Assembly: GCF_900129175.1 (NCBI RefSeq) | Contig: NZ_FQUI01000003.1 | Coordinates: forward strand, 1-64,000 | Direction: 5' to 3' | DNA from: Marinitoga hydrogenitolerans DSM 16785 | GTDB lineage: Bacteria > Thermotogota > Thermotogae > Petrotogales > Petrotogaceae | Length of the DNA stretch: 64,000 nt | Shown here: piece after piece, positions 1-64,000 of the stretch | Layout of the letters: each line of letters begins with the position of its first letter | Numbering within the stretch: position 1 is the first letter of the stretch | Translations under genes and position numbers: made by a program | The notes under the pieces: model-generated | What the model was told of the DNA's origin: nothing | The model's database searches: none | The model's input: only the letters and a program-made list of their open reading frames with translations

Positions 1-14
1 AAAATAACAAAAAA

Positions 15-33
15 GCGAGAGATTATCTCTCGC
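15..33. terminator. Terminator of the tRNA cluster
   Basis: An 8-bp stem (gcgagaga/tctctcgc, 15-22 with 26-33) has a 3-nt loop and A/T runs on both sides. On the minus strand it ends with six U, directly after the last tRNA (His). It could also stop plus-strand transcription. Confidence 0.85.
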
Positions 34-42
34 TTTTTTGTT

Positions 43-118
43 TGGGGTGGCATGTGGGATTTGAACCCACGACATCCTGATCCACAGTCAGGCGTTCTAC
101 CACTGAACTAATGCCACC
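43..118 (-). tRNA. tRNA-His (GTG)
   Basis: A full cloverleaf reads on the minus strand. The acceptor GTGGCAT pairs with ATGCCAC, the anticodon loop is CTGTGGA (anticodon GTG), and the T arm carries GGGTTCAAATCCC. There is a G at position -1 opposite C73, the identity element of tRNA-His. CCA is encoded at 45-43. It is the last of four tRNAs in one transcript. Confidence 0.97.
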
Positions 119-138
119 ATCACTAAATAAAAATAAGG

Positions 139-215
139 TGGCGCGCCCAGAGGGACTCGAACCCCCAACCCTTGGATTAGAAATCCAATGCTCTATCCTA
201 TTGAGCTATGGGCGC
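139..215 (-). tRNA. tRNA-Arg (TCT)
   Basis: A cloverleaf reads on the minus strand. The anticodon stem is TTGGA/TCCAA with loop TTTCTAA, so the anticodon is TCT (AGA codons, common in this AT-rich genome). The discriminator is G73 and CCA is encoded at 141-139. It abuts the Gly tRNA with no gap. Confidence 0.97.
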
Positions 216-291
216 TGGAGCGGCCGACGAGACTCGAACTCGCAACCCCTGGCTTGGAAGGCCAGTGTTCTACCAATTGAACTACAGCCGC
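216..291 (-). tRNA. tRNA-Gly (TCC)
   Basis: A cloverleaf reads on the minus strand. The anticodon stem is CTGGC/GCCAG with loop CTTCCAA, so the anticodon is TCC. T73 and an encoded CCA (218-216) are present, and the next tRNA begins at the following base. Confidence 0.97.
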
Positions 292-314
292 ACTTTTAAA
301 AAGTCGCCACCTTC

Positions 315-390
315 TGGTCGGAGCGACTGGGATCGAACCAGCGACCTCCGGTTCCCAAGACCGGCGCGCTACCATCTGCGCTACGCTCCG
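315..390 (-). tRNA. tRNA-Pro (TGG)
   Basis: A cloverleaf reads on the minus strand. The acceptor CGGAGCG pairs with CGCTCCG, and the 5' C is typical of bacterial tRNA-Pro. The anticodon loop is CTTGGGA (TGG). CCA is encoded at 317-315. It is the first tRNA of the transcript. Confidence 0.97.
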
Positions 391-422
391 ACACGTCAAT
401 CTTAATCAGACGTCCGAGAATT

Positions 423-451
423 ATAATACCACAAAAATCATTACCAGTCAA
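423..451 (-). promoter_or_regulatory. Promoter of the tRNA cluster
   Basis: On the minus strand, TTGACT (446-451) is followed after 17 bp by TATTAT (423-428), about 33 bp ahead of tRNA-Pro. The shifted hexamer TATAAT would give a 20-bp spacer and is less likely. Confidence 0.75.
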
Positions 452-480
452 GTAAAAAAATATTTCAAGATTTTTACAAG

Positions 481-1188
481 TTATAAATCATCTAAATTCT
501 TAATTATTTTTTGAAGTACATCAGGTTCTTCATAAAATGAAATTAACTCTCCATTTTTTAATAAAATAGTTAAGCAAAAACTTTCCAAATATGGTTTATG
601 TAAAGTTCTTATTTGTTTATTGGGTATAAACAAATCCTGCATTTTTGCATAGTATAATTCTTGTTTCCCTTTTATATCATATAAATTATACGACTCAATA
701 TCCTCTTTTGAAATTATTTGATTATAATAATCACCATTTGGTGTTTTAAGAGAATATGCAATGTGGTTTTCTCCGATTGCAAATGTGGAAGAAATTAATT
801 TTCCAATTTCTTCTAGGGAAGAAATTTCCCCACGACCAAAAAACAAATGATAAAAATTCCAATCTTTAAAATTAAAATTGTTATTTTTAATATGTTCTTT
901 TAAAATATCAAATTTTTTTTCCTCATTAGCCGCAACTAAAAAAATACCAGAAACAACTAATAGATAAAACAAAATGAAAAAATTAGTGAACCCAAAAAGC
1001 AAAGCAAATGCTTCGCTTCCAAGAATAGTTGCAGCTAGAAATGAAAACGCTTGTTTTCCTCTGTTTTTTAGAATATGATAAAAAATTATGAATAATATTA
1101 ATGAAATGAGAAAAAATAACCAGCCTTTTATAAATAGTTGAAAAAAAGGTATTAATCCAAATATAATTGACAATATTAAATAATTCAT
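481..1188 (-). CDS. Membrane protein of unknown function, downstream of mnmE
   Basis: A 235-residue protein I do not recognise. About the first 90 residues are strongly hydrophobic and can hold three to four membrane segments. The rest is soluble and mixed-charge and would lie on one side of the membrane. The ATG at 1188 follows AGGTG with a 6-nt gap. An upstream start at 1212 in the same frame would overlap mnmE and has no better ribosome site. It begins 8 bp after the mnmE stop, so the two are probably co-transcribed. A link to tRNA modification is not implied. Confidence 0.75.
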   Translation of the reverse strand: MNYLILSIIFGLIPFFQLFIKGWLFFLISLILFIIFYHILKNRGKQAFSFLAATILGSEAFALLFGFTNFFILFYLLVVSGIFLVAANEEKKFDILKEHIKNNNFNFKDWNFYHLFFGRGEISSLEEIGKLISSTFAIGENHIAYSLKTPNGDYYNQIISKEDIESYNLYDIKGKQELYYAKMQDLFIPNKQIRTLHKPYLESFCLTILLKNGELISFYEEPDVLQKIIKNLDDL

Positions 1189-1196
1189 ATATACAC

Positions 1197-2540
1197 CTAC
1201 TTTCCCACACAAAAGTTTCCAAAAATGTTATCTAGGAGTGTTTCTGTATAATCTTCACCAGTTAATTCGTTTAATCCTTCAATAGCTTTTCTAACATCAA
1301 ACATTATAGCATCATTTGTTAATCCGATTTCTATACTTTCAATAGCTTTTTTTATTGAATCAATAGCCTTTTTCACTGATAATTTTTGTCTTTCGTTAAT
1401 AAGAGTAAATTCATTTGTAATAACATTATTTTTAAGTTTTTTATATATTAAATCTTCAAGATTTTTAATATTTCCACTTGAAGCAGAGATTCTGACAATA
1501 TCATGATCTTTCCATGGAATTTCAAAATTATCTTCATTTTTAATATCTGATTTATTAATTACAATAATAATTTCTTTATTTTTTAAATTTTTTAGTTTTT
1601 CATAAATTTCAATATCGTATTCTTCAATACCTGTGATATTATCCAGAACAAATAGAATTAATTTTGATTCTTCAATAGCCTTTATAGATCTCTCAACACC
1701 TATTTTTTCAACAATATCATCTGTTCTTCGTATTCCTGCAGTATCAATAGATTTTATATAAATACCTCTAATATTAAGATTTTCTTCAATGGTATCACGT
1801 GTAGTGCCGGGAATATCTGTTACTATTGCTCTATCCTTTCTGAGTAAGGCATTTAATAATGTTGATTTTCCAGCATTTGGTTTTCCAACTATTGCCATTT
1901 TTATGCCATCAATAGCAGATATACCATTATCAGCATTTTCATACAAGTATTCTAATTCATTCATTATAAAATTTAAAGAATTAAGAAATTCAAAATTATC
2001 AACCTCAAAATCATCGGGATAATCCATTTCAACTTCAATTCTTGCGGCAATATTGAACAATTCATTTTTTAACTTTTTTATTCTTTGTGAAAGTTTTCCT
2101 TCCATTTGATTAGCCGCAGCTTTTAAAGCAAAATCAGAGTTTGCATGGATCAATTCGTTTATAGCTTCAGCTTTTACTAAATCCATTTTTTTATTCATTA
2201 CAGCTCTTTTTGAAAATTCACCGGGTAAAGCTTCTCTAATACCTTTGGATAAAATTAAATTTAAAATTTTTTTTGTTACTAAGATACCGCCATGACCAAA
2301 AATTTCAAGCATATCTTCACCAGTATAACTTTTTGGCCCTTTATGATAAACCCATGTAACTTCATCTAATATTTCATTGTCTTTTTTGATCCACCCATAA
2401 TACATTTTTTTTGGTTCGGGATTTTTTATATTAAATATTTCATCAATAAACTTTAAAACTTTTGTTCCACTAAGCCTTATAACAGAAATGGCTCCTGTTC
2501 CTAAAGGAGAAGAAATAGCTGCTATTGTATCAAAAATCAT
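1197..2540 (-). CDS. mnmE: tRNA modification GTPase MnmE
   Basis: MnmE works with MnmG to add the (carboxy)methylaminomethyl group at U34 of tRNAs reading split codon boxes, using folate and GTP. The 447-residue protein has the N-terminal folate-binding domain, then a G domain with P-loop GKPNAGKST (residues 219-227) followed by the IPGTTRD switch. It ends in the helical domain with C-terminal FCVGK, close to the family FC(I/V)GK end that carries the essential cysteine. The ATG at 2540 follows GGGAGTG at good spacing; a start seven codons upstream lacks a site. MnmG is not in the window. Confidence 0.97.
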   Translation of the reverse strand: MIFDTIAAISSPLGTGAISVIRLSGTKVLKFIDEIFNIKNPEPKKMYYGWIKKDNEILDEVTWVYHKGPKSYTGEDMLEIFGHGGILVTKKILNLILSKGIREALPGEFSKRAVMNKKMDLVKAEAINELIHANSDFALKAAANQMEGKLSQRIKKLKNELFNIAARIEVEMDYPDDFEVDNFEFLNSLNFIMNELEYLYENADNGISAIDGIKMAIVGKPNAGKSTLLNALLRKDRAIVTDIPGTTRDTIEENLNIRGIYIKSIDTAGIRRTDDIVEKIGVERSIKAIEESKLILFVLDNITGIEEYDIEIYEKLKNLKNKEIIIVINKSDIKNEDNFEIPWKDHDIVRISASSGNIKNLEDLIYKKLKNNVITNEFTLINERQKLSVKKAIDSIKKAIESIEIGLTNDAIMFDVRKAIEGLNELTGEDYTETLLDNIFGNFCVGK

Positions 2541-2619
2541 AAAATCACTCCCGAATAACATTTTATATTATTATACCACTAAAAAATATCATTATATGAA
2601 ATATTACGTGAAAAAACAA

Positions 2620-2648
2620 TTGACATAACAAAGATATTTTGATATAAT
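2620..2648 (+). promoter_or_regulatory. Promoter of the GNAT gene at 2680
   Basis: TTGACA (2620-2625), 17 bp, TATAAT (2643-2648): a perfect sigma-70-type consensus, 31 bp ahead of the start codon. Confidence 0.9.
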
Positions 2649-2679
2649 TTTCGCAATATAGACAAGGAGGGGATATGAA

Positions 2680-3204
2680 ATGACGGGGTATTTAGTTAAG
2701 TTGAGAGCGTATTCAAAAAAAGATTTAGATAAAACGTTAGAATATATTAATGATTTAGAAGTAAGAAAATATATAAATCCAGGAATAGTCTTTCCATTTC
2801 GTTATGAAGATGAAGAAAAATGGTATGAAAGTATTAATCCTGATAATGGCGGAAAATATACTTTTGCAATTGAAAAAATAGAGGATAATAAATATATAGG
2901 TGGATGTGGAATTAATGAAATTGATTGGAAAAATTCTGTAGCGACGGTTGGTATTTTTATAGGAAAACCATTTTGGAATAAAGGATATGGAACTGAAGCT
3001 ATGAAATTATTGGTTAATTTTGTTTTTAATGAGATGAATATAAATAAAGTAAAATTAAGTGTATTTAGTTTTAATAAAAGAGCGATTAGATCTTATGAAA
3101 AAATAGGGTTTAAGGTTGAAGGAGTATTAAGAGAAGAGATTTTTAGAGATGGAATATATCATGATGAAATAATAATGGGAATTTTAAGAAAAGAGTGGGT
3201 ATAA
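2680..3204 (+). CDS. GNAT N-acetyltransferase (RimJ/SpeG-like)
   Basis: A 174-residue acetyl-CoA-dependent N-acetyltransferase of the RimJ/RimL-SpeG type. The acetyl-CoA pyrophosphate loop NKGYGTEA starts at about residue 100, followed by the amphipathic helix and the family's NKRAIRSYEKIGFK block. The acceptor is not readable from sequence; spermidine and ribosomal protein N-termini are the usual candidates. AGGAGGGG lies 7-9 nt ahead of the ATG. An earlier ATG at 2674 is out of frame and stops after two codons. It is transcribed alone from a consensus promoter. Confidence 0.88.
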   Translation: MTGYLVKLRAYSKKDLDKTLEYINDLEVRKYINPGIVFPFRYEDEEKWYESINPDNGGKYTFAIEKIEDNKYIGGCGINEIDWKNSVATVGIFIGKPFWNKGYGTEAMKLLVNFVFNEMNINKVKLSVFSFNKRAIRSYEKIGFKVEGVLREEIFRDGIYHDEIIMGILRKEWV

Positions 3205-3358
3205 TAATATTAAAATATTTTATTTAAGAAAACGTATTGGTAGTATGTGAGGTTTTATGTAAAAACCTATTTCTGAATAGTATTCTGAAAATAAATTTAA
3301 TTGTTGAATTGAAAAATATCATTTTAGATTTTTGAAATAATTTATGATTTTTAAAAAA

Positions 3359-3379
3359 AGCAGCGTGATTTACGCTGCT
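3359..3379. terminator. Bidirectional terminator between convergent GNAT genes
   Basis: Stem agcagcgt/acgctgct (3359-3366 with 3372-3379), a 5-nt loop, seven A on one side and six or more T on the other. It sits just after the minus-strand GNAT stop and about 155 bp after the plus-strand GNAT stop. I see no gene in 3205-3358. Confidence 0.9.
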
Positions 3380-3382
3380 TTT

Positions 3383-4228
3383 TTAGTGAATCCGTTTTTC
3401 CATTTCTATTTGTTTTAAAAAAGGAGTAAATTCATATTTTTTTATCAATGAATATAATGGATCATTTTCTGGTAAAGAGACAATAGTTACATTTTTAAAA
3501 TTTAAATCAGCAAATCTATTTAGCAAATCTTCTAAAATTTCTTCGTATTTTGTTGGGTCGATTATTGGCGAAGTATCAACGATAAAAGCACCTTCTTTTG
3601 TTGTTCCCCAAACAACATATCCTATAGTAAATCCTTTTTGGATTATTTTTTCCATTTGATACCTATCTCTTGATAATTCTAAAGTTTTTGGTTCTCTTTG
3701 CCAATTTGGATTTCTTCCAATATAATGTAAAGCTTCAACAGCTCTATCATGAATCCATTTATGGTCTGTTATTGTATATTTGAATTTTGGTTTATTTATT
3801 TTATCTAAATATTTGATAAAACTTTCCAATATGCGTTTTTCTTTGAACCCATGTTTTTGATAAAATTTCTTTGCATTAATTTCTTCATTAACAACTTCCA
3901 GAGTTATCTTGGTAATACCTTTCCATTTCATTTTTTCGGTGGTGTAGTATAAAAGTTCAGAACCATATCCTTTTAATCTAAATTCTTTTAAAAAACCAAA
4001 AGCATCAATTCTTCCTCTTACTCCTCTAATAGAGACTAATGAAAAACCTATTGGTTTATCTTTTTCATAAACAATATAAGAATCATCTAAAGAGATTGAA
4101 TTTTCTCTCAAATCATGCTCAAATGAGGTTATTGTCCAATTAATGGGAACGGTATAATCTTTGAAAGTTTGATTCACCAGGTCAACAATAGCAATCTTAG
4201 GAACTTCAGAAGCTTTTTTAAATTCCAT
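3383..4228 (-). CDS. GNAT acetyltransferase with a second C-terminal domain
   Basis: A 281-residue protein. Residues 1-140 form a standard GNAT domain with RLKGYGSELL (about 84-93) as the acetyl-CoA loop and NAKKFYQKHGFKEKR as the late motif. Residues 150-281 keep a GNAT-like beta pattern (IVDTSPIIDPTKYEE, then a helix, then VTIVSLPENDPLYSLIKKYEF) but lack a clear pyrophosphate loop. It may be a degenerate second GNAT fold that binds substrate. The start follows GGGGGG at suitable spacing. The gene is transcribed alone and ends on a strong terminator. The substrate is unknown. Confidence 0.82.
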   Translation of the reverse strand: MEFKKASEVPKIAIVDLVNQTFKDYTVPINWTITSFEHDLRENSISLDDSYIVYEKDKPIGFSLVSIRGVRGRIDAFGFLKEFRLKGYGSELLYYTTEKMKWKGITKITLEVVNEEINAKKFYQKHGFKEKRILESFIKYLDKINKPKFKYTITDHKWIHDRAVEALHYIGRNPNWQREPKTLELSRDRYQMEKIIQKGFTIGYVVWGTTKEGAFIVDTSPIIDPTKYEEILEDLLNRFADLNFKNVTIVSLPENDPLYSLIKKYEFTPFLKQIEMEKRIH

Positions 4229-4304
4229 AAAAATCCCCCCTTTTTGTGTTTCTATTATAAATTATAACATAATTATAAATAAAATTTTAGATTTAACCTA
4301 AAAA

Positions 4305-4336
4305 CATAAAAACTGGCTTTTAAGCCAGTTTTTATG
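4305..4336 (-). terminator. Terminator after fliS
   Basis: A perfect 15-bp inverted repeat (4305-4319 with 4322-4336) whose core is actggctt/aagccagt. It overlaps the fliS stop codon and has a U-rich end on the minus strand. Confidence 0.85.
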
Positions 4337-4775
4337 TTGAAATATCTAATCCTTTTCTTGTTGGTTGGTTAACCTGTTGTTTTATCACGTTTCCAGCCTG
4401 TTTCATAGCTTCTCGCCATGCTTCTAATAGAGTGTTTAATAAAGATTTTATTTCTTCTAAAATCTCAATGTTTTTGTTTAAATTTGCTTCTAAAAGCCGC
4501 CTATACATGTAGTTATATAGAGACCTTAAATTTTTAGAGATTTCTCCGCCTTTTTCCATATCTAAAGATAAATTTAATTCCATAATAATATCTTCGACTC
4601 TGACAATTTGATTATGTGCCTCGGCTATTTTTTTGTTTTTTATCATGTTGATAGCTCTATTTAGCCTTTCTATTGAATTTAAATATAATAATTCTACCAG
4701 TTTTGCCGGACTGGCAGTTTTCACCATATTTTCTACATAACTATTTGCATTTTGGAAATTATTTGGTTGATACAT
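4332..4775 (-). CDS. fliS: Flagellar export chaperone FliS
   Basis: FliS binds the disordered C-terminus of flagellin in the cytoplasm, prevents early polymerisation and delivers it to the export gate. The 147-residue, all-helical protein has the family start pattern (NSYVENMVKTASPAKLVELLYLNSIERLNRA) and the central helix with KIAEAHNQIVRVEDIIMELNLSLD. The tail is slightly longer than in enteric FliS. The stop codon of the upstream gene is 9 bp away and GAGGTGG lies in that gap, so the pair is one operon. Confidence 0.93.
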   Translation of the reverse strand: MYQPNNFQNANSYVENMVKTASPAKLVELLYLNSIERLNRAINMIKNKKIAEAHNQIVRVEDIIMELNLSLDMEKGGEISKNLRSLYNYMYRRLLEANLNKNIEILEEIKSLLNTLLEAWREAMKQAGNVIKQQVNQPTRKGLDIST

Positions 4776-4784
4776 TTAACCACC

Positions 4785-5390
4785 TCACTCGATTTCACCA
4801 ATAGCTCTTTGAAATGCTTTTTTGAAAATTTCCAAAATTTCAGAAAATTCGTAATCAAGTATATCAGAGATTTCTACATTATCAGAAATATTTTGTGATT
4901 CTATAATTTTTTCCAAAATTTCTTTTTGTTTGTCCATTTCTTCTTTTGTTATGAAGGGTTTATTTAACACTTTTGAAGCCTGTGAAAGTATCGTATTCAT
5001 AGCCTGTAACCCTTCAGCTAAAGCATTAATCATCTTGTGTCCCTCTTTAGTATTTAACATGACCTCTTTTGATATAGAACTTAAAGAGTTTTCAATTTTA
5101 TAGATATACTGTTCTCCTTCTAACAGTAATTTTCTAACAAGGCCATATAAATCGTCAAAAATCAATTCTATTTCTTCTCCACCTTCGAAAAAAGCATTTT
5201 TTATTTCATCATAAAATTTCATAGGAATTTCTTTTTCATTTATTTTCATTCCAGTAAGAACAGAGTTTCTTCTTTCTGTTTGAAAAAAGTTAACTAATTC
5301 ATTAAAATTATTAAATTGATCCTTTGAAAATATCCTTTCAAAAATTTGATTATCTGATTCATATATAACCTTTACTTTTATATTATCCAT
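4785..5390 (-). CDS. Unknown protein co-transcribed with fliS
   Basis: A 201-residue acidic protein I do not recognise. No signal peptide or membrane segment is visible. An N-terminal alpha/beta region is followed by long helices (about 85-200) with heptad-like spacing, including ALAEGLQAMNTILSQASKVL, which suggests a coiled-coil or helical bundle. It lies directly upstream of fliS in the same transcript, so a role in flagellar assembly is plausible by context only. AGGAGG stands 7-8 nt ahead of the ATG. Confidence 0.8.
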   Translation of the reverse strand: MDNIKVKVIYESDNQIFERIFSKDQFNNFNELVNFFQTERRNSVLTGMKINEKEIPMKFYDEIKNAFFEGGEEIELIFDDLYGLVRKLLLEGEQYIYKIENSLSSISKEVMLNTKEGHKMINALAEGLQAMNTILSQASKVLNKPFITKEEMDKQKEILEKIIESQNISDNVEISDILDYEFSEILEIFKKAFQRAIGEIE

Positions 5391-5436
5391 AAAAATTACC
5401 TCCTGGATTATCTCATATTTTATATCGTCTGATACA

Positions 5437-5465
5437 ATTATAACATTAATTCATCTAAAAAACAA
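5437..5465 (-). promoter_or_regulatory. Promoter of the fliS operon
   Basis: On the minus strand TTGTTT (5460-5465), 17 bp, TATAAT (5437-5442), 47 bp ahead of the first gene. It reads as an ordinary sigma-70-type promoter, not a sigma-28 flagellar one. Confidence 0.7.
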
Positions 5466-5520
5466 AGGATATTGTAAAAAACATTTAATATTAAAAATAC
5501 GATTTTGACAAGAAATAATG

Positions 5521-5570
5521 TTGACAATAAAAGAAAAAAAGAATATAATAATAAACGTATTGTTTATTAT
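5521..5570 (+). promoter_or_regulatory. Polyamine operon promoter with overlapping operator
   Basis: TTGACA (5521-5526), 17 bp, TATAAT (5544-5549): consensus. A 9-bp inverted repeat, ataataaac and gtttattat (5548-5556 and 5562-5570), is separated by gtatt. It covers the end of the -10 element and the likely start point, so a bound dimer would block initiation. The XRE-cupin regulator encoded 138 bp downstream is the natural candidate ligand. The region 5391-5707 (317 bp) otherwise holds the divergent fliS promoter and a roughly 150-nt untranslated leader in which I see no known riboswitch. Confidence 0.65.
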
Positions 5571-5707
5571 AGTACACATAATAGAGAAAAAAATATCGTT
5601 TTATTCGCGTGAGAAATTATTAAATATTTTGTAATAGGCTTAAATAAAAGATTATATGTGCTTATTATAAAAAACAAAAAAGATATATTAAAAATACAGG
5701 TGATATT

Positions 5708-6241
5708 ATGAAGATAGGTGAAAAGCTTAAAAGATTAAGACTTTCAAGAGGTTTGACTCAAGAAGAGTTAGCAACAAGAGCCGATTTAACGCGTGGGTTT
5801 ATTTCGCAATTAGAAAGGGATTTAACTTCACCTACTCTTGAAAGTTTAGAAATGATTTTAAGAGCATTAGGAACTAATTTAAAAGAGTTTTTTTCTGATT
5901 TTGAAGAAAAAAAGATTATATATAAAAAATCTGAAAGAGTACCAATGTATGATACACCAGAAGGTGTAAAAGAAGAGTTACTTATGACTGATACGGAAGT
6001 AAAAAGGATTGAACCGATGATAGTGGAATTAGAACCAATGAGTCAAACAGAAGAAGAAAATTATCATGAAGGTTCGGAATTTGGATATATTTTAGAAGGA
6101 AATATTGAATTATGGTTAGATGATGTTAAATATAAAGCGAAAACAGGAGATGCATTTTATTTTAAATCAGACAAAATACATTATATAAAAAATTCCAGCA
6201 AAAAGAAAAAAGCAAAAATTTTATGGATAGAAATACAGTAA
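5708..6241 (+). CDS. XRE-cupin transcriptional regulator of the polyamine operon
   Basis: A 177-residue regulator. Residues 4-60 are an XRE helix-turn-helix (KIGEKLKRLRLSRGLTQEEL, then RGFISQLERDLTSPTLESL), and residues 105-175 are a cupin (NYHEGSEFGYILEG, GDAFYFKSDKIHYIKN). This layout matches the PuuR/SinR-cupin group, members of which sense polyamines or amino acids through the cupin. It is the first gene of the operon with speD and speE, only 23 bp ahead of speD. That suggests local feedback on spermidine synthesis. The promoter carries an inverted repeat that could be its own operator. The ligand is inferred from context. Confidence 0.88.
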   Translation: MKIGEKLKRLRLSRGLTQEELATRADLTRGFISQLERDLTSPTLESLEMILRALGTNLKEFFSDFEEKKIIYKKSERVPMYDTPEGVKEELLMTDTEVKRIEPMIVELEPMSQTEEENYHEGSEFGYILEGNIELWLDDVKYKAKTGDAFYFKSDKIHYIKNSSKKKKAKILWIEIQ

Positions 6242-6264
6242 AAATTCCATGGGGAGGGTTGTAT

Positions 6265-6660
6265 ATGGCAAAATCATTAGGTAGACATATTATAGCAGAA
6301 TTTTATGAATGTGATAAAGATATATTAGATGATGTAGATAAAATTGAAGAATTAATGAAAAAAGCTTCTATTGAATCGGGAGCTACAATTGTGACTTCAA
6401 CTTTCCACCGATTTTTGCCCCATGGGGTGAGTGGAGCTGTTATTGTTTCTGAATCGCATTTTGCAATTCATACATGGCCTGAATACGGATATGCATCTGT
6501 TGATATTTATACTTGTGGGGATCATGTAGATCCGTGGAAAAGTTTTGAATTTTTAAAAAAAGCATTTGATTCTCAAAGAGCACAAACAATTGAACATTTA
6601 AGAGGGGTATATGAGGAAATCGGAATTGATGAAAATTCACCACATAAAGTGGAAGTTTAA
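6265..6660 (+). CDS. speD: S-adenosylmethionine decarboxylase proenzyme, class 1B
   Basis: SpeD decarboxylates S-adenosylmethionine to supply the aminopropyl donor for SpeE. The 131-residue proenzyme carries the self-cleavage site SESHFAIHTWPE. Cleavage before Ser64 would create the pyruvoyl cofactor. His69 and Cys84 fall where the Thermotoga maritima enzyme has its catalytic His68 and Cys83. The ATG at 6265 follows GGGGAGGG at 6-8 nt. An upstream in-frame start at 6223 would overlap the regulator and has no ribosome site. A 12-bp gap leads to speE. Confidence 0.96.
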   Translation: MAKSLGRHIIAEFYECDKDILDDVDKIEELMKKASIESGATIVTSTFHRFLPHGVSGAVIVSESHFAIHTWPEYGYASVDIYTCGDHVDPWKSFEFLKKAFDSQRAQTIEHLRGVYEEIGIDENSPHKVEV

Positions 6661-6672
6661 GGAGGGGTAAAA

Positions 6673-7554
6673 ATGGAAAAGAATCTTGAACCAGGTAGAC
6701 ATTTATTATATATGGAATGGTATACAGGTGGAGATGTTGGATTATTTATGAAAATGAATAGAGTTTTATTTTCAGGTCAAAGTGAATATCAGAGAGTTGA
6801 TGTTTTTGAAAATCCAGAGTTGGGAAGAGTTTTTTCATTAGATGGTATTACAATGACAACAGAAGTTGATGAATTTATGTATCATGAAATGTTAGTGCAT
6901 GTGCCAATGTTCATTCATCCTAATCCAAAAAGAGTATTAATCATTGGTGGTGGAGATGGTGGTTCTACAAGAGAAGCTTTAAAACATCCATCTGTTGAAG
7001 AAGTTATATTGTGTGAAATAGACCCTATGGTAATTGAAGCAGCAAGAAATTATTTACCTACAACAAGTGTGGAATTTAATAATCCTAAATTAAAGATAGT
7101 AAACGAAAATGGTGCAGAATATGTAAAACAATTTGAAAATTATTTTGATGTGATTATTGTTGATTCTACAGATCCTACTGCAGGTGAAGGAGGACATTTA
7201 TTTACAGAAGATTTTTATAAAGCATGTAATAACGCATTAACAGAAAATGGAGTGTTTTCAGCGGAGACAGAAGATCCTTTTTATGATAGAGCATGGGTTG
7301 GAATTGCATATAACAGGATAAAGAGTGCATTTCCTATTACAAAAGTATATATGGGATTCATGACAACGTATCCTTCTGGAATGTGGAGCTATACATTTGC
7401 ATCAAAAGGATTAGATCCATTAAAAGATTTTGATCCAGAAAAAGTAAGAAGTTTTGAAAAGAGAGATACATTAAAGTATTACAATGAAGAAATTCATGTT
7501 GCAAGTTTTGCTTTACCGAACTTTGTAAAAAAATTAATTGGTATAGAAAAATAA
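6673..7554 (+). CDS. speE: Polyamine aminopropyltransferase (spermidine synthase)
   Basis: SpeE moves the aminopropyl group from decarboxylated SAM to putrescine or a longer polyamine. The 293-residue protein has the N-terminal beta domain, the Rossmann motif VLIIGGGDGGSTREALKHP (about 93-111), the adenine-binding ENGAEYV, and the catalytic stretch DVIIVDSTDPTAGEGGHLF. In thermophiles related enzymes accept several amines, so the product may include thermospermine or norspermine types. It is the last gene of the operon and its stop codon merges with the terminator. No speA or speB gene for putrescine is in the window. Confidence 0.95.
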   Translation: MEKNLEPGRHLLYMEWYTGGDVGLFMKMNRVLFSGQSEYQRVDVFENPELGRVFSLDGITMTTEVDEFMYHEMLVHVPMFIHPNPKRVLIIGGGDGGSTREALKHPSVEEVILCEIDPMVIEAARNYLPTTSVEFNNPKLKIVNENGAEYVKQFENYFDVIIVDSTDPTAGEGGHLFTEDFYKACNNALTENGVFSAETEDPFYDRAWVGIAYNRIKSAFPITKVYMGFMTTYPSGMWSYTFASKGLDPLKDFDPEKVRSFEKRDTLKYYNEEIHVASFALPNFVKKLIGIEK

Positions 7555-7583
7555 AAAAACGGTGGTAATTCCACCGTTTTTTT
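7553..7583 (+). terminator. Terminator after speE
   Basis: acggtgg/ccaccgt stem with flanking A7/T7 runs (7553-7565 with 7571-7583) and loop taatt. It starts inside the speE stop codon. Confidence 0.92.
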
Positions 7584-7602
7584 ATACGTTGGGAGTGAGT
7601 GT

Positions 7603-8610
7603 ATGTCCAGAGAGTATATAGTGCCAATTTTTATTCCACATGCAGGGTGTAAAAAGATTTGTGTTTTTTGTAATGAATATTCAGCAACAGGTATAAAATT
7701 AAAACCCAATATAGAAGAATTAAACGCGACATTTTATAGATATATAAAGTATTTTCCGCAAAATAAAAAAACATATATAGCTTTTTATGGTTCAACTTTT
7801 ACTGGAATGTCTAATATTCAAATGCAATTTTATTTAGATTGGGCTCAAGAAAAAATTAATAATAGTGAATCTTATGGAATACGATTTTCAACATCACCAG
7901 AAGAAATTACAGAAGAAAAAATAGAAATATTAAGAAAATACGATATCAATTTTATTGAAATTGGGGTACAATCTTTTTTTGATGATGTTTTAAAAGCTGC
8001 CAATAGACCACATGATTTAGAAGATGTATGGAACGCAATAGAATTGCTTGAGAAAAATAATATTGATTATGGCATTCATTTGATGACAGGGTTACCTAAG
8101 AGTACATATAATAAAGATATAAATTCGGCTATGATAACGACACTTTTAAAAGCAAAAAGCGTTAGGATACATCCAACAGTAATACTTAAAAATTCAACTC
8201 TTGAAAAAATGTATAAAAATAAAGAATATATTCCAGAATCTTTAGATGAGGCAGTTGAAAAAGTATCAAAAATGACTGAAATAATAGAAGCCTCAGGAAA
8301 GAAGGTAATAAGACTAGGAATATGTTTATATGGCAAAGAAAGGGAAAATGTAGTAGTAGGTCCATATCATGATTCTTTTGGTGATTTAATTAGAACAAAA
8401 ATTGCAGAAGATATAATAATTTTTTTTGAAGAGCTTAAAGTACCTATAAAATTCAAATCTAATTTTATAGGTTTTAAAAGAAAAAATTCAAAGTTGCTTG
8501 AAAAATCAAAAATAGAGTTTCATAATGAGGAATATTTTATATATAAAAATGAGAAATTTGAATATAGTGATATATTGAATAAATTAGTGGAAAATATTGA
8601 AAAAAAATAA
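7603..8610 (+). CDS. Radical SAM protein, Elp3-related (COG1243-like)
   Basis: A 335-residue protein with the radical SAM [4Fe-4S] motif C16-x3-C20-x2-C23 in PHAGCKKICVFCNEY, followed by the SAM-binding strands (FYGSTFTGM, GIRFSTSPEEIT, FIEIGVQSFFDDVLKAANR). The architecture matches the Elp3-type radical SAM domain found alone in many clostridia (COG1243). Unlike true Elp3 it lacks the acetyltransferase domain. A role in tRNA or cofactor modification is likely, but the substrate is unknown. GGGAGTGAG lies ahead of the ATG. The gene sits between two terminators, so it is monocistronic. Confidence 0.85.
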   Translation: MSREYIVPIFIPHAGCKKICVFCNEYSATGIKLKPNIEELNATFYRYIKYFPQNKKTYIAFYGSTFTGMSNIQMQFYLDWAQEKINNSESYGIRFSTSPEEITEEKIEILRKYDINFIEIGVQSFFDDVLKAANRPHDLEDVWNAIELLEKNNIDYGIHLMTGLPKSTYNKDINSAMITTLLKAKSVRIHPTVILKNSTLEKMYKNKEYIPESLDEAVEKVSKMTEIIEASGKKVIRLGICLYGKERENVVVGPYHDSFGDLIRTKIAEDIIIFFEELKVPIKFKSNFIGFKRKNSKLLEKSKIEFHNEEYFIYKNEKFEYSDILNKLVENIEKK

Positions 8611-8619
8611 AATCATCAC

Positions 8620-8645
8620 ATTGAGGCGAGAGCCTCAATTTTTTT
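8620..8645 (+). terminator. Terminator after the radical SAM gene
   Basis: attgaggc/gcctcaat stem (8620-8627 with 8632-8639), GAGA loop, then a run of T to 8645. Confidence 0.92.
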
Positions 8646-8704
8646 ATAATATATGATATAATTAAATTAAAAATAACAGAAAATATGCAAAGGAGGCCAT
8701 CAAT

Positions 8705-9799
8705 ATGCAATTTTATATGCCAACAAAGTTATATTATGGTAATGATATTATTTCTCAGCATAAAGAAGAAATGATTTTAGGAGAAAAGGCAATTATAGTT
8801 ACTGGGAGAAATTCTGCAAAAATAACAGGAGCTCTTGACGATGTGCTTTCTGTTTTAAAAGACTTTAATGTACCATATATTCATTACGATGAAATAGGTG
8901 AAAACCCCACGTATGAAATGGTTTTAAAAGGTAAAGAATTAGCAATTAAGAATGAGTGTGATTTTGTTATTGCTATAGGTGGAGGTAGTCCTATGGATGC
9001 AGGAAAGGCAATTGCGGTTTTAGCTGCTAATCCTGACTTAAGTCCAGATAATTTGTTTGATATGAATAATTATGATGTTGCATTACCAATAGTAACTATT
9101 CCCACAACAGCAGGTACAGGGAGTGAAGTGACAGAATATGCAGTATTAACAAAACCAAATGGAAGAAAAAGCGGATTCAAAAGTGATTTGATTTTTCCAG
9201 ATGTTTCTTACTTGGATTCAAAATATATGGTGAAAATGAATAAATCCTTAACAATAACAACAGCAGTAGATGCATTATCTCATGCAGTTGAAGGAATTCT
9301 TTCTAAAAAATCCACAACAATTTCAAATATTCTTGCTCGTGAGGCTATAACCTTAATATATAATTACTTACCTCAAACACTTGAAAATCCTGAAAATATT
9401 GAATTTAGAGAAAAGTTAGCAATAGCGTCAACCTTAGCAGGTATGGTAATTGCTCAAACAGGAACAATACTTCCGCATGCTATGGGTTATAGAATTACTA
9501 TCCATAAGAAAATAAGACATGGCCAAGCAACAGCTCTTTTTTTGCCTTTAATTGCAGATGAAGTAAAAAGATTTAATCCTGAAAAAACTAAAATTATAGA
9601 AAAAATATTTGGATCGTTAGAGGAGTTTGAAAAATTTTTGAAGAAAATAGGTGTATATGATTTAAAAATTGAATTTTCTGAGGAAGAACTTGAATTATAT
9701 TCTGACGAAATAATGAGTTCTTCTCATATTAAAAATACTCCTGGTGAATATAATAAAGATAAAATAAAGGAAATGTATAAAAAAATTACAAAAATATGA
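8705..9799 (+). CDS. Iron-containing alcohol dehydrogenase
   Basis: A 364-residue group III NAD(P)-dependent dehydrogenase. GGGSPMD (92-98) is the nucleotide-binding signature. Metal ligands are D189 and H193 (VDALSHAVEG), H258 (LPHAMGY) and H272 (IRHGQATAL). The enzyme would interconvert an aldehyde or ketone with an alcohol in the cytoplasm; the exact substrate is not readable. AGGAGGCC stands ahead of the ATG. A TATAAT at 8657-8662 could be its -10 element but I see no good -35. It is followed 33 bp later by a phosphoglycerate-mutase-like gene. Confidence 0.92.
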   Translation: MQFYMPTKLYYGNDIISQHKEEMILGEKAIIVTGRNSAKITGALDDVLSVLKDFNVPYIHYDEIGENPTYEMVLKGKELAIKNECDFVIAIGGGSPMDAGKAIAVLAANPDLSPDNLFDMNNYDVALPIVTIPTTAGTGSEVTEYAVLTKPNGRKSGFKSDLIFPDVSYLDSKYMVKMNKSLTITTAVDALSHAVEGILSKKSTTISNILAREAITLIYNYLPQTLENPENIEFREKLAIASTLAGMVIAQTGTILPHAMGYRITIHKKIRHGQATALFLPLIADEVKRFNPEKTKIIEKIFGSLEEFEKFLKKIGVYDLKIEFSEEELELYSDEIMSSSHIKNTPGEYNKDKIKEMYKKITKI

Positions 9800-9832
9800 T
9801 AAAATATTTAATAGATTTGAGGTGTATAGGCA

Positions 9833-10471
9833 TTGAAAATATTTCTTGTAAGACATGGTATGACAGATTGGAATTTAGAAAGAAAATGGCAGGGGAATGT
9901 CGATATAGAATTGAACGAAATAGGGTTAAAACAGGCAGAAAATTTAGGTAAAAGATTTAAAAATGAACATTTTGCAAAGGTTTATACATCCCCATTAAAA
10001 AGAGCTTATAAAACAGCGTTACCCATAGCCAAAAATATAAAAACCGAGCCTAAAATTATAAAAGATTTTATGGAAGTGCACGTATCATTATGGAATGGAT
10101 ATAATATAAATCAAGTAAAAAAGCGTTTTACTAAAGAATTTGAATTGTGGTCAAATGATCCATGGGCATTTGTTAATGGTGTGGAATCTTTAGGTGAAGT
10201 GCAGCAAAGAGGTGTCAAGGCATTAAAAAATGTAATAGCAGAAAATAATGATAATATAGTTATAGTTTCACATGCGTTATTAATTAGAACGATAATTTGT
10301 TGGGTTTTAAATTTACCATTAAATCAACATAGACATTTTATGTTAGATAATGCATCAGTTACTACAATTGAATTTAACGAAAACAAATTGAGACTATTAA
10401 ATTTAAATGAAACATGGCACCTTGATTTAGAGAAAATAATTCATCCAAAAACAGTGGAGGAAGAAATATGA
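9833..10471 (+). CDS. Histidine phosphatase / phosphoglycerate mutase family protein
   Basis: A 212-residue member of the histidine phosphatase superfamily. The catalytic RHG is at residues 7-9 (FLVRHGMTDWN), the second histidine is H147 (IVIVSHALLIR), and E81 is the likely proton donor. It could be a cofactor-dependent mutase or a general phosphatase, such as a cobalamin CobC-like or sugar-phosphate phosphatase. The start is TTG, preceded by GAGGTG at 8 nt; no ATG is available nearby. The last four bases overlap the start of the next gene (ATGA), so the two are translationally coupled. Confidence 0.88.
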   Translation: MKIFLVRHGMTDWNLERKWQGNVDIELNEIGLKQAENLGKRFKNEHFAKVYTSPLKRAYKTALPIAKNIKTEPKIIKDFMEVHVSLWNGYNINQVKKRFTKEFELWSNDPWAFVNGVESLGEVQQRGVKALKNVIAENNDNIVIVSHALLIRTIICWVLNLPLNQHRHFMLDNASVTTIEFNENKLRLLNLNETWHLDLEKIIHPKTVEEEI

Positions 10472-11178
10472 GGTTATATACCTATTTTTTACCAGAAATA
10501 AGTGTGGAAACTCATAAATATTATGTTGTTATAGATACATTGAGAGCAACATCAACAATAGCAACAGCATTATCTGTTGGAGCTGAATATATATCTGTGG
10601 TGGATAATCCTGATGAAGCATTTAAGATTAAAGAAGATAATACACTTTTAGTAGGTGAAAGAAATGCTATGAAAATATCTGGATTTGATTATTCAAATTC
10701 ACCTTCAGAAATATTAAAAAATGCTGCACATTTTAAAGATAAAAAAATAGTATTATGTACCACCAATGGCTCTAAAGCTCTATTATTAGCTAATTCTAAA
10801 GGTATTACTATTGCGACTTCTTTATTGAACTTAAAAGCAACATTGCAATATCTTATAGCAAAAAAGATAGATGATATAGGAATTATATGTAGTGGTACGG
10901 ATGGACGTGTTTCACTTGAAGATGTATTTACTGCAGGAAGGATTCTTTCCGTTTTGTCAAAACAGGATATTACTTATTTTAATGATGAATCATATATTGC
11001 ATTGAATATGGCTAATATTCCACATACGAGAATAATGCAATATTCTACTCATTCTCAAAAACTGAAAAAAATAGGGTTAGACAAAGATTTAACAATGTGT
11101 TTTAACGAAAGTTTATTAAATGTTGTTCCTATTTCAAAAATGGGGAAAAATTGTTTTAAATCAAAAATAGATATTTAA
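10468..11178 (+). CDS. 2-phosphosulfolactate phosphatase family protein (ComB-like)
   Basis: A 236-residue ComB-family protein. The family stretches VIDTLRATSTIATAL (metal-binding Asp at the start), GERNAMKISGFDYSNSPSE and TTNGSKALL are all present, as is ICSGTDGRVSLEDVFTAG near the end. In methanogens ComB hydrolyses phosphosulfolactate during coenzyme M synthesis. The rest of that pathway is not in this window, so the real substrate here is uncertain. It overlaps the mutase gene by 4 bp and is followed 14 bp later by a foldase gene. Confidence 0.88.
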   Translation: MRLYTYFLPEISVETHKYYVVIDTLRATSTIATALSVGAEYISVVDNPDEAFKIKEDNTLLVGERNAMKISGFDYSNSPSEILKNAAHFKDKKIVLCTTNGSKALLLANSKGITIATSLLNLKATLQYLIAKKIDDIGIICSGTDGRVSLEDVFTAGRILSVLSKQDITYFNDESYIALNMANIPHTRIMQYSTHSQKLKKIGLDKDLTMCFNESLLNVVPISKMGKNCFKSKIDI

Positions 11179-11192
11179 TTTGGAGGTGTAGT

Positions 11193-12857
11193 ATGAAAAA
11201 AGTAGTTTTAGTTTTACTATTAATCATGGTTAGTATTCTTTCTTTTTCAGATGTAATAGGGTATTTAACAAAAGAAGGTAAAGTTTTGCAAGATTATTCT
11301 TTAGATGATAAAATGTTTGAAATTGAGTATTTAAATAGGATTAATTCTTTACAACAAAGTGGGCAACAATATGATAAAATGAAAGAGCCATATTATAGAT
11401 TGTCAACAATAAAAGAACTTCTAAATTATAAAATTCTTGAATATTATGCAAAAGAAAATGGATATGTTATAGATGAAAATAAAATAAATCAACAAGTAGA
11501 AGATTTAGCTTCCCAATATTTAAGTAATCCTCAGACAAAAGATCAAATAATAAATTATTTTGGTTCTGAGGAAAAGCTTAAAGATTATTTAAGAAATGCA
11601 TTATCATCAAGTGAATATTATAAATATATAGATTCAACAATTGGTAAGGTTTCTGAGAAAGAATTAAATGAATATATAAAAAACAATTTTGAAGACATAA
11701 AATTAAGGAATGAAAAGATATTAACCAAACATATTTTAGTTACTGATGAGTCTACTGCAAACAAAATTTTAAGTGAAATTAAAAGTGGGGAAATTTCATT
11801 TGAGGATGCAGCAAAAAAATATTCTATAGATAAACAATCTGCTGTAGATGGTGGTAGTATAAATTGGGTCGCGAAAAATCAAGTAGTTCCAGAATATTTT
11901 GAGGCAGCATTCAATGCAAATGTTGGCGATATAGTAGGTCCTGTTAAAACAGATTATGGGTATCATATAATTAAAGTTGAAGGGAAAAAAGTATATAATA
12001 CAGTAGATGATGTGGAATCAGATAAAGTTCTTTTAGAAAATATAAAAGCAGAAGTAAAAAATAGTAAATTATATGAATGGTATACAGATTATTCAAAAGA
12101 TTTTAGTTACGCTTTAAAATATGAACCTTTAATATATGAAGATAGAATTGAAAAAGCAAAAACATTAGATGAAAAAATAGATATAGAAAAAAAATTATAT
12201 GATGCAATTAGGACAAAAACTGAAGCTCCAGAGTTATGGAAGATTAGTTATTTAAATTTAGTTAAAGAACTAAATAAGTCTTTATCAGAGATAGTTGAAT
12301 TGGAAAATATCATTTTAAAATATAAAAACAGTGAATATATTAAAATGAGCGATAAAGAAATAAGTGATAAAATTGATGAACTTGATTCGGAGATTAGCCA
12401 AATAAAAGATAAGAAAGATAAAAATGATAAAATGAATTTAAGCAAAGATTTGCAAGGGTTATATTATGCAAAAGTTATGTATCCAGAATTATTTACAAAA
12501 GAAATAGATATTAGCGATACTGAAAAATATCTGAATGAATTGAAAAGTAAAGAATTCAATGTCTTAGAAGAAATGTATATGAAAAATAAAGATATGGATA
12601 CTTTAATAAGATTATATCAATTAAATCCAGATGATCCACAAATTTCATTTGAATATAATTATACATATTATCAATATATAAAGCAATATATTCCATCACA
12701 ACCAAAAGATGTAATTCAACCGGAACTGGAAAAAATATTTCAGGCTTTTGAAAAAATAGTGTCAATCACAAATGATGAAGAAATAAAAACAAAGTCACAA
12801 AAAGTTATAGAAGAAATAAAAGTAACATTGAGAAATATGATGAAAGATAATAATTAA
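11193..12857 (+). CDS. Exported parvulin-type peptidyl-prolyl isomerase
   Basis: A 554-residue secreted foldase. Residues 1-19 are a signal peptide (two Lys, then a hydrophobic stretch ending SFS-D). Residues 20-165 are a SurA/PrsA-like helical chaperone region. Residues 176-266 are a parvulin PPIase domain (KHILVTDEST, DGGSINWVAK, VVPEYFEAAF, KTDYGYHIIKVE). Residues 270-554 are a long helical tail with charged coiled-coil segments. It would assist folding of envelope proteins under the toga. No lipobox is present. GGAGGTG precedes the ATG. Confidence 0.9.
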   Translation: MKKVVLVLLLIMVSILSFSDVIGYLTKEGKVLQDYSLDDKMFEIEYLNRINSLQQSGQQYDKMKEPYYRLSTIKELLNYKILEYYAKENGYVIDENKINQQVEDLASQYLSNPQTKDQIINYFGSEEKLKDYLRNALSSSEYYKYIDSTIGKVSEKELNEYIKNNFEDIKLRNEKILTKHILVTDESTANKILSEIKSGEISFEDAAKKYSIDKQSAVDGGSINWVAKNQVVPEYFEAAFNANVGDIVGPVKTDYGYHIIKVEGKKVYNTVDDVESDKVLLENIKAEVKNSKLYEWYTDYSKDFSYALKYEPLIYEDRIEKAKTLDEKIDIEKKLYDAIRTKTEAPELWKISYLNLVKELNKSLSEIVELENIILKYKNSEYIKMSDKEISDKIDELDSEISQIKDKKDKNDKMNLSKDLQGLYYAKVMYPELFTKEIDISDTEKYLNELKSKEFNVLEEMYMKNKDMDTLIRLYQLNPDDPQISFEYNYTYYQYIKQYIPSQPKDVIQPELEKIFQAFEKIVSITNDEEIKTKSQKVIEEIKVTLRNMMKDNN

Positions 12858-13015
12858 AAAAGCCCCTTTGACGCTTTCAGGATGAAGCCAATCTCTTCTT
12901 TAGAGAATCAAAAGAGTATTTTAATTATAAAATATAGAGTTATACAAGTTTTTTGAAAATTTTAGATAAAAACAAAAAAAAGCGCCAAAAGGCGCTTTTT
13001 TGAAGGAGTGATTAT
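12858..13015. other. Spacer with an unexplained stem-rich element
   Basis: Between the foldase and flavin reductase genes. The first 60 bases contain two short hairpins: gcttt-c...gaagc near 12876-12892, and tctct...agaga near 12893-12906. They match no riboswitch family I can recognise on either strand. The spacer ends in a proper terminator (12981-12996). Confidence 0.4.
12981..13001 (+). terminator. Terminator ahead of the flavin reductase gene
   Basis: agcgcc/ggcgct stem (12981-12986 with 12991-12996), aaaa loop, flanked by A and T runs. It is only 15-20 bp ahead of the next start codon, so that gene may have a promoter within the spacer or depend on readthrough. Confidence 0.85.
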
Positions 13016-13465
13016 ATGGGTGCTTTAGGAAAAATATATAATGCGACTTCTATTGTAACCATGAATTCAAATGGGAAAATAAATGGAATAACAGTTGCTT
13101 GGATAACTAGAGTATCGATAAAGCCACCTATGATAGCTATTTCAATAGGGAAGGAAAGATATTCTCACAAACTGCTAGAGGAGACTGATAAATTTGGTAT
13201 ATGTATTTTATCAAAAGAGCAAATGGAAATAGCGAGGTATTTTGGAAGTAGAAGTGGAGAAAAATACAATAAATTTGAAAATGTAAATTATGAATTAACT
13301 GAAAATGGAATACCTAAAATAAAAAATATTGTAGCTTTTTTTGAATGCAAAATAGTTAACAAAGCAGATGCGGGAGACCATACAATATATATTGGAAAAG
13401 TTGAAAAAGAAGAGTTATTAAAAACTGAAATACCATTATTATATGGAGAACACAAATTAATATAA
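13016..13465 (+). CDS. Flavin reductase-like FMN-binding protein
   Basis: A 149-residue protein of the flavin reductase-like family (split barrel). The pattern TSIVTMNSNGKINGITVAWI, then PPMIAISIGKERYSHKLLEET and FGICILSKEQ, matches the FMN-binding core of the family. It probably binds FMN as a cytoplasmic homodimer. The physiological acceptor is unknown. GAAGGAGTG precedes the ATG, very close to a terminator. The gene is convergent with the DUF362 gene. Confidence 0.85.
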   Translation: MGALGKIYNATSIVTMNSNGKINGITVAWITRVSIKPPMIAISIGKERYSHKLLEETDKFGICILSKEQMEIARYFGSRSGEKYNKFENVNYELTENGIPKIKNIVAFFECKIVNKADAGDHTIYIGKVEKEELLKTEIPLLYGEHKLI

Positions 13466-13487
13466 TAGCAGCTAAGCTGCTATTATA
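13461..13487. terminator. Hairpin between convergent genes
   Basis: A perfect 12-bp inverted repeat, tataatagcagc and gctgctattata (13461-13472 with 13476-13487), with a 3-nt loop. It overlaps the flavin reductase stop codon and the end of the DUF362 gene. The flanks are A/T-rich without a pure T run. Confidence 0.7.
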
Positions 13488-14595
13488 TTAATATTATTTC
13501 ATAATCTTTACTTCCAAGACCAATTTTTTCTGCATGATTTAACCCCGCTTCCCAATCAGCATTAGGATGGACAAACTTAAATTTATCTTTTCCTAAGAAA
13601 TCATGTGAATGATCTTTATAAATTTTACTTCCAGGAAGTACAGGTGCATTTTTAACTAAATCAACACTTGCCATATCAAGAGCGACAGGATCAAAGGAAG
13701 CCGCAATACCAATATCAGGAACGATAGGATAATCATTATTAGACCAACAATCACAATCTGGAGAAACATTCATAATAAAGTTTATATAAAATGCAGGTTT
13801 ATCTTTTACTATGGCATAAGTATATTCTGCGATTTTTTTATTCATTATTTCAGAAGACTCATTCCACACAACCTGTGCAGCATTATATTGGCAAACAGCT
13901 ACACATTGACCACATCCAACGCATTTTTCATAATCAATATATGCGATTTTATCTTCATTTAAATGAATGGCATCATGAGCACAATTTTTTACACAAATAC
14001 CACATCCAACGCAATTTTTTTCTACAATTTTAGGTTGAGATGTAGAATGTAATTCCAACTTGCCACCTCTTGATGCACAACCCATCCCTAAATTTTTTAA
14101 CGTTCCACCAAAACCAGCTTGTTCATGACCTTTAAAATGTGCCATAGATATGATTATATCACTATCAACTATAGCCGATCCTATTTTTGCGGTTTTACAA
14201 TATTCTAAATTAATTGGGATTTCAATATATTCTGTACCTTTTAATCCATCAGCTATAATAACCTGACATCCAGTCGATAATGGATTAAAACCATTTTCAT
14301 ATGCGCTTTCAAGGTGATCGAGAGCATTTGCTCTTCTACCAGAATAAAGAGTATTCGAATCGGTTAAAAATGGACGACCTCCCAATTCTTTAATTAATTT
14401 AACCAACCTTGCTGCATAATTAGGTCTGATATATGCAAGGTTTCCAGGTTCTCCAAAATGTAATTTAATAGCAACAAATTTATTTTCGAAATCAATATTT
14501 AATATTCCAGCTTTTTTTACTAAGTTCTCTAATTTATCAAGTAGATTCATTCCAGGTCTTGTTCTTAAATTTGTAAAATAAACCTTTGAAGCCAT
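13483..14595 (-). CDS. DUF362 protein with two [4Fe-4S] clusters
   Basis: A 370-residue cytoplasmic iron-sulfur protein. The DUF362 domain flanks an inserted bacterial-type ferredoxin with two CxxCxxCxxxC motifs: C195/198/201/205 and C225/228/231/235, each followed further on by the usual proline or alanine turn. The family is common in anaerobes and is thought to act in electron transfer, but its reaction is not established. It starts at ATG with a strong GGGGGGG site. The promoter region upstream carries a duplicated -10 block (14623-14663). Confidence 0.9.
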   Translation of the reverse strand: MASKVYFTNLRTRPGMNLLDKLENLVKKAGILNIDFENKFVAIKLHFGEPGNLAYIRPNYAARLVKLIKELGGRPFLTDSNTLYSGRRANALDHLESAYENGFNPLSTGCQVIIADGLKGTEYIEIPINLEYCKTAKIGSAIVDSDIIISMAHFKGHEQAGFGGTLKNLGMGCASRGGKLELHSTSQPKIVEKNCVGCGICVKNCAHDAIHLNEDKIAYIDYEKCVGCGQCVAVCQYNAAQVVWNESSEIMNKKIAEYTYAIVKDKPAFYINFIMNVSPDCDCWSNNDYPIVPDIGIAASFDPVALDMASVDLVKNAPVLPGSKIYKDHSHDFLGKDKFKFVHPNADWEAGLNHAEKIGLGSKDYEIILI

Positions 14596-14622
14596 AAAAT
14601 CCCCCCCTTTTTATAACCTTTT

Positions 14623-14663
14623 ATTTTTATTATAACATAAATTATTTTTATTATAACATAAAT
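14623..14663 (-). repeat. Tandem duplication of a -10 promoter block
   Basis: A 20-bp unit, attt ttat tata acat aaat, occurs twice with a 21-bp period (14623-14642 and 14644-14663). On the minus strand each copy contains TATAAT, so the DUF362 gene has two identical -10 elements about two helical turns apart. Confidence 0.85.
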
Positions 14664-14676
14664 CCATCTTGTTTTT

Positions 14677-14705
14677 TTGACATGAGAAACATTATATGAT
14701 AAAAT
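14677..14705 (+). promoter_or_regulatory. Promoter of the EamA gene
   Basis: TTGACA (14677-14682), 17 bp, TAAAAT (14700-14705), 36 bp ahead of the GTG start. Confidence 0.85.
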
Positions 14706-14741
14706 AATTAGTAAAACTAAACAAAGATGGGGGGAGTAAAT

Positions 14742-15572
14742 GTGGTTAAGGCTTATTTTTTATTAATTTTAGTTACCTTTATATGGGGAAGTACATTTCC
14801 ATTAGTAAAAATGAATGTTGGAAGCAATGATGTATATATTTTTCTTACAATGAGGTTTGCCATTGCTTCATTATTATCATTTCTTATCTGGAAAAAGCAA
14901 TCGTTTAAACATGGAGTTATAATAGGAATTTTTATAGCATTAGGATTTATTACTCAAACAATAGGGTTAACCTTAACAACAGCATCTAAAAGTGGTTTTA
15001 TAACCTCCTTATATATAATAATGGTTCCATTTTTTTCTTATTTAATAGAAAAAGAAAAAGCTCATATGAATCATATAATAGCTCTTCCCCTTGCAGCTAT
15101 AGGATCGTATTTGTTGTCAGGAGGTATTTCTGGTTTTAATTTAGGAGATTTTTTAACAGTAATATGTGCCATAGCCTTTGCATTATCAATGGTATATATT
15201 ACAAAATATTCCAAAGTTGAAAAAGAAACATCATTGTTGGGCTATCAATTTCTTATAGTTGCTGTATTAAATGGAATATTATCATTTACTAAGCCTATTC
15301 ATATTACATGGTCTATGTTTGGAACTGCTATGTTTACAGCTTTATTTGCAACGATATTTGCAACACTTATTCAATTAAAGTATCAAAAGGTTGTTTCTAC
15401 AAATACAACAGCGTTTATTTTTGTTGGAGAACCAATTTTTGCCATGTTATCAGCATATATATTTTTAGGAGAAAGAATGAACACTCAGCAAATTATAGGT
15501 GCTTTGATATTATTATCAGCTTTGATTATAGCTTCTGTAAAATTTGGAATTAAGGAAGTAAGAGAAATATAA
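14742..15572 (+). CDS. EamA/DMT family transporter
   Basis: A 276-residue inner-membrane protein of the drug/metabolite transporter superfamily with ten predicted membrane segments in two EamA repeats. The first repeat starts FIWGSTFPLVKMN and the second is around the conserved PIFAMLSAYIFLGERM. Members export amino acids, nucleosides or other metabolites; the substrate is unknown. The best start is GTG at 14742, because GGGGGAG lies 5 nt ahead. An ATG at 14727 would place the ribosome site inside the gene. Confidence 0.9.
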   Translation: MVKAYFLLILVTFIWGSTFPLVKMNVGSNDVYIFLTMRFAIASLLSFLIWKKQSFKHGVIIGIFIALGFITQTIGLTLTTASKSGFITSLYIIMVPFFSYLIEKEKAHMNHIIALPLAAIGSYLLSGGISGFNLGDFLTVICAIAFALSMVYITKYSKVEKETSLLGYQFLIVAVLNGILSFTKPIHITWSMFGTAMFTALFATIFATLIQLKYQKVVSTNTTAFIFVGEPIFAMLSAYIFLGERMNTQQIIGALILLSALIIASVKFGIKEVREI

Positions 15573-15596
15573 TAGAGACCTTAATAGGTCTCTATT
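15571..15596. terminator. Bidirectional terminator between EamA and Nudix genes
   Basis: aatagagacct/aggtctctatt stem (15571-15581 with 15586-15596), loop taat. It overlaps the stop codons of both convergent genes. Confidence 0.85.
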
Positions 15597-16120
15597 TTCT
15601 CAACATGTAAGATTTCAGCATTTTTATTTTCATCATAATTAATTTCAATAAAAAATAAACCTTTTTTTTCATATAAATATGGAAGAATCTTTTTGTCTAT
15701 ATTAGTTAGATTTTCTTCTAAAAGTTTATTTTTTTTAATCCACTTTAGAATACCTTCATTACAATAATTTAATTTTCTTTTTTTTATTTTCCCAAGAAAA
15801 ATGAACAATATCCAATTATAATGTTCTGGGCCTTCTTCAGAAGTAAAAACCTTCAATTTTAAATCATTTAATATAAATCCTGTTTCTTCTAAAAACTCTC
15901 TTCTTATAGCTTTTTCAATATCTTCGTTTGTTTCAACTTTCCCACCTGGTGGAACTAATTTTCCGGAAAAAGGTTCTTTTATTCTTTCAAGCATTAAAAT
16001 TTCATTTTCTTCATTTTCTGCATAACACATTACAGCTATTTTTTGATTATGATTTTTAAATAGTTTTTTTGTATCAAACTGTAATTTTTTCTCTTTTATA
16101 TATTTTTCCACATTTTCCAT
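15581..16120 (-). CDS. Nudix hydrolase
   Basis: A 179-residue Nudix protein. The full Nudix box GX5EX7REUXEEXGU lies at residues 60-82 (GKVETNE...RREFLEETGF). It is preceded by LVPPGGK, as in MutT/8-oxo-dGTPase-like members. It would hydrolyse a nucleoside diphosphate linked to another group; the real substrate is open. It begins 24 bp downstream of the ABC ATPase gene on the same strand and may be the last gene of that transport operon. Confidence 0.9.
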   Translation of the reverse strand: MENVEKYIKEKKLQFDTKKLFKNHNQKIAVMCYAENEENEILMLERIKEPFSGKLVPPGGKVETNEDIEKAIRREFLEETGFILNDLKLKVFTSEEGPEHYNWILFIFLGKIKKRKLNYCNEGILKWIKKNKLLEENLTNIDKKILPYLYEKKGLFFIEINYDENKNAEILHVEKIETY

Positions 16121-16144
16121 TTTTTCACCACTTTTTTGATTTAA

Positions 16145-16822
16145 TTATGCAGCGTGTACAATTTCACCGTCTTCTATCCTTATAATTTTATCACAATATT
16201 TTGAAATAACAAGTGTATTATGTGAAATCATTAAAGTGGTTATATTAAGTTCTTTGTTTATTCTTAATGTTAATTCCATAATTTTTTCAGTAACTCTTGG
16301 ATCTAAAGCAGCAGTATGTTCATCTAATAATAACAATTTTGGTTTAGACATAGTTGCCAGTATTAAGGCAAGAGCCTGTTTTTGTCCACCAGACAATTCT
16401 TTTACTTTTGTATTCAATCTTTTTTCTAACCCCATATCTAATCTTTTTAATAAGTCTAAGGAAGGTAATTTTCCGAATTTAAAAAATCTTAAACCTTTTT
16501 TTGCACCTAAAATTAAATTTTCTTTTATGGTTAAATCAGGAAATACACCCATGTCAGGATTTTGATATACAATACTAATCATTTTTGAAAGTTGAAAGGG
16601 TGTAGCGTTATTCATATTTTTATTATTTATTATATAATCGCCTTTTAAGGGTTTTACCAATCCCATTAAAACTTTGAATAGGGTAGATTTGCCTGCCCCA
16701 TTAGAACCAATAATTGTAATAAAATCTCCACTATTTATTTTCAAATTAAAATTCTTTAAACCAATTTTTTCATTGGTTTTTCCGTGGTTGTAAATGACAG
16801 TGATATTTTTGAGTTCAACCAT
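16145..16822 (-). CDS. ABC transporter ATPase (TrpZ/COG1101-like)
   Basis: A 225-residue ATP-binding subunit. Walker A is GSNGAGKST (39-47), the signature is LSGGQKQ (143-149), Walker B is LLLLDEHTAALD (163-174), and the switch His is in ISHNTLV. The LSGGQKQALALILATM pattern is typical of the ATPase that pairs with COG2984 binding proteins and COG4120 permeases (TrpXYZ-type importers). AGGTG precedes the ATG. The first 67 bases overlap the end of the permease gene in another frame, which suggests translational coupling. Confidence 0.93.
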   Translation of the reverse strand: MVELKNITVIYNHGKTNEKIGLKNFNLKINSGDFITIIGSNGAGKSTLFKVLMGLVKPLKGDYIINNKNMNNATPFQLSKMISIVYQNPDMGVFPDLTIKENLILGAKKGLRFFKFGKLPSLDLLKRLDMGLEKRLNTKVKELSGGQKQALALILATMSKPKLLLLDEHTAALDPRVTEKIMELTLRINKELNITTLMISHNTLVISKYCDKIIRIEDGEIVHAA

Positions 16823-17745
16823 TTTTTCACCTCCGAATTTCTTAAAGATATTACAATTATTATAAACAATGCAGTTGCTAATTTTAGGTCACTTGCTTTG
16901 AACCCTATATTATATCCGTATTTTATAACCATGCTTATTATAACTTGATATAATATCCCACCAATAAGAGGGGCAGGGATTTTTAATAAGAAATCACTTT
17001 TAAAAACAATTTCTCCTAAAATGACAGCAGCTAATCCCGTAACTAACATACCCTGTCCCATATTTACATCTGAAAAACCGGCATAAATAGAAAATAAGCC
17101 ACCGCTTATACCAACTAAAAAATTTCCTATAGATAGACCTAAAATACTTATAATATCAGGATTTACACCTATTGTTAAAACACCTTGCTTGTTTGAACCA
17201 AATGCTCTTAATAATGTTCCCAATTCTGTTTTAAGAAATAAATAATATAATAAAAATATAAGAATAGTTATAAAGGATAATTTTAAAAGAGCATAGGTTT
17301 CAAATGGATTAACAAATGAAAATGAAGCATCTTTTCCTAATGTGACATTATTATTATTTTCTAATAAAAAATCTAATTTTGTTCCAGAAAGATTTACAGA
17401 TGATTCCACTGATGTTTTTGGTAAAGATAAATTTGGCCCATTCATTATTCTAATATTTATCGAATAAAGCATAATCATTACCAAAATACTTGCAAGCAAG
17501 GGATTTATTTTTGCTTTAGTATGAATTAACCCTGTAAAAAAACCAGAAATACCGGCAAATATTCCACCAATTAATAGTGCGAAAATCCAATGAATATTAT
17601 TGTGTAATAATATAACAGTTATTGATCCGCCTAAAACATAGGAACCATCTGTTGTTAAATCTGGAGTGTCTATAATCTTAAAGGTAGTAAATACACCGAG
17701 AGACAGTATGGCCAATATTATACCTTGTTCAATAATTTCGATCAT
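16756..17745 (-). CDS. ABC transporter permease (TrpY/COG4120-like)
   Basis: A 329-residue inner-membrane permease with about nine hydrophobic segments. It has the family glycines and the loop TPDLTTDGSYVLGGSITVILL after the first membrane segment. It forms the channel for the binding protein and ATPase on either side. The C-terminal 22 residues are encoded in the overlap with the ATPase gene, are charged, and have no hydrophobic character. They may be a readthrough tail. It starts 4 bp after the binding-protein stop codon, with a GAGGTGA site overlapping that stop. Confidence 0.93.
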   Translation of the reverse strand: MIEIIEQGIILAILSLGVFTTFKIIDTPDLTTDGSYVLGGSITVILLHNNIHWIFALLIGGIFAGISGFFTGLIHTKAKINPLLASILVMIMLYSINIRIMNGPNLSLPKTSVESSVNLSGTKLDFLLENNNNVTLGKDASFSFVNPFETYALLKLSFITILIFLLYYLFLKTELGTLLRAFGSNKQGVLTIGVNPDIISILGLSIGNFLVGISGGLFSIYAGFSDVNMGQGMLVTGLAAVILGEIVFKSDFLLKIPAPLIGGILYQVIISMVIKYGYNIGFKASDLKLATALFIIIVISLRNSEVKKWLNSKISLSFTTTEKPMKKLV

Positions 17746-17749
17746 ATAT

Positions 17750-18685
17750 TCACCTCACAATAGTATCGGCAACATTTAAAAGTGACTCTGGAATGTCAAT
17801 ATTAAATCTTTTAGCAGATTTTAAATTTATTAATAAATTCAACGCACTCATATCCATGGTTTTAGACTCTAAATCTGAAGGGTTTTTTCCATCTATAATT
17901 TCATTTGCCATTTTACCAGTTTCTAAACCTAATGAGTAATAGTCAAAGCCAAAGCCGATAACGCTTTTTGCTTGTTTAGCTAGTTCAATATCTCCAGAAA
18001 TAGAAGGGATAGAATTATCATTAAGTATTTTAGACACACTTTCCATTGAAGAAGCAAGGAGATTGTCTGTGAAAATATATACAACATCAATATCTTTTAT
18101 TTTTGTATTTAACGAAGTTATCATCTCAGAAGATGTTGTTCCTGGGATTTCTATTATATTTAAATTCAAATCTTTTGCAAATTTTTTTGATAATTCCAAT
18201 AATGTTTTTGAATTTTGTTCTCCGGGATTAAAAATAATTCCAACATTATGAGCTTTTGGAAAAACCTTTTTCAATAATGACAAATGAACATTTACAGGAA
18301 GAAGATCGCTTAAACCAACGATATTTCCTTCGTTTTTTCCAAATCTTTTTATTAAACCAGCACTAATAGGATCAGTTACAGCCGAAAATATTAAAGGCTT
18401 ATCTTTAATAGTATTAGCAGCAGCTTGTGCGCTTGGTGTAGTTATTGCAATTATAATATCTGCAGAATTTTTAAATTCTTGAGCAATAGAGACAGCATTT
18501 TGATATGACCCTTGAGCATTTTGAAAAACTATTTTAACCTCAGGATGCTTTTCTTTAATAGTTTTAATAATAGCGTCTTTTACCTGATTTAAAGCTGGAT
18601 GATCTACAATTTGTGTAATACCAACTGTTAGAGAAAATCCTGTTAAAGTAACTAATAATACTACTAATAACGCCAACTTTTTCAT
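17750..18685 (-). CDS. ABC transporter substrate-binding protein (COG2984, TrpX-like)
   Basis: A 311-residue periplasmic binding protein with a signal peptide (MKKLALLVVLLVTLTGFS, cleaved near residue 18-19). There is no lipobox cysteine, so it is free in the periplasm or held by the toga. The mature start VGITQIVDHPALNQVKDAI and the FAVTDPISAGL-like stretch (SAVTDPISAGLIKRFGKNEGNIVG) are typical of the COG2984 family, several members of which import tryptophan or tyrosine. The leader peptide upstream carries four Tyr codons and one Trp codon, which points to an aromatic amino acid, most likely tyrosine. GGAGGTG precedes the ATG. Confidence 0.92.
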   Translation of the reverse strand: MKKLALLVVLLVTLTGFSLTVGITQIVDHPALNQVKDAIIKTIKEKHPEVKIVFQNAQGSYQNAVSIAQEFKNSADIIIAITTPSAQAAANTIKDKPLIFSAVTDPISAGLIKRFGKNEGNIVGLSDLLPVNVHLSLLKKVFPKAHNVGIIFNPGEQNSKTLLELSKKFAKDLNLNIIEIPGTTSSEMITSLNTKIKDIDVVYIFTDNLLASSMESVSKILNDNSIPSISGDIELAKQAKSVIGFGFDYYSLGLETGKMANEIIDGKNPSDLESKTMDMSALNLLINLKSAKRFNIDIPESLLNVADTIVR

Positions 18686-18740
18686 AATAACACCTCCAGA
18701 ATTTTTATGTTAGATTTATGTTAGAAAATTTTTTTTAAAT

Positions 18741-18772
18741 AAAAAAAGGTGGATGCCATTTGGCATCCACCT
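18741..18772 (-). terminator. Attenuator terminator upstream of the aromatic amino acid ABC operon
   Basis: On the minus strand AGGTGGATGCCA (18772-18761), loop AA, TGGCATCCACCT (18758-18747), then seven U. It lies between the leader peptide stop codon (18788) and the binding-protein start (18685), so it controls entry into the operon. Confidence 0.95.
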
Positions 18773-18787
18773 GCATTAACCTCACAC

Positions 18788-18898
18788 CTAAACAAATATG
18801 ACAAAAGAGGCATGGAGGTCATCTTTGTGGATGCCCTTACCATACCAATAATAATAGCTATTTATATTTTTAATTTGAAAAATTTTATTAATACTCAT
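18788..18898 (-). CDS. Leader peptide with Tyr-Tyr-Tyr-Trp-Tyr (transcription attenuation)
   Basis: A 36-codon open frame on the minus strand: ATG at 18898, TAG at 18790-18788, preceded by GGGGTG 6 nt upstream. Codons 15-19 are TAT TAT TAT TGG TAT (18856-18842). It starts about 30 bp after a consensus promoter and is followed 15 nt after the stop by a terminator. I infer a regulatory leader of the trp/his type: slow decoding of Tyr codons would favour the antiterminator. The peptide itself has no recognisable fold. Confidence 0.88.
   Translation of the reverse strand: MSINKIFQIKNINSYYYWYGKGIHKDDLHASFVIFV
18809..18846 (-). promoter_or_regulatory. Leader hairpin and antiterminator segment (Tyr leader)
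   Basis: On the minus strand GGTATGG (18846-18840) can pair with CCATGCC (18815-18809), seven pairs with one G-U. The 5' arm begins in the Trp18 and Tyr19 codons. The loop holds GGGCATCCAC (18836-18827), nearly identical to the terminator 3' arm. Nine of its bases can pair with the terminator 5' arm (18770-18762). A ribosome stalled on the Tyr codons would cover the hairpin base and leave this segment free to disrupt the terminator. Confidence 0.8.
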
Positions 18899-18928
18899 AA
18901 TATACACCCCTAAAATAAATTTGAATAT

Positions 18929-18957
18929 ATTGTATCATATGTTACATTGTATGTCAA
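18929..18957 (-). promoter_or_regulatory. Promoter of the leader and ABC operon
   Basis: On the minus strand TTGACA (18952-18957), 17 bp, TACAAT (18929-18934), 30 bp ahead of the leader start codon. Confidence 0.9.
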
Positions 18958-18971
18958 GAGGTATTTAAATT

Positions 18972-20654
18972 TTATTTTATCCACATAGTTTCGTAAGGTT
19001 TTAAATAAATGATTAATTCATTATTTTTTGTTTCTATTTCTTTATTAGAGAGTAAATCAAAAGGTCTTTCAGATAATGTATTTTCTATATTTATTAGAAC
19101 TTTTTCATTTGAAACATTTGTTAAAATTAAAATTTTTTCATCTTCATACTCTCTAATAAAAGAAAAAACTCTATTGTCTAAAAATAAAACTTTTTGAATT
19201 CCTTTAGGATTAAATGCTTTATGATTTGTTCTAATTTTAAGCATATTTTTCATTGCATTAAAAATTCTATATCTTAATGAATTTGGATCATTTATTTCTT
19301 TTTCCAATTTGGCATAATCTAATTTTTCTCTGTTAATACTTCTATTCATACCTGTTATTTTTACGCCTTCGTAATAATTTCTTGAACCAAGTAAGCTATG
19401 AATATATATGCCAGGAACGCCTTTCATAGACGAAGCTATAGCATAAGCTGAAACAAATTTTTTTATATTTAAATCCATAGTTTCATTTTTTTCGTATAAT
19501 GCATCGAAATAATTTATATTCAATTCATATGGAGATTTAGTGCCATCTGGATTACTTTTATAAGACACTAAACCTCTATTTTTTAATGTGTGTTCAACTA
19601 AGTAATCAACTTCTTCGTCTTTTAAAATTCCTTTTGCAGGCATTAGCCCTATTCCGTCGTGTGAAGCTAAAAAATTAAAAAATGTAGTTTTATCACTTGG
19701 AGTTTCCAAAGTATTTGCCCATTGTGATATGTATTTAGCATTTTTTGATAAAAAAGAGTGTAAAACAAGTGGAGGTAATGAAAAATTATAAACCATTTGT
19801 GCTTCATTGTAACCATTGCCAAAATATGAAATATTTTCTTTGTGAGGTACATTTGTTTCTGTAATTAAAATAACATTTTTTGCTGTAAGATTAAGAATAT
19901 CTCTAAATAGTTGTATCATTATATGCGTTTGTTTTAAATGAATACATGAAGTTCCAACCTCTTTCCATAAATAGCCAATAGCATCTAATCTAATTAATTT
20001 TGCGCCCTTTTTTGCATAAAATAATAATATTTCTACAATTTCTAAAAATAGATTTTCTGATTTATAATTTAAATCAATCTGATCTTCGCTAAAGGTAGTC
20101 CATATATGTTTTTTCCCTTCGTTGGTTTCGTATACGTGTAATAAAGGTAATGCCCTTGGCCTTGTGACGTATTTTAGTTCATCAACAGGTTCCTGCTCAA
20201 TAAAATAATCTTTAAATTTCGGATTTCCTTTTAAATATTCTTGAAACCATTTGCTTGATTTTGAAATATGATTAATAACGGCATCGAACATCAGATTATA
20301 ATCTTTAGATAATCTTTCAATGTCACTCCAATCACCTAATTCTGGATTTACTTTCTTATAATCAATTACAGAAAATCCATCATCTGATGAATATGGAAAA
20401 AAAGGTAATATATGAACGGTGTTAATAATACCTTTAACATGGTCATTTAAAAATTTATGCAATGTTTGTAATGGTTTTTCTCCATCTCTTTTTATAGAAT
20501 CACCATATGTAATTAAAATAACATCCTTCTCTGTTAAATTTATTTCCTTATCAGAAATTTTGTATTTTTCTATTAAATTCATTAGTTTATTATAAAGAAC
20601 ATCTGCATTTTCTGTATATAAAAACTTTAACTTATCATATATATTTTGAATCAT
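18972..20654 (-). CDS. GH13 sugar phosphorylase (sucrose / glucosylglycerate phosphorylase type)
   Basis: A 560-residue cytoplasmic enzyme of glycoside hydrolase family 13, subfamily 18 style. Residues are numbered from the ATG at 20654: FDAVINHIS (D124), nucleophile D224 (LIRLDAIGYLWK), acid/base E266 (ITETNVPH) and D333 (LASHDGIG). The subfamily splits alpha-glucosides with phosphate to give glucose 1-phosphate. Substrates include sucrose, sucrose 6-phosphate and glucosylglycerate, which I cannot separate here. The start follows GAGGTG by 6 nt; an earlier frame start overlaps the regulator. It closes the sugar transporter-RpiR operon, which fits uptake then phosphorolysis. Confidence 0.9.
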   Translation of the reverse strand: MIQNIYDKLKFLYTENADVLYNKLMNLIEKYKISDKEINLTEKDVILITYGDSIKRDGEKPLQTLHKFLNDHVKGIINTVHILPFFPYSSDDGFSVIDYKKVNPELGDWSDIERLSKDYNLMFDAVINHISKSSKWFQEYLKGNPKFKDYFIEQEPVDELKYVTRPRALPLLHVYETNEGKKHIWTTFSEDQIDLNYKSENLFLEIVEILLFYAKKGAKLIRLDAIGYLWKEVGTSCIHLKQTHIMIQLFRDILNLTAKNVILITETNVPHKENISYFGNGYNEAQMVYNFSLPPLVLHSFLSKNAKYISQWANTLETPSDKTTFFNFLASHDGIGLMPAKGILKDEEVDYLVEHTLKNRGLVSYKSNPDGTKSPYELNINYFDALYEKNETMDLNIKKFVSAYAIASSMKGVPGIYIHSLLGSRNYYEGVKITGMNRSINREKLDYAKLEKEINDPNSLRYRIFNAMKNMLKIRTNHKAFNPKGIQKVLFLDNRVFSFIREYEDEKILILTNVSNEKVLINIENTLSERPFDLLSNKEIETKNNELIIYLKPYETMWIK

Positions 20655-20670
20655 TGGAAACACCTCTATT

Positions 20671-21477
20671 TCAAAATTTCTTTGGTTTAATAACATTTTT
20701 TAGCTTGTCAAAATGTTCATCGTTGAATTTTTTAGAAACAACCAGATTATATAATAATTCTATTATATACATTTCGCCTATTCTATCATGGGTAAATTCA
20801 TTTTCAGAAGGATCACTTGGTGTAGTATATACCACTTCATCAGCGACCAAACTTAAAGGAGAATCAACACCTGATGTTATAGCTATTGTATGAGCACCGG
20901 CATCTTTAGCTATTTGAGTAGATTTAAAAACATCTCTAATATAGCCAGAATGGCTAATTGATATAACAGTGTCTTCTTCGTTTAAATTAGCTCCAACAAT
21001 AACCTGCATATGTGGATCAGAATATGCTGCAGTAGGTAATCCTAAAGCAGCAAATTTCAAAGAACTATCAAGAGCTACAGGAAAGGATCTTCCAACGGCA
21101 AAAAATATTAATTTCTTTGATTTTAAAATTCTTTCTGCAATTTTATTTAGTAATTCTTTATTTAAATTTTGATATATAATATTTAAGCTATTACAAATTT
21201 TGTTATGAAAATGAGAAAACAAATCCTCTTTTTTGGAAGTATCTAATGGTGGTTCTGATAATTCTTTAGCAAGTAAAATTTTGAATTCTTGATAACCAGT
21301 AAAACCCAATTTTTTAATTACTCTGTATACAGTAGTTTCACTTACTTCAGACCAATTAGCCAATTCTGTTATGCTATAATGTATAACATCAGGAGCTCTT
21401 TCTATAATATAATCGGCAACCTTCTTTTCCCTTTTTGTTAATGAGTTATAAATTCCTTTGATTTTGTTAATTATCAT
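20671..21477 (-). CDS. RpiR-family transcriptional regulator
   Basis: A 268-residue regulator. Residues 1-75 are the RpiR helix-turn-helix (SLTKREKKVADYIIERAPDV, then ELANWSEVSETTVYRVIKKLGFTGYQEFK). Residues 110-240 are a SIS sugar-phosphate-binding domain (KLIFFAVGRSFPVALDSS, VISISHSGYIRDVFKSTQIAKDAGAHTIAITS). It probably responds to a sugar phosphate from the transported glycoside. The ATG at 21477 follows AGAGGTG; a GTG three codons earlier is less well placed. It lies between the permease and the phosphorylase, 16 bp ahead of the latter. A long palindrome at the operon promoter is a candidate operator. Confidence 0.94.
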   Translation of the reverse strand: MIINKIKGIYNSLTKREKKVADYIIERAPDVIHYSITELANWSEVSETTVYRVIKKLGFTGYQEFKILLAKELSEPPLDTSKKEDLFSHFHNKICNSLNIIYQNLNKELLNKIAERILKSKKLIFFAVGRSFPVALDSSLKFAALGLPTAAYSDPHMQVIVGANLNEEDTVISISHSGYIRDVFKSTQIAKDAGAHTIAITSGVDSPLSLVADEVVYTTPSDPSENEFTHDRIGEMYIIELLYNLVVSKKFNDEHFDKLKNVIKPKKF

Positions 21478-21489
21478 AATATTCACCTC

Positions 21490-22461
21490 TTATTCTTTTA
21501 CCCCTCCAGCAGTCAAACCACCTGTTAAATATTTTTCCATCATCATAAATAGAGCAACTACTGGTATAGCTGTTACTACAGAAGCAGCCATCATTTTTGC
21601 CCATATAGCATGTTCAGAATTAAAGATTTCATTTAAACCTAAAGGCAAAGTATAAAATTCCGGGAAAGGTCTTACAAAAATAGATGCAAATAAAAATTCA
21701 TTCCATGCTATCATAAAAGCATAAATATATACAGTAATTATAGCAGGTAAAGATAAAGGAATTATTATTTTTGTGATAACACCCATTCGTGTTGTGCCAT
21801 CTATAATAGCAGCTTCCTCAATAGATCTTGGAATTGTTCTAAAATAATTTCCAAGCATATATAAGGAAACAGGTATTGTTTGAACAATATAGATAATAAA
21901 TAAAGCTATAGCTGATTTAAATCCTGAAGAAGTAAGGCCAATTTTTACAAAAATTTGATATAATGGAACTGCTAATATTGTACCTCCAAAAAGATAAACA
22001 ATCAACACACCACGTTGAATAGTTCCTCTTCCTTTGAAATCTATTCTACTAAAAGCATATGCTCCGAAAATAGAAAGTATCAAACTTACCAAAGCACTTA
22101 AACCTGCAATTACCAAACTATTTCTAAAAAATCTTAGAAATGGGAAGGATTCCTTTTTTCTTTGAGCTGTAATTTGAGATAATACTGCTTCTTGCTGCTC
22201 TTTAGGTAACGTTTTTATTATTTCAAGTAATTGTTGTTGTTCATTACTTAATTCTTCACGAAGTGATTTTTTAAATCCTAAAAGTATAGCATATGTTTCA
22301 AGAGTGGGTCTCTCTGGTATGATTCCAGGTTCAAAAGCATCAGTATCATATCTAAAAGATACAGATAACATCCAGGCAAAAGGATAAGTAATAAAAACAA
22401 CCAATAATGTAATTAAAAACCAAAAAATAAAAGTTCTTAAAAAGCTTTTTTTCTTTACCAT
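21490..22461 (-). CDS. Sugar ABC transporter permease (MalG-like)
   Basis: A 323-residue inner-membrane permease with six membrane segments. The EAA loop is EEAAIIDGTTRMGVITKIIIPLSLPA. It ends in GGLTAGGVKE, as MalG-type permeases do. An unusual feature is a hydrophilic Glu/Gln-rich stretch of about 40 residues after the first membrane segment (LREELSNEQQQLLEIIKTLP, continuing to KKESFPFLR) that would lie outside the membrane. It overlaps the preceding permease gene by 7 bp. No ATPase is in the operon, so a shared MsmX-type ATPase elsewhere must energise it. Confidence 0.94.
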   Translation of the reverse strand: MVKKKSFLRTFIFWFLITLLVVFITYPFAWMLSVSFRYDTDAFEPGIIPERPTLETYAILLGFKKSLREELSNEQQQLLEIIKTLPKEQQEAVLSQITAQRKKESFPFLRFFRNSLVIAGLSALVSLILSIFGAYAFSRIDFKGRGTIQRGVLIVYLFGGTILAVPLYQIFVKIGLTSSGFKSAIALFIIYIVQTIPVSLYMLGNYFRTIPRSIEEAAIIDGTTRMGVITKIIIPLSLPAIITVYIYAFMIAWNEFLFASIFVRPFPEFYTLPLGLNEIFNSEHAIWAKMMAASVVTAIPVVALFMMMEKYLTGGLTAGGVKE

Positions 22462-23321
22462 TTTAACACCTTCTTTACATAGAAGCCAATTAATGATATC
22501 ATTATTATAAATAAAATTGTAGCAATCGCTGCAGCAACACCTTGTTCAGGGATTCCAGAAAAAGCTTTTTCATAAATGTATATGGGTAAAGTATTTGCGA
22601 ATTTAGACATAAGATAAACTTCATCGAATTTATAAAAATTCCATATACCCCTTAGCAATGCAACAGAAGCAATAACAAAATATAATTCTGGTAATGTTAT
22701 GTGTAAAAATTTTTGCCAGTTAGTAGCTCCATCTATTTCAGCAGCTTCGTAATAATCTGTAGGGATAGATTGTAATCGTGATAATAACATTAAGTATACA
22801 AATGGAAAGTTTCGCCAAATATTGAATACAGAAACAACCCAAAAAGCATTGTTTGGGTTATTAACAAAATCATTTCCTGGATCCATTCCAAAAACAGCTA
22901 AAATTTTCATTAATGGTCCATCAATAGGTAAGAAAATATATTTCCAGGCAAACACAATTGCAATTAATGGAGTGACATATGGTAATAACAATAGAGCTCT
23001 AACAAAGCCTCTTCCAGGGAATTCTCTATTCATTAATAGAGCCACGCCTAAACCTAAAAGAATACTTCCAATAACGGTAGTAAGTGTGAACAATATAGTA
23101 ATACCAAATGATTTCCAGAATGAAGAATCTCCAAGTATTTCGACATAATTTTGTAATCCTACAAACCTATTTGGGGCATCTGAAATAGATACCTCAAAAA
23201 AACTTAAATAAATATTATAAATAACGGGGTATAAAATTAATAAAGCAATAAGTATAACAGTCGGCAAAACCAGTTTCCATCCGAACCTTGCGTCTTTTTC
23301 TTTTAAAGAAATTGCAGGCAT
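22455..23321 (-). CDS. Sugar ABC transporter permease (MalF-like)
   Basis: A 288-residue inner-membrane permease with six membrane segments and the EAA loop EAAEIDGATNWQKFLHITLPEL, partner of the downstream MalG-like subunit. The N-terminal KEDARFGWKLVLPTVILIALLILYP-type segment is normal for the family. A terminator-like hairpin stands between this gene and the binding-protein gene upstream, so it may be expressed at a lower level. GGAGGT precedes the ATG. Confidence 0.94.
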   Translation of the reverse strand: MPAISLKEKDARFGWKLVLPTVILIALLILYPVIYNIYLSFFEVSISDAPNRFVGLQNYVEILGDSSFWKSFGITILFTLTTVIGSILLGLGVALLMNREFPGRGFVRALLLLPYVTPLIAIVFAWKYIFLPIDGPLMKILAVFGMDPGNDFVNNPNNAFWVVSVFNIWRNFPFVYLMLLSRLQSIPTDYYEAAEIDGATNWQKFLHITLPELYFVIASVALLRGIWNFYKFDEVYLMSKFANTLPIYIYEKAFSGIPEQGVAAAIATILFIIMISLIGFYVKKVLKW

Positions 23322-23344
23322 TGTAAAACCTCCTTTTTTTAAAA

Positions 23345-23371
23345 AAAGGGGGATTTTTGGAATCCCCCTTT
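23345..23371 (-). terminator. Intra-operon terminator between binding protein and permease genes
   Basis: aaagggggat/atcccccttt (23345-23354 with 23362-23371), loop ttttgga. On the minus strand it is followed by seven U. It lies in the 61-bp gap after the binding-protein gene. Partial readthrough would give more binding protein than permease, a common arrangement. Confidence 0.85.
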
Positions 23372-23382
23372 ATGAAAAATCA

Positions 23383-24663
23383 TTATTTTCCTAATACTTT
23401 TTCAGCTTCTTTTTGTGCCCACATAGCTGTTTTTTGTGGAGTCCAGTCATTTGCAAACATATAATTAATAGCTTTTCCTATAACAAAATTTGCACTCAAT
23501 TTGCTCATATCAGTTATAACCTTACCATCAATAAATTCAAATCTTTCAACAGAATCCAAAGCGGCAACAATTTCTGCGATTTTTGCTTTTCCATATCTTT
23601 TCAAAACTGAATTATCTAAGAAAGCATCACTTTCAGCAACAGATTTTCTTGTTGGATTCATCCCGCCTGGTGCCATATGTACCCAATATACATAATTCTT
23701 ATCTGACATTAAAAATTTAACAAATTTTTCAGCTTCATCTTTATTAGCATTTTTTGTTATACCTAATGCAACAACCTGCCCATAAGATGTAGGTCTTGTG
23801 TTTATCATTTTATTAGCAAAACCTGTATTTTTTACTAATTGAGGATTAAACTTATTTATTCTTCCTTTTTGAACCTCTTCAACAGCAATATCATCCATAA
23901 TATATGTTGAATAGAAAATCATAGCAGTTTCTCCATTTAAATATCCCTTTAAAGCATCTAAAACAGTTGTGAATCCAGGTTTTGAATATTTTCCTAATTC
24001 TTTGTAGAATCTAAAAGCTTCAATCATTTCAGGAGTATTAAATGTAATGTTCCCGTTTTCATCAATAGGTCTTGCGCCATTTGCTAATGCAACTTCTGTG
24101 AATACTTGTTCGGCATAAGCATCAGCCTTTTTAGGTAAGATTATACCATAAACCCCTTTTGCAGGGTTATTTAATACTTTTGCAGCTAATGCAATATTAT
24201 ACCAAGTTACAGGATCTCCGAGATCTTGAGATGCAAACATATCTTTTCTATACCATATACCTTGAACCCAAGCGTGAAATGGAATGCCATAATACTTTCC
24301 TTTGCCGTTGCTTAACAATCTTGCAGCACCATCATAAATATCGCCAAAGTCCATAATAATTTTTGTTGCTAAATCTTCATCTAAGAAGTTTTGAGAACCT
24401 AATAATAATAATGGTTCAATTCCTCCTTCTACAATATCAGGCAATGTGCCAGCGTTTTTTGCAATAGGAATTTGTTTTAACATATCATTTTCTTCTACTG
24501 GGATAACTTCCACGTCAATACCAGTTTGTGCTTTGAAAATAGTTGCTAATGCCCTAATTCTCTGCATTCTGTTCGATTCTACTTGTGTTGTCCAAAATGT
24601 AATTTTCCCAAAAACAGTAGATATCAATACCAATACCAGCATGAATACAAAAAGCTTTTTCAT
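23383..24663 (-). CDS. Sugar ABC transporter substrate-binding protein
   Basis: A 426-residue extracytoplasmic solute-binding protein, family 1. A signal peptide covers residues 1-18 (MKKLFVFMLVLVLISTVFG), with no lipobox. The core has KITFWTTQVESNRMQRIRAL, then the cluster-1 pattern GIDVEVIPVEENDMLKQIPIAKNAGTLPDI, and GETAMIFYSTYIMDDI later. It is the first gene of the operon with two permeases, an RpiR regulator and a GH13 phosphorylase. The ligand is therefore probably the alpha-glucoside that the phosphorylase cleaves. GGGGGT precedes the ATG. Confidence 0.94.
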   Translation of the reverse strand: MKKLFVFMLVLVLISTVFGKITFWTTQVESNRMQRIRALATIFKAQTGIDVEVIPVEENDMLKQIPIAKNAGTLPDIVEGGIEPLLLLGSQNFLDEDLATKIIMDFGDIYDGAARLLSNGKGKYYGIPFHAWVQGIWYRKDMFASQDLGDPVTWYNIALAAKVLNNPAKGVYGIILPKKADAYAEQVFTEVALANGARPIDENGNITFNTPEMIEAFRFYKELGKYSKPGFTTVLDALKGYLNGETAMIFYSTYIMDDIAVEEVQKGRINKFNPQLVKNTGFANKMINTRPTSYGQVVALGITKNANKDEAEKFVKFLMSDKNYVYWVHMAPGGMNPTRKSVAESDAFLDNSVLKRYGKAKIAEIVAALDSVERFEFIDGKVITDMSKLSANFVIGKAINYMFANDWTPQKTAMWAQKEAEKVLGK

Positions 24664-24703
24664 AAAAATACCCCCTTTTAGAGAATTATTTTTTTTTAAA
24701 ACA

Positions 24704-24731
24704 AATTAAAAAGAAAATTTTCTTTTTAATT
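24704..24731 (-). promoter_or_regulatory. 28-bp perfect palindrome at the sugar operon promoter
   Basis: Two 14-bp half sites, aattaaaaagaaaa and ttttctttttaatt (24704-24717 and 24718-24731), meet with no spacer. The repeat overlaps the -10 element and the start point. The centre gaaaattttc resembles operator cores reported for RpiR-family proteins. It is the likely repressor site for the RpiR protein of this operon. Confidence 0.7.
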
Positions 24732-24757
24732 ATACAACAAAAAAAATTTTTTATCAA
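24729..24757 (-). promoter_or_regulatory. Promoter of the sugar operon
   Basis: On the minus strand TTGATA (24752-24757), 17 bp, TATAAT (24729-24734). The untranslated leader is about 60 nt. I see nothing else in the rest of the 24664-24907 gap apart from the ADP-ribosylglycohydrolase terminator. Confidence 0.85.
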
Positions 24758-24870
24758 TTATAAAATGGAGCGGTTATTAATAATTAAATATCATTTGTAG
24801 TTGTTATATGCTATTAAGTGAAAAAATCTAATAAAATTAATTAAATATTTTTTATATAGATAAAAAAATA

Positions 24871-24889
24871 AAGCCTCAAATTGAGGCTT
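24871..24889 (-). terminator. Terminator after the ADP-ribosylglycohydrolase gene
   Basis: aagcctca/tgaggctt stem (24871-24878 with 24882-24889), 3-nt loop, with a U-rich tract on the minus strand. Confidence 0.85.
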
Positions 24890-24907
24890 ATAAAAACTTC
24901 AAAAATT

Positions 24908-25798
24908 TCATTCGGTTGAAATAGAAGCATTATAAAGGTTCTCTATTATTTCCATTATTAAATCTTTTTTTGCGATTTTCAATATCCATAATTTAGGGAG
25001 GTTACTGTATCCATAATATGATCCAGCTAATTGCCCTATTATAGCCCCAATTGTATCAGTATCTCCCTTAAAATTAATAGCAGTTAAAACAGCATCCTTA
25101 AAATTATTGGTATTATAAAATGCCCATAATGCTATTTCTAAAGAATCCAAAGAAGCAGATGATGATCTTATTTGTTCTTTTGATTTGTATTTAATATCAA
25201 CAACTCTTAATCTTACGTCATATACCAAATCCATTTTCTTATGAATTTCATTCATTAAAAATTTTTTATTTTCGCCATTAATAGCCTGTTGAATAATTCC
25301 ACCAAGTAATTTGCAGGAGTGGATTGAATAAATATTATTATGTGTGGTATAAGAACTTTGTCCAGAATAATATATAGCGTCTTTAAATGAATTTTTAAAA
25401 AACATGGGAATAGGAGCTAATCTTGCTAAAGATTTATTTGAATCGATATTTGTAATATCAGCAAATTTGGTATATTTTTCATAATATATTAATGCATCCA
25501 TTGTTTGGTTATCTATGCCAAAAGCTTTATCTTTAGAAGATAAATATCCGTCATCAATCCATTTTAGGTATTTTTTTATTTGGCTGTCTAAATCAAATCC
25601 ATCTTCAATTAAACTTTCAGCGAGACATAAAGCCATTGAGGCAGAATCTGTCCACTCTCCAATGTTTAAACCATAAATACCGCCCTTTGAAAAGTCTGTT
25701 ATTTTTTCTACATTCAAGTTTTTATAGGGAGCACCTAAAGCATTTCCTACAATTAAACCAAATAATGCGCCTATAAATCTATCCTTAGTTTTATCCAT
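24908..25798 (-). CDS. ADP-ribosylglycohydrolase family protein (DraG-like)
   Basis: A 296-residue all-helical protein. The family start GALFGLIVGNALGAPYKN and the C-terminal metal motif KGDTDTIGAIIGQLAGSYYG are clear. The N-terminal metal motif, usually TDDT, reads GEWTDSASMALCLAESLIE: one of the two adjacent Asp residues is Ser and the Thr is changed. The enzyme may hydrolyse ADP-ribose bonds with an altered metal site, or act on another ligand. The ATG at 25798 follows AAAGGGGG; the start six codons upstream includes that site. Its promoter faces the asnS promoter. Confidence 0.88.
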   Translation of the reverse strand: MDKTKDRFIGALFGLIVGNALGAPYKNLNVEKITDFSKGGIYGLNIGEWTDSASMALCLAESLIEDGFDLDSQIKKYLKWIDDGYLSSKDKAFGIDNQTMDALIYYEKYTKFADITNIDSNKSLARLAPIPMFFKNSFKDAIYYSGQSSYTTHNNIYSIHSCKLLGGIIQQAINGENKKFLMNEIHKKMDLVYDVRLRVVDIKYKSKEQIRSSSASLDSLEIALWAFYNTNNFKDAVLTAINFKGDTDTIGAIIGQLAGSYYGYSNLPKLWILKIAKKDLIMEIIENLYNASISTE

Positions 25799-25831
25799 AA
25801 CATTGCCCCCTTTCAAAGATTATTTAATTTA

Positions 25832-25856
25832 ATTATAACATATTATATGTTATAAT
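25832..25856. promoter_or_regulatory. Symmetric divergent promoter (ADP-ribosylglycohydrolase / asnS)
   Basis: A 25-bp palindrome: arms attataacatat (25832-25843) and atatgttataat (25845-25856) around one base. The outer ends are TATAAT on each strand, so two -10 elements face outward from one symmetric element. The -35 regions are weak. Confidence 0.65.
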
Positions 25857-25888
25857 ATATAAAAATTGAATATTTGGGAGGGAGAAAT

Positions 25889-27187
25889 ATGGAATGGGTA
25901 TATATTAAAGATATGAAAAAATATATAGGCCAGAAAGTAGAGTTTAAAGGGTGGTTATGGAACAAAAGAGCAAGTGGAAAAATAGCCTTTTTACAGTTAA
26001 GGGATGGTACGGGGTTTGTTCAAGGTGTTGTTGAAAAAAACACTTTAGGAGAAGAAAAATATGCTCAGGTGAAAAAATTAAAAATGGAAAGTTCTTTAAT
26101 AGTTAAAGGAGTTGTTGTAGAAGATCAAAGATCGCCTGTTGGTTTTGAGTTACATATAGAAGATGTTGAGATAGTACATAATCCAACAGAAGATTATCCA
26201 ATTTCAAAAAAAGAGCATGGTATTGATTTTTTAATGGAACATAGACATTTGTGGTTAAGGTCAAGAAGACAGTTTCATATATTAAAAATCAGGCATGAAA
26301 TAATTAAAGCCATAAGAGAATTTTATAATAATAATGGGTTTGTTTTAATAGATACACCAATATTTACAGGTTCAATTGGCGAGAGTGCAGGTAATACATT
26401 TGAAATAGAATATTTTGATTATGGAAAGGTTTATTTAGCTCAAACGGGTCAATTATATCTAGAAGCAGCAGCAATGGCTTTGGGAAAGGTATATAACTTA
26501 GGGCCTACATTTAGAGCTGAAAAGTCAAAAACAAGAAGACATTTAATAGAATTTTGGATGAATGAAGCAGAGGTAGCATATTACACGCACGAAGATAATA
26601 TGAAATTACAGGAAAATTTGGTGTCTTACGTTGTAAAAAAAGTTTTAGAAAATGCATCGGAAAATTTAAAAGCTCTTGATAGAGATATTTCAAAATTAGA
26701 AAAAATAGAAGCACCATTCCCAAGAATTACATATACAGATGCTATAAAATTATTGAATAAAAAAGGTTCGGATATAAGATGGGGTGAAGACTTAGGAGCG
26801 GATGATGAAACGTTGATTTCTGAAGAATTTGATAGACCTGTTATTATTGAAAAGTATCCAAAATCAGTAAAAGCATTTTATATGCAGCCAGATCCTGAAA
26901 ATCCTGATGTTGTTTTATGTGATGATATGATTGCTCCAGAAGGTTATGGTGAAATTATTGGAGCATCAGAAAGAATCTGGCAAGAAGAAGTGCTTTTAGA
27001 AAGATTAAAAGAAAATAATTTGCCAATTGAAGAATATCAATGGTATCTTGATTTAAGAAAATATGGATCAGTCCCTCATAGTGGTTTTGGTTTAGGAATT
27101 GAAAGAACAGTTGCTTGGATTTGTGGTTTAAAGCATATAAGGGAAGCAATACCTTTTGCAAGGACATTATATAGAGTTTATCCTTAA
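25889..27187 (+). CDS. asnS: Asparaginyl-tRNA synthetase
   Basis: A class IIb aminoacyl-tRNA synthetase of 432 residues. The N-terminal OB fold ([30 protein letters not shown]) binds the anticodon. Motif 2 ([24 protein letters not shown]) and motif 3 ([16 protein letters not shown]) form the catalytic site. The compact size and absence of the bacterial AspRS insertion favour AsnRS over AspRS. The ATG at 25889 follows GGGAGG; an in-frame TTG at 25874 would place the ribosome site inside the gene. It is followed by a terminator. Confidence 0.93.
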
Positions 27188-27189
27188 GA

Positions 27190-27212
27190 AAAGAGCTGAT
27201 TTTCAGCTCTTT
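27190..27212 (+). terminator. Terminator after asnS
   Basis: aaagagctga/tcagctcttt stem (27190-27199 with 27203-27212), 3-nt loop, followed by a T-rich tract. Confidence 0.88.
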
Positions 27213-27252
27213 TTCATTTACATTTTATTTACTTTAATAATCTTTTGTTTAC

Positions 27253-27282
27253 TTGACATCTAGATGATTTATATGTTAGAAT
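27253..27282 (+). promoter_or_regulatory. Promoter of the methionine leader and metQNI operon
   Basis: TTGACA (27253-27258), 18 bp, TAGAAT (27277-27282), 45 bp ahead of the leader start codon. Confidence 0.85.
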
Positions 27283-27327
27283 ACGAAAAAATATAAATAG
27301 AATGAAAAAATATATTCGGGTGATATT

Positions 27328-27435
27328 ATGAGATTAAGTAATAATTTAAAAAGATTATATAAAGTACATATGATGATGATGTGGCATACCGGTCTTCTTT
27401 TTAAGAAGATTAATGCCACTCTGTTTTTGTGCTGA
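27328..27435 (+). CDS. Leader peptide with four consecutive Met codons (transcription attenuation)
   Basis: A 35-codon open frame: ATG at 27328, TGA at 27433, with CGGGTG 6 nt upstream. Codons 15-18 are ATG ATG ATG ATG (27370-27381), followed by Trp. The stop codon is 15 nt ahead of a strong terminator, and metQ follows. Charged tRNA-Met limitation would stall a ribosome on the Met run. The frame is short, lies in a leader and has no recognisable fold, so its role is inferred to be regulatory. Confidence 0.88.
   Translation: MRLSNNLKRLYKVHMMMMWHTGLLFKKINATLFLC
27381..27419 (+). promoter_or_regulatory. Leader hairpin and antiterminator segment (Met leader)
   Basis: GTGGCAT (27381-27387) pairs perfectly with ATGCCAC (27413-27419). 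The 5' arm starts at the last base of the fourth Met codon. Inside lie CATACCGGTCTTC (27385-27397) and a small hairpin tcttctt/aagaaga (27393-27399 with 27403-27409). The segment can make 13 pairs with the terminator 5' arm (27450-27463), with one G-U and one bulged T. Stalling on the Met run would block the hairpin base and favour this antiterminator. Confidence 0.8.
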
Positions 27436-27450
27436 GTGGAATTAATTGAG

Positions 27451-27486
27451 AAGGCCGGTTATGAAAATAACCGGCCTTATTTTTTT
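27451..27486 (+). terminator. Attenuator terminator upstream of metQNI
   Basis: aaggccggttat/ataaccggcctt stem (27451-27462 with 27467-27478), GAAA loop, then T-rich sequence to 27486. It is placed between the leader stop codon and the metQ start at 27511. Confidence 0.95.
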
Positions 27487-27510
27487 ATAAAAATTCTTGG
27501 AGGTGATATT

Positions 27511-28305
27511 ATGAAAAAGTTTTTATTTGTGGTTTTATTGTTAATTTTAGTTATTTTTATTGGTTGTACAAAAGAAGAAAAGGTATTGAAAATTGGTGCA
27601 ACAGCTGTTCCACACGCAGAAATCCTTGAGTTTATTAAAGATGACTTTGAAAAAGAAAGCGGATATAAATTAGAGATTGTAGTTTTTAATGATTATGTTC
27701 AGCCGAATATAGCATTAGAAGAAGAACAGATCGATGCAAATTATTTTCAACATGTACCTTATTTAGAGGAGTTTTCAAAAAGCAAAGGATATAAAGATTT
27801 AATATCAATTGCAAAAATCCATGTTGAACCTATGGGGTTTTATTCAAAAAAATCAATAAAAGAATTTAAATCAGGCGATAAAGTGGTAATTCCGAATGAT
27901 GCAACAAATGAAGGAAGGGCATTGTTGTTATTACAGGAGAATGGATTAATAAAATTAAAGGATACGAATTCTTTAAAAGTTACTATTAATGATATTGAAG
28001 AAAATAAATATAATTTGGATTTCGTTGAATTAGATGCAGCATATTTGCCAAGGACATATAAAGAAGATACCTCTGTAATTGGTGCGGTAATAAATACAAA
28101 TTATGCAATAGAAAATGGATTAAACCCACTAAAAGATGCAATATTTATAGAAAATGCTAATTCACCATATGCAAATATTATAGCAGTAAAAGAAAAAAAT
28201 AAAGATAATAAAGAAATTCAACTTTTAATTAAATTATTACAATCAAAAAAAGTTAAGGATTTTATTTTAGAAAAATATAAAGGTGCTGTTGTACCAACCT
28301 TTTAA
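27511..28305 (+). CDS. metQ: Methionine ABC transporter binding lipoprotein MetQ
   Basis: A 264-residue lipoprotein of the NlpA/MetQ family. The signal peptide ends in IFIGC with Cys19 for lipid attachment. The mature part has LKIGATAVPHAEILEF, then QHVPYLEEFSKSKGY and the substrate-site stretch VIPNDATNEGRALLLLQENGLI typical of methionine-binding proteins. It presents methionine to MetN and MetI. The ATG at 27511 follows GGAGGTG; a start at 27436 in frame lies within the terminator. The Met-run leader directly upstream supports methionine as substrate. Confidence 0.95.
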   Translation: MKKFLFVVLLLILVIFIGCTKEEKVLKIGATAVPHAEILEFIKDDFEKESGYKLEIVVFNDYVQPNIALEEEQIDANYFQHVPYLEEFSKSKGYKDLISIAKIHVEPMGFYSKKSIKEFKSGDKVVIPNDATNEGRALLLLQENGLIKLKDTNSLKVTINDIEENKYNLDFVELDAAYLPRTYKEDTSVIGAVINTNYAIENGLNPLKDAIFIENANSPYANIIAVKEKNKDNKEIQLLIKLLQSKKVKDFILEKYKGAVVPTF

Positions 28306-28319
28306 GGAGAGTGAATGAA

Positions 28320-29294
28320 TTGTTAGAAGTGAAAAATTTAAATCTTATATATGATGGAGAAAATCATGTATTAAAGAATATAACTTTTAAATTAGAAAAA
28401 GGAGAAATATTAGGAATTATAGGACTTTCCGGTGCCGGAAAGTCTTCTCTATTAAGAGCTTTGAATTTACTTGAAAGACCTCATGGCGAAATATTATTTG
28501 ATAATATTAATTTAACCCAATTATCAAGAAAAGATTTAAGGAAATTTAGAAAAAAAATAGGAGTGGCTTTTCAACATTACAATTTATTATCAAGAAAAAC
28601 TGTTTTTGAAAATATTTCATTGCCTTTAATCTTAAATAAAGAAAATGAAATAGAAGAAAAAGTATCTAATATTATAAAAAAAGTTGGTCTTGAACATAGG
28701 AAAAACGCATTTCCGGCACATTTGTCAGGTGGCGAAAAACAGAGAGTTTCAATTGCAAGGGCAATTGTTTCTAATCCTGATATTTTATTTTTGGATGAAC
28801 CAACATCTGCGCTTGATCCAAAAACTACAGAAAAAATTCTTGAATTAATATTAAAAATTAATCAAGATATGAAAATTTCAACAATTATAGTAACACATGA
28901 AATGGATGTAATAAAGAGAATTTGTGATAAAATTTTGTATTTAAAAAATGGAAGTGTTCATTATTTTGGTGAAGTATATAGATTTTTTTCTGAATTTGAA
29001 AAGGAATTAAATGAAGAGTTTTATAAAGATATTAATTATGATTATAGCAAGTTGAAATTTAAAAATGGAGAAATAATAAAGGTTATTTTTTATGGAGAAA
29101 ATGTTGGAAAACCAATTTTAAACGAAATTTCTAAAAAATATGATATTACTTTCAATATTTTATATGGTAAAATAGAAGATTTTAAAAATGCACCATTTGG
29201 AAAATTAATTATAGAAATAGAAGGAGAAAAAACAAATGAATTTATAAATGAATTAAAAAAACATGTTTATGCTTTGGAGGTGTTAATGCTTTGA
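28320..29294 (+). CDS. metN: Methionine ABC transporter ATPase MetN
   Basis: A 324-residue ATPase of the methionine uptake system. Walker A is GLSGAGKSS (35-43), the signature is LSGGEKQR, Walker B is ILFLDEPTSALD. Residues 250-324 form the C-terminal NIL regulatory domain, which in MetN binds methionine and inhibits transport. The likely start is TTG at 28320, nine bases after AAGGAGA. A GTG at 28311 would lie too close to that site. The end overlaps metI by 4 bp. Confidence 0.95.
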   Translation: MLEVKNLNLIYDGENHVLKNITFKLEKGEILGIIGLSGAGKSSLLRALNLLERPHGEILFDNINLTQLSRKDLRKFRKKIGVAFQHYNLLSRKTVFENISLPLILNKENEIEEKVSNIIKKVGLEHRKNAFPAHLSGGEKQRVSIARAIVSNPDILFLDEPTSALDPKTTEKILELILKINQDMKISTIIVTHEMDVIKRICDKILYLKNGSVHYFGEVYRFFSEFEKELNEEFYKDINYDYSKLKFKNGEIIKVIFYGENVGKPILNEISKKYDITFNILYGKIEDFKNAPFGKLIIEIEGEKTNEFINELKKHVYALEVLML

Positions 29295-29938
29295 ACATTA
29301 TAAATGAATTAGTTAAGGCAACATTAGAAACATTATATATGACATTTTTTTCGGGTTTTTTAAGCGTTATTTTTGGAATACCTTTAGGAATAATATTATA
29401 CTTAACATCTATCAGCCAACTTAAAATATCAAAGATTATATATAGAATTTTTGATGTTGTTATTAATATATTTCGATCTATACCCTTTATTATATTAATT
29501 GTATTAGTTATACCTTTAACAAAGTTAATAGCAGGAACAATAATAGGTCCTAAATCAGCAATAGTATCTTTAACGATTGCCGCAATACCTTTTATGGCAA
29601 GATTAAGTGAAAGTACTTTTAATTCATTATCGAAAGAAATGATTGATACTGCACATACATTAGGAATGAATAATTTTGAATTTATAGTGAAGATTCTTAT
29701 CCCTGAAATGTTACCAAAAATTGTTTCTAATATAACTTTGTTACTAATAAACCTTGTAAATTATACAGCTATAGCAGGTGCGGTTGGAGCAGGAGGATTA
29801 GGTGCAATGGCTATAAATTATGGATATCAAAGATTTAGATTTGATATTTTAATGTATGATTTAATTATTTTAATTTTAATTACGCAAGTAATACAGTTTG
29901 TAGGAATGAAGATAGAAAATATAATAGATATAAAATAA
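29291..29938 (+). CDS. metI: Methionine ABC transporter permease MetI
   Basis: A 215-residue inner-membrane permease with five membrane segments and the EAA-like loop MIDTAHTLGMNNFEFIVKILIPEMLPK. It completes MetNIQ. It starts at TTG (29291), four bases before the end of metN, with GGAGGTG 8 nt upstream. An ATG at 29285 stops after two codons. The operon ends at an imperfect A/T-rich inverted repeat near 29946-29975. Confidence 0.94.
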   Translation: MNIINELVKATLETLYMTFFSGFLSVIFGIPLGIILYLTSISQLKISKIIYRIFDVVINIFRSIPFIILIVLVIPLTKLIAGTIIGPKSAIVSLTIAAIPFMARLSESTFNSLSKEMIDTAHTLGMNNFEFIVKILIPEMLPKIVSNITLLLINLVNYTAIAGAVGAGGLGAMAINYGYQRFRFDILMYDLIILILITQVIQFVGMKIENIIDIK

Positions 29939-29945
29939 TTGCGAA

Positions 29946-29976
29946 AAAATAGAAAAAGATCTTTTCCTATTTTATG
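29946..29976. terminator. Weak terminator-like repeat between metI and the MATE gene
   Basis: An imperfect inverted repeat, aaaatagaaaaaga with tcttttcctatttt, one mismatch, lies between two convergent genes. It is A/T-rich and less convincing than other terminators here. Confidence 0.45.
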
Positions 29977-29988
29977 AATATCGTGTTC

Positions 29989-31359
29989 TTATTTTTTATC
30001 TAAATATTTAATTTTATTTATAGTGACTCTCCCCCATGTAAAAGTAATTATCGAAGAAGCAGCATTTCCAGTAACAATCCCCCACCAAACACCGATTAGT
30101 CCGAAATTTAATGCGAATACATACAGCCATGAAAAAAACACCTGCATAATAAGCGTTCTATAAATAGAGGCAACAAAACTTTTAATCCCCTGCCCAATAC
30201 CTTGAAACATTGATGAAGTGAACATACCAAAAGGAACACCTGGAAGGAATAAACTCATAACTTTTAAAGCTATAACTAAGTCATTATAAATAACAGAAGA
30301 ACCTTTAGAATATGTAAATAATTTTGCGATTTGTGGTGAAAAGACAAAAATAATAGTCATTACAAAAAAACTTATAATTTCTCCGAATTTTATGGAGAAT
30401 AAATGTGCATCTGACAATTTTTTACTATTTTTTTGTCCGTAAGCAGCACCTGTTACTGAAGTTACGGCCATTGCAATCCCTATTAATGGAACAGTTCCGA
30501 AATTTATTATTCTCCATGAACTGGTAAAAACAGCAACTCCTAAATCTCCACCTGCTTTAACAGCAAATATATTTAAAACAAATATAGCAACAGACATAGA
30601 GATTTGAGATAATGAAGCAGGTATGCCAACCTTTAAAATATCTTTTAATATTTTTGAGTCGTATTTATAATCTTTAAAAGTAATTGTTAAATATGTATCT
30701 TTTTTTATAAACATCCAATATATAATTAAAAGTGTGGAAATACCAAAAGAAATAACTGTAGCATAAGCAGCACCTTTTATTCCCAATTTAAATCCGTATA
30801 TAAATAATGGATCAAGTCCTATATTTAATAAAGAGCCAGCAGCGATAGCATACATAGCTTTTTTAGCATCACCCTCACCTCTCAATATTCCATTTGCTGT
30901 ATTATTGAAAATTAAAAGTGGTGAAAAAAATATTAAAATATATGCATAATCAAGAGATAATTGTAGGGTCTTCTTACTTGTGCCAAGAGAGGTCAAAATA
31001 GATCTTATAGAAGTTAAAAATACTATTGTTGTAATTACCCCTATAATTATGGATAAAAAAATAGAAATTATAGCTGCAGAATCTGCACCACTTTTATCTT
31101 TTTCACCTATTTTTCTTGATATTGCAGAACTTGCACCAACTCCAAGTCCAGATGCCAACGAAATTACAATCATAAATATTGGGAAATATAACCCTATTGC
31201 TGCTAGGGCATTTGAACCAAGTCCGGCAACCCAAATACTATCAATTAAATTGTATAGTGTTTGTACCAACATTGCTAGAATCAAAGGGATTGAAAGTTTT
31301 ATAATAGCTTTTTTAGGATCACCTTTTAGTAATATAGTTCCTTTTGTATCTTTTTCCAT
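29989..31359 (-). CDS. MATE family efflux transporter
   Basis: A 456-residue inner-membrane protein with twelve membrane segments in two halves. It starts with the usual GDPKKAIIKLSIPLILAMLVQTLYNLIDSIWVAGLGSNAL block, and the second half repeats it from IPASLSQISMSVAIFVLNIF. MATE pumps export drugs or metabolites against Na+ or H+. The substrate is not predictable. It is transcribed alone on the minus strand, with a good ribosome site GGAGGC. Confidence 0.94.
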   Translation of the reverse strand: MEKDTKGTILLKGDPKKAIIKLSIPLILAMLVQTLYNLIDSIWVAGLGSNALAAIGLYFPIFMIVISLASGLGVGASSAISRKIGEKDKSGADSAAIISIFLSIIIGVITTIVFLTSIRSILTSLGTSKKTLQLSLDYAYILIFFSPLLIFNNTANGILRGEGDAKKAMYAIAAGSLLNIGLDPLFIYGFKLGIKGAAYATVISFGISTLLIIYWMFIKKDTYLTITFKDYKYDSKILKDILKVGIPASLSQISMSVAIFVLNIFAVKAGGDLGVAVFTSSWRIINFGTVPLIGIAMAVTSVTGAAYGQKNSKKLSDAHLFSIKFGEIISFFVMTIIFVFSPQIAKLFTYSKGSSVIYNDLVIALKVMSLFLPGVPFGMFTSSMFQGIGQGIKSFVASIYRTLIMQVFFSWLYVFALNFGLIGVWWGIVTGNAASSIITFTWGRVTINKIKYLDKK

Positions 31360-31449
31360 AAAATGCCTCCAAATTTATTTTCAAAAATGGCTAATTACAA
31401 TTATATCATAACCAACATTAATTATTAAATAAAATTATCTCAAAAATAA

Positions 31450-31477
31450 TTGTTTTAAAATAAATATATGATATAAT
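31450..31477 (+). promoter_or_regulatory. Promoter of the ruvB operon
   Basis: TTGTTT (31450-31455), 16 bp, TATAAT (31472-31477), 30 bp ahead of the ruvB start. Confidence 0.65.
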
Positions 31478-31507
31478 ATTATGAATTGGATTGTCTGGAG
31501 GTATTAT

Positions 31508-32530
31508 ATGAATGATAGAATTTTAGATCCCGCTGAAAAGAATGAAGAAAATACAATTATAAATCTTAGACCACAGTATTTAAAAGAATATATTGGTCAG
31601 GAAAAGGTAAAAGAAAAATTAAAAATTAGTATAGATGCGGCAAAAAAAAGAAAAGAGCCACTTGATCATATTTTATTAGCAGGACCGCCCGGTTTAGGTA
31701 AAACGACCTTGGCTAATGTTATTGCAAATGAAATGGGAGCAAATATTCAAGTAACAAGTGGACCAGTTTTAGAAAGAGCAGGAGATTTAGCAGCTATTTT
31801 AACTAATTTGCAAAATGGAGATGTTTTGTTTATAGATGAAATTCATCGAATAAATAGATCAGTTGAAGAAATTTTATATTCCGCAATGGAAGATTTTCAA
31901 TTGGATATTGTTATAGGAAAAGGTCCTGGAGCGAGGTCTATTAGAATAGATTTAAATCATTTTACATTAATAGGAGCAACAACAAGAACAGGATTAATAG
32001 CAGCACCTTTAAGAAGTAGATTTGGAATAATAATGGAAATGAATTTTTATCCACCAGAAGAATTGAAAAAGATTATCATTAGAAGTGCCAAAATACTTAA
32101 TGTAGAAATAACTGAAGAAGCAGCTTTATTAATAGCAGAGCGATCACGCGGAACGCCAAGAATTGCAAATAGATTATTGAAAAGAGTTAGAGACTATGCT
32201 CAAATAAATAATGAGGGTTTAATAGACATAAATTCAGTTAATAAAACGATGACATTGCTTGAAATAGATCATGAAGGATTAGATGAAATGGATAGAAGAA
32301 TATTAAAAACCATAATAGAATTTTATAAAGGTGGTCCAGTTGGATTAAAGGCTTTAGCAGCATCGCTTGGTATTGAATCTGATAGTATAAGTGAAGTTTA
32401 TGAACCGTATTTGCTTCAAAAAGGATTTCTGGTTAGAACTCATAGAGGTAGAATGGTTACAGAAAAAGCATTAAAACATTTAGGAATTGCAAGAGATAAT
32501 AAAAACTTATTTTCATTATGGGGGAATTAA
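31508..32530 (+). CDS. ruvB: Holliday junction branch-migration ATPase RuvB
   Basis: A 340-residue AAA+ motor that, with RuvA, drives branch migration of Holliday junctions. Walker A is GPPGLGKTT (59-67), Walker B is [11 protein letters not shown], sensor 1 is [18 protein letters not shown], and the C-terminal winged helix ends with [14 protein letters not shown]. The ATG at 31508 follows GGAGG; the frame extends upstream to 31481 without a ribosome site. It is the first gene of a long operon to 39233, and the next start is 1 bp after its stop codon. Confidence 0.97.
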
Positions 32531-32531
32531 A

Positions 32532-33230
32532 ATGAGTTTTATTACAGAAAATCTAAAAAATATCACAGAAAATATAAAAAAACATTCAAATAGCGTAAAT
32601 AGAAATTATAATGATATTTTACTAATAGCAGTTTCTAAAACATTTCCAGTTGAATACATAAAAGAATTATATGAATTTGGAATTAAAAACTTTGGTGAAA
32701 ATAAAGCTCAGGAATTAAGAAAAAAAGCTGAAGAGTTAAAAGATTATGATATTAAATGGCATTTTATAGGCAGAATACAAACAAATAAGATTAAATATAT
32801 AGTTCCAATATCTGAATATATTCATTCCGTTTTTAGAGAAAAAGAAATAGTTGAAATAGATAAAATAGCTAAAAAACACAGTAAAATTCAAAAAATTTTG
32901 ATCGAAATAAATGTATCCGGAGAGGAAACAAAAGGCGGAATTGAACCTAATGAGTTAAATGAACTTTTAAAACAAGCAGAAAAATATGAAAATGTTAAAG
33001 TAGTTGGTTTAATGACAATGGCGCCATATACAAATGATGAAAACGAAATTAAAAAGGTATTTTTAGGATTAAAAGAGTTGAGGGATAAATATGTAAAAGA
33101 TTATCCTGATTTAAGAGAATTATCTATGGGGATGAGTAATGATTATCTTATAGCAATAGAATCCGGTTCAACTATGTTAAGAATTGGATCACTTATATTT
33201 GGCAAAAGAAATTATAATATAGGAGGTTGA
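32532..33230 (+). CDS. PLP homeostasis protein YggS/PipY
   Basis: A 232-residue PLP-binding protein of fold type III (YggS/PipY/PROSC). The PLP lysine is K36 (LIAVSKTFP), followed by the family stretches FGENKAQELRKK and WHFIGRIQTNKIKY, and the phosphate loop SMGMSNDYLIAIESGSTMLRIGSLIFG. It is believed to buffer free PLP, not to catalyse a reaction. GGGGG lies ahead of the ATG. It is followed by yggT, a neighbour it has in many bacteria. Confidence 0.95.
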   Translation: MSFITENLKNITENIKKHSNSVNRNYNDILLIAVSKTFPVEYIKELYEFGIKNFGENKAQELRKKAEELKDYDIKWHFIGRIQTNKIKYIVPISEYIHSVFREKEIVEIDKIAKKHSKIQKILIEINVSGEETKGGIEPNELNELLKQAEKYENVKVVGLMTMAPYTNDENEIKKVFLGLKELRDKYVKDYPDLRELSMGMSNDYLIAIESGSTMLRIGSLIFGKRNYNIGG

Positions 33231-33235
33231 TAACA

Positions 33236-33535
33236 TTGTTTATATTAGCCAATTTGTTTTATGCAATAGCTGTTGTATTAAGAATTACAATTAATTTTTT
33301 TCAAATTTCATTGATTATATCAGCAATATTTAGTTTTATTTCTTTTAATTATCATCACCCAATAAGACATTTTTTTGACTCAATTGCAGAAATAGTTGAA
33401 AGACCCATTAGAAGATATTTTAACTTTACGTTTGGTATGGTTGATTTCACACCATTTGTTGCGATATTATTATTAATCTTATTAGATAATTTTCTTGTTA
33501 ATTCATTGTTTGACCTCGCAAGAGTGTTGAGGTGA
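33236..33535 (+). CDS. YggT family membrane protein
   Basis: A 99-residue membrane protein with two or three hydrophobic segments (FILANLFYAIAVVLRITINF, then LIISAIFSFISF, and PFVAILLLILLDNFLVNSLF). It has the YggT motif DSIAEIVERPIRRY. Function is unknown; related proteins are linked to cell division or osmotic response. The best start is TTG at 33236, nine bases after AGGAGG. A TTG at 33227 touches the ribosome site. It sits between yggS and NAD kinase. Confidence 0.85.
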   Translation: MFILANLFYAIAVVLRITINFFQISLIISAIFSFISFNYHHPIRHFFDSIAEIVERPIRRYFNFTFGMVDFTPFVAILLLILLDNFLVNSLFDLARVLR

Positions 33536-33540
33536 TACCT

Positions 33541-34368
33541 GTGAAAGCGATATTATTTTTTAATCCATTGAAAGCAAGAAAAGAAGATGTTCAGGAACAA
33601 TTTTTTGATATTTTTCATAATAATGATATTGAAATATTAAAAATTATGCCAGCGGGATCAGCATTAGCTGATAATTCTTTGTATCAAGAAGCAGATATTT
33701 TTATTGTTTTGGGCGGAGATGGAACAGTATTAAGAGTAGCAGAATTATCAGCAGAAAATTCTATTCCTATTGTAGGAATTAATTTAGGAACATTAGGATT
33801 TTTAACTGCATATGATAGTACAGAAATTGAGCAGGCTGCAAAAGATATAGCATCAAATAATTTGCATTATTCAGATCGTTTCTTATTGGAATGCTATGTA
33901 GGAGGAAAAAAATTAATCTCTTTAAATGATATAACAGTACAAAAAAGTCAACCTATAGGGACTGTTGATCTTGAAATATTAATCAAAGGAGAAAGCGTTT
34001 TGAATTATGCAGGTGATGGTGTGATTCTTTCCACACCCACAGGTTCTACAGGATATGCATTATCTATGGGAGGACCAATTATTGAACCATCTTTAGATTT
34101 AATAACAATAAACCCTTTAGCTTCACATTCCCTAAATATAAGACCACTTGTTGTTTCTTCAAATAATTATATTGAAATTATCATTCATCATATTGATGCA
34201 GGAAATGCTTATGTAACTGTTGATGGAGATATTGTACATAGAATTGAAGCGGGTATGGCTGTAGTAGTATCTTCTTCTGAAAAAAAGGTTACTTTAGCTC
34301 AGAAAAATGATTATTCATTCTTTAAAGTTCTAAATAATAAATTAGGATTTGGAAGGAGAATAATATGA
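33541..34368 (+). CDS. nadK: NAD kinase
   Basis: A 275-residue ATP-NAD kinase that makes NADP. GGDGT is at residues 58-62, followed by GINLGTLGFLTAY. The second signature region is NYAGDGVILSTPTGSTGYALSMGGP. The C-terminal TVDGDIVHRIEAG is also normal. The start is GTG at 33541, six bases after GAGGTG; an upstream GTG at 33532 lies within that site. It overlaps the PhoU-like gene by 4 bp (ATGA). Confidence 0.95.
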   Translation: MKAILFFNPLKARKEDVQEQFFDIFHNNDIEILKIMPAGSALADNSLYQEADIFIVLGGDGTVLRVAELSAENSIPIVGINLGTLGFLTAYDSTEIEQAAKDIASNNLHYSDRFLLECYVGGKKLISLNDITVQKSQPIGTVDLEILIKGESVLNYAGDGVILSTPTGSTGYALSMGGPIIEPSLDLITINPLASHSLNIRPLVVSSNNYIEIIIHHIDAGNAYVTVDGDIVHRIEAGMAVVVSSSEKKVTLAQKNDYSFFKVLNNKLGFGRRII

Positions 34369-35090
34369 TAGAATTATTATCAGAAGAAACCAAAAAGCAG
34401 GTAATTTCTTATCATAATGAGATATTAAAAATGGGACGTCTTGTTCAAGGAATGTTTTTAAAATTTAAAGATGCTTTTTTTGAAAAAAATGTAGATTTGT
34501 CAAGAGAAATAATTAAACAAGATATGAGAGTGGATTTTATTGAGGCCAGGTTAGAATATAAGTCAATGGAAATATTGGCTATTAATAATTTATATGGAAT
34601 ATATTTTAAAATTGTTTTTTTGGGAAATAAAATAATAGGAATTTTAGAAAGTATGGCAGATTTATGCGAAACTATGGCAAAAAATAATATAGATCTATTA
34701 TCTTATCCTAATTCTATAAATCCTTATCAATTTGAAGATTTATTTGATATATCACAAAATATGCTTGGTGAATCTTTAAGGTTATTTTCAAATATAGTTG
34801 AAAATAGAGATTTATATATGGAAAAAGATGCAATAGAACTTGCAAAGATCATATGTAAAACTGACATTGAAGTAGATAGTTTATATAATGCTTTCAAAAG
34901 AAATCTTATGGGGAAAGTCACAAAGGATAATTTTAAGTCTATTATGGCAAACATAGAAATATTATCAAATTTAGAAAAATTTTCAGACTTGACAACAAAC
35001 ATAGCAGAATATTCTATTTTTATACTTACAGGAGACAGGTATAAATGTAATAAAGAAGGGTTTGATATTTTCTATTCTCTGGGGGAGTAA
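34365..35090 (+). CDS. PhoU domain protein
   Basis: A 241-residue all-helical protein. Two PhoU-like three-helix bundles are visible, with DLSREIIKQDMRVDFIEARLEYKSMEIL in the first and DAIELAKIICKTDIEVDSLYNAFKR in the second. PhoU proteins link the phosphate importer to its sensor kinase. No pst genes are in the window, so this copy may have another partner. Overlap with nadK and a 3-bp gap to the next gene indicate co-transcription. Confidence 0.82.
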   Translation: MIELLSEETKKQVISYHNEILKMGRLVQGMFLKFKDAFFEKNVDLSREIIKQDMRVDFIEARLEYKSMEILAINNLYGIYFKIVFLGNKIIGILESMADLCETMAKNNIDLLSYPNSINPYQFEDLFDISQNMLGESLRLFSNIVENRDLYMEKDAIELAKIICKTDIEVDSLYNAFKRNLMGKVTKDNFKSIMANIEILSNLEKFSDLTTNIAEYSIFILTGDRYKCNKEGFDIFYSLGE

Positions 35091-35093
35091 TTA

Positions 35094-38000
35094 ATGCAAA
35101 AATTGATAAAATATATATCTAAAGAATTTATATCTCCATTTTTTATGGGATTAATTGGTTTTATAGTTTTTGTTAGTGTAGAATTATTATATCAGCTTTC
35201 TGATATAATAGTTAGAAATAAGGTAGGAATTGATAAGCTCTTTATTTTAATTGCATATCATATACCATATTTTTTGGTTATGGGTATTCCAGTTGGAATA
35301 CTTTTTTCTATATTCTGGGTACTGTCTAGGTTATCCAATGATAATGAAATAATAGCTCTTCAATCCCTTGGGATTCCATCGAAAAGAATAGTCATACCTT
35401 TTATCTTTTTGGCTATTATTTTGTCCTTTTTAACCTTTTCTTTATATGACACAATTGTTCCTAAATCAAATATGAAGGCCAAAGAGGCCATTTCAAAATA
35501 TGTTTATAAAAATGTAGAAGCTAATATTGAAATGAATAAATTTGTAGAAGTGGAAAAAAATAAAAAATATTTATATGTGAGAAAAATAGATAAAGATTCT
35601 GGAATTTTATACGGCCTTTTATTATATGAAGTTGATTATTCAAAAACTACAGTTTTTCATGCTGAAAAAGCCTTTAAAGATAAAGACAAATGGTATATGG
35701 AAAATGGTCGTATTTTTAGATTAACAGATGATGGTTTATTGAAATTAGATATAACATTTAAAAAATTGGAATTGGATATTTCAAAAAATGTAGAAGAGTA
35801 TTTAAGGTTTTCTAAAAGTCCAAATGATATGACAACAAGGGAATTAAAGCATAAGATAGAAATCACCCAAAAACTAGGAGGAGATGCATCAGCGTTAATT
35901 GTAGGATATCAAGAAAAGTTTTCAAATTCCTTTGCACCTATTGTAATATCTCTATTGGGGGTAGCATTGTCTTTATTTATAAACCTCAGAAGCAAGTCCT
36001 GGAGTGTTATATCAACATTTGTTTTAGTAGTTTTATACCAAGGGTCAGGAGCTTGGTTAAGTGCTTTGGGTAAAGAAAGAATCCTAAATCCATATCTCGC
36101 ACCGTGGATACCAAATATTATATTTGGTATTGTTGGAATAATATTATTTGTTTTATTAGATACGAGAGCAGCTTATAAATTAATAGAGCCTTTGAAAAGA
36201 GTATTTGGAACAATTATTATATTGATATTGTTAAGTTCTCAGGGGTTTTCAGAAAAAGTATATATTGAGTCACCTAATATAACTATAGAAGGGACAAAAA
36301 TTACTTTTGAAGGTAGCACAATTATTAATTATAAAGATTCTATAATAAAGGCTCAAAAAGGTTTTGGAGAGTTGAATGATGAAAATAAGATAATAAAGGC
36401 AAGTCTTTTTGGAAATGTAACATATATTCAGGATAAAAGAACTATCGAAGCGTCTTCTATGGAAATAAACTTTGAGAGTAAAGATGTTGTTTTAAATAAT
36501 ACATATTCAATAGAATCTTTTAAAAATAAGAATAAAAAGACGGTTAAACTTAGAGTATGGTCTGGAATATCAGAAAAAAAAACTGATGAAGATGTAGTAT
36601 TTTCCAAAAAAGTAAAATTGACAACATGTAAAGAATGCCCTACATATTATTTTAAAGCATCACATGTTACGATATACCCAGAACAATTTTTAGTAGCTCG
36701 TGATGTAATATTAGAATTTTTTGGTATCCCGGTATTTTATTTCCCTTTTTATTTTCAAAGTTTATCTGGAGAGAAAGAAGCTCCTTTTATTGCGGCCTTT
36801 GCTTTTAAAGAGGATACAATTACTATTTCAGTAAAAATAAATCATACTTTTGCAAATAATTCATCACTATCTTTTTTTCAAGAATATGCTAGAAACGTAA
36901 AGGAAGACAAATTATCACAGTCAATGAGTTATACATATACTATACCTTTCATTTTAGGAACATTGGCAATATCAAATAGTATTAAAGATAATTCCTTTTC
37001 AGATTTAAGATTATCACTATCGAAAAAACTAGAACTTTTAAATTTTTCTTCTTCATTGTCACATAGTTTTTCTTCAAATACAGATTCTTTTTCTATCAAT
37101 ATAAAAGATATAAAAACAGGTTTAGGTAAATTTTCTCTTTCTTCATCTTTTTTGTGGAAAGATAGAAATATTACTAGTGTAAAGTTTTTGAATTTATCTA
37201 CACCATCATTAACTAAGAAATATAAAAAAACATTTTTTAAAATTAATTCGACAAGAATAAATATCACAGGTCCAGCAACAAAACTATTTGAGTCCTGGAA
37301 AGAAAAAACCGTATCTATAAATACATCATTTGATTCCCAAATATTTAACGGAAATAAAAAAAACACCATAAAGATTAGTTATTCGAGTTTATATCAAAAA
37401 GATGAGCTGAAAAATTTTAATTTATATATTAAAAATGATATTACAGATAATTATAAACCATTAAAATATAATAAAGATATCTTTTTTCTTGATAGTTCTA
37501 TAACGCCACAATTGAAATTTGCTTTTAGAAATAGTTATCCAAATAAAATATATAATTATTATGCATATGGATTAAAAGCTAATTTTAAGACGAAACTTTC
37601 AATATTTCAATACGGGATTTCTGATTATCAATATTACAGGGTTTTAGTAAATGAACCCAAATGGGTCTCTAATCCAGCAACACATACAAATAAATTAACA
37701 GACTTTATGGGTACGGAATTCAACCTAAAAATTTTTGATGTAAAGAATTTTTTTGATTTAAGATATAACAGAACGTTTGATTTCATGCAAGAAAAGGCTG
37801 AAGATCGATTTATAACACATTTTTTAACTTCAAAATATACATTAAATTATAATAAATTGAGTTTTGAAAATAATACCAGAACAGATTTAGAAAAAGAAAA
37901 AATTGACTTTATAAAAACAAAATTCAATGGTTTTATAAAATACGATATATTTAAACACAATTATCAATTTGATTATGATCATAAAAATGAAATAATGCCA

Positions 38001-38543
38001 ATAACTGTGATTAATAATAAAAGTGAAATAATTTTTGGAAAAAACAAAATAGAAATAAATTATGATTATTATTTAAAAAAAGAAACATTTAAAGAAAGTA
38101 TTCCGCAAATAAAGTCTAAATACTTATTTTATGATTCAAATGGTGGAAGATATGAGGGAAATTTAAATTTTTTTAATGAGTATAAAAATATACATTATGA
38201 CCTTAAATATAAATCCAAAGGAGCAAAACAGTCATTAATATTAAATCTTGATTATGATATTGAAAATGAATATTTAAAAACAGGAATTGGATATAATACA
38301 TCAACAAAATATGATTGGGCAAAGATATCCTTTATATATGATATAAAAAATAATGTTTGGAATTTTACACAATTTGAATTGAATAAACGTCTTATATGTT
38401 GGTCTTTATATTTTAAAGGTGATTTGAAATTATTGCCTAAATTTTCATTAAAAAGTTTTGAATTTAAATTCTTTATTACAGATATACCAGAAAAATCCGT
38501 TGGTTATACAGAAGAAAAAGGTGTTGATATTAACCTGTTTTAA
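35094..38543 (+). CDS. Fusion of an LptF/LptG-type permease with an LptD-like outer membrane protein
   Basis: An 1149-residue protein joining two envelope modules. Residues 1-360 match LptF/LptG: three membrane segments, a periplasmic jellyroll (about 130-245), and three further segments ending near 355. Residues 369-386 (VFGTIIILILLSSQGFSE) look like an internal signal peptide. Residues 388-480 are an LptA/OstA-like beta jellyroll. From about 505, TTCKECPTYYFKASHVTIYP and GIPVFYFPFYF match the LptD start. A long beta-barrel-like region follows to the end. Thermotogota are not known to make LPS, so the cargo is unknown. Signal-peptidase cleavage could release the LptD part. GGGGGAG precedes the ATG. 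Confidence 0.85.
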   Translation: MQKLIKYISKEFISPFFMGLIGFIVFVSVELLYQLSDIIVRNKVGIDKLFILIAYHIPYFLVMGIPVGILFSIFWVLSRLSNDNEIIALQSLGIPSKRIVIPFIFLAIILSFLTFSLYDTIVPKSNMKAKEAISKYVYKNVEANIEMNKFVEVEKNKKYLYVRKIDKDSGILYGLLLYEVDYSKTTVFHAEKAFKDKDKWYMENGRIFRLTDDGLLKLDITFKKLELDISKNVEEYLRFSKSPNDMTTRELKHKIEITQKLGGDASALIVGYQEKFSNSFAPIVISLLGVALSLFINLRSKSWSVISTFVLVVLYQGSGAWLSALGKERILNPYLAPWIPNIIFGIVGIILFVLLDTRAAYKLIEPLKRVFGTIIILILLSSQGFSEKVYIESPNITIEGTKITFEGSTIINYKDSIIKAQKGFGELNDENKIIKASLFGNVTYIQDKRTIEASSMEINFESKDVVLNNTYSIESFKNKNKKTVKLRVWSGISEKKTDEDVVFSKKVKLTTCKECPTYYFKASHVTIYPEQFLVARDVILEFFGIPVFYFPFYFQSLSGEKEAPFIAAFAFKEDTITISVKINHTFANNSSLSFFQEYARNVKEDKLSQSMSYTYTIPFILGTLAISNSIKDNSFSDLRLSLSKKLELLNFSSSLSHSFSSNTDSFSINIKDIKTGLGKFSLSSSFLWKDRNITSVKFLNLSTPSLTKKYKKTFFKINSTRINITGPATKLFESWKEKTVSINTSFDSQIFNGNKKNTIKISYSSLYQKDELKNFNLYIKNDITDNYKPLKYNKDIFFLDSSITPQLKFAFRNSYPNKIYNYYAYGLKANFKTKLSIFQYGISDYQYYRVLVNEPKWVSNPATHTNKLTDFMGTEFNLKIFDVKNFFDLRYNRTFDFMQEKAEDRFITHFLTSKYTLNYNKLSFENNTRTDLEKEKIDFIKTKFNGFIKYDIFKHNYQFDYDHKNEIMPITVINNKSEIIFGKNKIEINYDYYLKKETFKESIPQIKSKYLFYDSNGGRYEGNLNFFNEYKNIHYDLKYKSKGAKQSLILNLDYDIENEYLKTGIGYNTSTKYDWAKISFIYDIKNNVWNFTQFELNKRLICWSLYFKGDLKLLPKFSLKSFEFKFFITDIPEKSVGYTEEKGVDINLF

Positions 38544-38567
38544 GAAAATTTGAGGGAGGAAAATAAT

Positions 38568-39233
38568 ATGTCGAAAGTTGAAGATTTAGAATTAATAGGG
38601 GATAAAATAAAAAATTGTGATAGTTGTTCATTAAGTTTATCGCGAACAAATGTGGTAATTGGAGAAGGATCCCCTGACTCACCAATAATGTTAGTAGGTG
38701 AGGGACCAGGTGCAAACGAAGATTTACAAGGAAGGCCGTTTGTTGGAAGAGCTGGCAATTTGCTTGATAAACTATTAAAAGAAATTGCAAAAATAGAAAG
38801 AGAAAATCTGTATATAACAAATGTAGTGAAATGCAGACCACCAAAAAATAGAGTTCCTACGACAGAAGAAATGGAAAAATGTAGTCATTTTTTAATGGCA
38901 CAAATAACAGTGATAAAACCAAAAATTATTGTAGCATTAGGTTCAACAGCTTTGAATTTCTTTTTAAAACAGGTTGTTCCTATAACAAAACATAGAGGAA
39001 GATTTAAAGAATGGTATGGTGGAATATACATATTTCCCACCTTTCATCCGAGTTATTTATTAAGGAATAGAAGTGAGAAAGAAGGGTCTCCACTTTTTTA
39101 TGCAAAATTAGATATGCAAGCTATTGGATATATGTACCATCAATTAAAATCAAAACCAAATATAAATTTAAAAAGTCTTATTGAAAAAACAGAAAAAGGT
39201 ATTATAGATGCAGAAAATAGAATAAAAGGTTAA
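38568..39233 (+). CDS. Uracil-DNA glycosylase, family 4
   Basis: A 221-residue thermostable-type UDG that removes uracil from DNA. Four cysteines for the [4Fe-4S] cluster are C17, C20, C89 and C105. Motif A is GEGPGANEDLQGRPFVG (44-60) and motif B is TFHPSYLLRN. The family was first characterised in Thermotoga maritima and archaea. The ATG at 38568 follows GGGAGG; a TTG six codons earlier contains that site. It closes the ruvB operon and is followed by a strong terminator. Confidence 0.95.
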   Translation: MSKVEDLELIGDKIKNCDSCSLSLSRTNVVIGEGSPDSPIMLVGEGPGANEDLQGRPFVGRAGNLLDKLLKEIAKIERENLYITNVVKCRPPKNRVPTTEEMEKCSHFLMAQITVIKPKIIVALGSTALNFFLKQVVPITKHRGRFKEWYGGIYIFPTFHPSYLLRNRSEKEGSPLFYAKLDMQAIGYMYHQLKSKPNINLKSLIEKTEKGIIDAENRIKG

Positions 39234-39235
39234 AA

Positions 39236-39270
39236 AATAACTCCAGAGTTTTTCTGGAGTTATTTTTTTT
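39236..39270 (+). terminator. Terminator after the uracil-DNA glycosylase gene
   Basis: aataactccaga/tctggagttatt stem (39236-39247 with 39253-39264), gtttt loop, followed by eight T. Confidence 0.93.
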
Positions 39271-39448
39271 CAACTTTTTTATCTCAAGTATATAGAATTT
39301 TTAAACTTAGAAAGTAAATATTATACATAAAGAATATTAAGAACAAATAGTTAAAGTTGAAGTCTAAACAAGAGTGTAATGAAGTACTAAATATATATAT
39401 AGATAAAAATTTATTATTTTAATAAATAGAAGAGTTATTAGAAATTTA

Positions 39449-39466
39449 AAGTGAAAAAAATCACAA
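39449..39466 (+). promoter_or_regulatory. Rex-like redox operator upstream of adhE
   Basis: The core GTGA-AAAAAA-TCAC (39451-39464) with AA after it matches the Rex consensus TTGTGA-N6-TCACAA except for the first two bases. Rex senses the NADH/NAD ratio and often controls adhE and hydrogenase genes. A second, degraded copy GTGA-N6-TCCC is at 39552-39565, 28 bp ahead of the adhE start. The rest of the 39265-39592 gap is A/T-rich and I see no clear promoter or RNA element in it. Confidence 0.65.
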
Positions 39467-39592
39467 CGAAACATTTTTATATACATTTTTTAATATTTAT
39501 AGTATAGAATAAAGTTGGAAAACAACAAAAGATGATTTCTTTGAATAGAAAGTGAAAAAATTCCCATTAAAACTAAAAAGGAGGGTATTATT

Positions 39593-42187
39593 ATGGAAAT
39601 AAGGAAAATATCAACGGTGGAAGAGTTAGAAGAATTAATTCAAGATGTTAAAAAAGCGCAAGAAATATATGCAACATATACACAAAAACAGGTGGATGAA
39701 ATATTTAGGAGAGCTGCTATTTCTGCAAATGCTTATAGAATATGGTTGGCAAAAATGGCAGCAGAAGAAACAGGTATGGGTATTGTAGAAGACAAAGTTA
39801 TAAAAAATCATTTTGCGGCAGAATATATTTTTAATAAGTATAAAGACGAAAAAACTTGTGGTATACTGGAAGTAGATGAAACATTTGGTATAAAAAAGAT
39901 TGCAGAACCTATAGGTTTAATTGCTGGAATAATTCCAACAACAAATCCAACATCAACCACAATTTTCAAAGCATTATTAGCTTTAAAGACAAGAAATGGT
40001 ATAATTTTTTCGCCTCATCCTAGAGCAAAAAATTGTACAGTAGCAGCAGCAAGAATAATGTTAGAGGCAGCTATTGCTTCTGGTGCTCCTGATAATATAA
40101 TAGGATGGATTACTGAACCTTCAGTAGAACTAACACAATATTTAATGAAACATCCAGAAATAAATCTAATATTAGCTACAGGTGGACCTGGTATGGTAAA
40201 AGCAGCATACTCTTCTGGAAAACCTGCTATAGGTGTTGGAGCTGGAAATACACCAGCAGTTATTGACGAAACAGCACATATGAAAATGGCAGTTAGTTCG
40301 ATTCTATTAAGTAAAACATTTGATAATGGTACCATTTGTGCATCTGAACAGGCTGTAATTGTAGTTGATGAAATTTATGAAAATGTAAAAGAAGAATTTC
40401 TTAATAGAGGGGCGTATATTTTAACAAAAGATGAAAGAGAAAGATTGGGTAATATAATAATAAAAAATGGAAAATTAAATAGTGCTATTGTTGGTCAAAG
40501 TGCATATAAAATTGCAAAAATGGCTGATATTGAAGTACCTGAACATGCAAAAGTATTAATTGCAGAAGTGGAAGAAATAGGTGAAAACGAACCATTTTCT
40601 TATGAAAAGTTATCTCCTGTTCTTGCAATGTATAAAGCAAGTGATTTCAAAGAAGCTGTTGATAAAGCTGTAAAATTGGTAGAATTTGCAGGTATGGGAC
40701 ACACGGCAGTTTTATATACAGATCAATCTAATAAAGAAAGAATAGATTATTTTGGAAATAAATTAAAAACTGGTAGGATTTTAGTAAATATGCCTTCTTC
40801 ACAAGGAGCAATTGGAGATGTATATAACTTTAGATTAGAACCATCTTTAACACTTGGTTGTGGTTCATGGGGTGGTAATTCTGTTAGTGAGAATGTTGGT
40901 GTTAAACATTTATTGAACATAAAAACTATTGCTGAAAGGCGTGAGAATATGTTATGGTTTAAAGTTCCTCCAAAGATTTACTTTAAAACAGGCAGCTTAC
41001 CAGTAGCATTACAAGAATTAAAAGGTAAAAAACGCGCATTTATAGTTACTGATAAATTCCTTTTTGAAAATGGGTTTGTTACTAAAATAGAGAAGGTTTT
41101 AGAAGAATTAAATATAGAAAGAGAAGTATTTTATGAAGTTGAACCTGATCCATCAATAAGTACAGTAAAAAAAGCTTTAAATATCATAAATTCTTTTAAT
41201 CCAGATGTTATAATAGCATTAGGTGGAGGATCTCCAATGGATGCTGCAAAAATCATGTGGTTAATGTATGAACACCCAGAAGTAAAATTTGAAGGATTAG
41301 CATTAAGATTTATGGATATTAGAAAAAGAATTTATGCATTTCCAGAATTAGGGAAAAAGGCTGTAATGGTTGCCATACCTACAACAAGTGGAACAGGTTC
41401 TGAGGTTACACCATTTGCAGTTGTAACAGATGATAAAACAGGATTAAAGTATCCTATAGCAGATTATGAACTTACACCGGATATGGCAATAATAGATCCA
41501 GAACTTTCAATGAGTATGCCAAAAAAATTAGCAGCTTATTCTGGAATTGATGCTTTAGTACATGCGATTGAAGCTTATGTTTCAGTGTTTGCAAATGAAT
41601 TTACAAATGGATTAGCACTTGAATCAATACGTTTAATATTTAAATATTTACCAGATTCATATAAATATGGAGAGAAAGCTGTAAAAGCAAGAGAAAAAAT
41701 GGCTTATGCATCATGTACAGCAGGTATGGCATTTGCGAATGCATTTTTAGGATTATGTCATTCTATGGCACATAAATTAGGTTCGGCATTCCATATTCCA
41801 CATGGACTTTCAAATGCATTGTTAATTTCACAAATAATAAAGTATAATGCAACAGATAAACCGGTAAAACAAACAGCATTTCCACAATATAAATATCCTT
41901 TAGCTAAAGAAAGATACGCTAAAATAGCAGATTATTTAAATTTAGGCGGAGAAACAACCGATGAAAAAGTGGAAAAATTAATTGCGGCAATTGAAGAGTT
42001 AAAAAGACAATTAAATATTCCAAGTTCAATAAAAGAGTTAGGTATTTCAGAAGAAGAATTCTATGCGAAGTTAGATGAAATGTCAGAACATGCATTTGAT
42101 GATCAATGTACACCAGCTAATCCAAGGTATCCATTAATCTCTGAAATTAAGGATATATATATAAAAGCATTTAAAGGAGATTTATAA
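39593..42187 (+). CDS. adhE: Bifunctional aldehyde-alcohol dehydrogenase AdhE
   Basis: AdhE reduces acetyl-CoA to ethanol in two NADH-dependent steps. The 864-residue protein has the CoA-acylating aldehyde dehydrogenase domain (1-440; catalytic C249 in DNGTICASEQ; PAIGVGAGNTPAVID). The Fe-alcohol dehydrogenase domain follows (about 460-864; GGGSPMDAAK, GIDALVHAIEAY, LCHSMAHKLG, HIPHGLSNAL). It is slightly shorter than the E. coli enzyme. AGGAGGG precedes the ATG. Only 28 bp and no terminator separate it from the hydrogenase-associated genes downstream, so they are probably one operon. Rex-like sites lie upstream. Confidence 0.97.
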   Translation: MEIRKISTVEELEELIQDVKKAQEIYATYTQKQVDEIFRRAAISANAYRIWLAKMAAEETGMGIVEDKVIKNHFAAEYIFNKYKDEKTCGILEVDETFGIKKIAEPIGLIAGIIPTTNPTSTTIFKALLALKTRNGIIFSPHPRAKNCTVAAARIMLEAAIASGAPDNIIGWITEPSVELTQYLMKHPEINLILATGGPGMVKAAYSSGKPAIGVGAGNTPAVIDETAHMKMAVSSILLSKTFDNGTICASEQAVIVVDEIYENVKEEFLNRGAYILTKDERERLGNIIIKNGKLNSAIVGQSAYKIAKMADIEVPEHAKVLIAEVEEIGENEPFSYEKLSPVLAMYKASDFKEAVDKAVKLVEFAGMGHTAVLYTDQSNKERIDYFGNKLKTGRILVNMPSSQGAIGDVYNFRLEPSLTLGCGSWGGNSVSENVGVKHLLNIKTIAERRENMLWFKVPPKIYFKTGSLPVALQELKGKKRAFIVTDKFLFENGFVTKIEKVLEELNIEREVFYEVEPDPSISTVKKALNIINSFNPDVIIALGGGSPMDAAKIMWLMYEHPEVKFEGLALRFMDIRKRIYAFPELGKKAVMVAIPTTSGTGSEVTPFAVVTDDKTGLKYPIADYELTPDMAIIDPELSMSMPKKLAAYSGIDALVHAIEAYVSVFANEFTNGLALESIRLIFKYLPDSYKYGEKAVKAREKMAYASCTAGMAFANAFLGLCHSMAHKLGSAFHIPHGLSNALLISQIIKYNATDKPVKQTAFPQYKYPLAKERYAKIADYLNLGGETTDEKVEKLIAAIEELKRQLNIPSSIKELGISEEEFYAKLDEMSEHAFDDQCTPANPRYPLISEIKDIYIKAFKGDL

Positions 42188-42215
42188 TTTTTAGAAAATT
42201 GAGGGGGACGATAGT

Positions 42216-42488
42216 ATGGTAGAAATATTTATATGTATGGGGAGTGCTTGTTATTTAAAAGGTTCAGAAGACATTGTTAAAATATTTAAAGAAGAAATCT
42301 CAAAAAATTCATTAGATGCAGAAATAAGGTTAAAGGGGTCCTTTTGTTTAGGGCCCTGTAATCAAGGCGTTGTTGTTAAAGTAAAGGATCATTATTTCAA
42401 ACTCCTTAATCCACAAAATGCTAAAAAAATATTTGAAAGTCAGATCCTACCGTATATAAAGGAAATAGAAGGTGATTTAAATGCCTAA
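42216..42488 (+). CDS. Thioredoxin-like [2Fe-2S] ferredoxin (NuoE-like), first copy
   Basis: A 90-residue [2Fe-2S] protein with ligands C7, C12, C44 and C48 (CMGSAC, then FCLGPC), the pattern of the NuoE/HydC-type thioredoxin-fold ferredoxins. It would carry electrons to or from the hydrogenase encoded downstream. GAGGGGG precedes the ATG. The last 8 bases overlap the PAS gene. A second paralogue lies two genes further on. Confidence 0.9.
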   Translation: MVEIFICMGSACYLKGSEDIVKIFKEEISKNSLDAEIRLKGSFCLGPCNQGVVVKVKDHYFKLLNPQNAKKIFESQILPYIKEIEGDLNA

Positions 42489-42984
42489 AAACATTTGGGA
42501 GACTCTATGGGATTATGATCCAAATGGATTAGTTGTAGTAGATAAAGAACTCAAAATAAAAGTAATAAATCCAGCTTTTTTAAAAATGTTTTATTTAGAG
42601 AATGAAGATATTATAGGAAGATTTATTTTTGAATTTTTTGATGATGTTAGTGATTTTGAAGATATAATAAAAGATAATAAAAAAGTAATAAAACACATGA
42701 AAGAATATCCAAGTTATAATTTGATAACTTCTGAGATTGCATTTGCCATAGATGGTAATGATGAAGAAATGCTTATTGCTAAGATATTTCATGATATTTC
42801 TGAATACGAAAAGAAAGATAAAGAATTAAGAGAATTAAAATTTAAAATCATTGATGAAGTGCAAAAGATAGTTGACAAGCAGATGAAAACAGGTCAAGAA
42901 ATTGCTTCGATTTTGGGTGAAACGACAGCAGAAACAAAAGCGAGTTTAATGAAATTGTTGTCAATAATAAAAAAAGAAAATTAG
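42481..42984 (+). CDS. PAS domain sensor protein
   Basis: A 167-residue cytoplasmic protein. Residues 10-110 form a PAS fold (PNGLVVVDKELKIKVINPAF, then NEDIIGRFIFEFFDDV, and a final IAKIFHDISEYEKKDKEL). The C-terminal 50 residues are helical and could be a coiled coil or a small ligand-binding bundle. No kinase or DNA-binding domain is present. It lies between a [2Fe-2S] protein and a PP2C phosphatase, so it may pass a redox signal to the phosphatase. Confidence 0.88.
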   Translation: MPKNIWETLWDYDPNGLVVVDKELKIKVINPAFLKMFYLENEDIIGRFIFEFFDDVSDFEDIIKDNKKVIKHMKEYPSYNLITSEIAFAIDGNDEEMLIAKIFHDISEYEKKDKELRELKFKIIDEVQKIVDKQMKTGQEIASILGETTAETKASLMKLLSIIKKEN

Positions 42985-42997
42985 GGAGAGGGTATTT

Positions 42998-44161
42998 ATG
43001 GCATCAGCTGTCGTATATAAAAGAAGTTTAAATAAATATGGAGAACAAGTTTGTGGGGATAATTTTCAAATGACTCAAAGAGAGGACTCAAAAATAATAG
43101 TTCTTTCAGATGGACTTGGAAGTGGGATAAAAGCAAGCATATTATCTATTCTTACAACAGAAATTATAAGTACAATGTTGCAAAAAGGTGTGAATATTTC
43201 TGAAGTGGTAAAAACAGTAGCCAGTACTCTACCAGTTTGTAAGGTAAGAGGAATTGCATATTCGACCTTTACAATTGTTCAAATTTATAAGAATGGAACT
43301 ATAAAACTTGTTAATTATGATAATCCTGAATCAGTTATTATAAAAAAAGGAGAAATTTTTCGACCTTCATATACTGAAGAAAATATTAGTGGAAAAAAAA
43401 TAAAAGTATCCACATTTAATCTTGAAGCAGAAGACTTTATATTTATTATGAGTGATGGTGTGGTTCATGCGGGTTTAGGTAATTTGATGGATTTTGGTTG
43501 GGGTATAGAAAATATAGCAGCTTATTTAAAACGTATGCATAGAAGATCAAGAAGTGTAAAATATATGGTTGATAGTTTAATTGAGGTTACTAATAGTTAC
43601 TATGGATTTAAACCCGGTGATGATGCCACATTAGTTGGAATAAAAATGACAGAAAAATCAGGAGTTATAATATTTACCGGACCACCACTTGATCCTAAAA
43701 CTGATAAATATTATGTAGAGAGATTCTTAAAATTTGATGGGAAGAAGGTTATTTGTGGTGGAACTACAGGGAATATTGTGTCGAGAATTAGCGATAAAAA
43801 AGTGAATATTAACCTTGACACGCCTACTCATGGTGGATTACCACCATATGGGGAAATGGAAGGTGTAGATTTAGTAACAGAAGGTGTTTTAACCTTAAAA
43901 AGACTTAATGAATTGTTGGAAAGTTGTAAAAATAACATGTTTGAAATTGATATAGATGAAGAAGAGGCAAATGCAGCAGAAAAATTATTTTTAATTCTTA
44001 GGGCTTGTGATGAAATTAAATTTTTAGTTGGAAGAAAAGTTAACGTTTTTTACCATAATCCAGCATTGCCTTTTGATATGTCGATAAGATCTAATTTAAT
44101 AAGAGATATTGCAAAAAATTTAGAAAAATTAGGTAAGAAAGTTGAAATTGAATATTGTTGA
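42998..44161 (+). CDS. SpoIIE/PP2C-type serine phosphatase
   Basis: A 387-residue protein. Residues 1-215 are a SpoIIE-like PP2C domain: the metal-binding ILSDGLGSGIKAS, then FIFIMSDGVVHAG and GDDATLVGIKM. The C-terminal 170 residues have no family I recognise, but contain CGGTTGNIVSR and a helical end. Such phosphatases accompany group C sensory [FeFe]-hydrogenases. Dephosphorylation of an unknown Ser/Thr-phosphoprotein is the likely output. GGGAGAGGG precedes the ATG. Confidence 0.9.
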   Translation: MASAVVYKRSLNKYGEQVCGDNFQMTQREDSKIIVLSDGLGSGIKASILSILTTEIISTMLQKGVNISEVVKTVASTLPVCKVRGIAYSTFTIVQIYKNGTIKLVNYDNPESVIIKKGEIFRPSYTEENISGKKIKVSTFNLEAEDFIFIMSDGVVHAGLGNLMDFGWGIENIAAYLKRMHRRSRSVKYMVDSLIEVTNSYYGFKPGDDATLVGIKMTEKSGVIIFTGPPLDPKTDKYYVERFLKFDGKKVICGGTTGNIVSRISDKKVNINLDTPTHGGLPPYGEMEGVDLVTEGVLTLKRLNELLESCKNNMFEIDIDEEEANAAEKLFLILRACDEIKFLVGRKVNVFYHNPALPFDMSIRSNLIRDIAKNLEKLGKKVEIEYC

Positions 44162-44172
44162 GGAGGGATAAA

Positions 44173-44424
44173 ATGAAAATAGAAATATGTGTAGGAACAA
44201 CATGTCATCTTATGGGGTCATCAATGTTACTTGAGATTATAAATGATTTACCTGAAGATGTAAAAAATTCAATAAATGTTAAATATAGTGGATGTTTTGA
44301 TCTATGTTACGGAGATATGAAGCCGCCTATTGTTAAGATTGATGAAAAGTTTTATGATAATATGGCTCCAGAAAAATTCAAAGAAGTCGTATTAAATTTA
44401 TTAAAGGAAAATGGGGATGAGTAA
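44173..44424 (+). CDS. Thioredoxin-like [2Fe-2S] ferredoxin (NuoE-like), second copy
   Basis: An 83-residue [2Fe-2S] protein with ligands C6, C11, C41 and C45 (CVGTTC, then GCFDLC). It is a paralogue of the protein at 42216. The ATG at 44173 follows GAGGAGGG; the frame opens at 44155, inside the phosphatase gene, without a site of its own. The end overlaps the start of the hydrogenase gene. Confidence 0.9.
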   Translation: MKIEICVGTTCHLMGSSMLLEIINDLPEDVKNSINVKYSGCFDLCYGDMKPPIVKIDEKFYDNMAPEKFKEVVLNLLKENGDE

Positions 44425-45847
44425 TATGAGAAATTTCGTTTTTAACGAAATAATGAAAACACGAAGACAAACATTAATAAAATTAGCTGAATATTTTGAG
44501 GAGGGAAATTTTGAAGATATTGTAAAAATTCCAAAGGAACTTTTCCCACTAAATGAAACAATAAATAATATGTCTGTATATAGAGATCGCGAAATTTTAA
44601 AACAAAAAATTAAAATTCTACTGGGAATGGATTATGAAAAATCAAAAGATATGGAATTATATGAAGTAGCAAAAGAAATTGACAAAATATTATCAGATAA
44701 TAATCCATATGATCCAGAGGAAAAATATATGCAGATAATCAAAGAAGCATGTGACATATGTCCTTCTGGAAAATATTATGTGACAGATTTGTGCAGGAAT
44801 TGTGTAGCCCACTCTTGTTCAAGTGTATGCCCTAAGAATGCGATAACTTTTGAAAACAATAAAGCAAAAATAAATTATGATTTATGTGTTAATTGTGGGA
44901 TGTGCGCAAGTGCTTGTAGTTATTATGCAATAGTAAAACTCGAAAGACCTTGTGAAAGATCTTGTGCAGTTAATGCTATAAATGAAGACGAAAGAAGTGC
45001 TGCAGATATAGACTATGGGAAATGTGTTAATTGTGGCGCCTGCTATGTAGCCTGTCCTTTTGGGGCAGTAGAAACACCGTCAGATTTATTAAAAGTATTA
45101 AAATCTCTAAAAGAAAAGAAAAAAGTTATAGCCATTTTTGCACCATCTTTAATTGCTCAATTTGGTCCAAGAGTTCAGATTGGACAAATAAAGACGGCTT
45201 TGAAAAAAGTTGGATTTGAAACTTCATATGAAGTCTCATTGGGGGCTGATGAAGTAGCTAGAGAAGAAGCAGAGTTGTTGGAAAAAGCGGAAGATTTAAT
45301 TACAACATCTTGCTGCCCTGCATTTGTAGAATATATAAAGAAACATCAGAAAGATTTTGTAGAAAAAATATCGCCAGCACCATCCCCTATGATTTCTTTA
45401 GCAAAAAAAATAAAAAAAGAAAATGATGATGCTGTTGTAGTTTTTATAGGGCCATGTATAGCTAAAAAGAAAGAAGCAAAAGAATATAAATTTGTTGATT
45501 ATGTAATAACCTTCGAAGAATTAGGAGCATTATTTATAACAAAGAAAATAGAACCGTCGAAATTGGAAAATAGTGAAGTTAGCGACACACCATATGGTTG
45601 GATATTTGCTACAAGTGGAGGAGTATCGGAAGCTGTAAAGCATTATTGTACCAAAGAATTAAAAATAATAAAAATGGATGGATTAAAAGATGCAAAAAAA
45701 GTATTTTCTGAAATAAAAAAAGAAAAATATGATTTAATAGAAGGTATGGGTTGTGAAGGAGGGTGTATTGGAGGACCAGGTATAATGGTAAACCCAAGAA
45801 TAGCAAAAAGTAATTTAAAAAGGTTTACAAAAATTAATGTGGACTAA
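44417..45847 (+). CDS. [FeFe]-hydrogenase, putative sensory type (HydS-like)
   Basis: A 476-residue protein. About 110 N-terminal residues are unassigned, then several CxxC-rich [4Fe-4S] segments (residues about 112-215), then the H-cluster domain. The motifs are TTSCCPA (C299, C300), IGPCIAKKKEA (C347) and EGMGCEGGCIGGPG (C446, C450). All four H-cluster cysteine ligands and the proton-relay cysteine are present. With PAS, PP2C and NuoE-like neighbours it fits the group C regulatory hydrogenases better than a catalytic one. Starts at 44411, 44417 and 44426 are all possible; 44417 is best spaced from AAAGGA. Confidence 0.9.
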   Translation: MSNMRNFVFNEIMKTRRQTLIKLAEYFEEGNFEDIVKIPKELFPLNETINNMSVYRDREILKQKIKILLGMDYEKSKDMELYEVAKEIDKILSDNNPYDPEEKYMQIIKEACDICPSGKYYVTDLCRNCVAHSCSSVCPKNAITFENNKAKINYDLCVNCGMCASACSYYAIVKLERPCERSCAVNAINEDERSAADIDYGKCVNCGACYVACPFGAVETPSDLLKVLKSLKEKKKVIAIFAPSLIAQFGPRVQIGQIKTALKKVGFETSYEVSLGADEVAREEAELLEKAEDLITTSCCPAFVEYIKKHQKDFVEKISPAPSPMISLAKKIKKENDDAVVVFIGPCIAKKKEAKEYKFVDYVITFEELGALFITKKIEPSKLENSEVSDTPYGWIFATSGGVSEAVKHYCTKELKIIKMDGLKDAKKVFSEIKKEKYDLIEGMGCEGGCIGGPGIMVNPRIAKSNLKRFTKINVD

Positions 45848-45894
45848 ATACATTCTTTATTTTACAAATTAATAATTCAAAAATTAATAATGTT

Positions 45895-45936
45895 AAAAAG
45901 AACCCTGGTAAAATTTTATAAGCCAGGGTTCTTTTT
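45895..45936. terminator. Bidirectional terminator after the hydrogenase operon
   Basis: aaaaagaaccctgg/ccagggttcttttt stem (45895-45908 with 45923-45936). The 14-nt loop can itself fold. It serves the hydrogenase operon and the convergent amylase gene. Confidence 0.92.
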
Positions 45937-45945
45937 ATAATTAAA

Positions 45946-47319
45946 TTACAATCTTTTATAAGCAGAATAGGTCTCATATTCTTTAGGCTTCATATAAAAA
46001 ATTCCAAAAGAATTTGCAGGTATTTTCCCTTTAATGCTTCCCATTTCAATATATAATTCATTATCGCTAAAGTGATCACTTAAATGCATAGCATCTAATA
46101 ATAAAGATTCTTCGAAATATAGCTGTATTTCTTTATCCTCATTGGATGGATTTATAACAATCAAATTTCCATCTTTTATACTTTTATATTTTCTATAGTA
46201 TGCAAGTATATTATCATCATTAGCTATCACTTCATAATATTTTCCTTTTTTTAATGCTTCTGAATTTTTAAATAAGTTGATAAGCTTTTTATAGAAATTT
46301 AATGTTTCATTGTCTTTATCAACTTTTTCCCATTCCATAACGCCCCTGCAAAAAGGATCATGATCCCCTTCCATTCCTATTTCTTCACCGTAATAAATTA
46401 ATGGACTCCCAGGTAAAGTAAATTGCATTACAACTGCTAATTTCCATTTTTTTCCAAATACATTTTTAATTCGAGGTGAATCATGTGATGAAAGCATATT
46501 CCATGATTTTAAAAGTTTCATACCACTATCAAAAATCACCTTTTTTAGAATTTGTGAAGCTGTAATTGGTTTGAGTGTCCCATTTAACATATTTTTTATT
46601 ATTACAGTATAATAATAATTCATTATTCCATCCATTATTTGAATCCAATCTTTTGGATATGCCCACACTTCGCCAATAATCTCATGATTTCCTAAAGATT
46701 TTAAATGGATAACAATATCTTTTAAAATATCAAAACCAAGGTCATATGCGCAATCTAATCTCCAGTGATCAACACCAAGTTTAGTCCATTTTTTCATAGC
46801 TGAATTTTCATCCTGCCATAATAAATTTTGTAATTCTTTATTTTCTAAATTCAATTCAACTAAAGATTTATGGTCTCTCCAATATGTAAAATTGCCATTT
46901 TCTTGTCTGAAAAAATCTTTTTCTTTTTTATTTTTTAAAGCGTTCTTAAACCAATCACTTTCATTACTCATATGATTTAAAGCGATATCAAGACATAATT
47001 CAATGTTGTTATTATGAAGAGTATCAATTAAATTTTTTAAATCTATTTCATCTCCAAGCACAGGATCTATTTTAAAATATGTTTTAGCATCATATCTATG
47101 ATTGCTATTGGATTCGAAAATGGGAGTTAAGTATAAAAAATCTATGTTTAGCTCTTTTAAATAAGAGACTTTCTCCTCAATGCCTTTTAAATCACCACCA
47201 TATAATCTTTTTCCAGAATTGAAATCATTTGTGATGGGAGTATTCCAATCTGTATTGCCTCTATGATAATAAGAATAAAACCTATCAGGGAAGATTTGAT
47301 AACCAATTTTTGCTTCCAT
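45946..47319 (-). CDS. Alpha-amylase family (GH13) enzyme, cyclomaltodextrinase-like
   Basis: A 457-residue GH13 enzyme with no signal peptide, so cytoplasmic. The catalytic residues are D189 (VDHWRLDCAYDL), E217 (IIGEVWAY) and D280 (LSSHDSPRI). The other conserved regions are DIALNHMS and the N-terminal YQIFPDRF typical of neopullulanase/cyclomaltodextrinase types. It lacks the extra N-terminal domain of those enzymes, so it may be a compact maltodextrin hydrolase. It would act on imported oligosaccharides. It is transcribed alone; GAGGTG precedes the ATG. Confidence 0.9.
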   Translation of the reverse strand: MEAKIGYQIFPDRFYSYYHRGNTDWNTPITNDFNSGKRLYGGDLKGIEEKVSYLKELNIDFLYLTPIFESNSNHRYDAKTYFKIDPVLGDEIDLKNLIDTLHNNNIELCLDIALNHMSNESDWFKNALKNKKEKDFFRQENGNFTYWRDHKSLVELNLENKELQNLLWQDENSAMKKWTKLGVDHWRLDCAYDLGFDILKDIVIHLKSLGNHEIIGEVWAYPKDWIQIMDGIMNYYYTVIIKNMLNGTLKPITASQILKKVIFDSGMKLLKSWNMLSSHDSPRIKNVFGKKWKLAVVMQFTLPGSPLIYYGEEIGMEGDHDPFCRGVMEWEKVDKDNETLNFYKKLINLFKNSEALKKGKYYEVIANDDNILAYYRKYKSIKDGNLIVINPSNEDKEIQLYFEESLLLDAMHLSDHFSDNELYIEMGSIKGKIPANSFGIFYMKPKEYETYSAYKRL

Positions 47320-47356
47320 AATTCACCTCTTTCGAATAATATAGAAAACTAACAAT

Positions 47357-47385
47357 ATTCTATCATAAAAGTTATTTAAATTCAA
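47357..47385 (-). promoter_or_regulatory. Promoter of the amylase gene
   Basis: On the minus strand TTGAAT (47380-47385), 17 bp, TAGAAT (47357-47362), 38 bp ahead of the start. Confidence 0.7.
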
Positions 47386-47612
47386 TAATCAGAAATAAAG
47401 GATGATAATACTATGAAAATAAGTAAATTAAGATGTATATTAGAAGAATATATATATTTATAAGTTCTTGATTAATAGCGATTTAGTCTATTTAAAGTGA
47501 TTTATACCTAAAAAGGTTTTTAATTCTTTTTAAAACTGGTTATTAAAAAAAGGAAAAAATAAGGTAAAATTTAAAATAGAATTTATAATAAATAAATAAT
47601 TGGAGGGATATG
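47386..47612 (+). other. Upstream region of the purine operon
   Basis: A/T-rich spacer. A TATAAT at 47584-47589 could be a -10 element but has no good -35. A 16-codon frame (ATG 47413, stop 47463) has a weak AAAGGATG site; its codons show no run of one amino acid. No purine riboswitch pattern is visible. Confidence 0.4.
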
Positions 47613-49868
47613 ATGAAGATAGTAGGGAAAATAGCTAAAAGAATAGAAGGAAAAGAAAAAGGTTATGGTGAATCAAAGTATACAGCTGATTTATATTTAG
47701 ATAGAATGTTATATGCAGGAGTAGTTTATTCAAATATTCCACATGGTATATTAAAAAGCATAGATGTATCAGAAGCAGAAAAAATTCCCGGCATTGTGAA
47801 AGTTGCAACATATAAAGATGTTCCTGGTACTAATAAATTTGGTGTTGTAACAAAAGATATGTGGTTTTTAATTCCTGTAGGAGAAAAAATTAGATTTGAG
47901 CACGATGCTATTGCTGTAATAGCAGGAGAATCAAAAGAAGCAGTTGAAGAAGCTGTTTCGAAAGTTAAATTTGAGGTTGAGGAATTACGACCTGTTTTAA
48001 CAATTGAAGAAGCAATAAAAGATGAAATAAAAGTAAATGATGAAAATACTAATGTTGCATTTCATAAGAAAATTAGAAGAGGAGATGTAGATAAAGTATT
48101 TAAAGAAGCAGATTTGATAATAGAAAGAGATTTCAAGACAGATTATCAAGAACAGGCATATCTTGAACCTCAGGGCGCTATAGCAGATTATGATGGTGAA
48201 GTGATGAAAATATATGCATCCATGCAATGTCCTTTTTATGTTCAAGAAGATGTTTCTGAAATATTAGATATGCCATTTAATAAAATAGATGTTATTCAAA
48301 TGGAAACAGGGGGAGGATTTGGTGGTAAAGAAGATGTCCCGTCGTATATAGCTTCAAAAGCTGCTCTTTTATCTTATTTGACAAAAAGACCTGTTAAACT
48401 AATTTATGAAAGAGAACACGATATAAAGGAAACAAGTAAAAGACATCCATCAAAATCACATTATAAGGCAGCATTTAAAAAAGATGGTACATTAATAGGA
48501 TTAAAAAGTGAAACATATTTAGATATGGGAGCATATTCAACATTATCACCAATAGTAATGTATAGAACATTGACACATTCCGCAGGAGCATATAAAGTTT
48601 CAAATGTTTATGTGGATGTATATGGTGTTTATACTAATAAAGTTCCATGTGGAGCGTTTAGAGGATTTGGATCACCTCAGGTATTATTTGCAATAGAATC
48701 AATTATGGATGAAGCTGCAGAAAAATTAGGATTAGATCCTTATGATATTAGGTTAAAAAATGCTTTAGATTTAGGGGATGAAACAGCTACAGGGCATAAA
48801 TTGGAATTTTCTGTTGGTGCAAAAAAGACACTTGAACATGTAAAGAATATGTCTAAATATGATGATTTGAAAAAAGAAATAGAAGATTTTAATAAAAAAA
48901 ATAAATTTAAAAAAAGAGGATTAGGATGGTCTCATATTATATATGGCGTAAGTTTAGGTGCAGGTGGTCAGCATCTTGATGCAGCAAATTCAGAAGTGCA
49001 TGTTTTTCCTGACGGAACAATCAATATTATGTTTGGTGGAACGGAAATAGGGCAAGGTGCGAAAACTGCTGTATCTATGATTGTTTCAGAAGTTTTAGGT
49101 CAAAAATTGGAAAAAATTCATGTATTGCAAACAGATACATTTATTGTTCAAGATAGCGGACCAACAGTAGCTTCAAGAACGACAGTATTTAGTGGAAATG
49201 CGGCAAAGGATGCTGCTGAAAAAATCAAAAAAAATATAATAGACTTTTTATGTAAAAAATTTGATGTATCTCCAGATGAAATAAAGATAGAATTGGGTGT
49301 TTATAAAATAAAAGATAATACATTTACATTTGGTGAAATAGCAAAAATGTGTAATGATGCTAATGTTCAATTAAACGAATCAGGATGGTTTAAATCGCCA
49401 AAGCTTAAATTTGATATGGAAAATGGGGTTGGAGAAGCTTATGTTACCTATACATATTCGACACAATTATCGCTTGTTGAAGTTGATATATTAACTGGAA
49501 AGATCGATGTGAAAAAAATGTGGATTTCTCATGACATAGGTAAAGCGATAAATTATGATGGAGTTATAGGTCAAATACAAGGTGGAGCAGTTCAAGGTAT
49601 GGGACACGCAATAATGGAAGAAATAAAGCAAAAAGATGGAAAAATAATTTCAGATAATTTTAATAATTATATAATTCCAACAATAAAAGATATTCCGGAA
49701 ATTATTCCAGATGTAGTAGAAGAAGAATTTCCGTATGGGCCATTCGGTGCAAAAGGAATAGGGGAACCATCATTAATGAGTGCACCACCTTCAATAGCAA
49801 ATGCGGTTTCAAATGCAATAAAAAGAAGAATAATAAAAATACCAATATCTATAGAAGATATAATTTAA
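47613..49868 (+). CDS. Xanthine dehydrogenase-type molybdenum subunit
   Basis: A 751-residue molybdopterin-binding subunit of the xanthine dehydrogenase family. It has the family start (AKRIEGKEKGYGESKYTADL), METGGGFGGKED for cofactor binding, GAFRGFGSPQ, and the catalytic Glu in KGIGEPSLMSAPPSIANAV. It would hydroxylate a purine or related heterocycle. Neither the FAD subunit nor the [2Fe-2S] subunit is nearby, so partners must be encoded elsewhere. Two in-frame ATGs (47610, 47613) are possible; the second is better spaced from GGAGGG. It is the first gene of a purine-type operon. Confidence 0.92.
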   Translation: MKIVGKIAKRIEGKEKGYGESKYTADLYLDRMLYAGVVYSNIPHGILKSIDVSEAEKIPGIVKVATYKDVPGTNKFGVVTKDMWFLIPVGEKIRFEHDAIAVIAGESKEAVEEAVSKVKFEVEELRPVLTIEEAIKDEIKVNDENTNVAFHKKIRRGDVDKVFKEADLIIERDFKTDYQEQAYLEPQGAIADYDGEVMKIYASMQCPFYVQEDVSEILDMPFNKIDVIQMETGGGFGGKEDVPSYIASKAALLSYLTKRPVKLIYEREHDIKETSKRHPSKSHYKAAFKKDGTLIGLKSETYLDMGAYSTLSPIVMYRTLTHSAGAYKVSNVYVDVYGVYTNKVPCGAFRGFGSPQVLFAIESIMDEAAEKLGLDPYDIRLKNALDLGDETATGHKLEFSVGAKKTLEHVKNMSKYDDLKKEIEDFNKKNKFKKRGLGWSHIIYGVSLGAGGQHLDAANSEVHVFPDGTINIMFGGTEIGQGAKTAVSMIVSEVLGQKLEKIHVLQTDTFIVQDSGPTVASRTTVFSGNAAKDAAEKIKKNIIDFLCKKFDVSPDEIKIELGVYKIKDNTFTFGEIAKMCNDANVQLNESGWFKSPKLKFDMENGVGEAYVTYTYSTQLSLVEVDILTGKIDVKKMWISHDIGKAINYDGVIGQIQGGAVQGMGHAIMEEIKQKDGKIISDNFNNYIIPTIKDIPEIIPDVVEEEFPYGPFGAKGIGEPSLMSAPPSIANAVSNAIKRRIIKIPISIEDII

Positions 49869-49890
49869 AAAAATTCAAGGAGGTAATAGA

Positions 49891-51306
49891 ATGAAAAAAG
49901 TTCCAATTGTAGGTCCAACCTACGAAGAAATGTTATATCCAGAAAAAATCGATCCAGAAATTAGAAAAAGAGCTATAGAAATGAAAACAAAAGATCCACT
50001 TCATCCAATTAACTTATTTAATATATCTTGGAAGGATGAAAAAAATGAAATTAGATATTTTGTTATGCCAAAAGAATTAACTGGTGTAGAAGCAAATATA
50101 ATAGTATTATATGCAAAAGATTTTCCTTCAGGAAGTCATAAGGTAGGAGCAACATATTCAGTTTTAATGGAAAAAACAATAACACATGAAGTAGATCCCT
50201 CAATTCATAAATTAGTATGGCCTTCAACGGGAAATTATGGAATAGGTGGAGCATTTGTAAGTTCAAGAATGAATTATGATTCTCTTGTGTTATTGCCAGA
50301 AGAAATGAGTCAGGAAAGATTTGATCTTATCAGAAAGTATGGATCAGATGTTATTCCAACACCAGGATGTGAATCAAACGTTAAAGAAATATATGACAAA
50401 TCAAAGGAATTATATGAAGCAGACCCTGAACATATAAGAATTTTAAATCAATTTGAAGCTTTTGCAAATTATAGATTCCATTATTATGTAACTGGAAACA
50501 CAATGATAGAAACAGTAAGGAGATATCATATTGGAAATGAAAGAGTTGCAGCTATAGTTTTAGGCGTAGGATCAGCAGGGACAATTGCAAGTGGGGATAG
50601 AGTAAAACAAGAGTTCCCAGAAACGAAAATAGTTGCAATGGAACCTGTTCAATGCCCTACAATATCATTAAATGGTTATGGTGGTCATGATATTCAAGGT
50701 ATAGGAGATAAACATGTAACTTGGATTCATAATGTTATGAATAATGATGCAGTTGTATTAGTTGATGACATAGATAGCAAAAAAATGCTCCAGGTTTTAA
50801 CAGATGAAGAAGGCAAAAAGTTCCTTAAAGAATTTGTTGATCCAGAAATGGTTGATTATATTTCTGATAAATTTGGCATTTCTGGCGTTGCAAATGTAAT
50901 TGGTGCAATTAAAATGGCTAAATTCTATAATTTAAAATCAGATGATAATATATTTGTTGTTGCAACAGATAGTATAAATAGATATCATTCTGTAATGGAA
51001 CAAATGACAAAAACATATGGCAAATTAGATAGAGCAGAAGCAAAATCAAGAGTGGAAAGAATATTCTTATACCAGGAAACTTCTGGAATATTTGAAGGAG
51101 ATAAATATAACAGAGAAAGATGGCACAATTTAAAATATTATACATGGATAGAACAACAAGGTAAAACATTAGAAGAATTAAACGCACAAAAAGAGCAAGC
51201 ATATTGGGAAGAACATCAAAGAAAAGTAAAAGAGATAAATAAATTATTAGAACAATACAGAGAAGAACATAAAGAAATATTGAGAAAGGTGTGGTTAGAA
51301 GAATGA
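49891..51306 (+). CDS. PLP-dependent enzyme, fold type II, in the purine operon
   Basis: A 471-residue enzyme of the tryptophan synthase beta/cysteine synthase fold. The PLP lysine is K84 (PSGSHKVGATYS). WPSTGNYGIGGAF matches the substrate loop and VLGVGSAGTIASG the phosphate loop. The reaction is probably a beta-elimination or ammonia-lyase type. By position it could play the part that the diaminopropionate ammonia-lyase YgeX has in the E. coli purine cluster, but the sequence is not close to YgeX. The C-terminal 80 residues are helical. AAGGAGG precedes the ATG. It overlaps the next gene by 4 bp. Confidence 0.85.
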   Translation: MKKVPIVGPTYEEMLYPEKIDPEIRKRAIEMKTKDPLHPINLFNISWKDEKNEIRYFVMPKELTGVEANIIVLYAKDFPSGSHKVGATYSVLMEKTITHEVDPSIHKLVWPSTGNYGIGGAFVSSRMNYDSLVLLPEEMSQERFDLIRKYGSDVIPTPGCESNVKEIYDKSKELYEADPEHIRILNQFEAFANYRFHYYVTGNTMIETVRRYHIGNERVAAIVLGVGSAGTIASGDRVKQEFPETKIVAMEPVQCPTISLNGYGGHDIQGIGDKHVTWIHNVMNNDAVVLVDDIDSKKMLQVLTDEEGKKFLKEFVDPEMVDYISDKFGISGVANVIGAIKMAKFYNLKSDDNIFVVATDSINRYHSVMEQMTKTYGKLDRAEAKSRVERIFLYQETSGIFEGDKYNRERWHNLKYYTWIEQQGKTLEELNAQKEQAYWEEHQRKVKEINKLLEQYREEHKEILRKVWLEE

Positions 51307-52658
51307 GGAAATTATTTAAAAATATTTCCTATCTTGCAACATTTGATGATAAAAATAGCGAATTTGAAAATGCATATATATATGTAGAAGACAATGTAAT
51401 AAAAGATATTGGGATTGGAGATACTGAAATTGAAGTAGATGAAATAATTGATTGTAAAAATATGATGATAATGCCAGGATTTGTAAACACCCATCATCAC
51501 TTATATCAGTCTCTAACAAGAAATGTAAAAGGAGCACAAAATGCAAAGCTATTTGATTGGTTAGTATTTTTGTATGAAAGATGGAAATTTATAGATAAAG
51601 AAGGGTTTTATATTAGTTCTATAATAGCAAATTATGAAATGATGAAAACAGGAGTTACAACAACAACTGATCATCTTTATTTATATCCTTATGGACTAAA
51701 TGAGGCTATAGATGCTGAAATTGAAGGAGCTATAAAAACAGGAATCAGGTTTCACCCAACACGTGGTAGTATGTCTATGAGTAAAAAAGATGGAGGTCTT
51801 CCACCTGACAGTGTTGTACAAACTGAAGAAGAAATAATTAAAGAAAGCATTAGAGTAATTGAAAAATACCATAATCCAGAAAAATATTCTATGTTGAGAA
51901 TAGCATTAGCGCCATGTTCTCCGTTTTCTGTTACAGCAGATCTTATGAAAGAAACAGTAAAAATTGCAGAAAAATATGATGTTTTAATTCATACTCATGT
52001 TGCTGAAACTTTAGATGAAGAGGAATATTGCCTTGAAAGATTTGGTAAACGTCCTGTGGATTATATGGAAGAATTAGGTTGGTTGAATCCACGAGCGTGG
52101 TTTGCACATCTTGTATGGTTAAATGATTCGGATATAGAAAAATTGGCTAAAAATGATGTTGGGATGGCGCATTGTCCGTCATCAAATATGAGGTTAGGTT
52201 CTGGTATTGCACCAGTAACAAAAATGAAAGATAAAATAAGAATAGGTATTGCTGTAGATGGAAGTGCAAGCAACGATACAAATAATATGATATCTGAAAT
52301 AAGGAATGCTTTATTATTACAAAGAGTAAAATATGGAGCAGATGCGTTAACTGTTAGAGAAGCATTGAAAATGGGAACCATGGGTGGTGCAAGAGTTTTA
52401 AGAATGGATGATTATATAGGAAGTTTAGAAATAGGAAAAGCTGCAGATTTCATAGGATTTGATCTTAATAGGCTTGAATTTGCAGGAGGTCTTGATGATC
52501 CACTTGGAGCAGTATTAATGTGTGATGGAAAACAGGTTGATTTAAGCGTTATAAATGGAGAAATAAGAATAAAAGATGGAAAAATTTTAGATGAAGAGTT
52601 ACCAAAATTAATAGAAAAACATAATGAAATATCTAAAAAAGTTATAAATAGTTTATAG
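51303..52658 (+). CDS. Amidohydrolase, 8-oxoguanine deaminase type
   Basis: A 451-residue metal-dependent deaminase of the SsnA/8-oxoguanine deaminase group. MPGFVNTHHHLYQSLTRNVKGAQ carries the HxH metal ligands (H64, H66). ALIHTHVAET-like VLIHTHVAET and AVDGSASNDTNNM hold the later His and Asp ligands. The block THHHLYQSLTRN...AKLFDWLVFLYERW is typical of 8-oxoguanine deaminases, which yield urate. That fits the xanthine dehydrogenase-type subunit in the same operon. The ATG at 51303 overlaps the previous stop (ATGA). A GTG at 51291 is possible but lies further inside the previous gene. Confidence 0.88.
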   Translation: MRKLFKNISYLATFDDKNSEFENAYIYVEDNVIKDIGIGDTEIEVDEIIDCKNMMIMPGFVNTHHHLYQSLTRNVKGAQNAKLFDWLVFLYERWKFIDKEGFYISSIIANYEMMKTGVTTTTDHLYLYPYGLNEAIDAEIEGAIKTGIRFHPTRGSMSMSKKDGGLPPDSVVQTEEEIIKESIRVIEKYHNPEKYSMLRIALAPCSPFSVTADLMKETVKIAEKYDVLIHTHVAETLDEEEYCLERFGKRPVDYMEELGWLNPRAWFAHLVWLNDSDIEKLAKNDVGMAHCPSSNMRLGSGIAPVTKMKDKIRIGIAVDGSASNDTNNMISEIRNALLLQRVKYGADALTVREALKMGTMGGARVLRMDDYIGSLEIGKAADFIGFDLNRLEFAGGLDDPLGAVLMCDGKQVDLSVINGEIRIKDGKILDEELPKLIEKHNEISKKVINSL

Positions 52659-52690
52659 AAAAGATGCGGCATTAAAATGCCGCATCTTTT
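52659..52690 (+). terminator. Terminator of the purine operon
   Basis: aaaagatgcggcat/atgccgcatctttt stem (52659-52672 with 52677-52690), taaa loop. The stem begins 1 bp after the deaminase stop codon. Confidence 0.92.
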
Positions 52691-52716
52691 CTAAAATTTT
52701 TGTTAGGGGGGATAAA

Positions 52717-52949
52717 ATGTTTGATATTTTAATCAAAAATGCAAAATTAAGGAATTATAAAAAGTTAAAGGACATTGGCATAAAAGATGGTTGTATTATT
52801 AAAATTTCAGATAAATTAACTACAAACTTGACATTGGAAATGAAGCGAATTTAGTTGTATTAAATGTAAATAGCGAACTTGAAGTATTTAGAAATCATAA
52901 TAAACCAGAATATGTAATTTTTAAAGGAAAACTCACAAATTTACAATAA
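52717..52949 (+). pseudogene. Internally deleted cytosine-deaminase-like amidohydrolase
   Basis: A remnant with both ends of an amidohydrolase gene but no middle. From ATG 52717 (after GGGGGG) the frame reads MFDILIKNAKLRNYKKLKDI then GIKDGCIIKIS, the normal start of a cytosine deaminase or related amidohydrolase, and stops at 52852-52854. In another frame, from about 52836, it reads GNEANLVVLNVNSELEVFRN then HNKPEYVIFKGKLTNL, the normal C-terminal end, with stop at 52947. A family member needs about 400 residues; some 320 are missing, including all metal ligands. A single deletion near 52830 with loss of frame explains it. Confidence 0.85.
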
Positions 52950-53044
52950 AAGTTACAAAATATTTAAAAACATCCCCGGTGTATTTACTAACATGTTATA
53001 TTCAAGATATAAAATAATATGTTAAGAATTTATGGGGGGATTTT

Positions 53045-54451
53045 ATGAATAAAAATATAAAAAGTATTTTATTTGAAAAATATTTTGAAAGTGAAAAAAT
53101 AGGAGTTTTAATAATTAGTGATTGGAAAATGCTATATATGAATGACTCTTTTAAAGAGTTATCTAAATTGTTTGGGTTAAATGTGGATAAAATATCTCCG
53201 CTTGATATTTATAGAAATTATAATAAATATTTAATGGAAAATAGCGAATTAATAGAATTAAAAGGTTTGATTGATCATATAAAGATATTTAATCACTCAA
53301 ATACAGGAACGAACGCTTTTTTTAAAGATATAATGGAATTTAATGGAAGATACCTAGAATTTAATTTTGAAGGATTAATTATTGAGGATAAAAAATATTA
53401 TTTTATTACAGTTTTAGATATGACTAATGAAATAAAATTACTTGATTATAAATATTTATCTATATCTAAAAAAATAAGTGAGTTAAGTTTTAAAGAATTG
53501 TCAAAAGCCAATTTTGATAGTAGAAAAATATATATAAAAATCTTTAATCTTTTAAAAGATTTTAATATTGTTGCGGAAATGGTTGTAGCCACTTTAAAAA
53601 ACGATAACCAAATTCATATTGAATTTGGAATTATTGACAAAATAAATTTATCAGGGAAAATTTATGACAGAAAAAGTAAAAGTTTAACAGCATATGTTAT
53701 AGATAAAAATAAAAAAATTTATATTCCAAATTCACTTGATTATGTTTTACCTGATGGGTATAAGATACACCATGTTGGAGATGCTAAGCCATATAGTGTT
53801 TTTGGAGTTCCGTTAAGAGATGAAAATAATAAAGCTTATGGTGCGATATTATATGAAAGACCAAATATTCATAATTTTTCTAAATTGGAACTTACGCTAT
53901 TAGATGAAGTAACTTATGCAATTCAGTCTGTGATAAGATTTAGCAAATTATATGGAGAATTGCATAGAGAAAAGGAAAGATATTATGAAATGTCCATAAA
54001 GGATCATTTAACAAAAGCATATAATAGAACATTTATGGAAGAATATTTAAAAAAATCTTATGAAAAAATAAAACGATATGACGAAGATATAGTTTTAAGT
54101 TTTATAGATATAGATAATTTTAAAATGATCAATGATAAATTTGGACATGATTATGGAGATATGTGTTTAACAATATTTTCGGAAGCAGTCTTTGAAAATA
54201 TTAGAGAATCAGATATTTTTACAAGATATGGTGGAGATGAGTTCGTTATAATATTTCCTAATACTACAATGAAAAAAGCCAGTAATGTAATGCGGAGAAT
54301 AAGGAAGGTATTGAATAAATTAGAAGAACCTATAGAAATTTCCTATGGTATAATGAAAATTAACAAAAATATAACATTAAAAGATAATATAAATAGAGTT
54401 GATAAATTAATGTATGAAATGAAAAGAATAAAAAACACCGGGACAAAATAA
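53045..54451 (+). CDS. Diguanylate cyclase with PAS-like and GAF-like domains
   Basis: A 468-residue cytoplasmic signalling protein. Residues 10-135 are PAS-like (GVLIISDWKMLYMNDSFKEL, then a second strand set). Residues 150-295 are GAF-like. Residues 310-465 are a GGDEF domain with an intact active site GGDEF at 396-400 (RYGGDEFVII) and the metal Asp in LSFIDIDNFKMINDKFGHDYGD. It should make c-di-GMP. No RxxD inhibitory site is evident ahead of the motif. GGGGGGA precedes the ATG. It is convergent with tex. Confidence 0.92.
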   Translation: MNKNIKSILFEKYFESEKIGVLIISDWKMLYMNDSFKELSKLFGLNVDKISPLDIYRNYNKYLMENSELIELKGLIDHIKIFNHSNTGTNAFFKDIMEFNGRYLEFNFEGLIIEDKKYYFITVLDMTNEIKLLDYKYLSISKKISELSFKELSKANFDSRKIYIKIFNLLKDFNIVAEMVVATLKNDNQIHIEFGIIDKINLSGKIYDRKSKSLTAYVIDKNKKIYIPNSLDYVLPDGYKIHHVGDAKPYSVFGVPLRDENNKAYGAILYERPNIHNFSKLELTLLDEVTYAIQSVIRFSKLYGELHREKERYYEMSIKDHLTKAYNRTFMEEYLKKSYEKIKRYDEDIVLSFIDIDNFKMINDKFGHDYGDMCLTIFSEAVFENIRESDIFTRYGGDEFVIIFPNTTMKKASNVMRRIRKVLNKLEEPIEISYGIMKINKNITLKDNINRVDKLMYEMKRIKNTGTK

Positions 54452-54467
54452 AATTCCCGGTGTTTTT
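54431..54467. terminator. Bidirectional terminator between the GGDEF gene and tex
   Basis: aaaaacaccggga/tcccggtgttttt stem (54431-54443 with 54455-54467). The stem contains the last codons of the GGDEF gene and abuts the tex stop codon. Confidence 0.9.
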
Positions 54468-56609
54468 TTATGATCTCAACTTTAAATTAATTCTTTTCAA
54501 ATCTTTATCTATATCTAAGATTTCTACAGTTACTATCTGATTTATACCTAAAACCTCAGAAGGATGTTTTATGAACTTCTCAGAAACATTTGATTTATGT
54601 ATTAATCCATTTTCTTTAATACCAAGATCAACAAAAGCTCCAAAATCTGTTATATTTGTAACTCTTCCTTGCAAAATCATGCCTATTTTTAAATCATCGA
54701 AGGTTAAAACATCTTCATATAACAATGGTTGAGGTAATTCATCTCTTAAATCTCTCCCAGGTTTTTGTAATTCAGAAATAATATCCTTTAATGTATATTC
54801 ACCTATTTCTAATTTTTTGGATAATTCTTGAATATTTATAGTATTTAACTTTTCTCTTATCGAATTTAATTTTTCGTTATCTAGTATATCTTCTTTTTTG
54901 AAACCTAAAAAATTCAACAATTCTTCAGTTTTTTCATAACTTTCTGGATGTATACCTGTTACTTCTAAAGGATTATTTCCATCAAAAATTCTTAAAAAAC
55001 CTGCAGATTGTTCAAAAGCTTTTTCGCCAAAACCTTTAACTTTTAGCAATTCTTTTCGTTCTTTAAAAGGTCCATTTTTTTCACGATATTTAACAATATT
55101 TTCAGCTAATTTTGGTGTAATACCAGAAATATATTGTAATAAAGCAGAAGATGCTGTGTTTAAATTAACTCCAACGAGGTTAACAACATGTTCAACGGTA
55201 TTTTCAAGCTTTTCTTTTAATAATTTTTGATTCATATCATGTTGATATTGTCCTACTCCTAAAGATTTTGGGTCTATTTTTACAAATTCTGCTAAAGGAT
55301 CTTGTATTCTTCTACCAATACTAATAGCCCCTCTTACAGTGACGTCTAAATCTGGAAATTCTTTTACGGCTAATTTTGAAGCGGAATATACTGAAGCACC
55401 AGATTCATCTGCAAAGATATATTTTAAATTTAAATTATGTTTTTTAATTGTATCTACTATAAATTTTTGTGTTTCCCTTGAAGCAGTACCGTTTCCAATG
55501 ACAATTAAATTTAAATTATATTTTTTTATTAAATACAAAACAATTTTTTCGGCATTTTCAAAATCATTTTGTGGAGGAACAGGATAGATTGTATTATTTT
55601 CTAAGAATTTACCAGATTCATCTAATGCTACAACTTTACATCCAGTTCTATATCCTGGGTCTATAGCTAAAACTCTTTTGTTTTTTAAAGGAGGAGTAAG
55701 CAATAATTCTTTTAGATTTTTAGAAAATAATTCAATGGATTTTTCTTCGGCCCTTTGAGTTAAAATATTTCTTACTTCATTTGAAATGGAAGGAAATAAC
55801 ATATTTTTAAAACCATAGTCTAAACCTTCTTTTATTATTTTATTATTTTCCTCAAATTTAGTTAAATAAAAGTTATAAAGTTTTTCAATATACTTATCAT
55901 CAATAGTTAATTTAACACTTAAAATGCCATCCTTTTCTCCTCTGTTTAAGGATAAAACTCTATAATTTGGGATTTTGGATATTTTTTGAGAAAATTCATG
56001 ATACATATCGTATTTTGTTTTTTCTTCAATATATTTTTTCTTTTTGTTACTTTCAATATATCCATATTTTAAAAGGTCATTTCTTAAAGTTTTTCTTATT
56101 CTTTCGTTATGTGCAAAATATTGACCTATTATATATTTTACACCATCTAAAGCTTCTTTGGTTGAAGTAATCTTTTCATTAATAAAATTTTCAGCTTCTT
56201 TGTTTATATCTTTGACTTCCTGTAATAATATTTTTTGTGCAAAGGGTTCTAATCCATTTTCAATAGCAATATCAGCTTTTGTTTTCTTTCTTTTTTTATA
56301 AGGTAAATAAAGATCTTCAACCTCACTTAATTTTATTGCATTTAATATTTTATTTTTTAAATCTTCTGTAAGTTTTCCCTGTTCCTCGATAGATTTTAAT
56401 ACACTTTCTTTTCTCTTTTCTAATTCTGTATAGTATTGGAATAATTCTGAAATTTTTCTTACTTCTTCTTCTGTTAAATTTCCCGTAGCTTCTTTTCTAT
56501 ATCGGCTAATAAATGGAATAGTGTTTCCATTATTTAATAATTCAATAGTATTTTTTACCTGCCAAGTTTTAACTTTTAATTCAGAAGTAATTGCTTCAAT
56601 TATGTTCAT
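54468..56609 (-). CDS. tex: Tex-family RNA-binding transcription accessory protein
   Basis: A 713-residue Tex protein. The N-terminal helical part (ISRYRKEATGNLTEEEVRKI) is followed by a YqgF-like domain (RVLAIDPGYRTGCKVVALDE), helix-hairpin-helix repeats (VGVNLNTASSALLQYISGIT, then FKERKELLKVKGFGEKAFEQ) and a C-terminal S1 RNA-binding domain (GMILQGRVTNITDFGAFVDLG). Tex binds nucleic acid and affects transcription and ribosome-related stress. It is followed directly by the terminator it shares with the GGDEF gene. GAGGTGAG precedes the ATG. Confidence 0.96.
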   Translation of the reverse strand: MNIIEAITSELKVKTWQVKNTIELLNNGNTIPFISRYRKEATGNLTEEEVRKISELFQYYTELEKRKESVLKSIEEQGKLTEDLKNKILNAIKLSEVEDLYLPYKKRKKTKADIAIENGLEPFAQKILLQEVKDINKEAENFINEKITSTKEALDGVKYIIGQYFAHNERIRKTLRNDLLKYGYIESNKKKKYIEEKTKYDMYHEFSQKISKIPNYRVLSLNRGEKDGILSVKLTIDDKYIEKLYNFYLTKFEENNKIIKEGLDYGFKNMLFPSISNEVRNILTQRAEEKSIELFSKNLKELLLTPPLKNKRVLAIDPGYRTGCKVVALDESGKFLENNTIYPVPPQNDFENAEKIVLYLIKKYNLNLIVIGNGTASRETQKFIVDTIKKHNLNLKYIFADESGASVYSASKLAVKEFPDLDVTVRGAISIGRRIQDPLAEFVKIDPKSLGVGQYQHDMNQKLLKEKLENTVEHVVNLVGVNLNTASSALLQYISGITPKLAENIVKYREKNGPFKERKELLKVKGFGEKAFEQSAGFLRIFDGNNPLEVTGIHPESYEKTEELLNFLGFKKEDILDNEKLNSIREKLNTINIQELSKKLEIGEYTLKDIISELQKPGRDLRDELPQPLLYEDVLTFDDLKIGMILQGRVTNITDFGAFVDLGIKENGLIHKSNVSEKFIKHPSEVLGINQIVTVEILDIDKDLKRINLKLRS

Positions 56610-56652
56610 TTTCTCACCTCATCTTTATAAGGAATTAACAACTAAATAAAAA

Positions 56653-56669
56653 CAGGGATTTTCTCCCTG
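56653..56669 (-). terminator. Terminator after tig
   Basis: caggga/tccctg stem (56653-56658 with 56664-56669) with U-rich end on the minus strand, between tig and tex. Confidence 0.8.
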
Positions 56670-56682
56670 CTTTTATTTATAA

Positions 56683-57966
56683 TTAATTTTCTTCTTTTTC
56701 TTCTTTCTCTTTTTGTTTTTCTTCAAAATCTTCAACTTCAATTACTTGAACTTTTTCCGCAATATATTCGGCAACTTTTTTACTTAAAATATCCCACATT
56801 AAGTTTCCTAATATTTCCGCATTCGAGTAGATAATTTCTCTTGCTTTATCATAGGGGATTCTATACATTTGAGCAAATGAATGGACAGAATCGCTTAATT
56901 CTTTTTCTTCTACTTTTATATCATTTTCATCTGCAATTTTATTTATAATAGTCATTTCTTTAATGGATTTTAAAGCTTGTTCTTTTAATTCATTTATGTA
57001 AGCTTCTTCTCCACCATGTTTTTCAACTTCTTCTTCGTATTTCCCGTTTTGTTTTACTCTTTCTAATGTTTTATTAACAAAATCATCAATAGTTTCATCT
57101 GATACGTCAACTTCAACATACTTGTGTAATTCAGCTAAAACATAATTTTTTATATAATCATCTTTCCATACTTTAAATGATTCTGCTCCTTCTTTAGATA
57201 ATTTCTCTTTTAATTCAAGTACAGAATTTATTTCAGCATCTAATGTTTTAGCAATATCATCAGTTAATTCAGGAACAATTCTTTTAAATACACCTTCTAC
57301 TGTTATTTGATATAAATATTTTTTATCTTCAAATTCTCTATTTATTTCAACATAATCTCCTTTTTTCTTACCTATTAAATCTGTAACCATAGGTCTTTTA
57401 TCTTCTTCGTATAACACATATTCGCTTTCTTTATCTTTGAATAATTCTTTACCTTCTTCATTTAAAACTGTATATTTTACTTTTACCAAGTCGCCAATTT
57501 CAGCAGGTTCTTCCTTTTCTTCTAAAATAGGATTTTCTTCTAATAAATCTTTTATTCTATCTTCAACAAATTTTTCCACAATTTCTTTTTCAGTCGGAAC
57601 TTCAACTTTTAATTCTTCGAATTTTGTAGAAACAACTTCTGGATGTTCGTGTATTAATACTTCAACTTCTGCAGAATCGCTATCCAAAGCAAAAGATTCT
57701 ATATATGGCCCAAACAAAACTTTAGCATCTTTGAATTCATCTTCAACTTTTTCGATTAAAATTTCTCTAACCATTTCAGCAAAATCCTCACCAAATTTAA
57801 TTTTCATAACCTTTTTAGGAACTTTACCCTTTCTGAATCCATGAAAAGTATACCTTTGATTTAATTCTCTAACTATCTGGTTTTCAGCGTTGTCGATATC
57901 CTTTTTATCAAATTTTACCAAATATCTTTTTACATTTTTTTCTTCTGATATAATTTCTTTTTGCAT
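56683..57966 (-). CDS. tig: Trigger factor
   Basis: A 427-residue ribosome-associated chaperone. The N-terminal ribosome-binding signature FHGFRKGKVPKKVMK includes the GFRxGKxP motif. A PPIase domain lies around 155-235 (EIGDLVKVKYTVLNEEGKEL), and a helical C-terminal domain follows, ending in an acidic Lys/Glu tail. It docks on ribosomal protein L23 and shields nascent chains. The ATG at 57966 follows GGAGTG; a GTG three codons upstream is inside that site. The highly charged tail is longer than in E. coli. Confidence 0.96.
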   Translation of the reverse strand: MQKEIISEEKNVKRYLVKFDKKDIDNAENQIVRELNQRYTFHGFRKGKVPKKVMKIKFGEDFAEMVREILIEKVEDEFKDAKVLFGPYIESFALDSDSAEVEVLIHEHPEVVSTKFEELKVEVPTEKEIVEKFVEDRIKDLLEENPILEEKEEPAEIGDLVKVKYTVLNEEGKELFKDKESEYVLYEEDKRPMVTDLIGKKKGDYVEINREFEDKKYLYQITVEGVFKRIVPELTDDIAKTLDAEINSVLELKEKLSKEGAESFKVWKDDYIKNYVLAELHKYVEVDVSDETIDDFVNKTLERVKQNGKYEEEVEKHGGEEAYINELKEQALKSIKEMTIINKIADENDIKVEEKELSDSVHSFAQMYRIPYDKAREIIYSNAEILGNLMWDILSKKVAEYIAEKVQVIEVEDFEEKQKEKEEKEEN

Positions 57967-58209
57967 TTTCAACACTCCTTTTTTGATTTTATTTCTAAAT
58001 TATATTATACAAGGAATTTACTTTAATACTGTTAAAATTAGGTCAAAATAGGATTTCAAGGAAGTAATAACTTATATAACTTGAAGATTTTGTAGTATAA
58101 AATGATTATATATCAAATTAAAAAGGTGTTTTATAAATATTTTATGATAGGTGGCTTTTTTTTTAAAAAATTTTGATGTATAATAAATTTATGGGGATAG
58201 GAGGTGGAG

Positions 58210-59871
58210 ATGTTGAATAAAAAAAGTTTAAAGGATTTATTGTTTAATAATGTATTTGTTATTATGCTGGTTTTAGCGCTAATAATGATTTTGATTACTG
58301 TGTTATCAACTAATATATTTTTTAAAAAATTATACAATTCTACTATAAAGCAATCTGTGATAGCTCTTTCGAGATATTTTAATGATAATTTTAAATATTT
58401 AGATTATTATAGTGTGGAATATGGAAAAAAGGTTGAAAAATTATTAGATGAAATGTATTCTGTTTATACAAAGGGTAATTTTTTTTCTGAGTATAAAAGG
58501 TTTAAGTCTGAAAAACTTACTGAATATCCAATGATTAGAGATATAAATTATTATATAATTAGCAAAGATGGGATAATTATACAAACAGATTATCAAAAGG
58601 ATTTAAATCTAAATTTAGCTCAAAGGATTCCAAATTATTGGAAAGTATTAAATACGAGATTAGTTAAAGAATCTAAGTTTATTGAAAAAATATCTTTTGA
58701 AATAAAAACAAATTATCCAAGAATATATGGATATAGATTAATGGATAATGGTAATATTTTTGAAATAGGCGTATTGTTTGATGAGAGAGCAATCCCGAAA
58801 TTTTATAAAGGTATAGATTCGATAAGCTTTAATTTCATTGAAGGAATATATAGTTATAACACATCTTTTATACCGTATTCTTCAGAATATCCGCTTTTAG
58901 ATAAAGAAGAAAAGGATATTTTTAATGAATTAGACGCATCAAAGGACTTTACCCAAAACTTTATTGTAAAAGAACTTTCTAATGGTAAAAGAGTATATAT
59001 ATATTTGAAATGGCAGCCGGAAAATGGTTATCCTTTAGTTTCTTTGACTAAAATAATTCTTGATTTTTCTGATTTAGTTAAGACTAAAAATTATATAATT
59101 TTTATATCTTTGATTTTAATTGGTTTATTTGTTTTTATTTTTACACTATATATTAATTATAATGCGTTAAAAGTTGAAAAGCCATTATTGAAATTAATAA
59201 AAGATATTGAAAATGGTAAGGTAGAAGAAATAGAAACAAACATCATAGAAATAGACACATTGATAAAATATTATTCACATCTTGTTTCAACTCTGGTTAA
59301 AAAACTTGAAGAAGAAGAAAATGAATTAATTAATTTAAAAAAGAAATTTGAGATGATTGAAAAGGAAAGAGACGTGTTATATGATATGGCTTTAAAAGAT
59401 GAATTAACAAAGTTTTTTAATAAGAAAGGTTCTATGAAAATCTTTCAAAGAATAATAAGCAATAAAGAAAGTTTTTGTGTAGTATATATTAATTTAGACA
59501 ATTATAATAATGTTTTGGAAAGAATGGGGGAAAATGTTGCAGATGATATGATTATAACTTTGTCTGAAATAATAAAAAAGACAATTAGAGATAGAGACTT
59601 TGTATTTAGAATTAGTGAAGATGAGTTTTTGGTTTTAATAAGATATGTTAATTTGGAAATATCACAAAAAATCTTGAAAAGACTTGTTGATTTTGTAAAG
59701 AAGTTTAATATAACAACAGATAAAGATTATAAGATTTCAATTAGTTATGGCCTTTTAGAATATAAGGGTCAAAGTGTAGAAAAAATATATATAGAGGCGA
59801 AAAAAAAGATGGAAGAGATGAAGGAAAAGAAAAAAGAACTTTTAAGAAAATTAAAAAATAATAAGGAGTAA
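58210..59871 (+). CDS. Membrane protein with a degenerate GGDEF domain
   Basis: A 553-residue membrane sensor. One membrane segment near residues 16-36 and another near 297-317 flank an extracytoplasmic domain of about 260 residues with a Cache-like pattern. A coiled coil (about 355-395) leads to a GGDEF-family domain whose active site reads SEDEF (S469-F473; FRISEDEFLVL). The metal Asp region is INLDNYNNVLERMGEN. Loss of both glycines makes cyclase activity unlikely; it may act as a receptor. The ATG at 58210 is 5 nt after AGGAGG. A gap of 4 bp leads to the metallo-hydrolase gene. Confidence 0.88.
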   Translation: MLNKKSLKDLLFNNVFVIMLVLALIMILITVLSTNIFFKKLYNSTIKQSVIALSRYFNDNFKYLDYYSVEYGKKVEKLLDEMYSVYTKGNFFSEYKRFKSEKLTEYPMIRDINYYIISKDGIIIQTDYQKDLNLNLAQRIPNYWKVLNTRLVKESKFIEKISFEIKTNYPRIYGYRLMDNGNIFEIGVLFDERAIPKFYKGIDSISFNFIEGIYSYNTSFIPYSSEYPLLDKEEKDIFNELDASKDFTQNFIVKELSNGKRVYIYLKWQPENGYPLVSLTKIILDFSDLVKTKNYIIFISLILIGLFVFIFTLYINYNALKVEKPLLKLIKDIENGKVEEIETNIIEIDTLIKYYSHLVSTLVKKLEEEENELINLKKKFEMIEKERDVLYDMALKDELTKFFNKKGSMKIFQRIISNKESFCVVYINLDNYNNVLERMGENVADDMIITLSEIIKKTIRDRDFVFRISEDEFLVLIRYVNLEISQKILKRLVDFVKKFNITTDKDYKISISYGLLEYKGQSVEKIYIEAKKKMEEMKEKKKELLRKLKNNKE

Positions 59872-59875
59872 AAAA

Positions 59876-60544
59876 ATGGATATAATTCCTTTTTATAAAA
59901 AAAATAATATAAAAGTTTATTTGTTTATTATGCCTCCTTTTGGAGTTAATACATATCTTATAATTTCAAAAAAATCATTGATAATTGTGGATCCAGGTAA
60001 AGGTAGTAAAGAATTTTTTGATTCTTTAAATTTATTTAATATTAATAACTTTGATTATAAAGGGATAATAATAACACATACTCATTATGATCATATTGTT
60101 GGGGTAAAAGAATTTGAAGGGTTTCGAATAATGGTGCCTGAGAAGGATAAAGAGGGTATAATAGATGAGTCTAAAAATTTAAGTTATTTATTTGGTGAAA
60201 ATTTTAATATGAATATAAAATTTGCAACAATATATGAAGGTTACTATAATTTTGGAGATTTGAAATTTTTGGCATCATATTATCCAGGCCACACACCGGG
60301 TTCTATGATTTATGATTTTGGAGAATTTATTTTTACTGGTGATTTTATATTTTGTGACTCTATTGGCAGAACAGATTTACCTTATGGAGATGAAGAAGCT
60401 ATGTTTGAATCTTTAAAAAATTTTAATGAATATATTAAATCTAAAAAAGATAGCACAATTATAATGCCTGGACATATGGAAGTCTGTACTTTGAAAGAAT
60501 TAAAAGACACTAATATCTTTTTAAAATATGGAGGTAAAAAATGA
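59876..60544 (+). CDS. Metallo-beta-lactamase fold hydrolase (glyoxalase II-like)
   Basis: A 222-residue binuclear-metal hydrolase. HTHYDH (H68, H70, D72, H73) is the core motif. The remaining ligands are in YPGHTPGSMIY, TGDFIFCDSIGRTD and PGHMEVC. The pattern resembles glyoxalase II-like proteins in bacteria lacking a full glyoxalase system; the substrate is uncertain. It overlaps purB by 4 bp, and the upstream gene ends 4 bp before it. The three genes form one operon. Confidence 0.92.
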   Translation: MDIIPFYKKNNIKVYLFIMPPFGVNTYLIISKKSLIIVDPGKGSKEFFDSLNLFNINNFDYKGIIITHTHYDHIVGVKEFEGFRIMVPEKDKEGIIDESKNLSYLFGENFNMNIKFATIYEGYYNFGDLKFLASYYPGHTPGSMIYDFGEFIFTGDFIFCDSIGRTDLPYGDEEAMFESLKNFNEYIKSKKDSTIIMPGHMEVCTLKELKDTNIFLKYGGKK

Positions 60545-61836
60545 TTGAAAGATACTCTTTATCCCCGATGAAAGAATTATGGAGTGAAGAAAAAAAATAT
60601 AAACGTTGGTTAGAAATAGAATTATCAGTGGTAGAAGCTTTTGAAGAAAAAAGGTTAGCGCCTAAAGGTACAGCAAAAAAATTAAGAGAACAGGCAAAAA
60701 TAAATGTGAATAAAATTTTAGAAATTGAAAGTGTAGTAGATCATGATGTAATTGCATTTATTAAATCAATTACAGACAATATGGGAGATGAGGCTAGATA
60801 CTTTCATAAAGGATTAACTTCTTCTGATATAGTAGATACAGCATGGTCTTTGGGTTTAAAAAGAGCAGGAGAAATAATATTAGAAGAGATGAAAAAATTA
60901 TCCCAGATTCTAAAAGAAAAAGCTATAAAATACAAATATTTATATACAGTAGGAAGATCTCATGGCGTTCATGCTGAACCGACATCATTTGGTTTAAAAA
61001 TGTTGTCATATCTTGCTGAATTGGAGAGAAATATAAAACGATTTGAAATATCTATTGAAAATATATCTTATGGGAAATTAAGTGGGGCAGTAGGAAATTA
61101 TGCAAATATAGATCCAGAAATAGAAAAAATAGCATTAAATAAATTAGGATTAAAACCAGAAACAGTAGCAACACAAGTTGTTCCAAGGGATAGACATGCA
61201 GAATTTTTATCTTCATTAGCGTTAATTGGTGCTGGGATTGAAAGAATTGCAATTGAAATTAGACATTTACAAAAAACAGAAGTATTAGAAGCTCAAGAAC
61301 CATTTAAAAAAGGTCAAAGAGGTTCTTCAGCAATGCCTCATAAAAAGAATCCTATATTATGTGAAAGATTAACAGGAATGGCGAGAATGTTGCGAAGCTA
61401 CACTGTTGCCGGATATGAAAATATAGCCTTGTGGCATGAAAGAGATATATCTCATTCTTCTGTGGAAAGAGTATTTTTACCAGATGCAACATTAATTGCA
61501 TTTTATATGGTCAAAAAAGTTCAATATCTTATAGATAATCTAATTGTGAATGAAGATAGAATAAAAGAAACATTTGAAAAGTCATATAATCTTGTATATT
61601 CCCAGAGAGTATTGCTATCATTAATAGATAAAGGGCTAAGCCGTGAAGAAAGCTATAAATTTGTTCAAAAATATGCATTAAAAGCATGGGAAGAAAGAAA
61701 AGACTTTAAAAAAATATTATGGGAAGAAAATAAAATAAAAGAGCTATTTACACGTGAAGACTTTGAAAATATATTTACTCCGGATTATTATTTGAGAAAT
61801 ATTGATGCAATATATAAAAGATTCAATTTAAAATAA
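60541..61836 (+). CDS. purB: Adenylosuccinate lyase
   Basis: A 431-residue lyase of the fumarase/aspartase superfamily acting twice in purine synthesis: on SAICAR and on adenylosuccinate. The family signature GSSAMPHKKNPILCERLTGM holds the catalytic loop. The first region has GLTSSDIVDTAWSL and the His region VGRSHGVHAEPTSFG. Length is normal for thermophilic PurB. The ATG overlaps the previous stop (ATGA). No other pur genes are next to it. A terminator follows. Confidence 0.97.
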   Translation: MIERYSLSPMKELWSEEKKYKRWLEIELSVVEAFEEKRLAPKGTAKKLREQAKINVNKILEIESVVDHDVIAFIKSITDNMGDEARYFHKGLTSSDIVDTAWSLGLKRAGEIILEEMKKLSQILKEKAIKYKYLYTVGRSHGVHAEPTSFGLKMLSYLAELERNIKRFEISIENISYGKLSGAVGNYANIDPEIEKIALNKLGLKPETVATQVVPRDRHAEFLSSLALIGAGIERIAIEIRHLQKTEVLEAQEPFKKGQRGSSAMPHKKNPILCERLTGMARMLRSYTVAGYENIALWHERDISHSSVERVFLPDATLIAFYMVKKVQYLIDNLIVNEDRIKETFEKSYNLVYSQRVLLSLIDKGLSREESYKFVQKYALKAWEERKDFKKILWEENKIKELFTREDFENIFTPDYYLRNIDAIYKRFNLK

Positions 61837-61870
61837 AAAATGAGAATTTGGAATTGAACAAAATAAAAAG

Positions 61871-61896
61871 TAAAATCCCCATAAATGGGGATTTTA
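61871..61896 (+). terminator. Terminator after purB
   Basis: taaaatccccat/atggggatttta stem (61871-61882 with 61885-61896), 2-nt loop. The flanks are A/T-rich. The following spacer to 62000 holds nothing I can identify. Confidence 0.8.
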
Positions 61897-62000
61897 TTAA
61901 TTTAAGATTGTGTGCAGTTATATCTTTTCGATTATATAATACTCAATATGGTAATTTATTTTTTTCTTAATTACCTACACTTTTCGTGGGAGAACTATTT

Positions 62001-62762
62001 TTATATATATTGTATTGAAAATATAGTGCTACCAGACCCACTCATTAAAGAAATAATAGAGTTTTTATCCATATTTTCTTTAATTCTTTTTAATTTTGGA
62101 TATTTTGGAAAAACCACCTGCTCAAAGATATTAAATGTATTTTCTTTTACTTTTATATAATCTCTTTCTTTTAATCCTTCATATAATTTCATTGGATTGC
62201 CGAATTTTGTTAATTTACTCCAATTTTTATCTATTTCATTATACATTTCTGGTGTAGATATATGAATGCCAGGAAAGTTAAATTCAAAATTTAATTTTAG
62301 AGGTTCTAAAAAAGTTAGTTTATCACCAATCCCTTCGGCAATAGCAGTACCACCAAAAATTAAAAATGGAACATCTCCTCCAACCTTTGCACCAATTTCA
62401 ATAATATCATTATCAGAGATATTATATTCAACTTTTAAAAATCTTAAAACAGCGGCAGCATCAGCGCTTCCGCCGCCGATGCCTCCGCCTTCTGGCAATT
62501 TTTTGTTTAAGTGTATTTTTAAATTAAAACTATATTCTGTTAAACTTTTAAAGGTGTCTATTGCTTTTTTTATCAAGTTATTATTCCAGGAGAATTTTAA
62601 TTCAGGAGAAGATGTAAATATTTCTTTTTCAGCAAATTCAATATTCATTTCATCATATAAGGGAATACTTTGGAAAAGAGTTAGAATATTATGATAGTTA
62701 TCGACTCGTTTTTCTATAACATCTAAAAAGAGATTAACCTTCGCATAAGCTTTTAAAAGCAT
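62001..62762 (-). CDS. ispE: 4-diphosphocytidyl-2-C-methyl-D-erythritol kinase
   Basis: IspE is a GHMP kinase of the MEP isoprenoid pathway. The 253-residue protein has the start LKAYAKVNLFLDV, the ATP loop LPEGGGIGGGSADAA (residues 90-104) and the Asp region KVGGDVPFLIFGGTA. Its C-terminus (SLMSGSGSTIFSIQYI) is a little shorter than usual. The ATG at 62762 follows AGAGGTG and overlaps the stop of the Nudix gene by one base (TAATG). No other MEP genes are here. Confidence 0.95.
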   Translation of the reverse strand: MLLKAYAKVNLFLDVIEKRVDNYHNILTLFQSIPLYDEMNIEFAEKEIFTSSPELKFSWNNNLIKKAIDTFKSLTEYSFNLKIHLNKKLPEGGGIGGGSADAAAVLRFLKVEYNISDNDIIEIGAKVGGDVPFLIFGGTAIAEGIGDKLTFLEPLKLNFEFNFPGIHISTPEMYNEIDKNWSKLTKFGNPMKLYEGLKERDYIKVKENTFNIFEQVVFPKYPKLKRIKENMDKNSIISLMSGSGSTIFSIQYI

Positions 62763-63346
62763 TAAATCACCTCTAAGGCTCTTAATGCTATTTTTGACCA
62801 TCCCTCGAATTCTCCATTGAATTTTTTAAACTCTGTTTCTTTTAACCAAAGTTCTTTGAAGTTTTCTTTTTCTTTAATATCAGCATTTGTAACATACGCA
62901 ATAAATAAAACACCAAGATGAACCCTTGAAACTTCTGTAGAATTATCTAAAATAAGCCCAACGTATTCTAATGAGTTTAAATTTTCTATATCTAATTCTT
63001 CATTTAATTCTCTATTTAATCCGTTATAAAATGTTAATTCTGGATTTTCGTTTTTATCTATTGGATTGATATGTCCTCCTATTCCAACGCTATATAAATT
63101 GTGTAATCTTTTTTCTGTTTGTTTTTGTGTTCTTTGAACTACTAAAATTTCATTTTTTTCATTTTTTATTACAACATATGGTATAATTTGTTTTTTTGAT
63201 TCGTCATTTTCTGCTAAAACTCTGTCGATAAAATATCCATTTTTAAATATTTTTTCTAAAATATTTTGCTCAACAATTGTAAAACCATTATAAAAATTTA
63301 TACCATTTAATATTTCATTGTCAATTACCCAAACTTTTTCTTTCAT
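62762..63346 (-). CDS. Nudix family phosphoesterase
   Basis: A 194-residue protein. A Nudix-like core is present: [11 protein letters not shown], then [10 protein letters not shown] as the REUxEE part. The box has a longer insert than the standard 23 residues. The N-terminal 65 residues precede the domain. The family is often annotated as phosphoesterase (HAD/MutT type); its substrate is unknown. The ATG at 63346 follows GGAGG and overlaps the hslV stop (ATGA). It lies in the place where hslU is often found next to hslV. Confidence 0.82.
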
Positions 63347-63876
63347 CCAATAACCTCCACAGTAATATTTTGATTTGTATATATACAAATTTCTCCGGCT
63401 ATTTTTAATGATTTTTCAGCGATTTCTTTTGCATCTAAATCAGTGTTTTGCAATAATGCTTTTGCAGCGGCTAGAGCATATGGACCTCCAGAACCTATAG
63501 CCATAACATTTTCTTCTGGCTCAATAACTTCACCATTACCAGAGATTAATAATAAATGATCTTTATCACCAACTAAAAGCATAGCTTCTAATTTTCTTAA
63601 AACTTTATCTGTTCTCCAATCCTTTGATAATTCTACTGCAGCTTTTAATAAGTTTCCAGCATTTGCTCTATATTTTATTTCAAATCTTTCAAAAAGTGCT
63701 AAAGCATCAGCGACTGAGCCAGCAAATCCAGCAATAACTTTACCTTCTCCAAGTCTTCTAACTTTTCTGGCAGTTCCTTTAAAAATAGTATTTCCAAGCG
63801 TTATTTGTCCATCGCCAGCGATTACGGTTTTTCCGTTTTTTCTTATTCCAACTATTGTGGTTCCTCTAAATTCCAT
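63343..63876 (-). CDS. hslV: ATP-dependent protease subunit HslV
   Basis: A 177-residue proteasome-like peptidase that, with the HslU ATPase, forms the HslUV protease. The catalytic N-terminal Thr is in [20 protein letters not shown] after removal of five residues. [29 protein letters not shown] and [17 protein letters not shown] are typical. The gene starts with ATG after GAGGTG. The usual partner hslU is not next to it on the downstream side; upstream sequence is cut by the window after 124 bp. No confident promoter is visible in 63877-64000. Confidence 0.95.
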
Positions 63877-64000
63877 TTTATCACCTCTTAAGTAAATTTT
63901 AAGTATTTTGTTGTATAATTGTTTTATAGAATTCTTTCTTTAGATTTTTGTCTTTATTGTTTTGTAAAGTAAATAAACTATAATTTTTTATTGTTAATAA

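Follow-up and report, generated by a model that had tools for sequence, protein, structure and literature searches.

The window analysed here, a 64,000-nucleotide stretch of the Marinitoga hydrogenitolerans DSM 16785 genome, carries on its minus strand an ABC transporter operon preceded by a leader that combines a short open reading frame, alternative RNA pairings and an intrinsic terminator. Listed in the direction of transcription, the features of this locus are the following:

18957-18929, minus strand: sigma-70-type promoter, TTGACA-17-TACAAT
18898-18788, minus strand: leader peptide ORF of 36 codons plus stop, encoding MSINKIFQIKNINSYYYWYGKGIHKDDLHASFVIFV
18856-18842, minus strand: putative regulatory codons 15-19, TAT TAT TAT TGG TAT (YYYWY)
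18809-18846, minus strand: protector hairpin (A+B pairing with C), whose 5′ arm overlaps the Trp and last Tyr codons
18827-18835, minus strand: antiterminator arm B, GGCATCCAC, identical in sequence to the terminator 3′ arm
18807-18823, minus strand: segment C (GATGACCTCCATGCCTC), which pairs with A/B in the protector or with F in the inner antiterminator helix
18774-18789, minus strand: segment F, at and past the leader stop codon, pairing with C when the antiterminator forms
18772-18747, minus strand: intrinsic terminator (D:E), with an 11-bp stem, a 4-nt loop and then a T tract
17750-18685, minus strand: substrate-binding protein, PF04392 (COG2984 type)
16756-17745, minus strand: ABC transporter permease, PF02653 (BPD_transp_2)
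16145-16822, minus strand: ABC transporter ATPase, PF00005
15581-16120, minus strand: NUDIX hydrolase, probably the final gene of the transcription unit

The promoter is directly preceded by an alpha-amylase-type gene on the same strand (end 18972). It consists of TTGACA at 18957-18952, a 17-nt spacer and TACAAT ending at 18929, matches 11 of the 12 consensus positions with a TG ahead of the second hexamer, and ranks best among the minus-strand promoter matches across 4.7 kb; in relatives, a promoter-like sequence is found at the equivalent place. A Shine-Dalgarno-like GGGGTG lies 5′ of the leader ORF start. On the 3′ side of the terminator, the binding protein, permease, ATPase and NUDIX genes follow one another with small gaps, and the grouping of a PF04392 binding protein with a BPD_transp_2 permease and an ATPase makes this a COG2984/PF04392 (TrpXYZ-like) operon. 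A perfect, terminator-like inverted repeat at 15596-15571, between the converging NUDIX and EamA genes, is probably bidirectional. At the edge of the window (46-390, minus strand) lie four clustered tRNA genes. The consensus promoter, the 36-codon leader with Tyr-Tyr-Tyr-Trp-Tyr at codons 15-19 and the COG2984-type transporter behind it had all been proposed in an earlier note on this DNA and are borne out, as are the terminator and its T tract; the stem is 11 bp long, not 12 bp as that note had it.

Folding of the leader RNA yields a protector hairpin, GGUAUGG...CCAUGCC, at about 18846-18809, with a free energy of -17.3 kcal/mol and a z-score of -3.1. Across 20 representative leaders, the protector mostly has z-scores between about -3 and -5, and RNAalifold also recovers this hairpin. 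The competing B:D pairing comprises 9 bp (GGCAUCCAC:GUGGAUGCC) at -17.2 kcal/mol, a value equalled in about 1/1000 shuffles. Both the hairpin and the nine-base pairing with the terminator 5′ arm had been anticipated; the analysis adds a second helix to the antiterminator, in which 18823-18807 pairs with the region that spans the leader stop codon and continues past it. Folding and comparison together define two mutually exclusive states: state T, made of the protector hairpin (A/B:C) and the terminator D:E, and state AT, in which the B:D helix encloses the C:F helix. With its terminator, the full T state amounts to -43.4 kcal/mol. When the codon run is masked in folding, most of the protector is gone and the antiterminator is left; placing the A site at the first codon of the run weakens the structure available before D from -22.4 to -15.4 kcal/mol, compared with -30.7 kcal/mol for the AT state. 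A truncated-transcript equilibrium model favours the antiterminator even without a ribosome, so that termination must depend on kinetics or the complete terminator. A per-codon equilibrium scan of ribosome positions, judged too crude for ribosome-position effects, mostly favoured the antiterminator and did not set the run apart from upstream positions.

This arrangement very probably reflects ribosome-mediated transcription attenuation of an operon for an ABC importer of aromatic amino acids, most likely with a preference for tyrosine. In the model that we infer, including its stalling step and kinetic order, scarcity of charged aromatic tRNA, here mainly Tyr-tRNA, would cause the ribosome to stall at YYYWY and to cover the base of the protector. 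Segments B and C would then be freed to pair with D and F, respectively, and formation of state AT before E is made would block the terminator and allow the operon to be transcribed. With ample charged tRNA, the ribosome would proceed toward the stop codon, the A/B:C protector would form, and the D:E terminator would end transcription near 18747.

A true binding protein is present in 40 of the 103 Thermotogota genomes searched, three further matches, weak and partial, lying outside these 40. The upstream regions of all true binding-protein genes, paralogs counted, make up 47 leaders, and every one of them contains a counterpart short ORF, in which three or more aromatic residues form a run at the same place, followed by a GC-rich terminator and the gene. 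Outside the run, aromatic residues account for 6% of leader positions. The two-helix antiterminator recurs in representatives of other genera. Column-wise covariation on MAFFT alignments was abandoned, the register of the pairing differing from genus to genus, and pairing was instead tested by swapping arms between the 20 representatives. Arms pair better with their own partner than with swapped ones, both for B:D (mean -14.9 versus -10.3 kcal/mol) and for C:F (-14.5 versus -9.0 kcal/mol); in each case 0/100000 permutations did as well, which does not represent an exact probability, some representatives being kin. The sequence comparison thus indicates that the leader architecture is more than chance and is kept in all 40 transporter-bearing genomes. 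The layout of ribosome-mediated attenuation claimed in the earlier note is upheld on this scale, the aromatic run, the alternative folds and the terminator being kept phylum-wide while sequences change. Where it expected relatives to keep the Tyr run and both pairings, the pairings and an aromatic run (47/47) are retained, tyrosine itself being found in 42 of the 47. Trp-only, WWWHL-type leaders (L015 and the trpE leaders described below) appear to place the antiterminator arm on the 3′ side of their first hairpin, which is nearer to the classical arrangement. In L015 (G011:C10), two tandem terminators separate the WWW leader from the binding-protein gene. Four genomes of the window genus (G002-G005) are without the transporter; they have no PheA or TrpA, and a TyrA match that is weak at best.

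The leader peptide itself varies in ways that bear on how the run is read. The hairpin loops of the window and of L003/L004 differ in length by 1 nt, which shifts the frame past the run and results in unrelated C-termini (GIHKDDLHASF versus GIHKMTSIP). Within the run, L003 has lost one Tyr codon through an in-frame 3-nt deletion. The ORF of L005 stops early, inside segment B, and the homologous GACACCC segment of aroF leaders is read in a different frame (KTP versus KDT). Frame-shifted C-termini, in-frame run loss and the GACACCC frame change point to selection on the codons and on RNA pairing, and the unconserved peptide 3′ of the run speaks against a functional or arrest peptide, which this comparison disfavours. 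An arrest peptide of the TnaC type, in which free amino acid and nascent peptide would jointly stall the ribosome, is suggested by a short Trp-containing peptide ahead of a transport operon but is very unlikely, since the residues flanking the run are unconserved, run composition varies, close relatives read the C-terminal part in different frames, and stalling in excess would turn uptake on in plenty. It is even harder to believe in a T-box, riboswitch or another known structured leader RNA, for which the T-box control of this transporter family in Streptococcus (PMC9382623) would be the precedent: in an Rfam scan of the leader, about 190 nt long, nothing reached the gathering score (best L20_leader, 26.1 bits versus 58.7 required), and the T-box covariance model had no match in it, permissive E included. 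Copies of the Tyr-Tyr-Tyr-Trp string elsewhere in the genome (L033, L034) were rejected as chance matches in unrelated contexts.

A covariance model built from 12 transporter leaders recovers the window leader (E 2e-16) and its relatives, and also finds the leaders of DAHP synthase-tyrA (aroF-tyrA) operons in five genomes (E 1e-6 to 4e-9), with the runs FYYWYF, YYWYF, YYYWF, YYWYF and YYYYY. In four genomes, trpE or trpB leaders carry WWW, a run without Tyr or Phe, and the leader of a DAHP synthase gene adjoining the trp cluster of G007 carries WW. The Tyr-rich aroF-tyrA leaders and the WWW trp leaders thus indicate that codons track the pathway in Thermotogota. Pathway-matched codons accompanied by terminators are seen in L083-L087 (aroF-tyrA), L086/L091 (trpE), L088 and L095. 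Codon swaps also occur between paralogous transporter leaders (WWW, FAFAF, FSFF). The transporter copies of G011 have the runs FSFYFYYW, FSFF and WWW, the first two sharing the leader start MIKDNNKNLINIFSF; G039 and G051 each have Tyr, mixed and Phe-only copies, and G033 has mixed and WWW copies. The tandem copies of G011 (L035, G011:C5:126500-134500), with their common leader start and FSFYFYYW versus FSFF, form a natural codon-swap pair, in which a stretch of N breaks one of the genes. We lean, by a modest degree, toward a wider aromatic attenuator regulon that spans the phylum and covers importers, aroF-tyrA and trp operons, in which one RNA switch has been re-tuned by swaps of the codon run, duplicated importers gaining Phe-only, Trp-only or mixed runs alongside ligand-pocket changes, and a tyrosine-dominated attenuator exists.

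Leaders of the window genus have YYYWY or YYWY, that is, three to four Tyr, one Trp and no Phe. In most relatives, Tyr, Phe and Trp are mixed, and other runs include YFYFWYW, FFAYYWY, FAYYWWF, FAYAYWWF, YVYAYWF, VYYF, FYFYYFWW and AYY. Every single-copy transporter leader has Tyr in its run, while Trp or Phe is absent from some. The binding protein also bears on the cargo. CD0873 of Clostridioides difficile binds Tyr through Glu-263, replaced by Ala in Phe- and Trp-binding homologues, and Gln replaces its Tyr-279 in a Trp-binding homologue (PMC6816091). The window protein has Asp at the Glu-263 site, which would be chemically apt for Tyr binding, and Tyr at the Tyr-279 site; the latter is Tyr in 47/47 binding proteins and never the Trp-type Gln. 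All 42 Tyr-containing leaders precede a binding protein with Asp at the Glu-263 site (42/42). For the five Tyr-less leaders, this site is Phe in three, from two lineages, and Asp in two (L015 and L035_2772). The association between leader Tyr and pocket Asp (Fisher p 0.0006, relatedness ignored) suggests a link that is imperfect and involves few independent events. TyrA, PheA and TrpA have no match in the window genome, and 14/14 control genomes have matches; a need for all three amino acids is therefore predicted and Tyr is not singled out. Auxotrophy was accordingly dropped as a pointer to tyrosine, PheA and TrpA being missing as well as TyrA, and so was Trp synthesis based on a PF04715 match, which is probably pabB, TrpA being absent. 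Petrotogaceae genomes possessing all three pathways retain mixed runs.

Which amino acid is sensed can be argued in several ways. Tryptophan, after the usual family name TrpX, would have in its favour the single TGG codon of the run, the WWW leaders on two paralogs and the Trp regulation of Streptococcus suis TrpX via a T-box (PMC9382623). This reading is nonetheless improbable, given that three Tyr-containing leaders (L025, L030, L038_8487) have no Trp and that the second selectivity site holds Tyr rather than Gln throughout. The earlier note had also discounted tryptophan, on the ground that the Trp codon also forms a hairpin arm; this argument is weak, for the last Tyr codon likewise takes part in the hairpin base, and leaders with WWW occur. 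We regard as possible, short of probable, that the leader acts as an OR-gate in which Tyr, Phe and Trp charging are sensed alike on behalf of an importer of broad aromatic range, in which case the surplus of Tyr in the window would be drift. Most single-copy leaders mix all three residues, as in YFYFWYW and FAYAYWWF, and the predicted triple requirement of the window genome would suit such a gate, but the Phe-free, Tyr-dominated runs of the window genus, the Asp at the Tyr-selectivity site, and the Tyr-rich aroF-tyrA and pure-Trp trp leaders, which make composition seem selected, argue against it. A Tyr codon in a run may nevertheless go unsensed, since the Phe-Tyr-Phe AroR leader of C. glutamicum is reported to respond to Phe and not to Tyr (Neshat 2014, as cited in PMC11802643). 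The earlier proposal of tyrosine as the regulating and transported amino acid thus keeps the support of the Tyr runs, the Asp/Tyr pocket and the aroF-tyrA leaders, with the mixed runs of relatives standing against tyrosine alone. It is somewhat more probable than not that tyrosine dominates as signal and cargo in the window genus; as the sole signal it is unproven.

Published cases of leader-peptide attenuation come mostly from Proteobacteria and Actinobacteria, a few being known from Firmicutes (PMC2965389, PMC1262725), and the Rfam amino-acid attenuator models at the time of PMC3766115 were those for His, Leu, Thr and Trp. A search of the open-access literature yielded no account of leader-peptide attenuation in Thermotogota or on COG2984 transporters, nor of any attenuator dominated by Tyr. 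The present leaders would extend this kind of control to a phylum that branches deeply and is mostly thermophilic, to runs dominated by Tyr and to an importer. Where COG2984 transporters are poorly annotated, the likely ligand could be read from the codon run, and the paralogs are ready pairs, with the same RNA and different codons, for studying how regulatory specificity evolves.

Like trpL, pheL, ilvL and thrL of Proteobacteria, the Thermotogota leader has regulatory codons in a leader ORF, an antiterminator and a terminator that exclude each other, and a U tract at the terminator. It differs from them in its Tyr-dominated or mixed aromatic codons, in its transporter target, in having the antiterminator arm directly past the codons, within the 5′ portion of the protector, and in the nested C:F helix that joins the antiterminator. 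The aroR leader before aroF in C. glutamicum (Neshat 2014, cited in PMC11802643) is similar in its mixed aromatic codons, leader-peptide attenuation and aromatic gene, but belongs to Actinobacteria, has a biosynthetic target and is reported to respond to Phe, not Tyr. Streptococcus suis trpXYZ encodes the same transporter family, with aminoacyl-tRNA charging likewise read by transcription attenuation, but through a Trp-specific T-box that binds tRNA directly, with no leader ORF (PMC9382623). At the protein level, CD0873 is homologous to the window binding protein (E 3e-51) and has an acidic residue at the site of the Tyr hydroxyl and Tyr at the second site, the acidic residue being Glu where the window protein has Asp (PMC6816091). 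The attenuation mechanism itself is known; the phylum, the codon mix, the target and the nested antiterminator seem to be new.

What the first reader, a model, noticed from the sequence alone, without database searches (positions are those of the whole stretch)
18741..27486. Two leaders share one attenuator design
The two leaders are 8 kb apart on opposite strands with unrelated sequences, yet share five details. Regulatory codons start at codon 15. The last regulatory codons run into the 5' arm of a 7-bp hairpin, and a Trp codon (TGG) provides part of that arm. The hairpin carries a mimic of the terminator 3' arm. The mimic pairs with the terminator 5' arm. The stop codon is exactly 15 nt from the terminator stem. 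In the classical trp leader, segment 2 pairs with 3; here segment 1 seems to pair with 3. This suggests a reusable lineage-specific attenuator module.
Basis: partly seen in the sequence, partly recalled or inferred. Interest (0 to 1): 0.9.

Follow-up and report, generated by a model that had tools for sequence, protein, structure and literature searches.

The report
Phylum-wide leader-peptide attenuators in Thermotogota
The two leaders are, by sequence evidence, ribosome-sensing transcription switches, one reading tyrosine/tryptophan and one reading methionine, and the same switch layout recurs before at least six kinds of amino-acid gene across the bacterial phylum Thermotogota, a group with no detectable T-boxes for which I found no published report of such switches.

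Summary
Both leaders have a promoter, a short ORF with cognate codons, a hairpin, a copy ('mimic') of the terminator 3' arm, and a terminator. They precede a TrpX-like aromatic amino-acid ABC operon (Tyr/Trp codons) and metQNI (Met codons). Both refutation tests were run and the idea survived. (1) Recurrence: 103 Thermotogota genomes gave 106 distinct leaders in six families: aromatic, Met, Asn, His/Arg, Trp, Pro/Glu. A sister-genome scan ranked by mimic score alone put mainly such leaders on top. (2) Covariation: among 18 unrelated mimic/arm pairs, own pairing far exceeds swapped pairing (0 of 100,000 permutations). Codon 15, the 15-nt stop spacing and the Trp codon vary between homologues: coincidence. 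In 88 of 106 leaders the mimic lies on the 5' strand or loop of the first hairpin; in E. coli it lies on the 3' strand. This supports 'segment 1 pairs with 3' as a structural variant. Module copying is seen only among Arg, His and Pro/Glu leaders of the window's genus; the others share layout, not sequence. No T-box or Rfam match. SAM-I or lysine riboswitches replace these leaders in some genera. Verdict: trp-like attenuation, new variant; regulation itself untested.

The parts
18929..18957 (-). promoter of the Tyr leader: TTGACA, 17 nt, TACAAT, with TG before the -10
   Evidence: 11 of 12 consensus matches
18788..18898 (-). leader peptide ORF MSINKIFQIKNINSYYYWYGKGIHKDDLHASFVIFV*
   Evidence: sequence, Shine-Dalgarno-like GGGGTG 5' of ATG; homologous leaders with aromatic codons in 33 of 36 loci
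18842..18856 (-). regulatory codons TAT TAT TAT TGG TAT
   Evidence: aromatic codons conserved at this place across families
18809..18846 (-). first hairpin (protector): arms 18846-18840 and 18815-18809, inner stem inside, mimic in its 5'/apical part
   Evidence: RNAfold; G.U in the window becomes A-U in L007/L008; more stable than shuffles in 26 of 27 homologues, mean z -1.7
18827..18835 (-). mimic of the terminator 3' arm (antiterminator strand) GGCATCCAC
   Evidence: covariation by swap test
18741..18772 (-). intrinsic terminator: 11-bp stem (18772-18747) plus U tract
17750..18685 (-). regulated gene: TrpX-like ABC substrate-binding protein (PF04392)
   Evidence: Pfam E 3e-64; NCBIfam TrpX 216.8 bits, below the 390-bit cut-off
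16756..17745 (-). ABC permease of the same operon (PF02653)
16145..16822 (-). ABC ATPase of the same operon
27253..27282 (+). promoter of the Met leader: TTGACA, 18 nt, TAGAAT
   Evidence: 11 of 12 consensus matches
27328..27435 (+). leader peptide ORF MRLSNNLKRLYKVHMMMMWHTGLLFKKINATLFLC*
   Evidence: sequence; Met-run leaders in 19 of 30 metQ loci
27370..27381 (+). regulatory codons ATG ATG ATG ATG (TGG CAT follow)
   Evidence: Met runs conserved in homologues
27381..27419 (+). first hairpin (protector): GTGGCAT 27381-27387 with ATGCCAC 27413-27419, inner CTTCTT/AAGAAG stem
   Evidence: mean z -1.7 in the Met family
27388..27399 (+). mimic (antiterminator strand) ACCGGTCTTCTT, pairs with 27448-27459
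27451..27485 (+). intrinsic terminator: 12-bp stem (27451-27478) plus U tract
27511..28305 (+). regulated gene metQ (the mechanical ORF from 27436 overlaps the terminator; true start about 27511, after GGAGGTGATATT)
   Evidence: Pfam Lipoprotein_9 3e-89; NCBIfam MetQ 218 bits, below its 374-bit cut-off
28311..29938 (+). metN (ABC ATPase with NIL domain) and metI (permease)
   Evidence: best NCBIfam match MetN

Best explanation
Each leader is a ribosome-mediated transcription attenuator. When the amino acid is scarce, the ribosome slows on the run of cognate codons. It then covers the base of the 5' arm of the first hairpin and stops with its leading edge just before the mimic. The free mimic pairs with the terminator's 5' arm as that arm emerges, so RNA polymerase reads on into the transporter or biosynthetic genes. 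When the amino acid is plentiful, the ribosome runs over the mimic to the stop codon, hides it, and the terminator forms. Shown here: all sequence elements, their recurrence in six families, cognate codons before matching genes, and covariation of mimic with terminator arm. Inferred: the stalling, the read-through and the physiological response.
For: Cognate codons match the downstream gene in each of the six families: Tyr/Phe/Trp before a TrpX-like ABC operon, Met before metQ, Asn runs before asnA, His or Arg before a basic amino-acid ABC transporter, Trp-Trp-Trp before trpB2, and Gln-Pro-Glu-Pro before gltA-proCAB. A scan of sister genome G042, ranked by mimic score with no preference for any amino acid, gave mainly these leaders at the top. 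Mimic and terminator arm co-vary: 18 unrelated pairs, own score 25.5 against 13.5 swapped, 0 of 100,000 permutations. Seven aligned Trp leaders show 98% paired cells and two pairs with double-sided changes; sliding the partner drops this to 50% or less. The first codon of the cognate cluster lies about 13 nt or more before the mimic in most leaders (13-15 nt in all 18 Trp leaders), which matches a ribosome's leading edge. With the sequence up to that edge removed, folding gives the antiterminator in all 106 leaders at 37 C. With a ribosome at the stop codon, the terminator has mean probability 0.92-0.98. In some genera the Met leader is replaced by a SAM-I riboswitch and the basic amino-acid leader by a lysine riboswitch, which supports the inferred substrate classes.
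Against: No expression data. Equilibrium folding does not make the first hairpin a strong guard: before the terminator 3' arm emerges, the antiterminator is also favoured with no ribosome in most families (0.79-0.96; 0.56 for Trp). In E. coli trpL, thrL, leuL and pheL it is 0-0.24, though 0.94 in ilvL. The untranslated state is therefore unsettled. Once all RNA is out, the terminator wins, so control must be kinetic. Leaders were assigned to families by requiring at least two cognate codons, so the per-family counts are not blind. Some His leaders have only two His codons, and three have the first one 9-10 nt from the mimic.
Confidence: 0.87

Rival explanations
1. Classical E. coli trp topology: the antiterminator strand is in effect segment 2, and the apparent 5'-strand position is an artefact of choosing one of several folds.
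For: In some homologues (Trp leaders L297 and L309, some Asn leaders) the mimic spans the loop or reaches the 3' strand. 18 of 106 leaders fold with the mimic not mainly on the 5' side.
Against: 88 of 106 leaders put the mimic more on the 5' side than the 3' side. Five E. coli leaders run through the same code put it on the 3' strand with probability 0.70-0.82. In hisL the code found no usable mimic.
Confidence: 0.25
2. The ribosome controls termination without a first-hairpin guard: the translating ribosome simply covers the mimic when the amino acid is plentiful, and an untranslated or stalled leader both read through.
For: Equilibrium folds give the antiterminator with no ribosome in most families, unlike trpL, thrL, leuL and pheL of E. 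coli.
Against: The first hairpin is more stable than shuffles on average in all families (mean z -1.7 to -3.7), can form earlier than the antiterminator, and could trap the mimic kinetically.
Confidence: 0.35
3. Metabolite-binding riboswitches or T-boxes with incidental short ORFs.
For: Same gene classes, and terminator/antiterminator anatomy is common to both; SAM-I and lysine riboswitches do occupy the same place in other genera.
Against: No Rfam match at gathering score on the leaders (best 26.7 bits, L20_leader, gathering 58.7). No T-box in 103 genomes. No shared sequence core across homologues, while in-frame codon runs are conserved.
Confidence: 0.03
4. Chance: ordinary terminators with fortuitous ORFs and complementarity.
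For: AT-rich genomes hold many short ORFs; individual details (codon 15, 15 nt) are coincidental.
Against: Recurrence in dozens of genomes, matching amino acid and gene, covariation.
Confidence: 0.01

Closest known systems
trp-type ribosome-mediated transcription attenuators (E. coli trpL, thrL, leuL, pheL, hisL, ilvL)
   Same: Leader peptide rich in cognate codons, mutually exclusive antiterminator and intrinsic terminator, first hairpin overlapping the cognate codons, amino-acid genes downstream.
   Different: Antiterminator strand lies on the 5' strand or apical loop of the first hairpin, close to the ribosome edge (Trp family 13-15 nt from the first cognate codon; 20 nt or more in five E. 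coli leaders). Targets include transporters and asnA. Sequence unrelated.
Actinobacterial leader-peptide attenuators (trp, ilvB, leuA; Seliverstov 2005, PMC1262725)
   Same: Comparative prediction of leader peptides before amino-acid genes outside Proteobacteria.
   Different: Different operons and phylum; there the trp antiterminator and terminator share a conserved gGCC-rGCy-GGCC pattern and leuA has a pseudoknot that may not be a classical attenuator.
T-box riboswitches (RF00230)
   Same: Control amino-acid genes by transcription antitermination in Firmicutes (established knowledge).
   Different: No T-box in 103 Thermotogota genomes; T-boxes need no translation.
SAM-I and lysine riboswitches (RF00162, RF00168)
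   Same: Occupy the position upstream of metQ and of the basic amino-acid transporter in other Thermotogota genera.
   Different: Sense the metabolite directly; no leader ORF.

Membership tests
Ribosome-mediated (trp-type) transcription attenuator | Short ORF with Shine-Dalgarno and consecutive cognate codons | tested here: met
   both window leaders and 106 distinct leaders in all.
Ribosome-mediated (trp-type) transcription attenuator | Intrinsic terminator shortly after the leader stop codon and before the structural gene | tested here: met
   stop to stem 7-43 nt in homologues.
Ribosome-mediated (trp-type) transcription attenuator | Conserved alternative pairing with the terminator 5' arm (antiterminator) | tested here: met
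   Swap test and compensatory changes.
Ribosome-mediated (trp-type) transcription attenuator | First hairpin overlapping the cognate codons | tested here: inconclusive
   Present in both window leaders by sequence; z-scores against shuffles are negative in all families, but column covariation for the Trp-family hairpin was not better than shuffles.
Ribosome-mediated (trp-type) transcription attenuator | Antiterminator strand is the 3' strand of the first hairpin (segment 2), as in the E. coli form | tested here: not met
   On the 5' side in 88 of 106; five E. coli controls on the 3' strand. I treat this as a feature of the E. coli subtype, not of ribosome-mediated attenuation as such; hence 'new variant'.
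Ribosome-mediated (trp-type) transcription attenuator | Cognate amino acid controls read-through in vivo | not testable with these tools
   Needs a reporter or RNA-seq under starvation.
T-box riboswitch | Match to the T-box covariance model | tested here: not met
   0 of 103 genomes; five control genomes ring.
Rfam leader families (Trp, His, Leu, Thr leaders) and riboswitches | Match at gathering score | tested here: not met

The most novel reading that the evidence does not exclude
Thermotogota use a distinct attenuator topology in which the antiterminator strand sits directly in front of the stalled ribosome on the 5' strand of the first hairpin. Termination then depends on a ribosome actively covering that strand, so an untranslated leader reads through, the reverse of E. 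coli trp. The RNA core can be duplicated and given new sensor codons (Arg, His, Pro/Glu) to rewire new operons.
Probability: 0.35. Interest if true: 0.75.

Novelty: new variant of a known kind. Interest (0 to 1): 0.66.

Why it matters
How Thermotogota control amino-acid genes is poorly described: no T-box was found in them, and a survey of RNA regulons found few RNA sites per genome there and suggested that amino-acid attenuators may have originated in gamma-proteobacteria (PMC3766115). A six-family, phylum-wide set of leader-peptide attenuators would show that coupling of ribosome and RNA polymerase is used for regulation in a phylum of mostly heat-loving bacteria far from the model organisms. 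It gives direct substrate predictions for transporters from their leader codons. It also offers natural pairs of leader peptide and riboswitch before the same gene for studying regulator replacement. The duplicated Arg/His/Pro-Glu leaders are a case where sensor codons appear to have been rewritten on one RNA core.

Tried and rejected
First cluster test at 6-mer single linkage merged everything; replaced by greedy representatives. Swap test within families has little power because arms there are similar. MAFFT alignment of aromatic leaders across genera misplaced the terminator arm by four columns, so column counts were not used for it. Covariation of the Trp first hairpin was not better than shuffles, so that hairpin rests on stability, not covariation. 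hisL and at first trpL of E. coli were mis-assigned by my mimic finder; trpL was corrected, hisL remains unusable. Rejected: T-box, riboswitch, chance, and codon 15 and the 15-nt spacing as meaningful.
Full report
WHAT IS THERE. On the - strand of the window, a TTGACA-17-TACAAT promoter (18957-18929) leads into a 36-codon ORF (18898-18788) with Tyr-Tyr-Tyr-Trp-Tyr at codons 15-19. An 11-bp terminator (18772-18747) follows 15 nt after the stop codon. Behind it lie a substrate-binding protein, a permease and an ATPase. The binding protein is closest to TrpX in NCBIfam (216.8 bits, below the 390-bit cut-off), so 'aromatic amino-acid transporter' is an inference. On the + strand, TTGACA-18-TAGAAT (27253-27282) leads into a 35-codon ORF (27328-27435) with Met at codons 15-18. 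A 12-bp terminator (27451-27478) again follows 15 nt after the stop codon, then metQ, metN and metI. Each leader carries a 7-bp hairpin whose 5' arm overlaps the last cognate codons, and inside it a copy of the terminator 3' arm that can pair with the terminator 5' arm.

IS IT MORE THAN CHANCE? In the 2.2-Mb same-genus genome G042, 603 terminator-like sites were found. 212 precede a gene, and only 6 have upstream complementarity of score 21 or more. Four of the six are amino-acid leaders, one is infC, and one lies by a small-peptide/ABC-exporter cluster. The window's two leaders score 24 and 27.

RECURRENCE. Homologues of the two first genes were collected from 103 Thermotogota genomes. Four further leader-bearing genes from G042 (Asn: asnA; Trp: trpB2; Pro/Glu: gltA followed by aconitase-like genes, proC, proA and proB; His/Arg: basic amino-acid ABC) were followed through the phylum in the same way. 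Leaders were found in 33 of 36 aromatic loci, 19 of 30 metQ loci, 23 of 30 asnA loci, 15 of 27 basic-transporter loci, 18 of 30 trpB2 loci and 7 of 24 gltA loci, the last only in the window's genus. That is 106 distinct leaders. These per-family counts required at least two cognate codons and so are not blind. The G042 ranking used no amino-acid information.

COVARIATION. Eighteen mimic/terminator-arm pairs that share no 6-mer were compared. A leader's mimic pairs with its own terminator (mean 25.5) far better than with the other terminators (mean 13.5); none of 100,000 permutations reaches the observed total. Examples are GGCATCCAC/GTGGATGCC (window), AGACACCCAATTTG/CAAATTGGGTGTCT, ATGCCCTCTTCC/GGAAGAGGGCAT and AACGTCCTTTCTT/AAGAGAGGACGTT, all before the same transporter gene. 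In seven aligned Trp leaders the 14-bp antiterminator keeps 98% of cells paired, with two pairs changed on both sides; sliding the partner by one to three columns drops this to 50% or less.

WHICH DETAILS ARE REAL CONSTRAINTS? The first cognate codon ranges from codon 6 to 24 and the stop-to-stem distance from 7 to 43 nt, so codon 15 and 15 nt are coincidence. The distance from the first codon of the cognate cluster to the mimic does look constrained: 13-15 nt in all 18 Trp leaders, 12-19 for Pro/Glu, 13-22 for Met, 17-34 for Asn and 18-32 for aromatic, with only three His leaders at 9-10. About 13 nt is the distance from the A site to the ribosome's leading edge (established knowledge, mainly E. 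coli).

TOPOLOGY. In folds without the terminator, the mimic is paired more as the 5' strand than as the 3' strand in 88 of 106 leaders, the rest of it lying in the apical loop. The same code on E. coli leaders puts the mimic on the 3' strand in thrL, trpL, leuL, pheL and ilvL, with probability 0.70-0.82. A consequence also follows. Before the terminator 3' arm is out, equilibrium folding favours the antiterminator in Thermotogota leaders even with no ribosome (0.79-0.96; 0.56 for Trp), but not in E. coli trpL, thrL, leuL or pheL (0-0.24; ilvL is an exception at 0.94). So here the replete ribosome covering the mimic may be what permits termination, and an untranslated leader may read through. 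This is inference from equilibrium folds; the first hairpin, which is on average more stable than shuffles in every family, could still trap the mimic kinetically.

MODULE OR CONVERGENCE? In the window's genus, two basic amino-acid transporter leaders (sensor codons Arg-His-Arg-Ser-Arg and His-His-His in the window's own genome) and the gltA-pro leader (Gln-Pro-Glu-Pro) lie close together and share one RNA core (AAGGTGTGG..., ACACCTTGAGTT..., GGCCACAC terminator). Local scores are 54-126 against shuffled maxima of 32-35. The core was apparently copied and the sensor codons rewritten. The Tyr, Met, Asn and Trp leaders show no similarity to these or to each other, so for them a shared layout under common mechanical constraint is the safer statement.

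CONTEXT. No T-box was found in 103 genomes, although control genomes ring. None of the leaders scanned matches an Rfam family at gathering score. In other genera the Met leader is replaced by a SAM-I riboswitch (nine loci) and the basic amino-acid leader by a lysine riboswitch (L258, L260), which agrees with the inferred substrates. I found no report of these attenuators in the searchable literature. The T. maritima transcription-unit study predicted small RNAs with Rfam and does not use the word attenuation (PMC3636130). A search of 26 genomes that included Thermotogae describes leader-ORF motifs for other groups (PMC8632094). The survey of RNA regulons covers attenuators only for His, Leu, Thr and Trp (PMC3766115). 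Subscription papers, including Lopatovskaya 2010, could not be read.

IDENTITY OF THE GENOME. Relatives with named records are Thermotogota (contig lengths identify L003-L005 with G018, G034 and G005). The genus is probably Marinitoga; this is from memory of genome sizes and was not tested.

VERDICT. The mechanism (ribosome-mediated attenuation) is a known kind. The phylum-wide set, the 5'-strand antiterminator and the recoded duplicated core make it a new variant. Regulation itself remains untested.

Noticed in passing
L040, L041, L043, L045-L048, L050, L051 (upstream of metQ): SAM-I riboswitch stands where the Met attenuator stands in other genera: natural replacement of one regulator by another before the same gene.
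   Followed up: partly
L258:926-1110, L260:2333-2519: Lysine riboswitch upstream of the basic amino-acid ABC transporter that carries a His/Arg leader in other families.
   Followed up: partly
L231 terminators near 338 and 1428, L254 near 1126 (window genome, contig C21): Three neighbouring attenuators with a shared RNA core but different sensor codons (Arg-rich, His-His-His, Gln-Pro-Glu-Pro): apparent duplication and recoding.
   Followed up: yes
L080:19700-20000 and L081:100-250 (G042): Tandem terminators with matching stems between a small peptide ORF (MNKLAFVRFELLQFDSGRSVSTSCDNLAQIKVNCC) and another small ORF plus an ABC exporter; looks like a ribosomally made peptide cluster.
   Followed up: no
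L159 near 7981 (G042): infC leader with strong terminator-arm complementarity, probably the known L20/IF3-type autoregulation.
   Followed up: no
L019, L180, L187 (G045): One aromatic-transporter homologue in G045 has a short Trp-only leader (NWWWH) while its paralogues have Phe/Tyr leaders, suggesting specialised copies.
   Followed up: no
window 46-390, - strand: Cluster of four tRNA genes at the start of the window (Rfam).
   Followed up: no
L063 (G040): metQ in G040 is split by stop codons while its Met attenuator is intact, so the gene may be decaying or the assembly wrong.
   Followed up: no

Follow-up and report, generated by a model that had tools for sequence, protein, structure and literature searches.

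A putative methionine-codon attenuator ahead of metQNI in Marinitoga hydrogenitolerans and similar leaders in Thermotogota and Synergistota

The metQNI locus and its leader

The leader described here lies within the window (the whole 64,000-nucleotide stretch of DNA that was analysed), between asnS and three genes whose best family matches are MetQ, MetN and MetI. The asnS gene is closed by its own terminator, and the leader therefore constitutes a separate transcription unit, with a candidate promoter and Shine-Dalgarno sequence of its own (Table 1). A first-pass annotation of this DNA had described a 35-codon leader with four consecutive ATG codons at codons 15-18, a 12-bp terminator 15 nt past the leader stop and methionine uptake genes directly downstream, and all of these were recovered at the same places. 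The 13 pairs that it had proposed between a segment inside the leader ORF and the 5' arm of the terminator also form, as CATACCGGTCTTC/GAAGGCCGGTTATG with one bulged U. An element absent from that description is a protector hairpin; the in-leader segment, termed region 2, overlaps both its 5' arm and the hairpin interior.

Table 1. Predicted features of the asnS-metQNI region, in window coordinates.
Feature	Position	Strand	Basis or remark
asnS (upstream gene)	25889-27187		AsnS by NCBIfam
asnS terminator	27188-27214	+	terminator scan
Candidate leader promoter, sigma-70-type, TTGACA-N18-TAGAAT	27253-27282	+	11/12 match, TG before -10
Leader Shine-Dalgarno, GGGTGAT	27318-27324	+	sequence
Leader ORF, 35 codons, MRLSNNLKRLYKVHMMMMWHTGLLFKKINATLFLC and stop	27328-27435	+	ORF list; stop 27433-27435
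Putative regulatory codons, four consecutive ATG (codons 15-18)	27370-27381	+	sequence
Protector hairpin 5' arm, GTGGCAT	27381-27387	+	overlaps last Met codon
Protector hairpin 3' arm, ATGCCAC	27413-27419	+	pairs with GTGGCAT
Region 2, putative antiterminator 5' strand, CATACCGGTCTTC	27385-27397	+	complementary to terminator 5' arm
Intrinsic terminator, 12-bp stem, AAGGCCGGTTAT/GAAA/ATAACCGGCCTT	27451-27478	+	terminator scan
Region 3, terminator 5' arm	27451-27462	+	
Terminator T-rich tract	27477-27486	+	sequence
metQ Shine-Dalgarno, GGAGGTGAT	27499-27507		
metQ, methionine-binding lipoprotein	27511-28305	+	NCBIfam NF008285, E 1.5e-64, below curated cut-off; ATG at 27511
metN, ABC ATPase	28311-29294	+	TIGR02314, E 1.2e-81, below curated cut-off
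metI, ABC permease	29291-29938	+	NF008049, E 3.8e-56, below curated cut-off

The predicted folding energies are -21.5 kcal/mol for the duplex of region 2 with the terminator 5' arm (13 pairs, one bulge), -18.5 kcal/mol for the protector (folded as 27379-27421) and -19.6 kcal/mol for the terminator. As a whole, the 201-nt leader region folds 7 SD below its dinucleotide shuffles (z -7), and when the region was shuffled 3000 times, ATGATGATGATG arose twice. On both strands of the window, the leader is the sole short ORF with even MM that is followed by a terminator. A genome-wide scan for ATGATGATGTG alone, and not for the shorter ATGATGATG, detected four sites, and none of the other three is a short MMM leader followed by a terminator.

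Rfam searches of the leader region gave no match at gathering scores, and only weak matches far under the cut-offs at a relaxed E-value (up to 10), among which there was no SAM riboswitch and no T-box. The SAM-binding fold that the first-pass annotation had named as evidence against its own reading was thus found at neither threshold. Two candidate RNAs were considered individually and rejected: the T-box covariance model has no match in the window leader at the gathering score or at E up to 10, and the aptamer covariance model of the SAM-I riboswitch (RF00162) has none either.

Met leaders in Thermotogota and Synergistota

Seven genomes of the window's genus were sampled; four of them have metQ (G000, G002, G003 and G004), all four with the leader, and no SAM-I riboswitch was detected in any of the seven. 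The leader-ORF frame and the protector 3' arm are kept in G002, G003 and G004, and the length of the ORF differs between sister species by one whole Met codon only (three against four). In G002, a TTGACA/TAAAAT pair resembling the window promoter precedes the leader, and AGAGGTGAT is present at the position equivalent to the leader Shine-Dalgarno sequence. The leader is intact in G003, but metQ (C9:29688-30478) is distributed over two frames and contains internal stops, which reflects either decay of the gene or a fault in the assembly.

The search of Thermotogota genomes for short Met-run frames upstream of metQ or metN that had been proposed was run, and the result was strongly positive. Among 27 readable metQ upstream regions from this phylum (other metQ genomes being fragmentary or cut by contig ends), 18 combine a Met-run leader ORF with a terminator, and the other nine have a SAM-I riboswitch (G008, G009, G012, G014, G015 and G017-G020); the presence of SAM-I in these nine indicates that the leader stands in for a known regulator of the methionine pathway. 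The 18 leader-bearing genomes belong to seven genera, and their homologous leaders carry three to four Met codons, or MCM, MVM or MNMIM. The sequences ahead of metQ include NMMMPWCNRFFSHG (G010), HMCMPWQPT (G013 and G016), VMMMYRNALV (G030), NMMMCRPLS (G033), VMNMIMCTSAP (G041) and, in eight genomes of genus g11, MMMYGNALVSSGA or a near copy, with MVMCRE leaders at the paralogous metQ copies of that genus. The Met run and the geometry are retained while the RNA and peptide sequences diverge: between genera, the Met codons, the frame, the stop position and the terminator are kept, and the structured sequence is not. In another Thermotogota family (G038 and G044), a leader such as MVGNFGTYHFEKNVMAMIMCIYAPGGSPGF, ending in a stop and followed by a terminator, brings a Met run of the MAMIMC (L264, G038) or VMIMC (L265, G044) type ahead of a gene whose only solved relative is PDB 1j6r, deposited as a methionine synthase. 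On the basis of that match, the product is probably a MetH-activation-domain protein.

A set of 80 metQ loci of mixed phyla contained no convincing Met leader except for one on a Synergistales contig, where NTMMMCMYGGPPGVIGAA, its stop and a terminator precede metN-metI-metQ. A survey of Synergistota was made by seeking metQ in 188 genomes and taking 40 upstream regions, and a Met leader was detected in 20 of the 40. A covariance model built from these leaders has matches in 124 of the 188 genomes; the model consists mostly of sequence, misses the window leader and also matches leaders other than Met leaders, so that the figure gauges spread within Synergistota only. The device was found before metNIQ, metQ, metX and metY. 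The metX leader contains MMMCAMMMC and the metY leader SMMMCMDCGSSPGAIGV, and a shared 3' module accompanies the Met leaders ahead of these two genes (L267, L268, L269, L271-L273 and L277).

Leaders with other residue runs are present in the same phylum. Met/Thr-, Thr-, Leu- and Ile/Val-rich runs with a GSPPG-type 3' end were observed in L280, L283, L285, L286, L276 and L282. The target genes assigned from L280, L283, L285 and L286 comprise an aspartokinase gene with the leader FAMMMMTSGDPP, homoserine dehydrogenase genes with a Thr- or Thr/Met-rich run and an isopropylmalate-synthase-like (leuA-like) gene with a Leu-rich run. The residue run therefore varies from pathway to pathway on a constant 3' RNA module, as codon sensing predicts.

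In six of the 20 Synergistota regions scanned (L208, L210, L213, L217, L220 and L224), the Met leader is directly preceded by a SAM-I riboswitch with the same orientation. The L208 tandem precedes metY-metQ and the others precede metQ. In L213 (2391-2655, oriented), a terminator-like hairpin with a T tract lies between the aptamer and the leader start, and riboswitch and leader each have a terminator of their own. With two terminators in series, SAM and charged Met-tRNA would both have to be low for expression, and the arrangement is an apparent two-input gate, as judged from its layout. A full-text literature search found no paper on a SAM riboswitch in tandem with a leader peptide. Considering both phyla together, it is fairly probable that, in Thermotogota and Synergistota, leader attenuators sensing Met-tRNA are a main means of controlling the uptake and synthesis of methionine, that they interchange with SAM-I riboswitches at the same operon and that certain Synergistota tandems, with a terminator for each element, allow metQ expression only when both signals are low.

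Two features of the leader sequences may be mentioned here. Cysteine codons stand beside the Met run (MCM, MMMC, MVMC) in G013, G041, G033, the g11 paralogs and most Synergistota, which may reflect either a constraint of the protector stem (ATGTGC) or joint sensing of Met and Cys. In L208, L210, L212, L214, L220 and L224, region 2 holds TCTCCTCC, which resembles an anti-Shine-Dalgarno sequence and might also pair with a ribosome-binding site.

Matched pairing, proposed mechanism and alternatives

Of 67 upstream regions, 33 have MMM within a short ORF ahead of a terminator on the sense strand and none has it on the antisense strand, and runs of any other residue occur in at most five of the same regions; the 67 include related sequences, so the 33 cases are not independent events. 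The spacing from stop to terminator is 12-25 nt in all 41 compiled leaders, which were chosen for having a terminator. Compensatory changes in the terminator are evident across 14 Thermotogota leaders, and the terminator was the only structure recovered by RNAalifold on a MAFFT alignment. For this reason, a permutation of matched against mismatched partners was used instead, with 22 representatives of lineages that differ in both peptide and RNA. The mean pairing energy of region 2 is -17.3 kcal/mol with the arm of its own terminator, as compared to -12.3 kcal/mol with the arms of other representatives (P<1e-4; Thermotogota P=6e-4, Synergistota P<1e-4), a contrast that is if anything weakened by the relatedness of some representatives. 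Taken individually, the region 2 duplex beats dinucleotide shuffles (P<0.05) in 18 of the 41 leaders, and it is thus the matched/mismatched test that carries weight. The elements, their geometry, their conservation and the matching of region 2 to its terminator can be read directly from these sequences.

With an ORF bearing a Shine-Dalgarno sequence and a stop, a run of cognate codons, a terminator and an antiterminator, the window leader has structural features expected of an attenuator. Given also the recurrence of Met-run leaders with terminators ahead of metQ and the lack of a SAM-binding fold in the searches above, the attenuator reading of the first-pass annotation is supported, and we consider the window leader to be a classical ribosome-mediated transcription attenuator that senses elongator Met-tRNA (probability about 0.88). 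Transcription of the leader by RNA polymerase would proceed together with translation of the 35-codon ORF by a ribosome. A shortage of elongator Met-tRNA would stall this ribosome at the Met codons, with its footprint over the protector 5' arm; region 2, left largely free, would capture the terminator 5' arm ahead of synthesis of the 3' arm, and RNA polymerase would read on into metQNI. With ample Met-tRNA, the ribosome would reach the stop, region 2 would be masked or trapped in the protector behind it, and the 12-bp terminator would form and end transcription. An untranslated leader should also terminate, as the protector would form. We infer translation of the leader, stalling, the switch in termination and the identity of tRNA as the sensed species from this architecture, and the response to starvation through elongator tRNA is a prediction of the same kind. 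Since initiation on the leader itself requires Met-tRNA, severe starvation could blunt the response.

Equilibrium folding of the window leader agrees with part of this scheme. With a ribosome masking the leader at the Met run, the mean antiterminator probability is 0.72, and it is 0.2-0.3 with the ribosome one to eight codons further on, since region 2 itself is then under the ribosome; 31 of the 41 leaders show a clear masked-ribosome contrast. After the ribosome has passed, the probability rises again, to 0.81 with the ribosome at the stop codon, and it is 0.91 without a ribosome. Equilibrium folding therefore cannot explain termination in methionine-rich cells, and termination under replete conditions would need kinetic folding of the protector or a ribosome close behind the polymerase.

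Several other explanations have to be weighed. The leader peptide itself, and not the supply of tRNA at the codons, might arrest the ribosome when methionine or SAM is present in the exit tunnel, the RNA switch then operating as described but with an opposite or different logic. The Met run is indeed the most conserved part of the peptide, and in Synergistota and several Thermotogota it is frequently followed by Cys (MMMC, MCM); however, the residues N-terminal to the run vary by lineage without a common motif, and the Synergistota leaders that combine the 3' module with Leu, Thr/Met or Ile/Val runs show the pattern of codon sensing, which makes peptide arrest improbable. An undescribed riboswitch or T-box-like RNA, to which a ligand or tRNA would bind directly and for which the ORF would be incidental, would account for the strong structure of the region (z -7), and SAM-I occupies the equivalent place in related genera. 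This is nevertheless very unlikely given the lack of an Rfam match, the preservation of Met codons, frame, stop position and terminator between genera where the structured sequence is not preserved, and a change in length within the genus that amounts to one whole codon.

The adjacency of Met and Cys in many leaders could also point to peptide chemistry that senses some other signal, such as a thiophilic metal or methionine oxidation. The window leader has no Cys near its Met run, the targets are mostly genes of methionine uptake or biosynthesis, and the Thr/Met and Leu leaders sit on matching pathways, so that little credence can be given to such a sensor. Finally, an ordinary intergenic terminator might have acquired an accidental run of ATG, as the genome is AT-rich and ATG triplets occur elsewhere in it; this is scarcely credible against the recurrence ahead of metQ in two phyla (33 of 67 regions, none antisense) and the matched-pairing permutation, and an origin by chance is refuted by conservation.

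Relation to known systems

SAM riboswitches, T-boxes or repressors are the usual explanation for methionine regulation in bacteria. The window leader would work like the trp, his and leu leaders, and it shares with trpL, hisL, thrL, leuL, ilv and pheL a short translated ORF (translation being predicted here) that contains a run of the pathway residue, an antiterminator and terminator together with a predicted protector, and structural genes directly downstream. It differs from them in that the codon sensed would be AUG, which is also the start codon, in that region 2 lies inside the leader ORF right after the regulatory codons, and in that the target is an uptake operon and the host a member of the Thermotogota. 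A published survey covers Rfam attenuators for His, Leu, Thr and Trp together with those for Ile/Val and Phe, names none for Met and suggests that attenuators may have arisen in gammaproteobacteria (PMC3766115).

Such an arrangement has rarely been described, and the sole published Met leader that was found is a weak prediction in S. lividans. There, metL (MSTTSDRTPATEATTTPGARCMCRRMCAF) is likewise proposed as a Met leader peptide ahead of metNIQ, but it lies on a leaderless transcript, it has no consecutive Met codons and its authors found no typical terminator (PMC8079986). The uORFC-8-2 of cysS similarly has codons for a sulfur amino acid in an upstream ORF, with starvation leading to transcriptional read-through, and differs in responding to cysteine, in its occurrence in Rhodobacterales and in its tRNA-synthetase target (PMC8632094). 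The SAM-I (S-box) riboswitch is also cis-acting ahead of metQ in sister genera, whereas its aptamer senses SAM without an ORF and it is absent from the window's genus. Met-specific T-boxes regulate methionine genes by the state of tRNA-Met, as the window leader would, and so does the SAM-I element of X. campestris, which is reported to sense uncharged initiator tRNA (PMC7270179); in both, the RNA itself senses the tRNA and no translating ribosome takes part.

Targeted searches of the open-access literature, in which most subscription papers are absent, brought up no Met leader described for either Thermotogota or Synergistota. The proposed mechanism is therefore a known one, and its amino-acid specificity and hosts are essentially undescribed. 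If the reading from sequence is correct, classical attenuation would be placed in the thermophilic Thermotogota, where the literature searched describes none. It would also give AUG a double role, as the codon that starts the leader and as the codon that is sensed: elongator Met-tRNA would have to fall far enough to stall a ribosome, with sufficient initiator Met-tRNA left to begin translation of the leader. The range of leaders available in nature (those with Met only, Met and Cys, Met and Thr, and Met with a SAM riboswitch in series) allows this AUG question to be tested.

A leader of a different composition was observed at another Thermotogota locus (L266, G063, approximately 1450-1560), where MKANLSNVNYGYYYFRTRL, which ends in a stop and contains a Tyr/Phe run, is accompanied by a terminator. 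A gene resembling that of 3-dehydroquinate synthase (by Pfam) lies slightly downstream, which suggests an aromatic leader attenuator.
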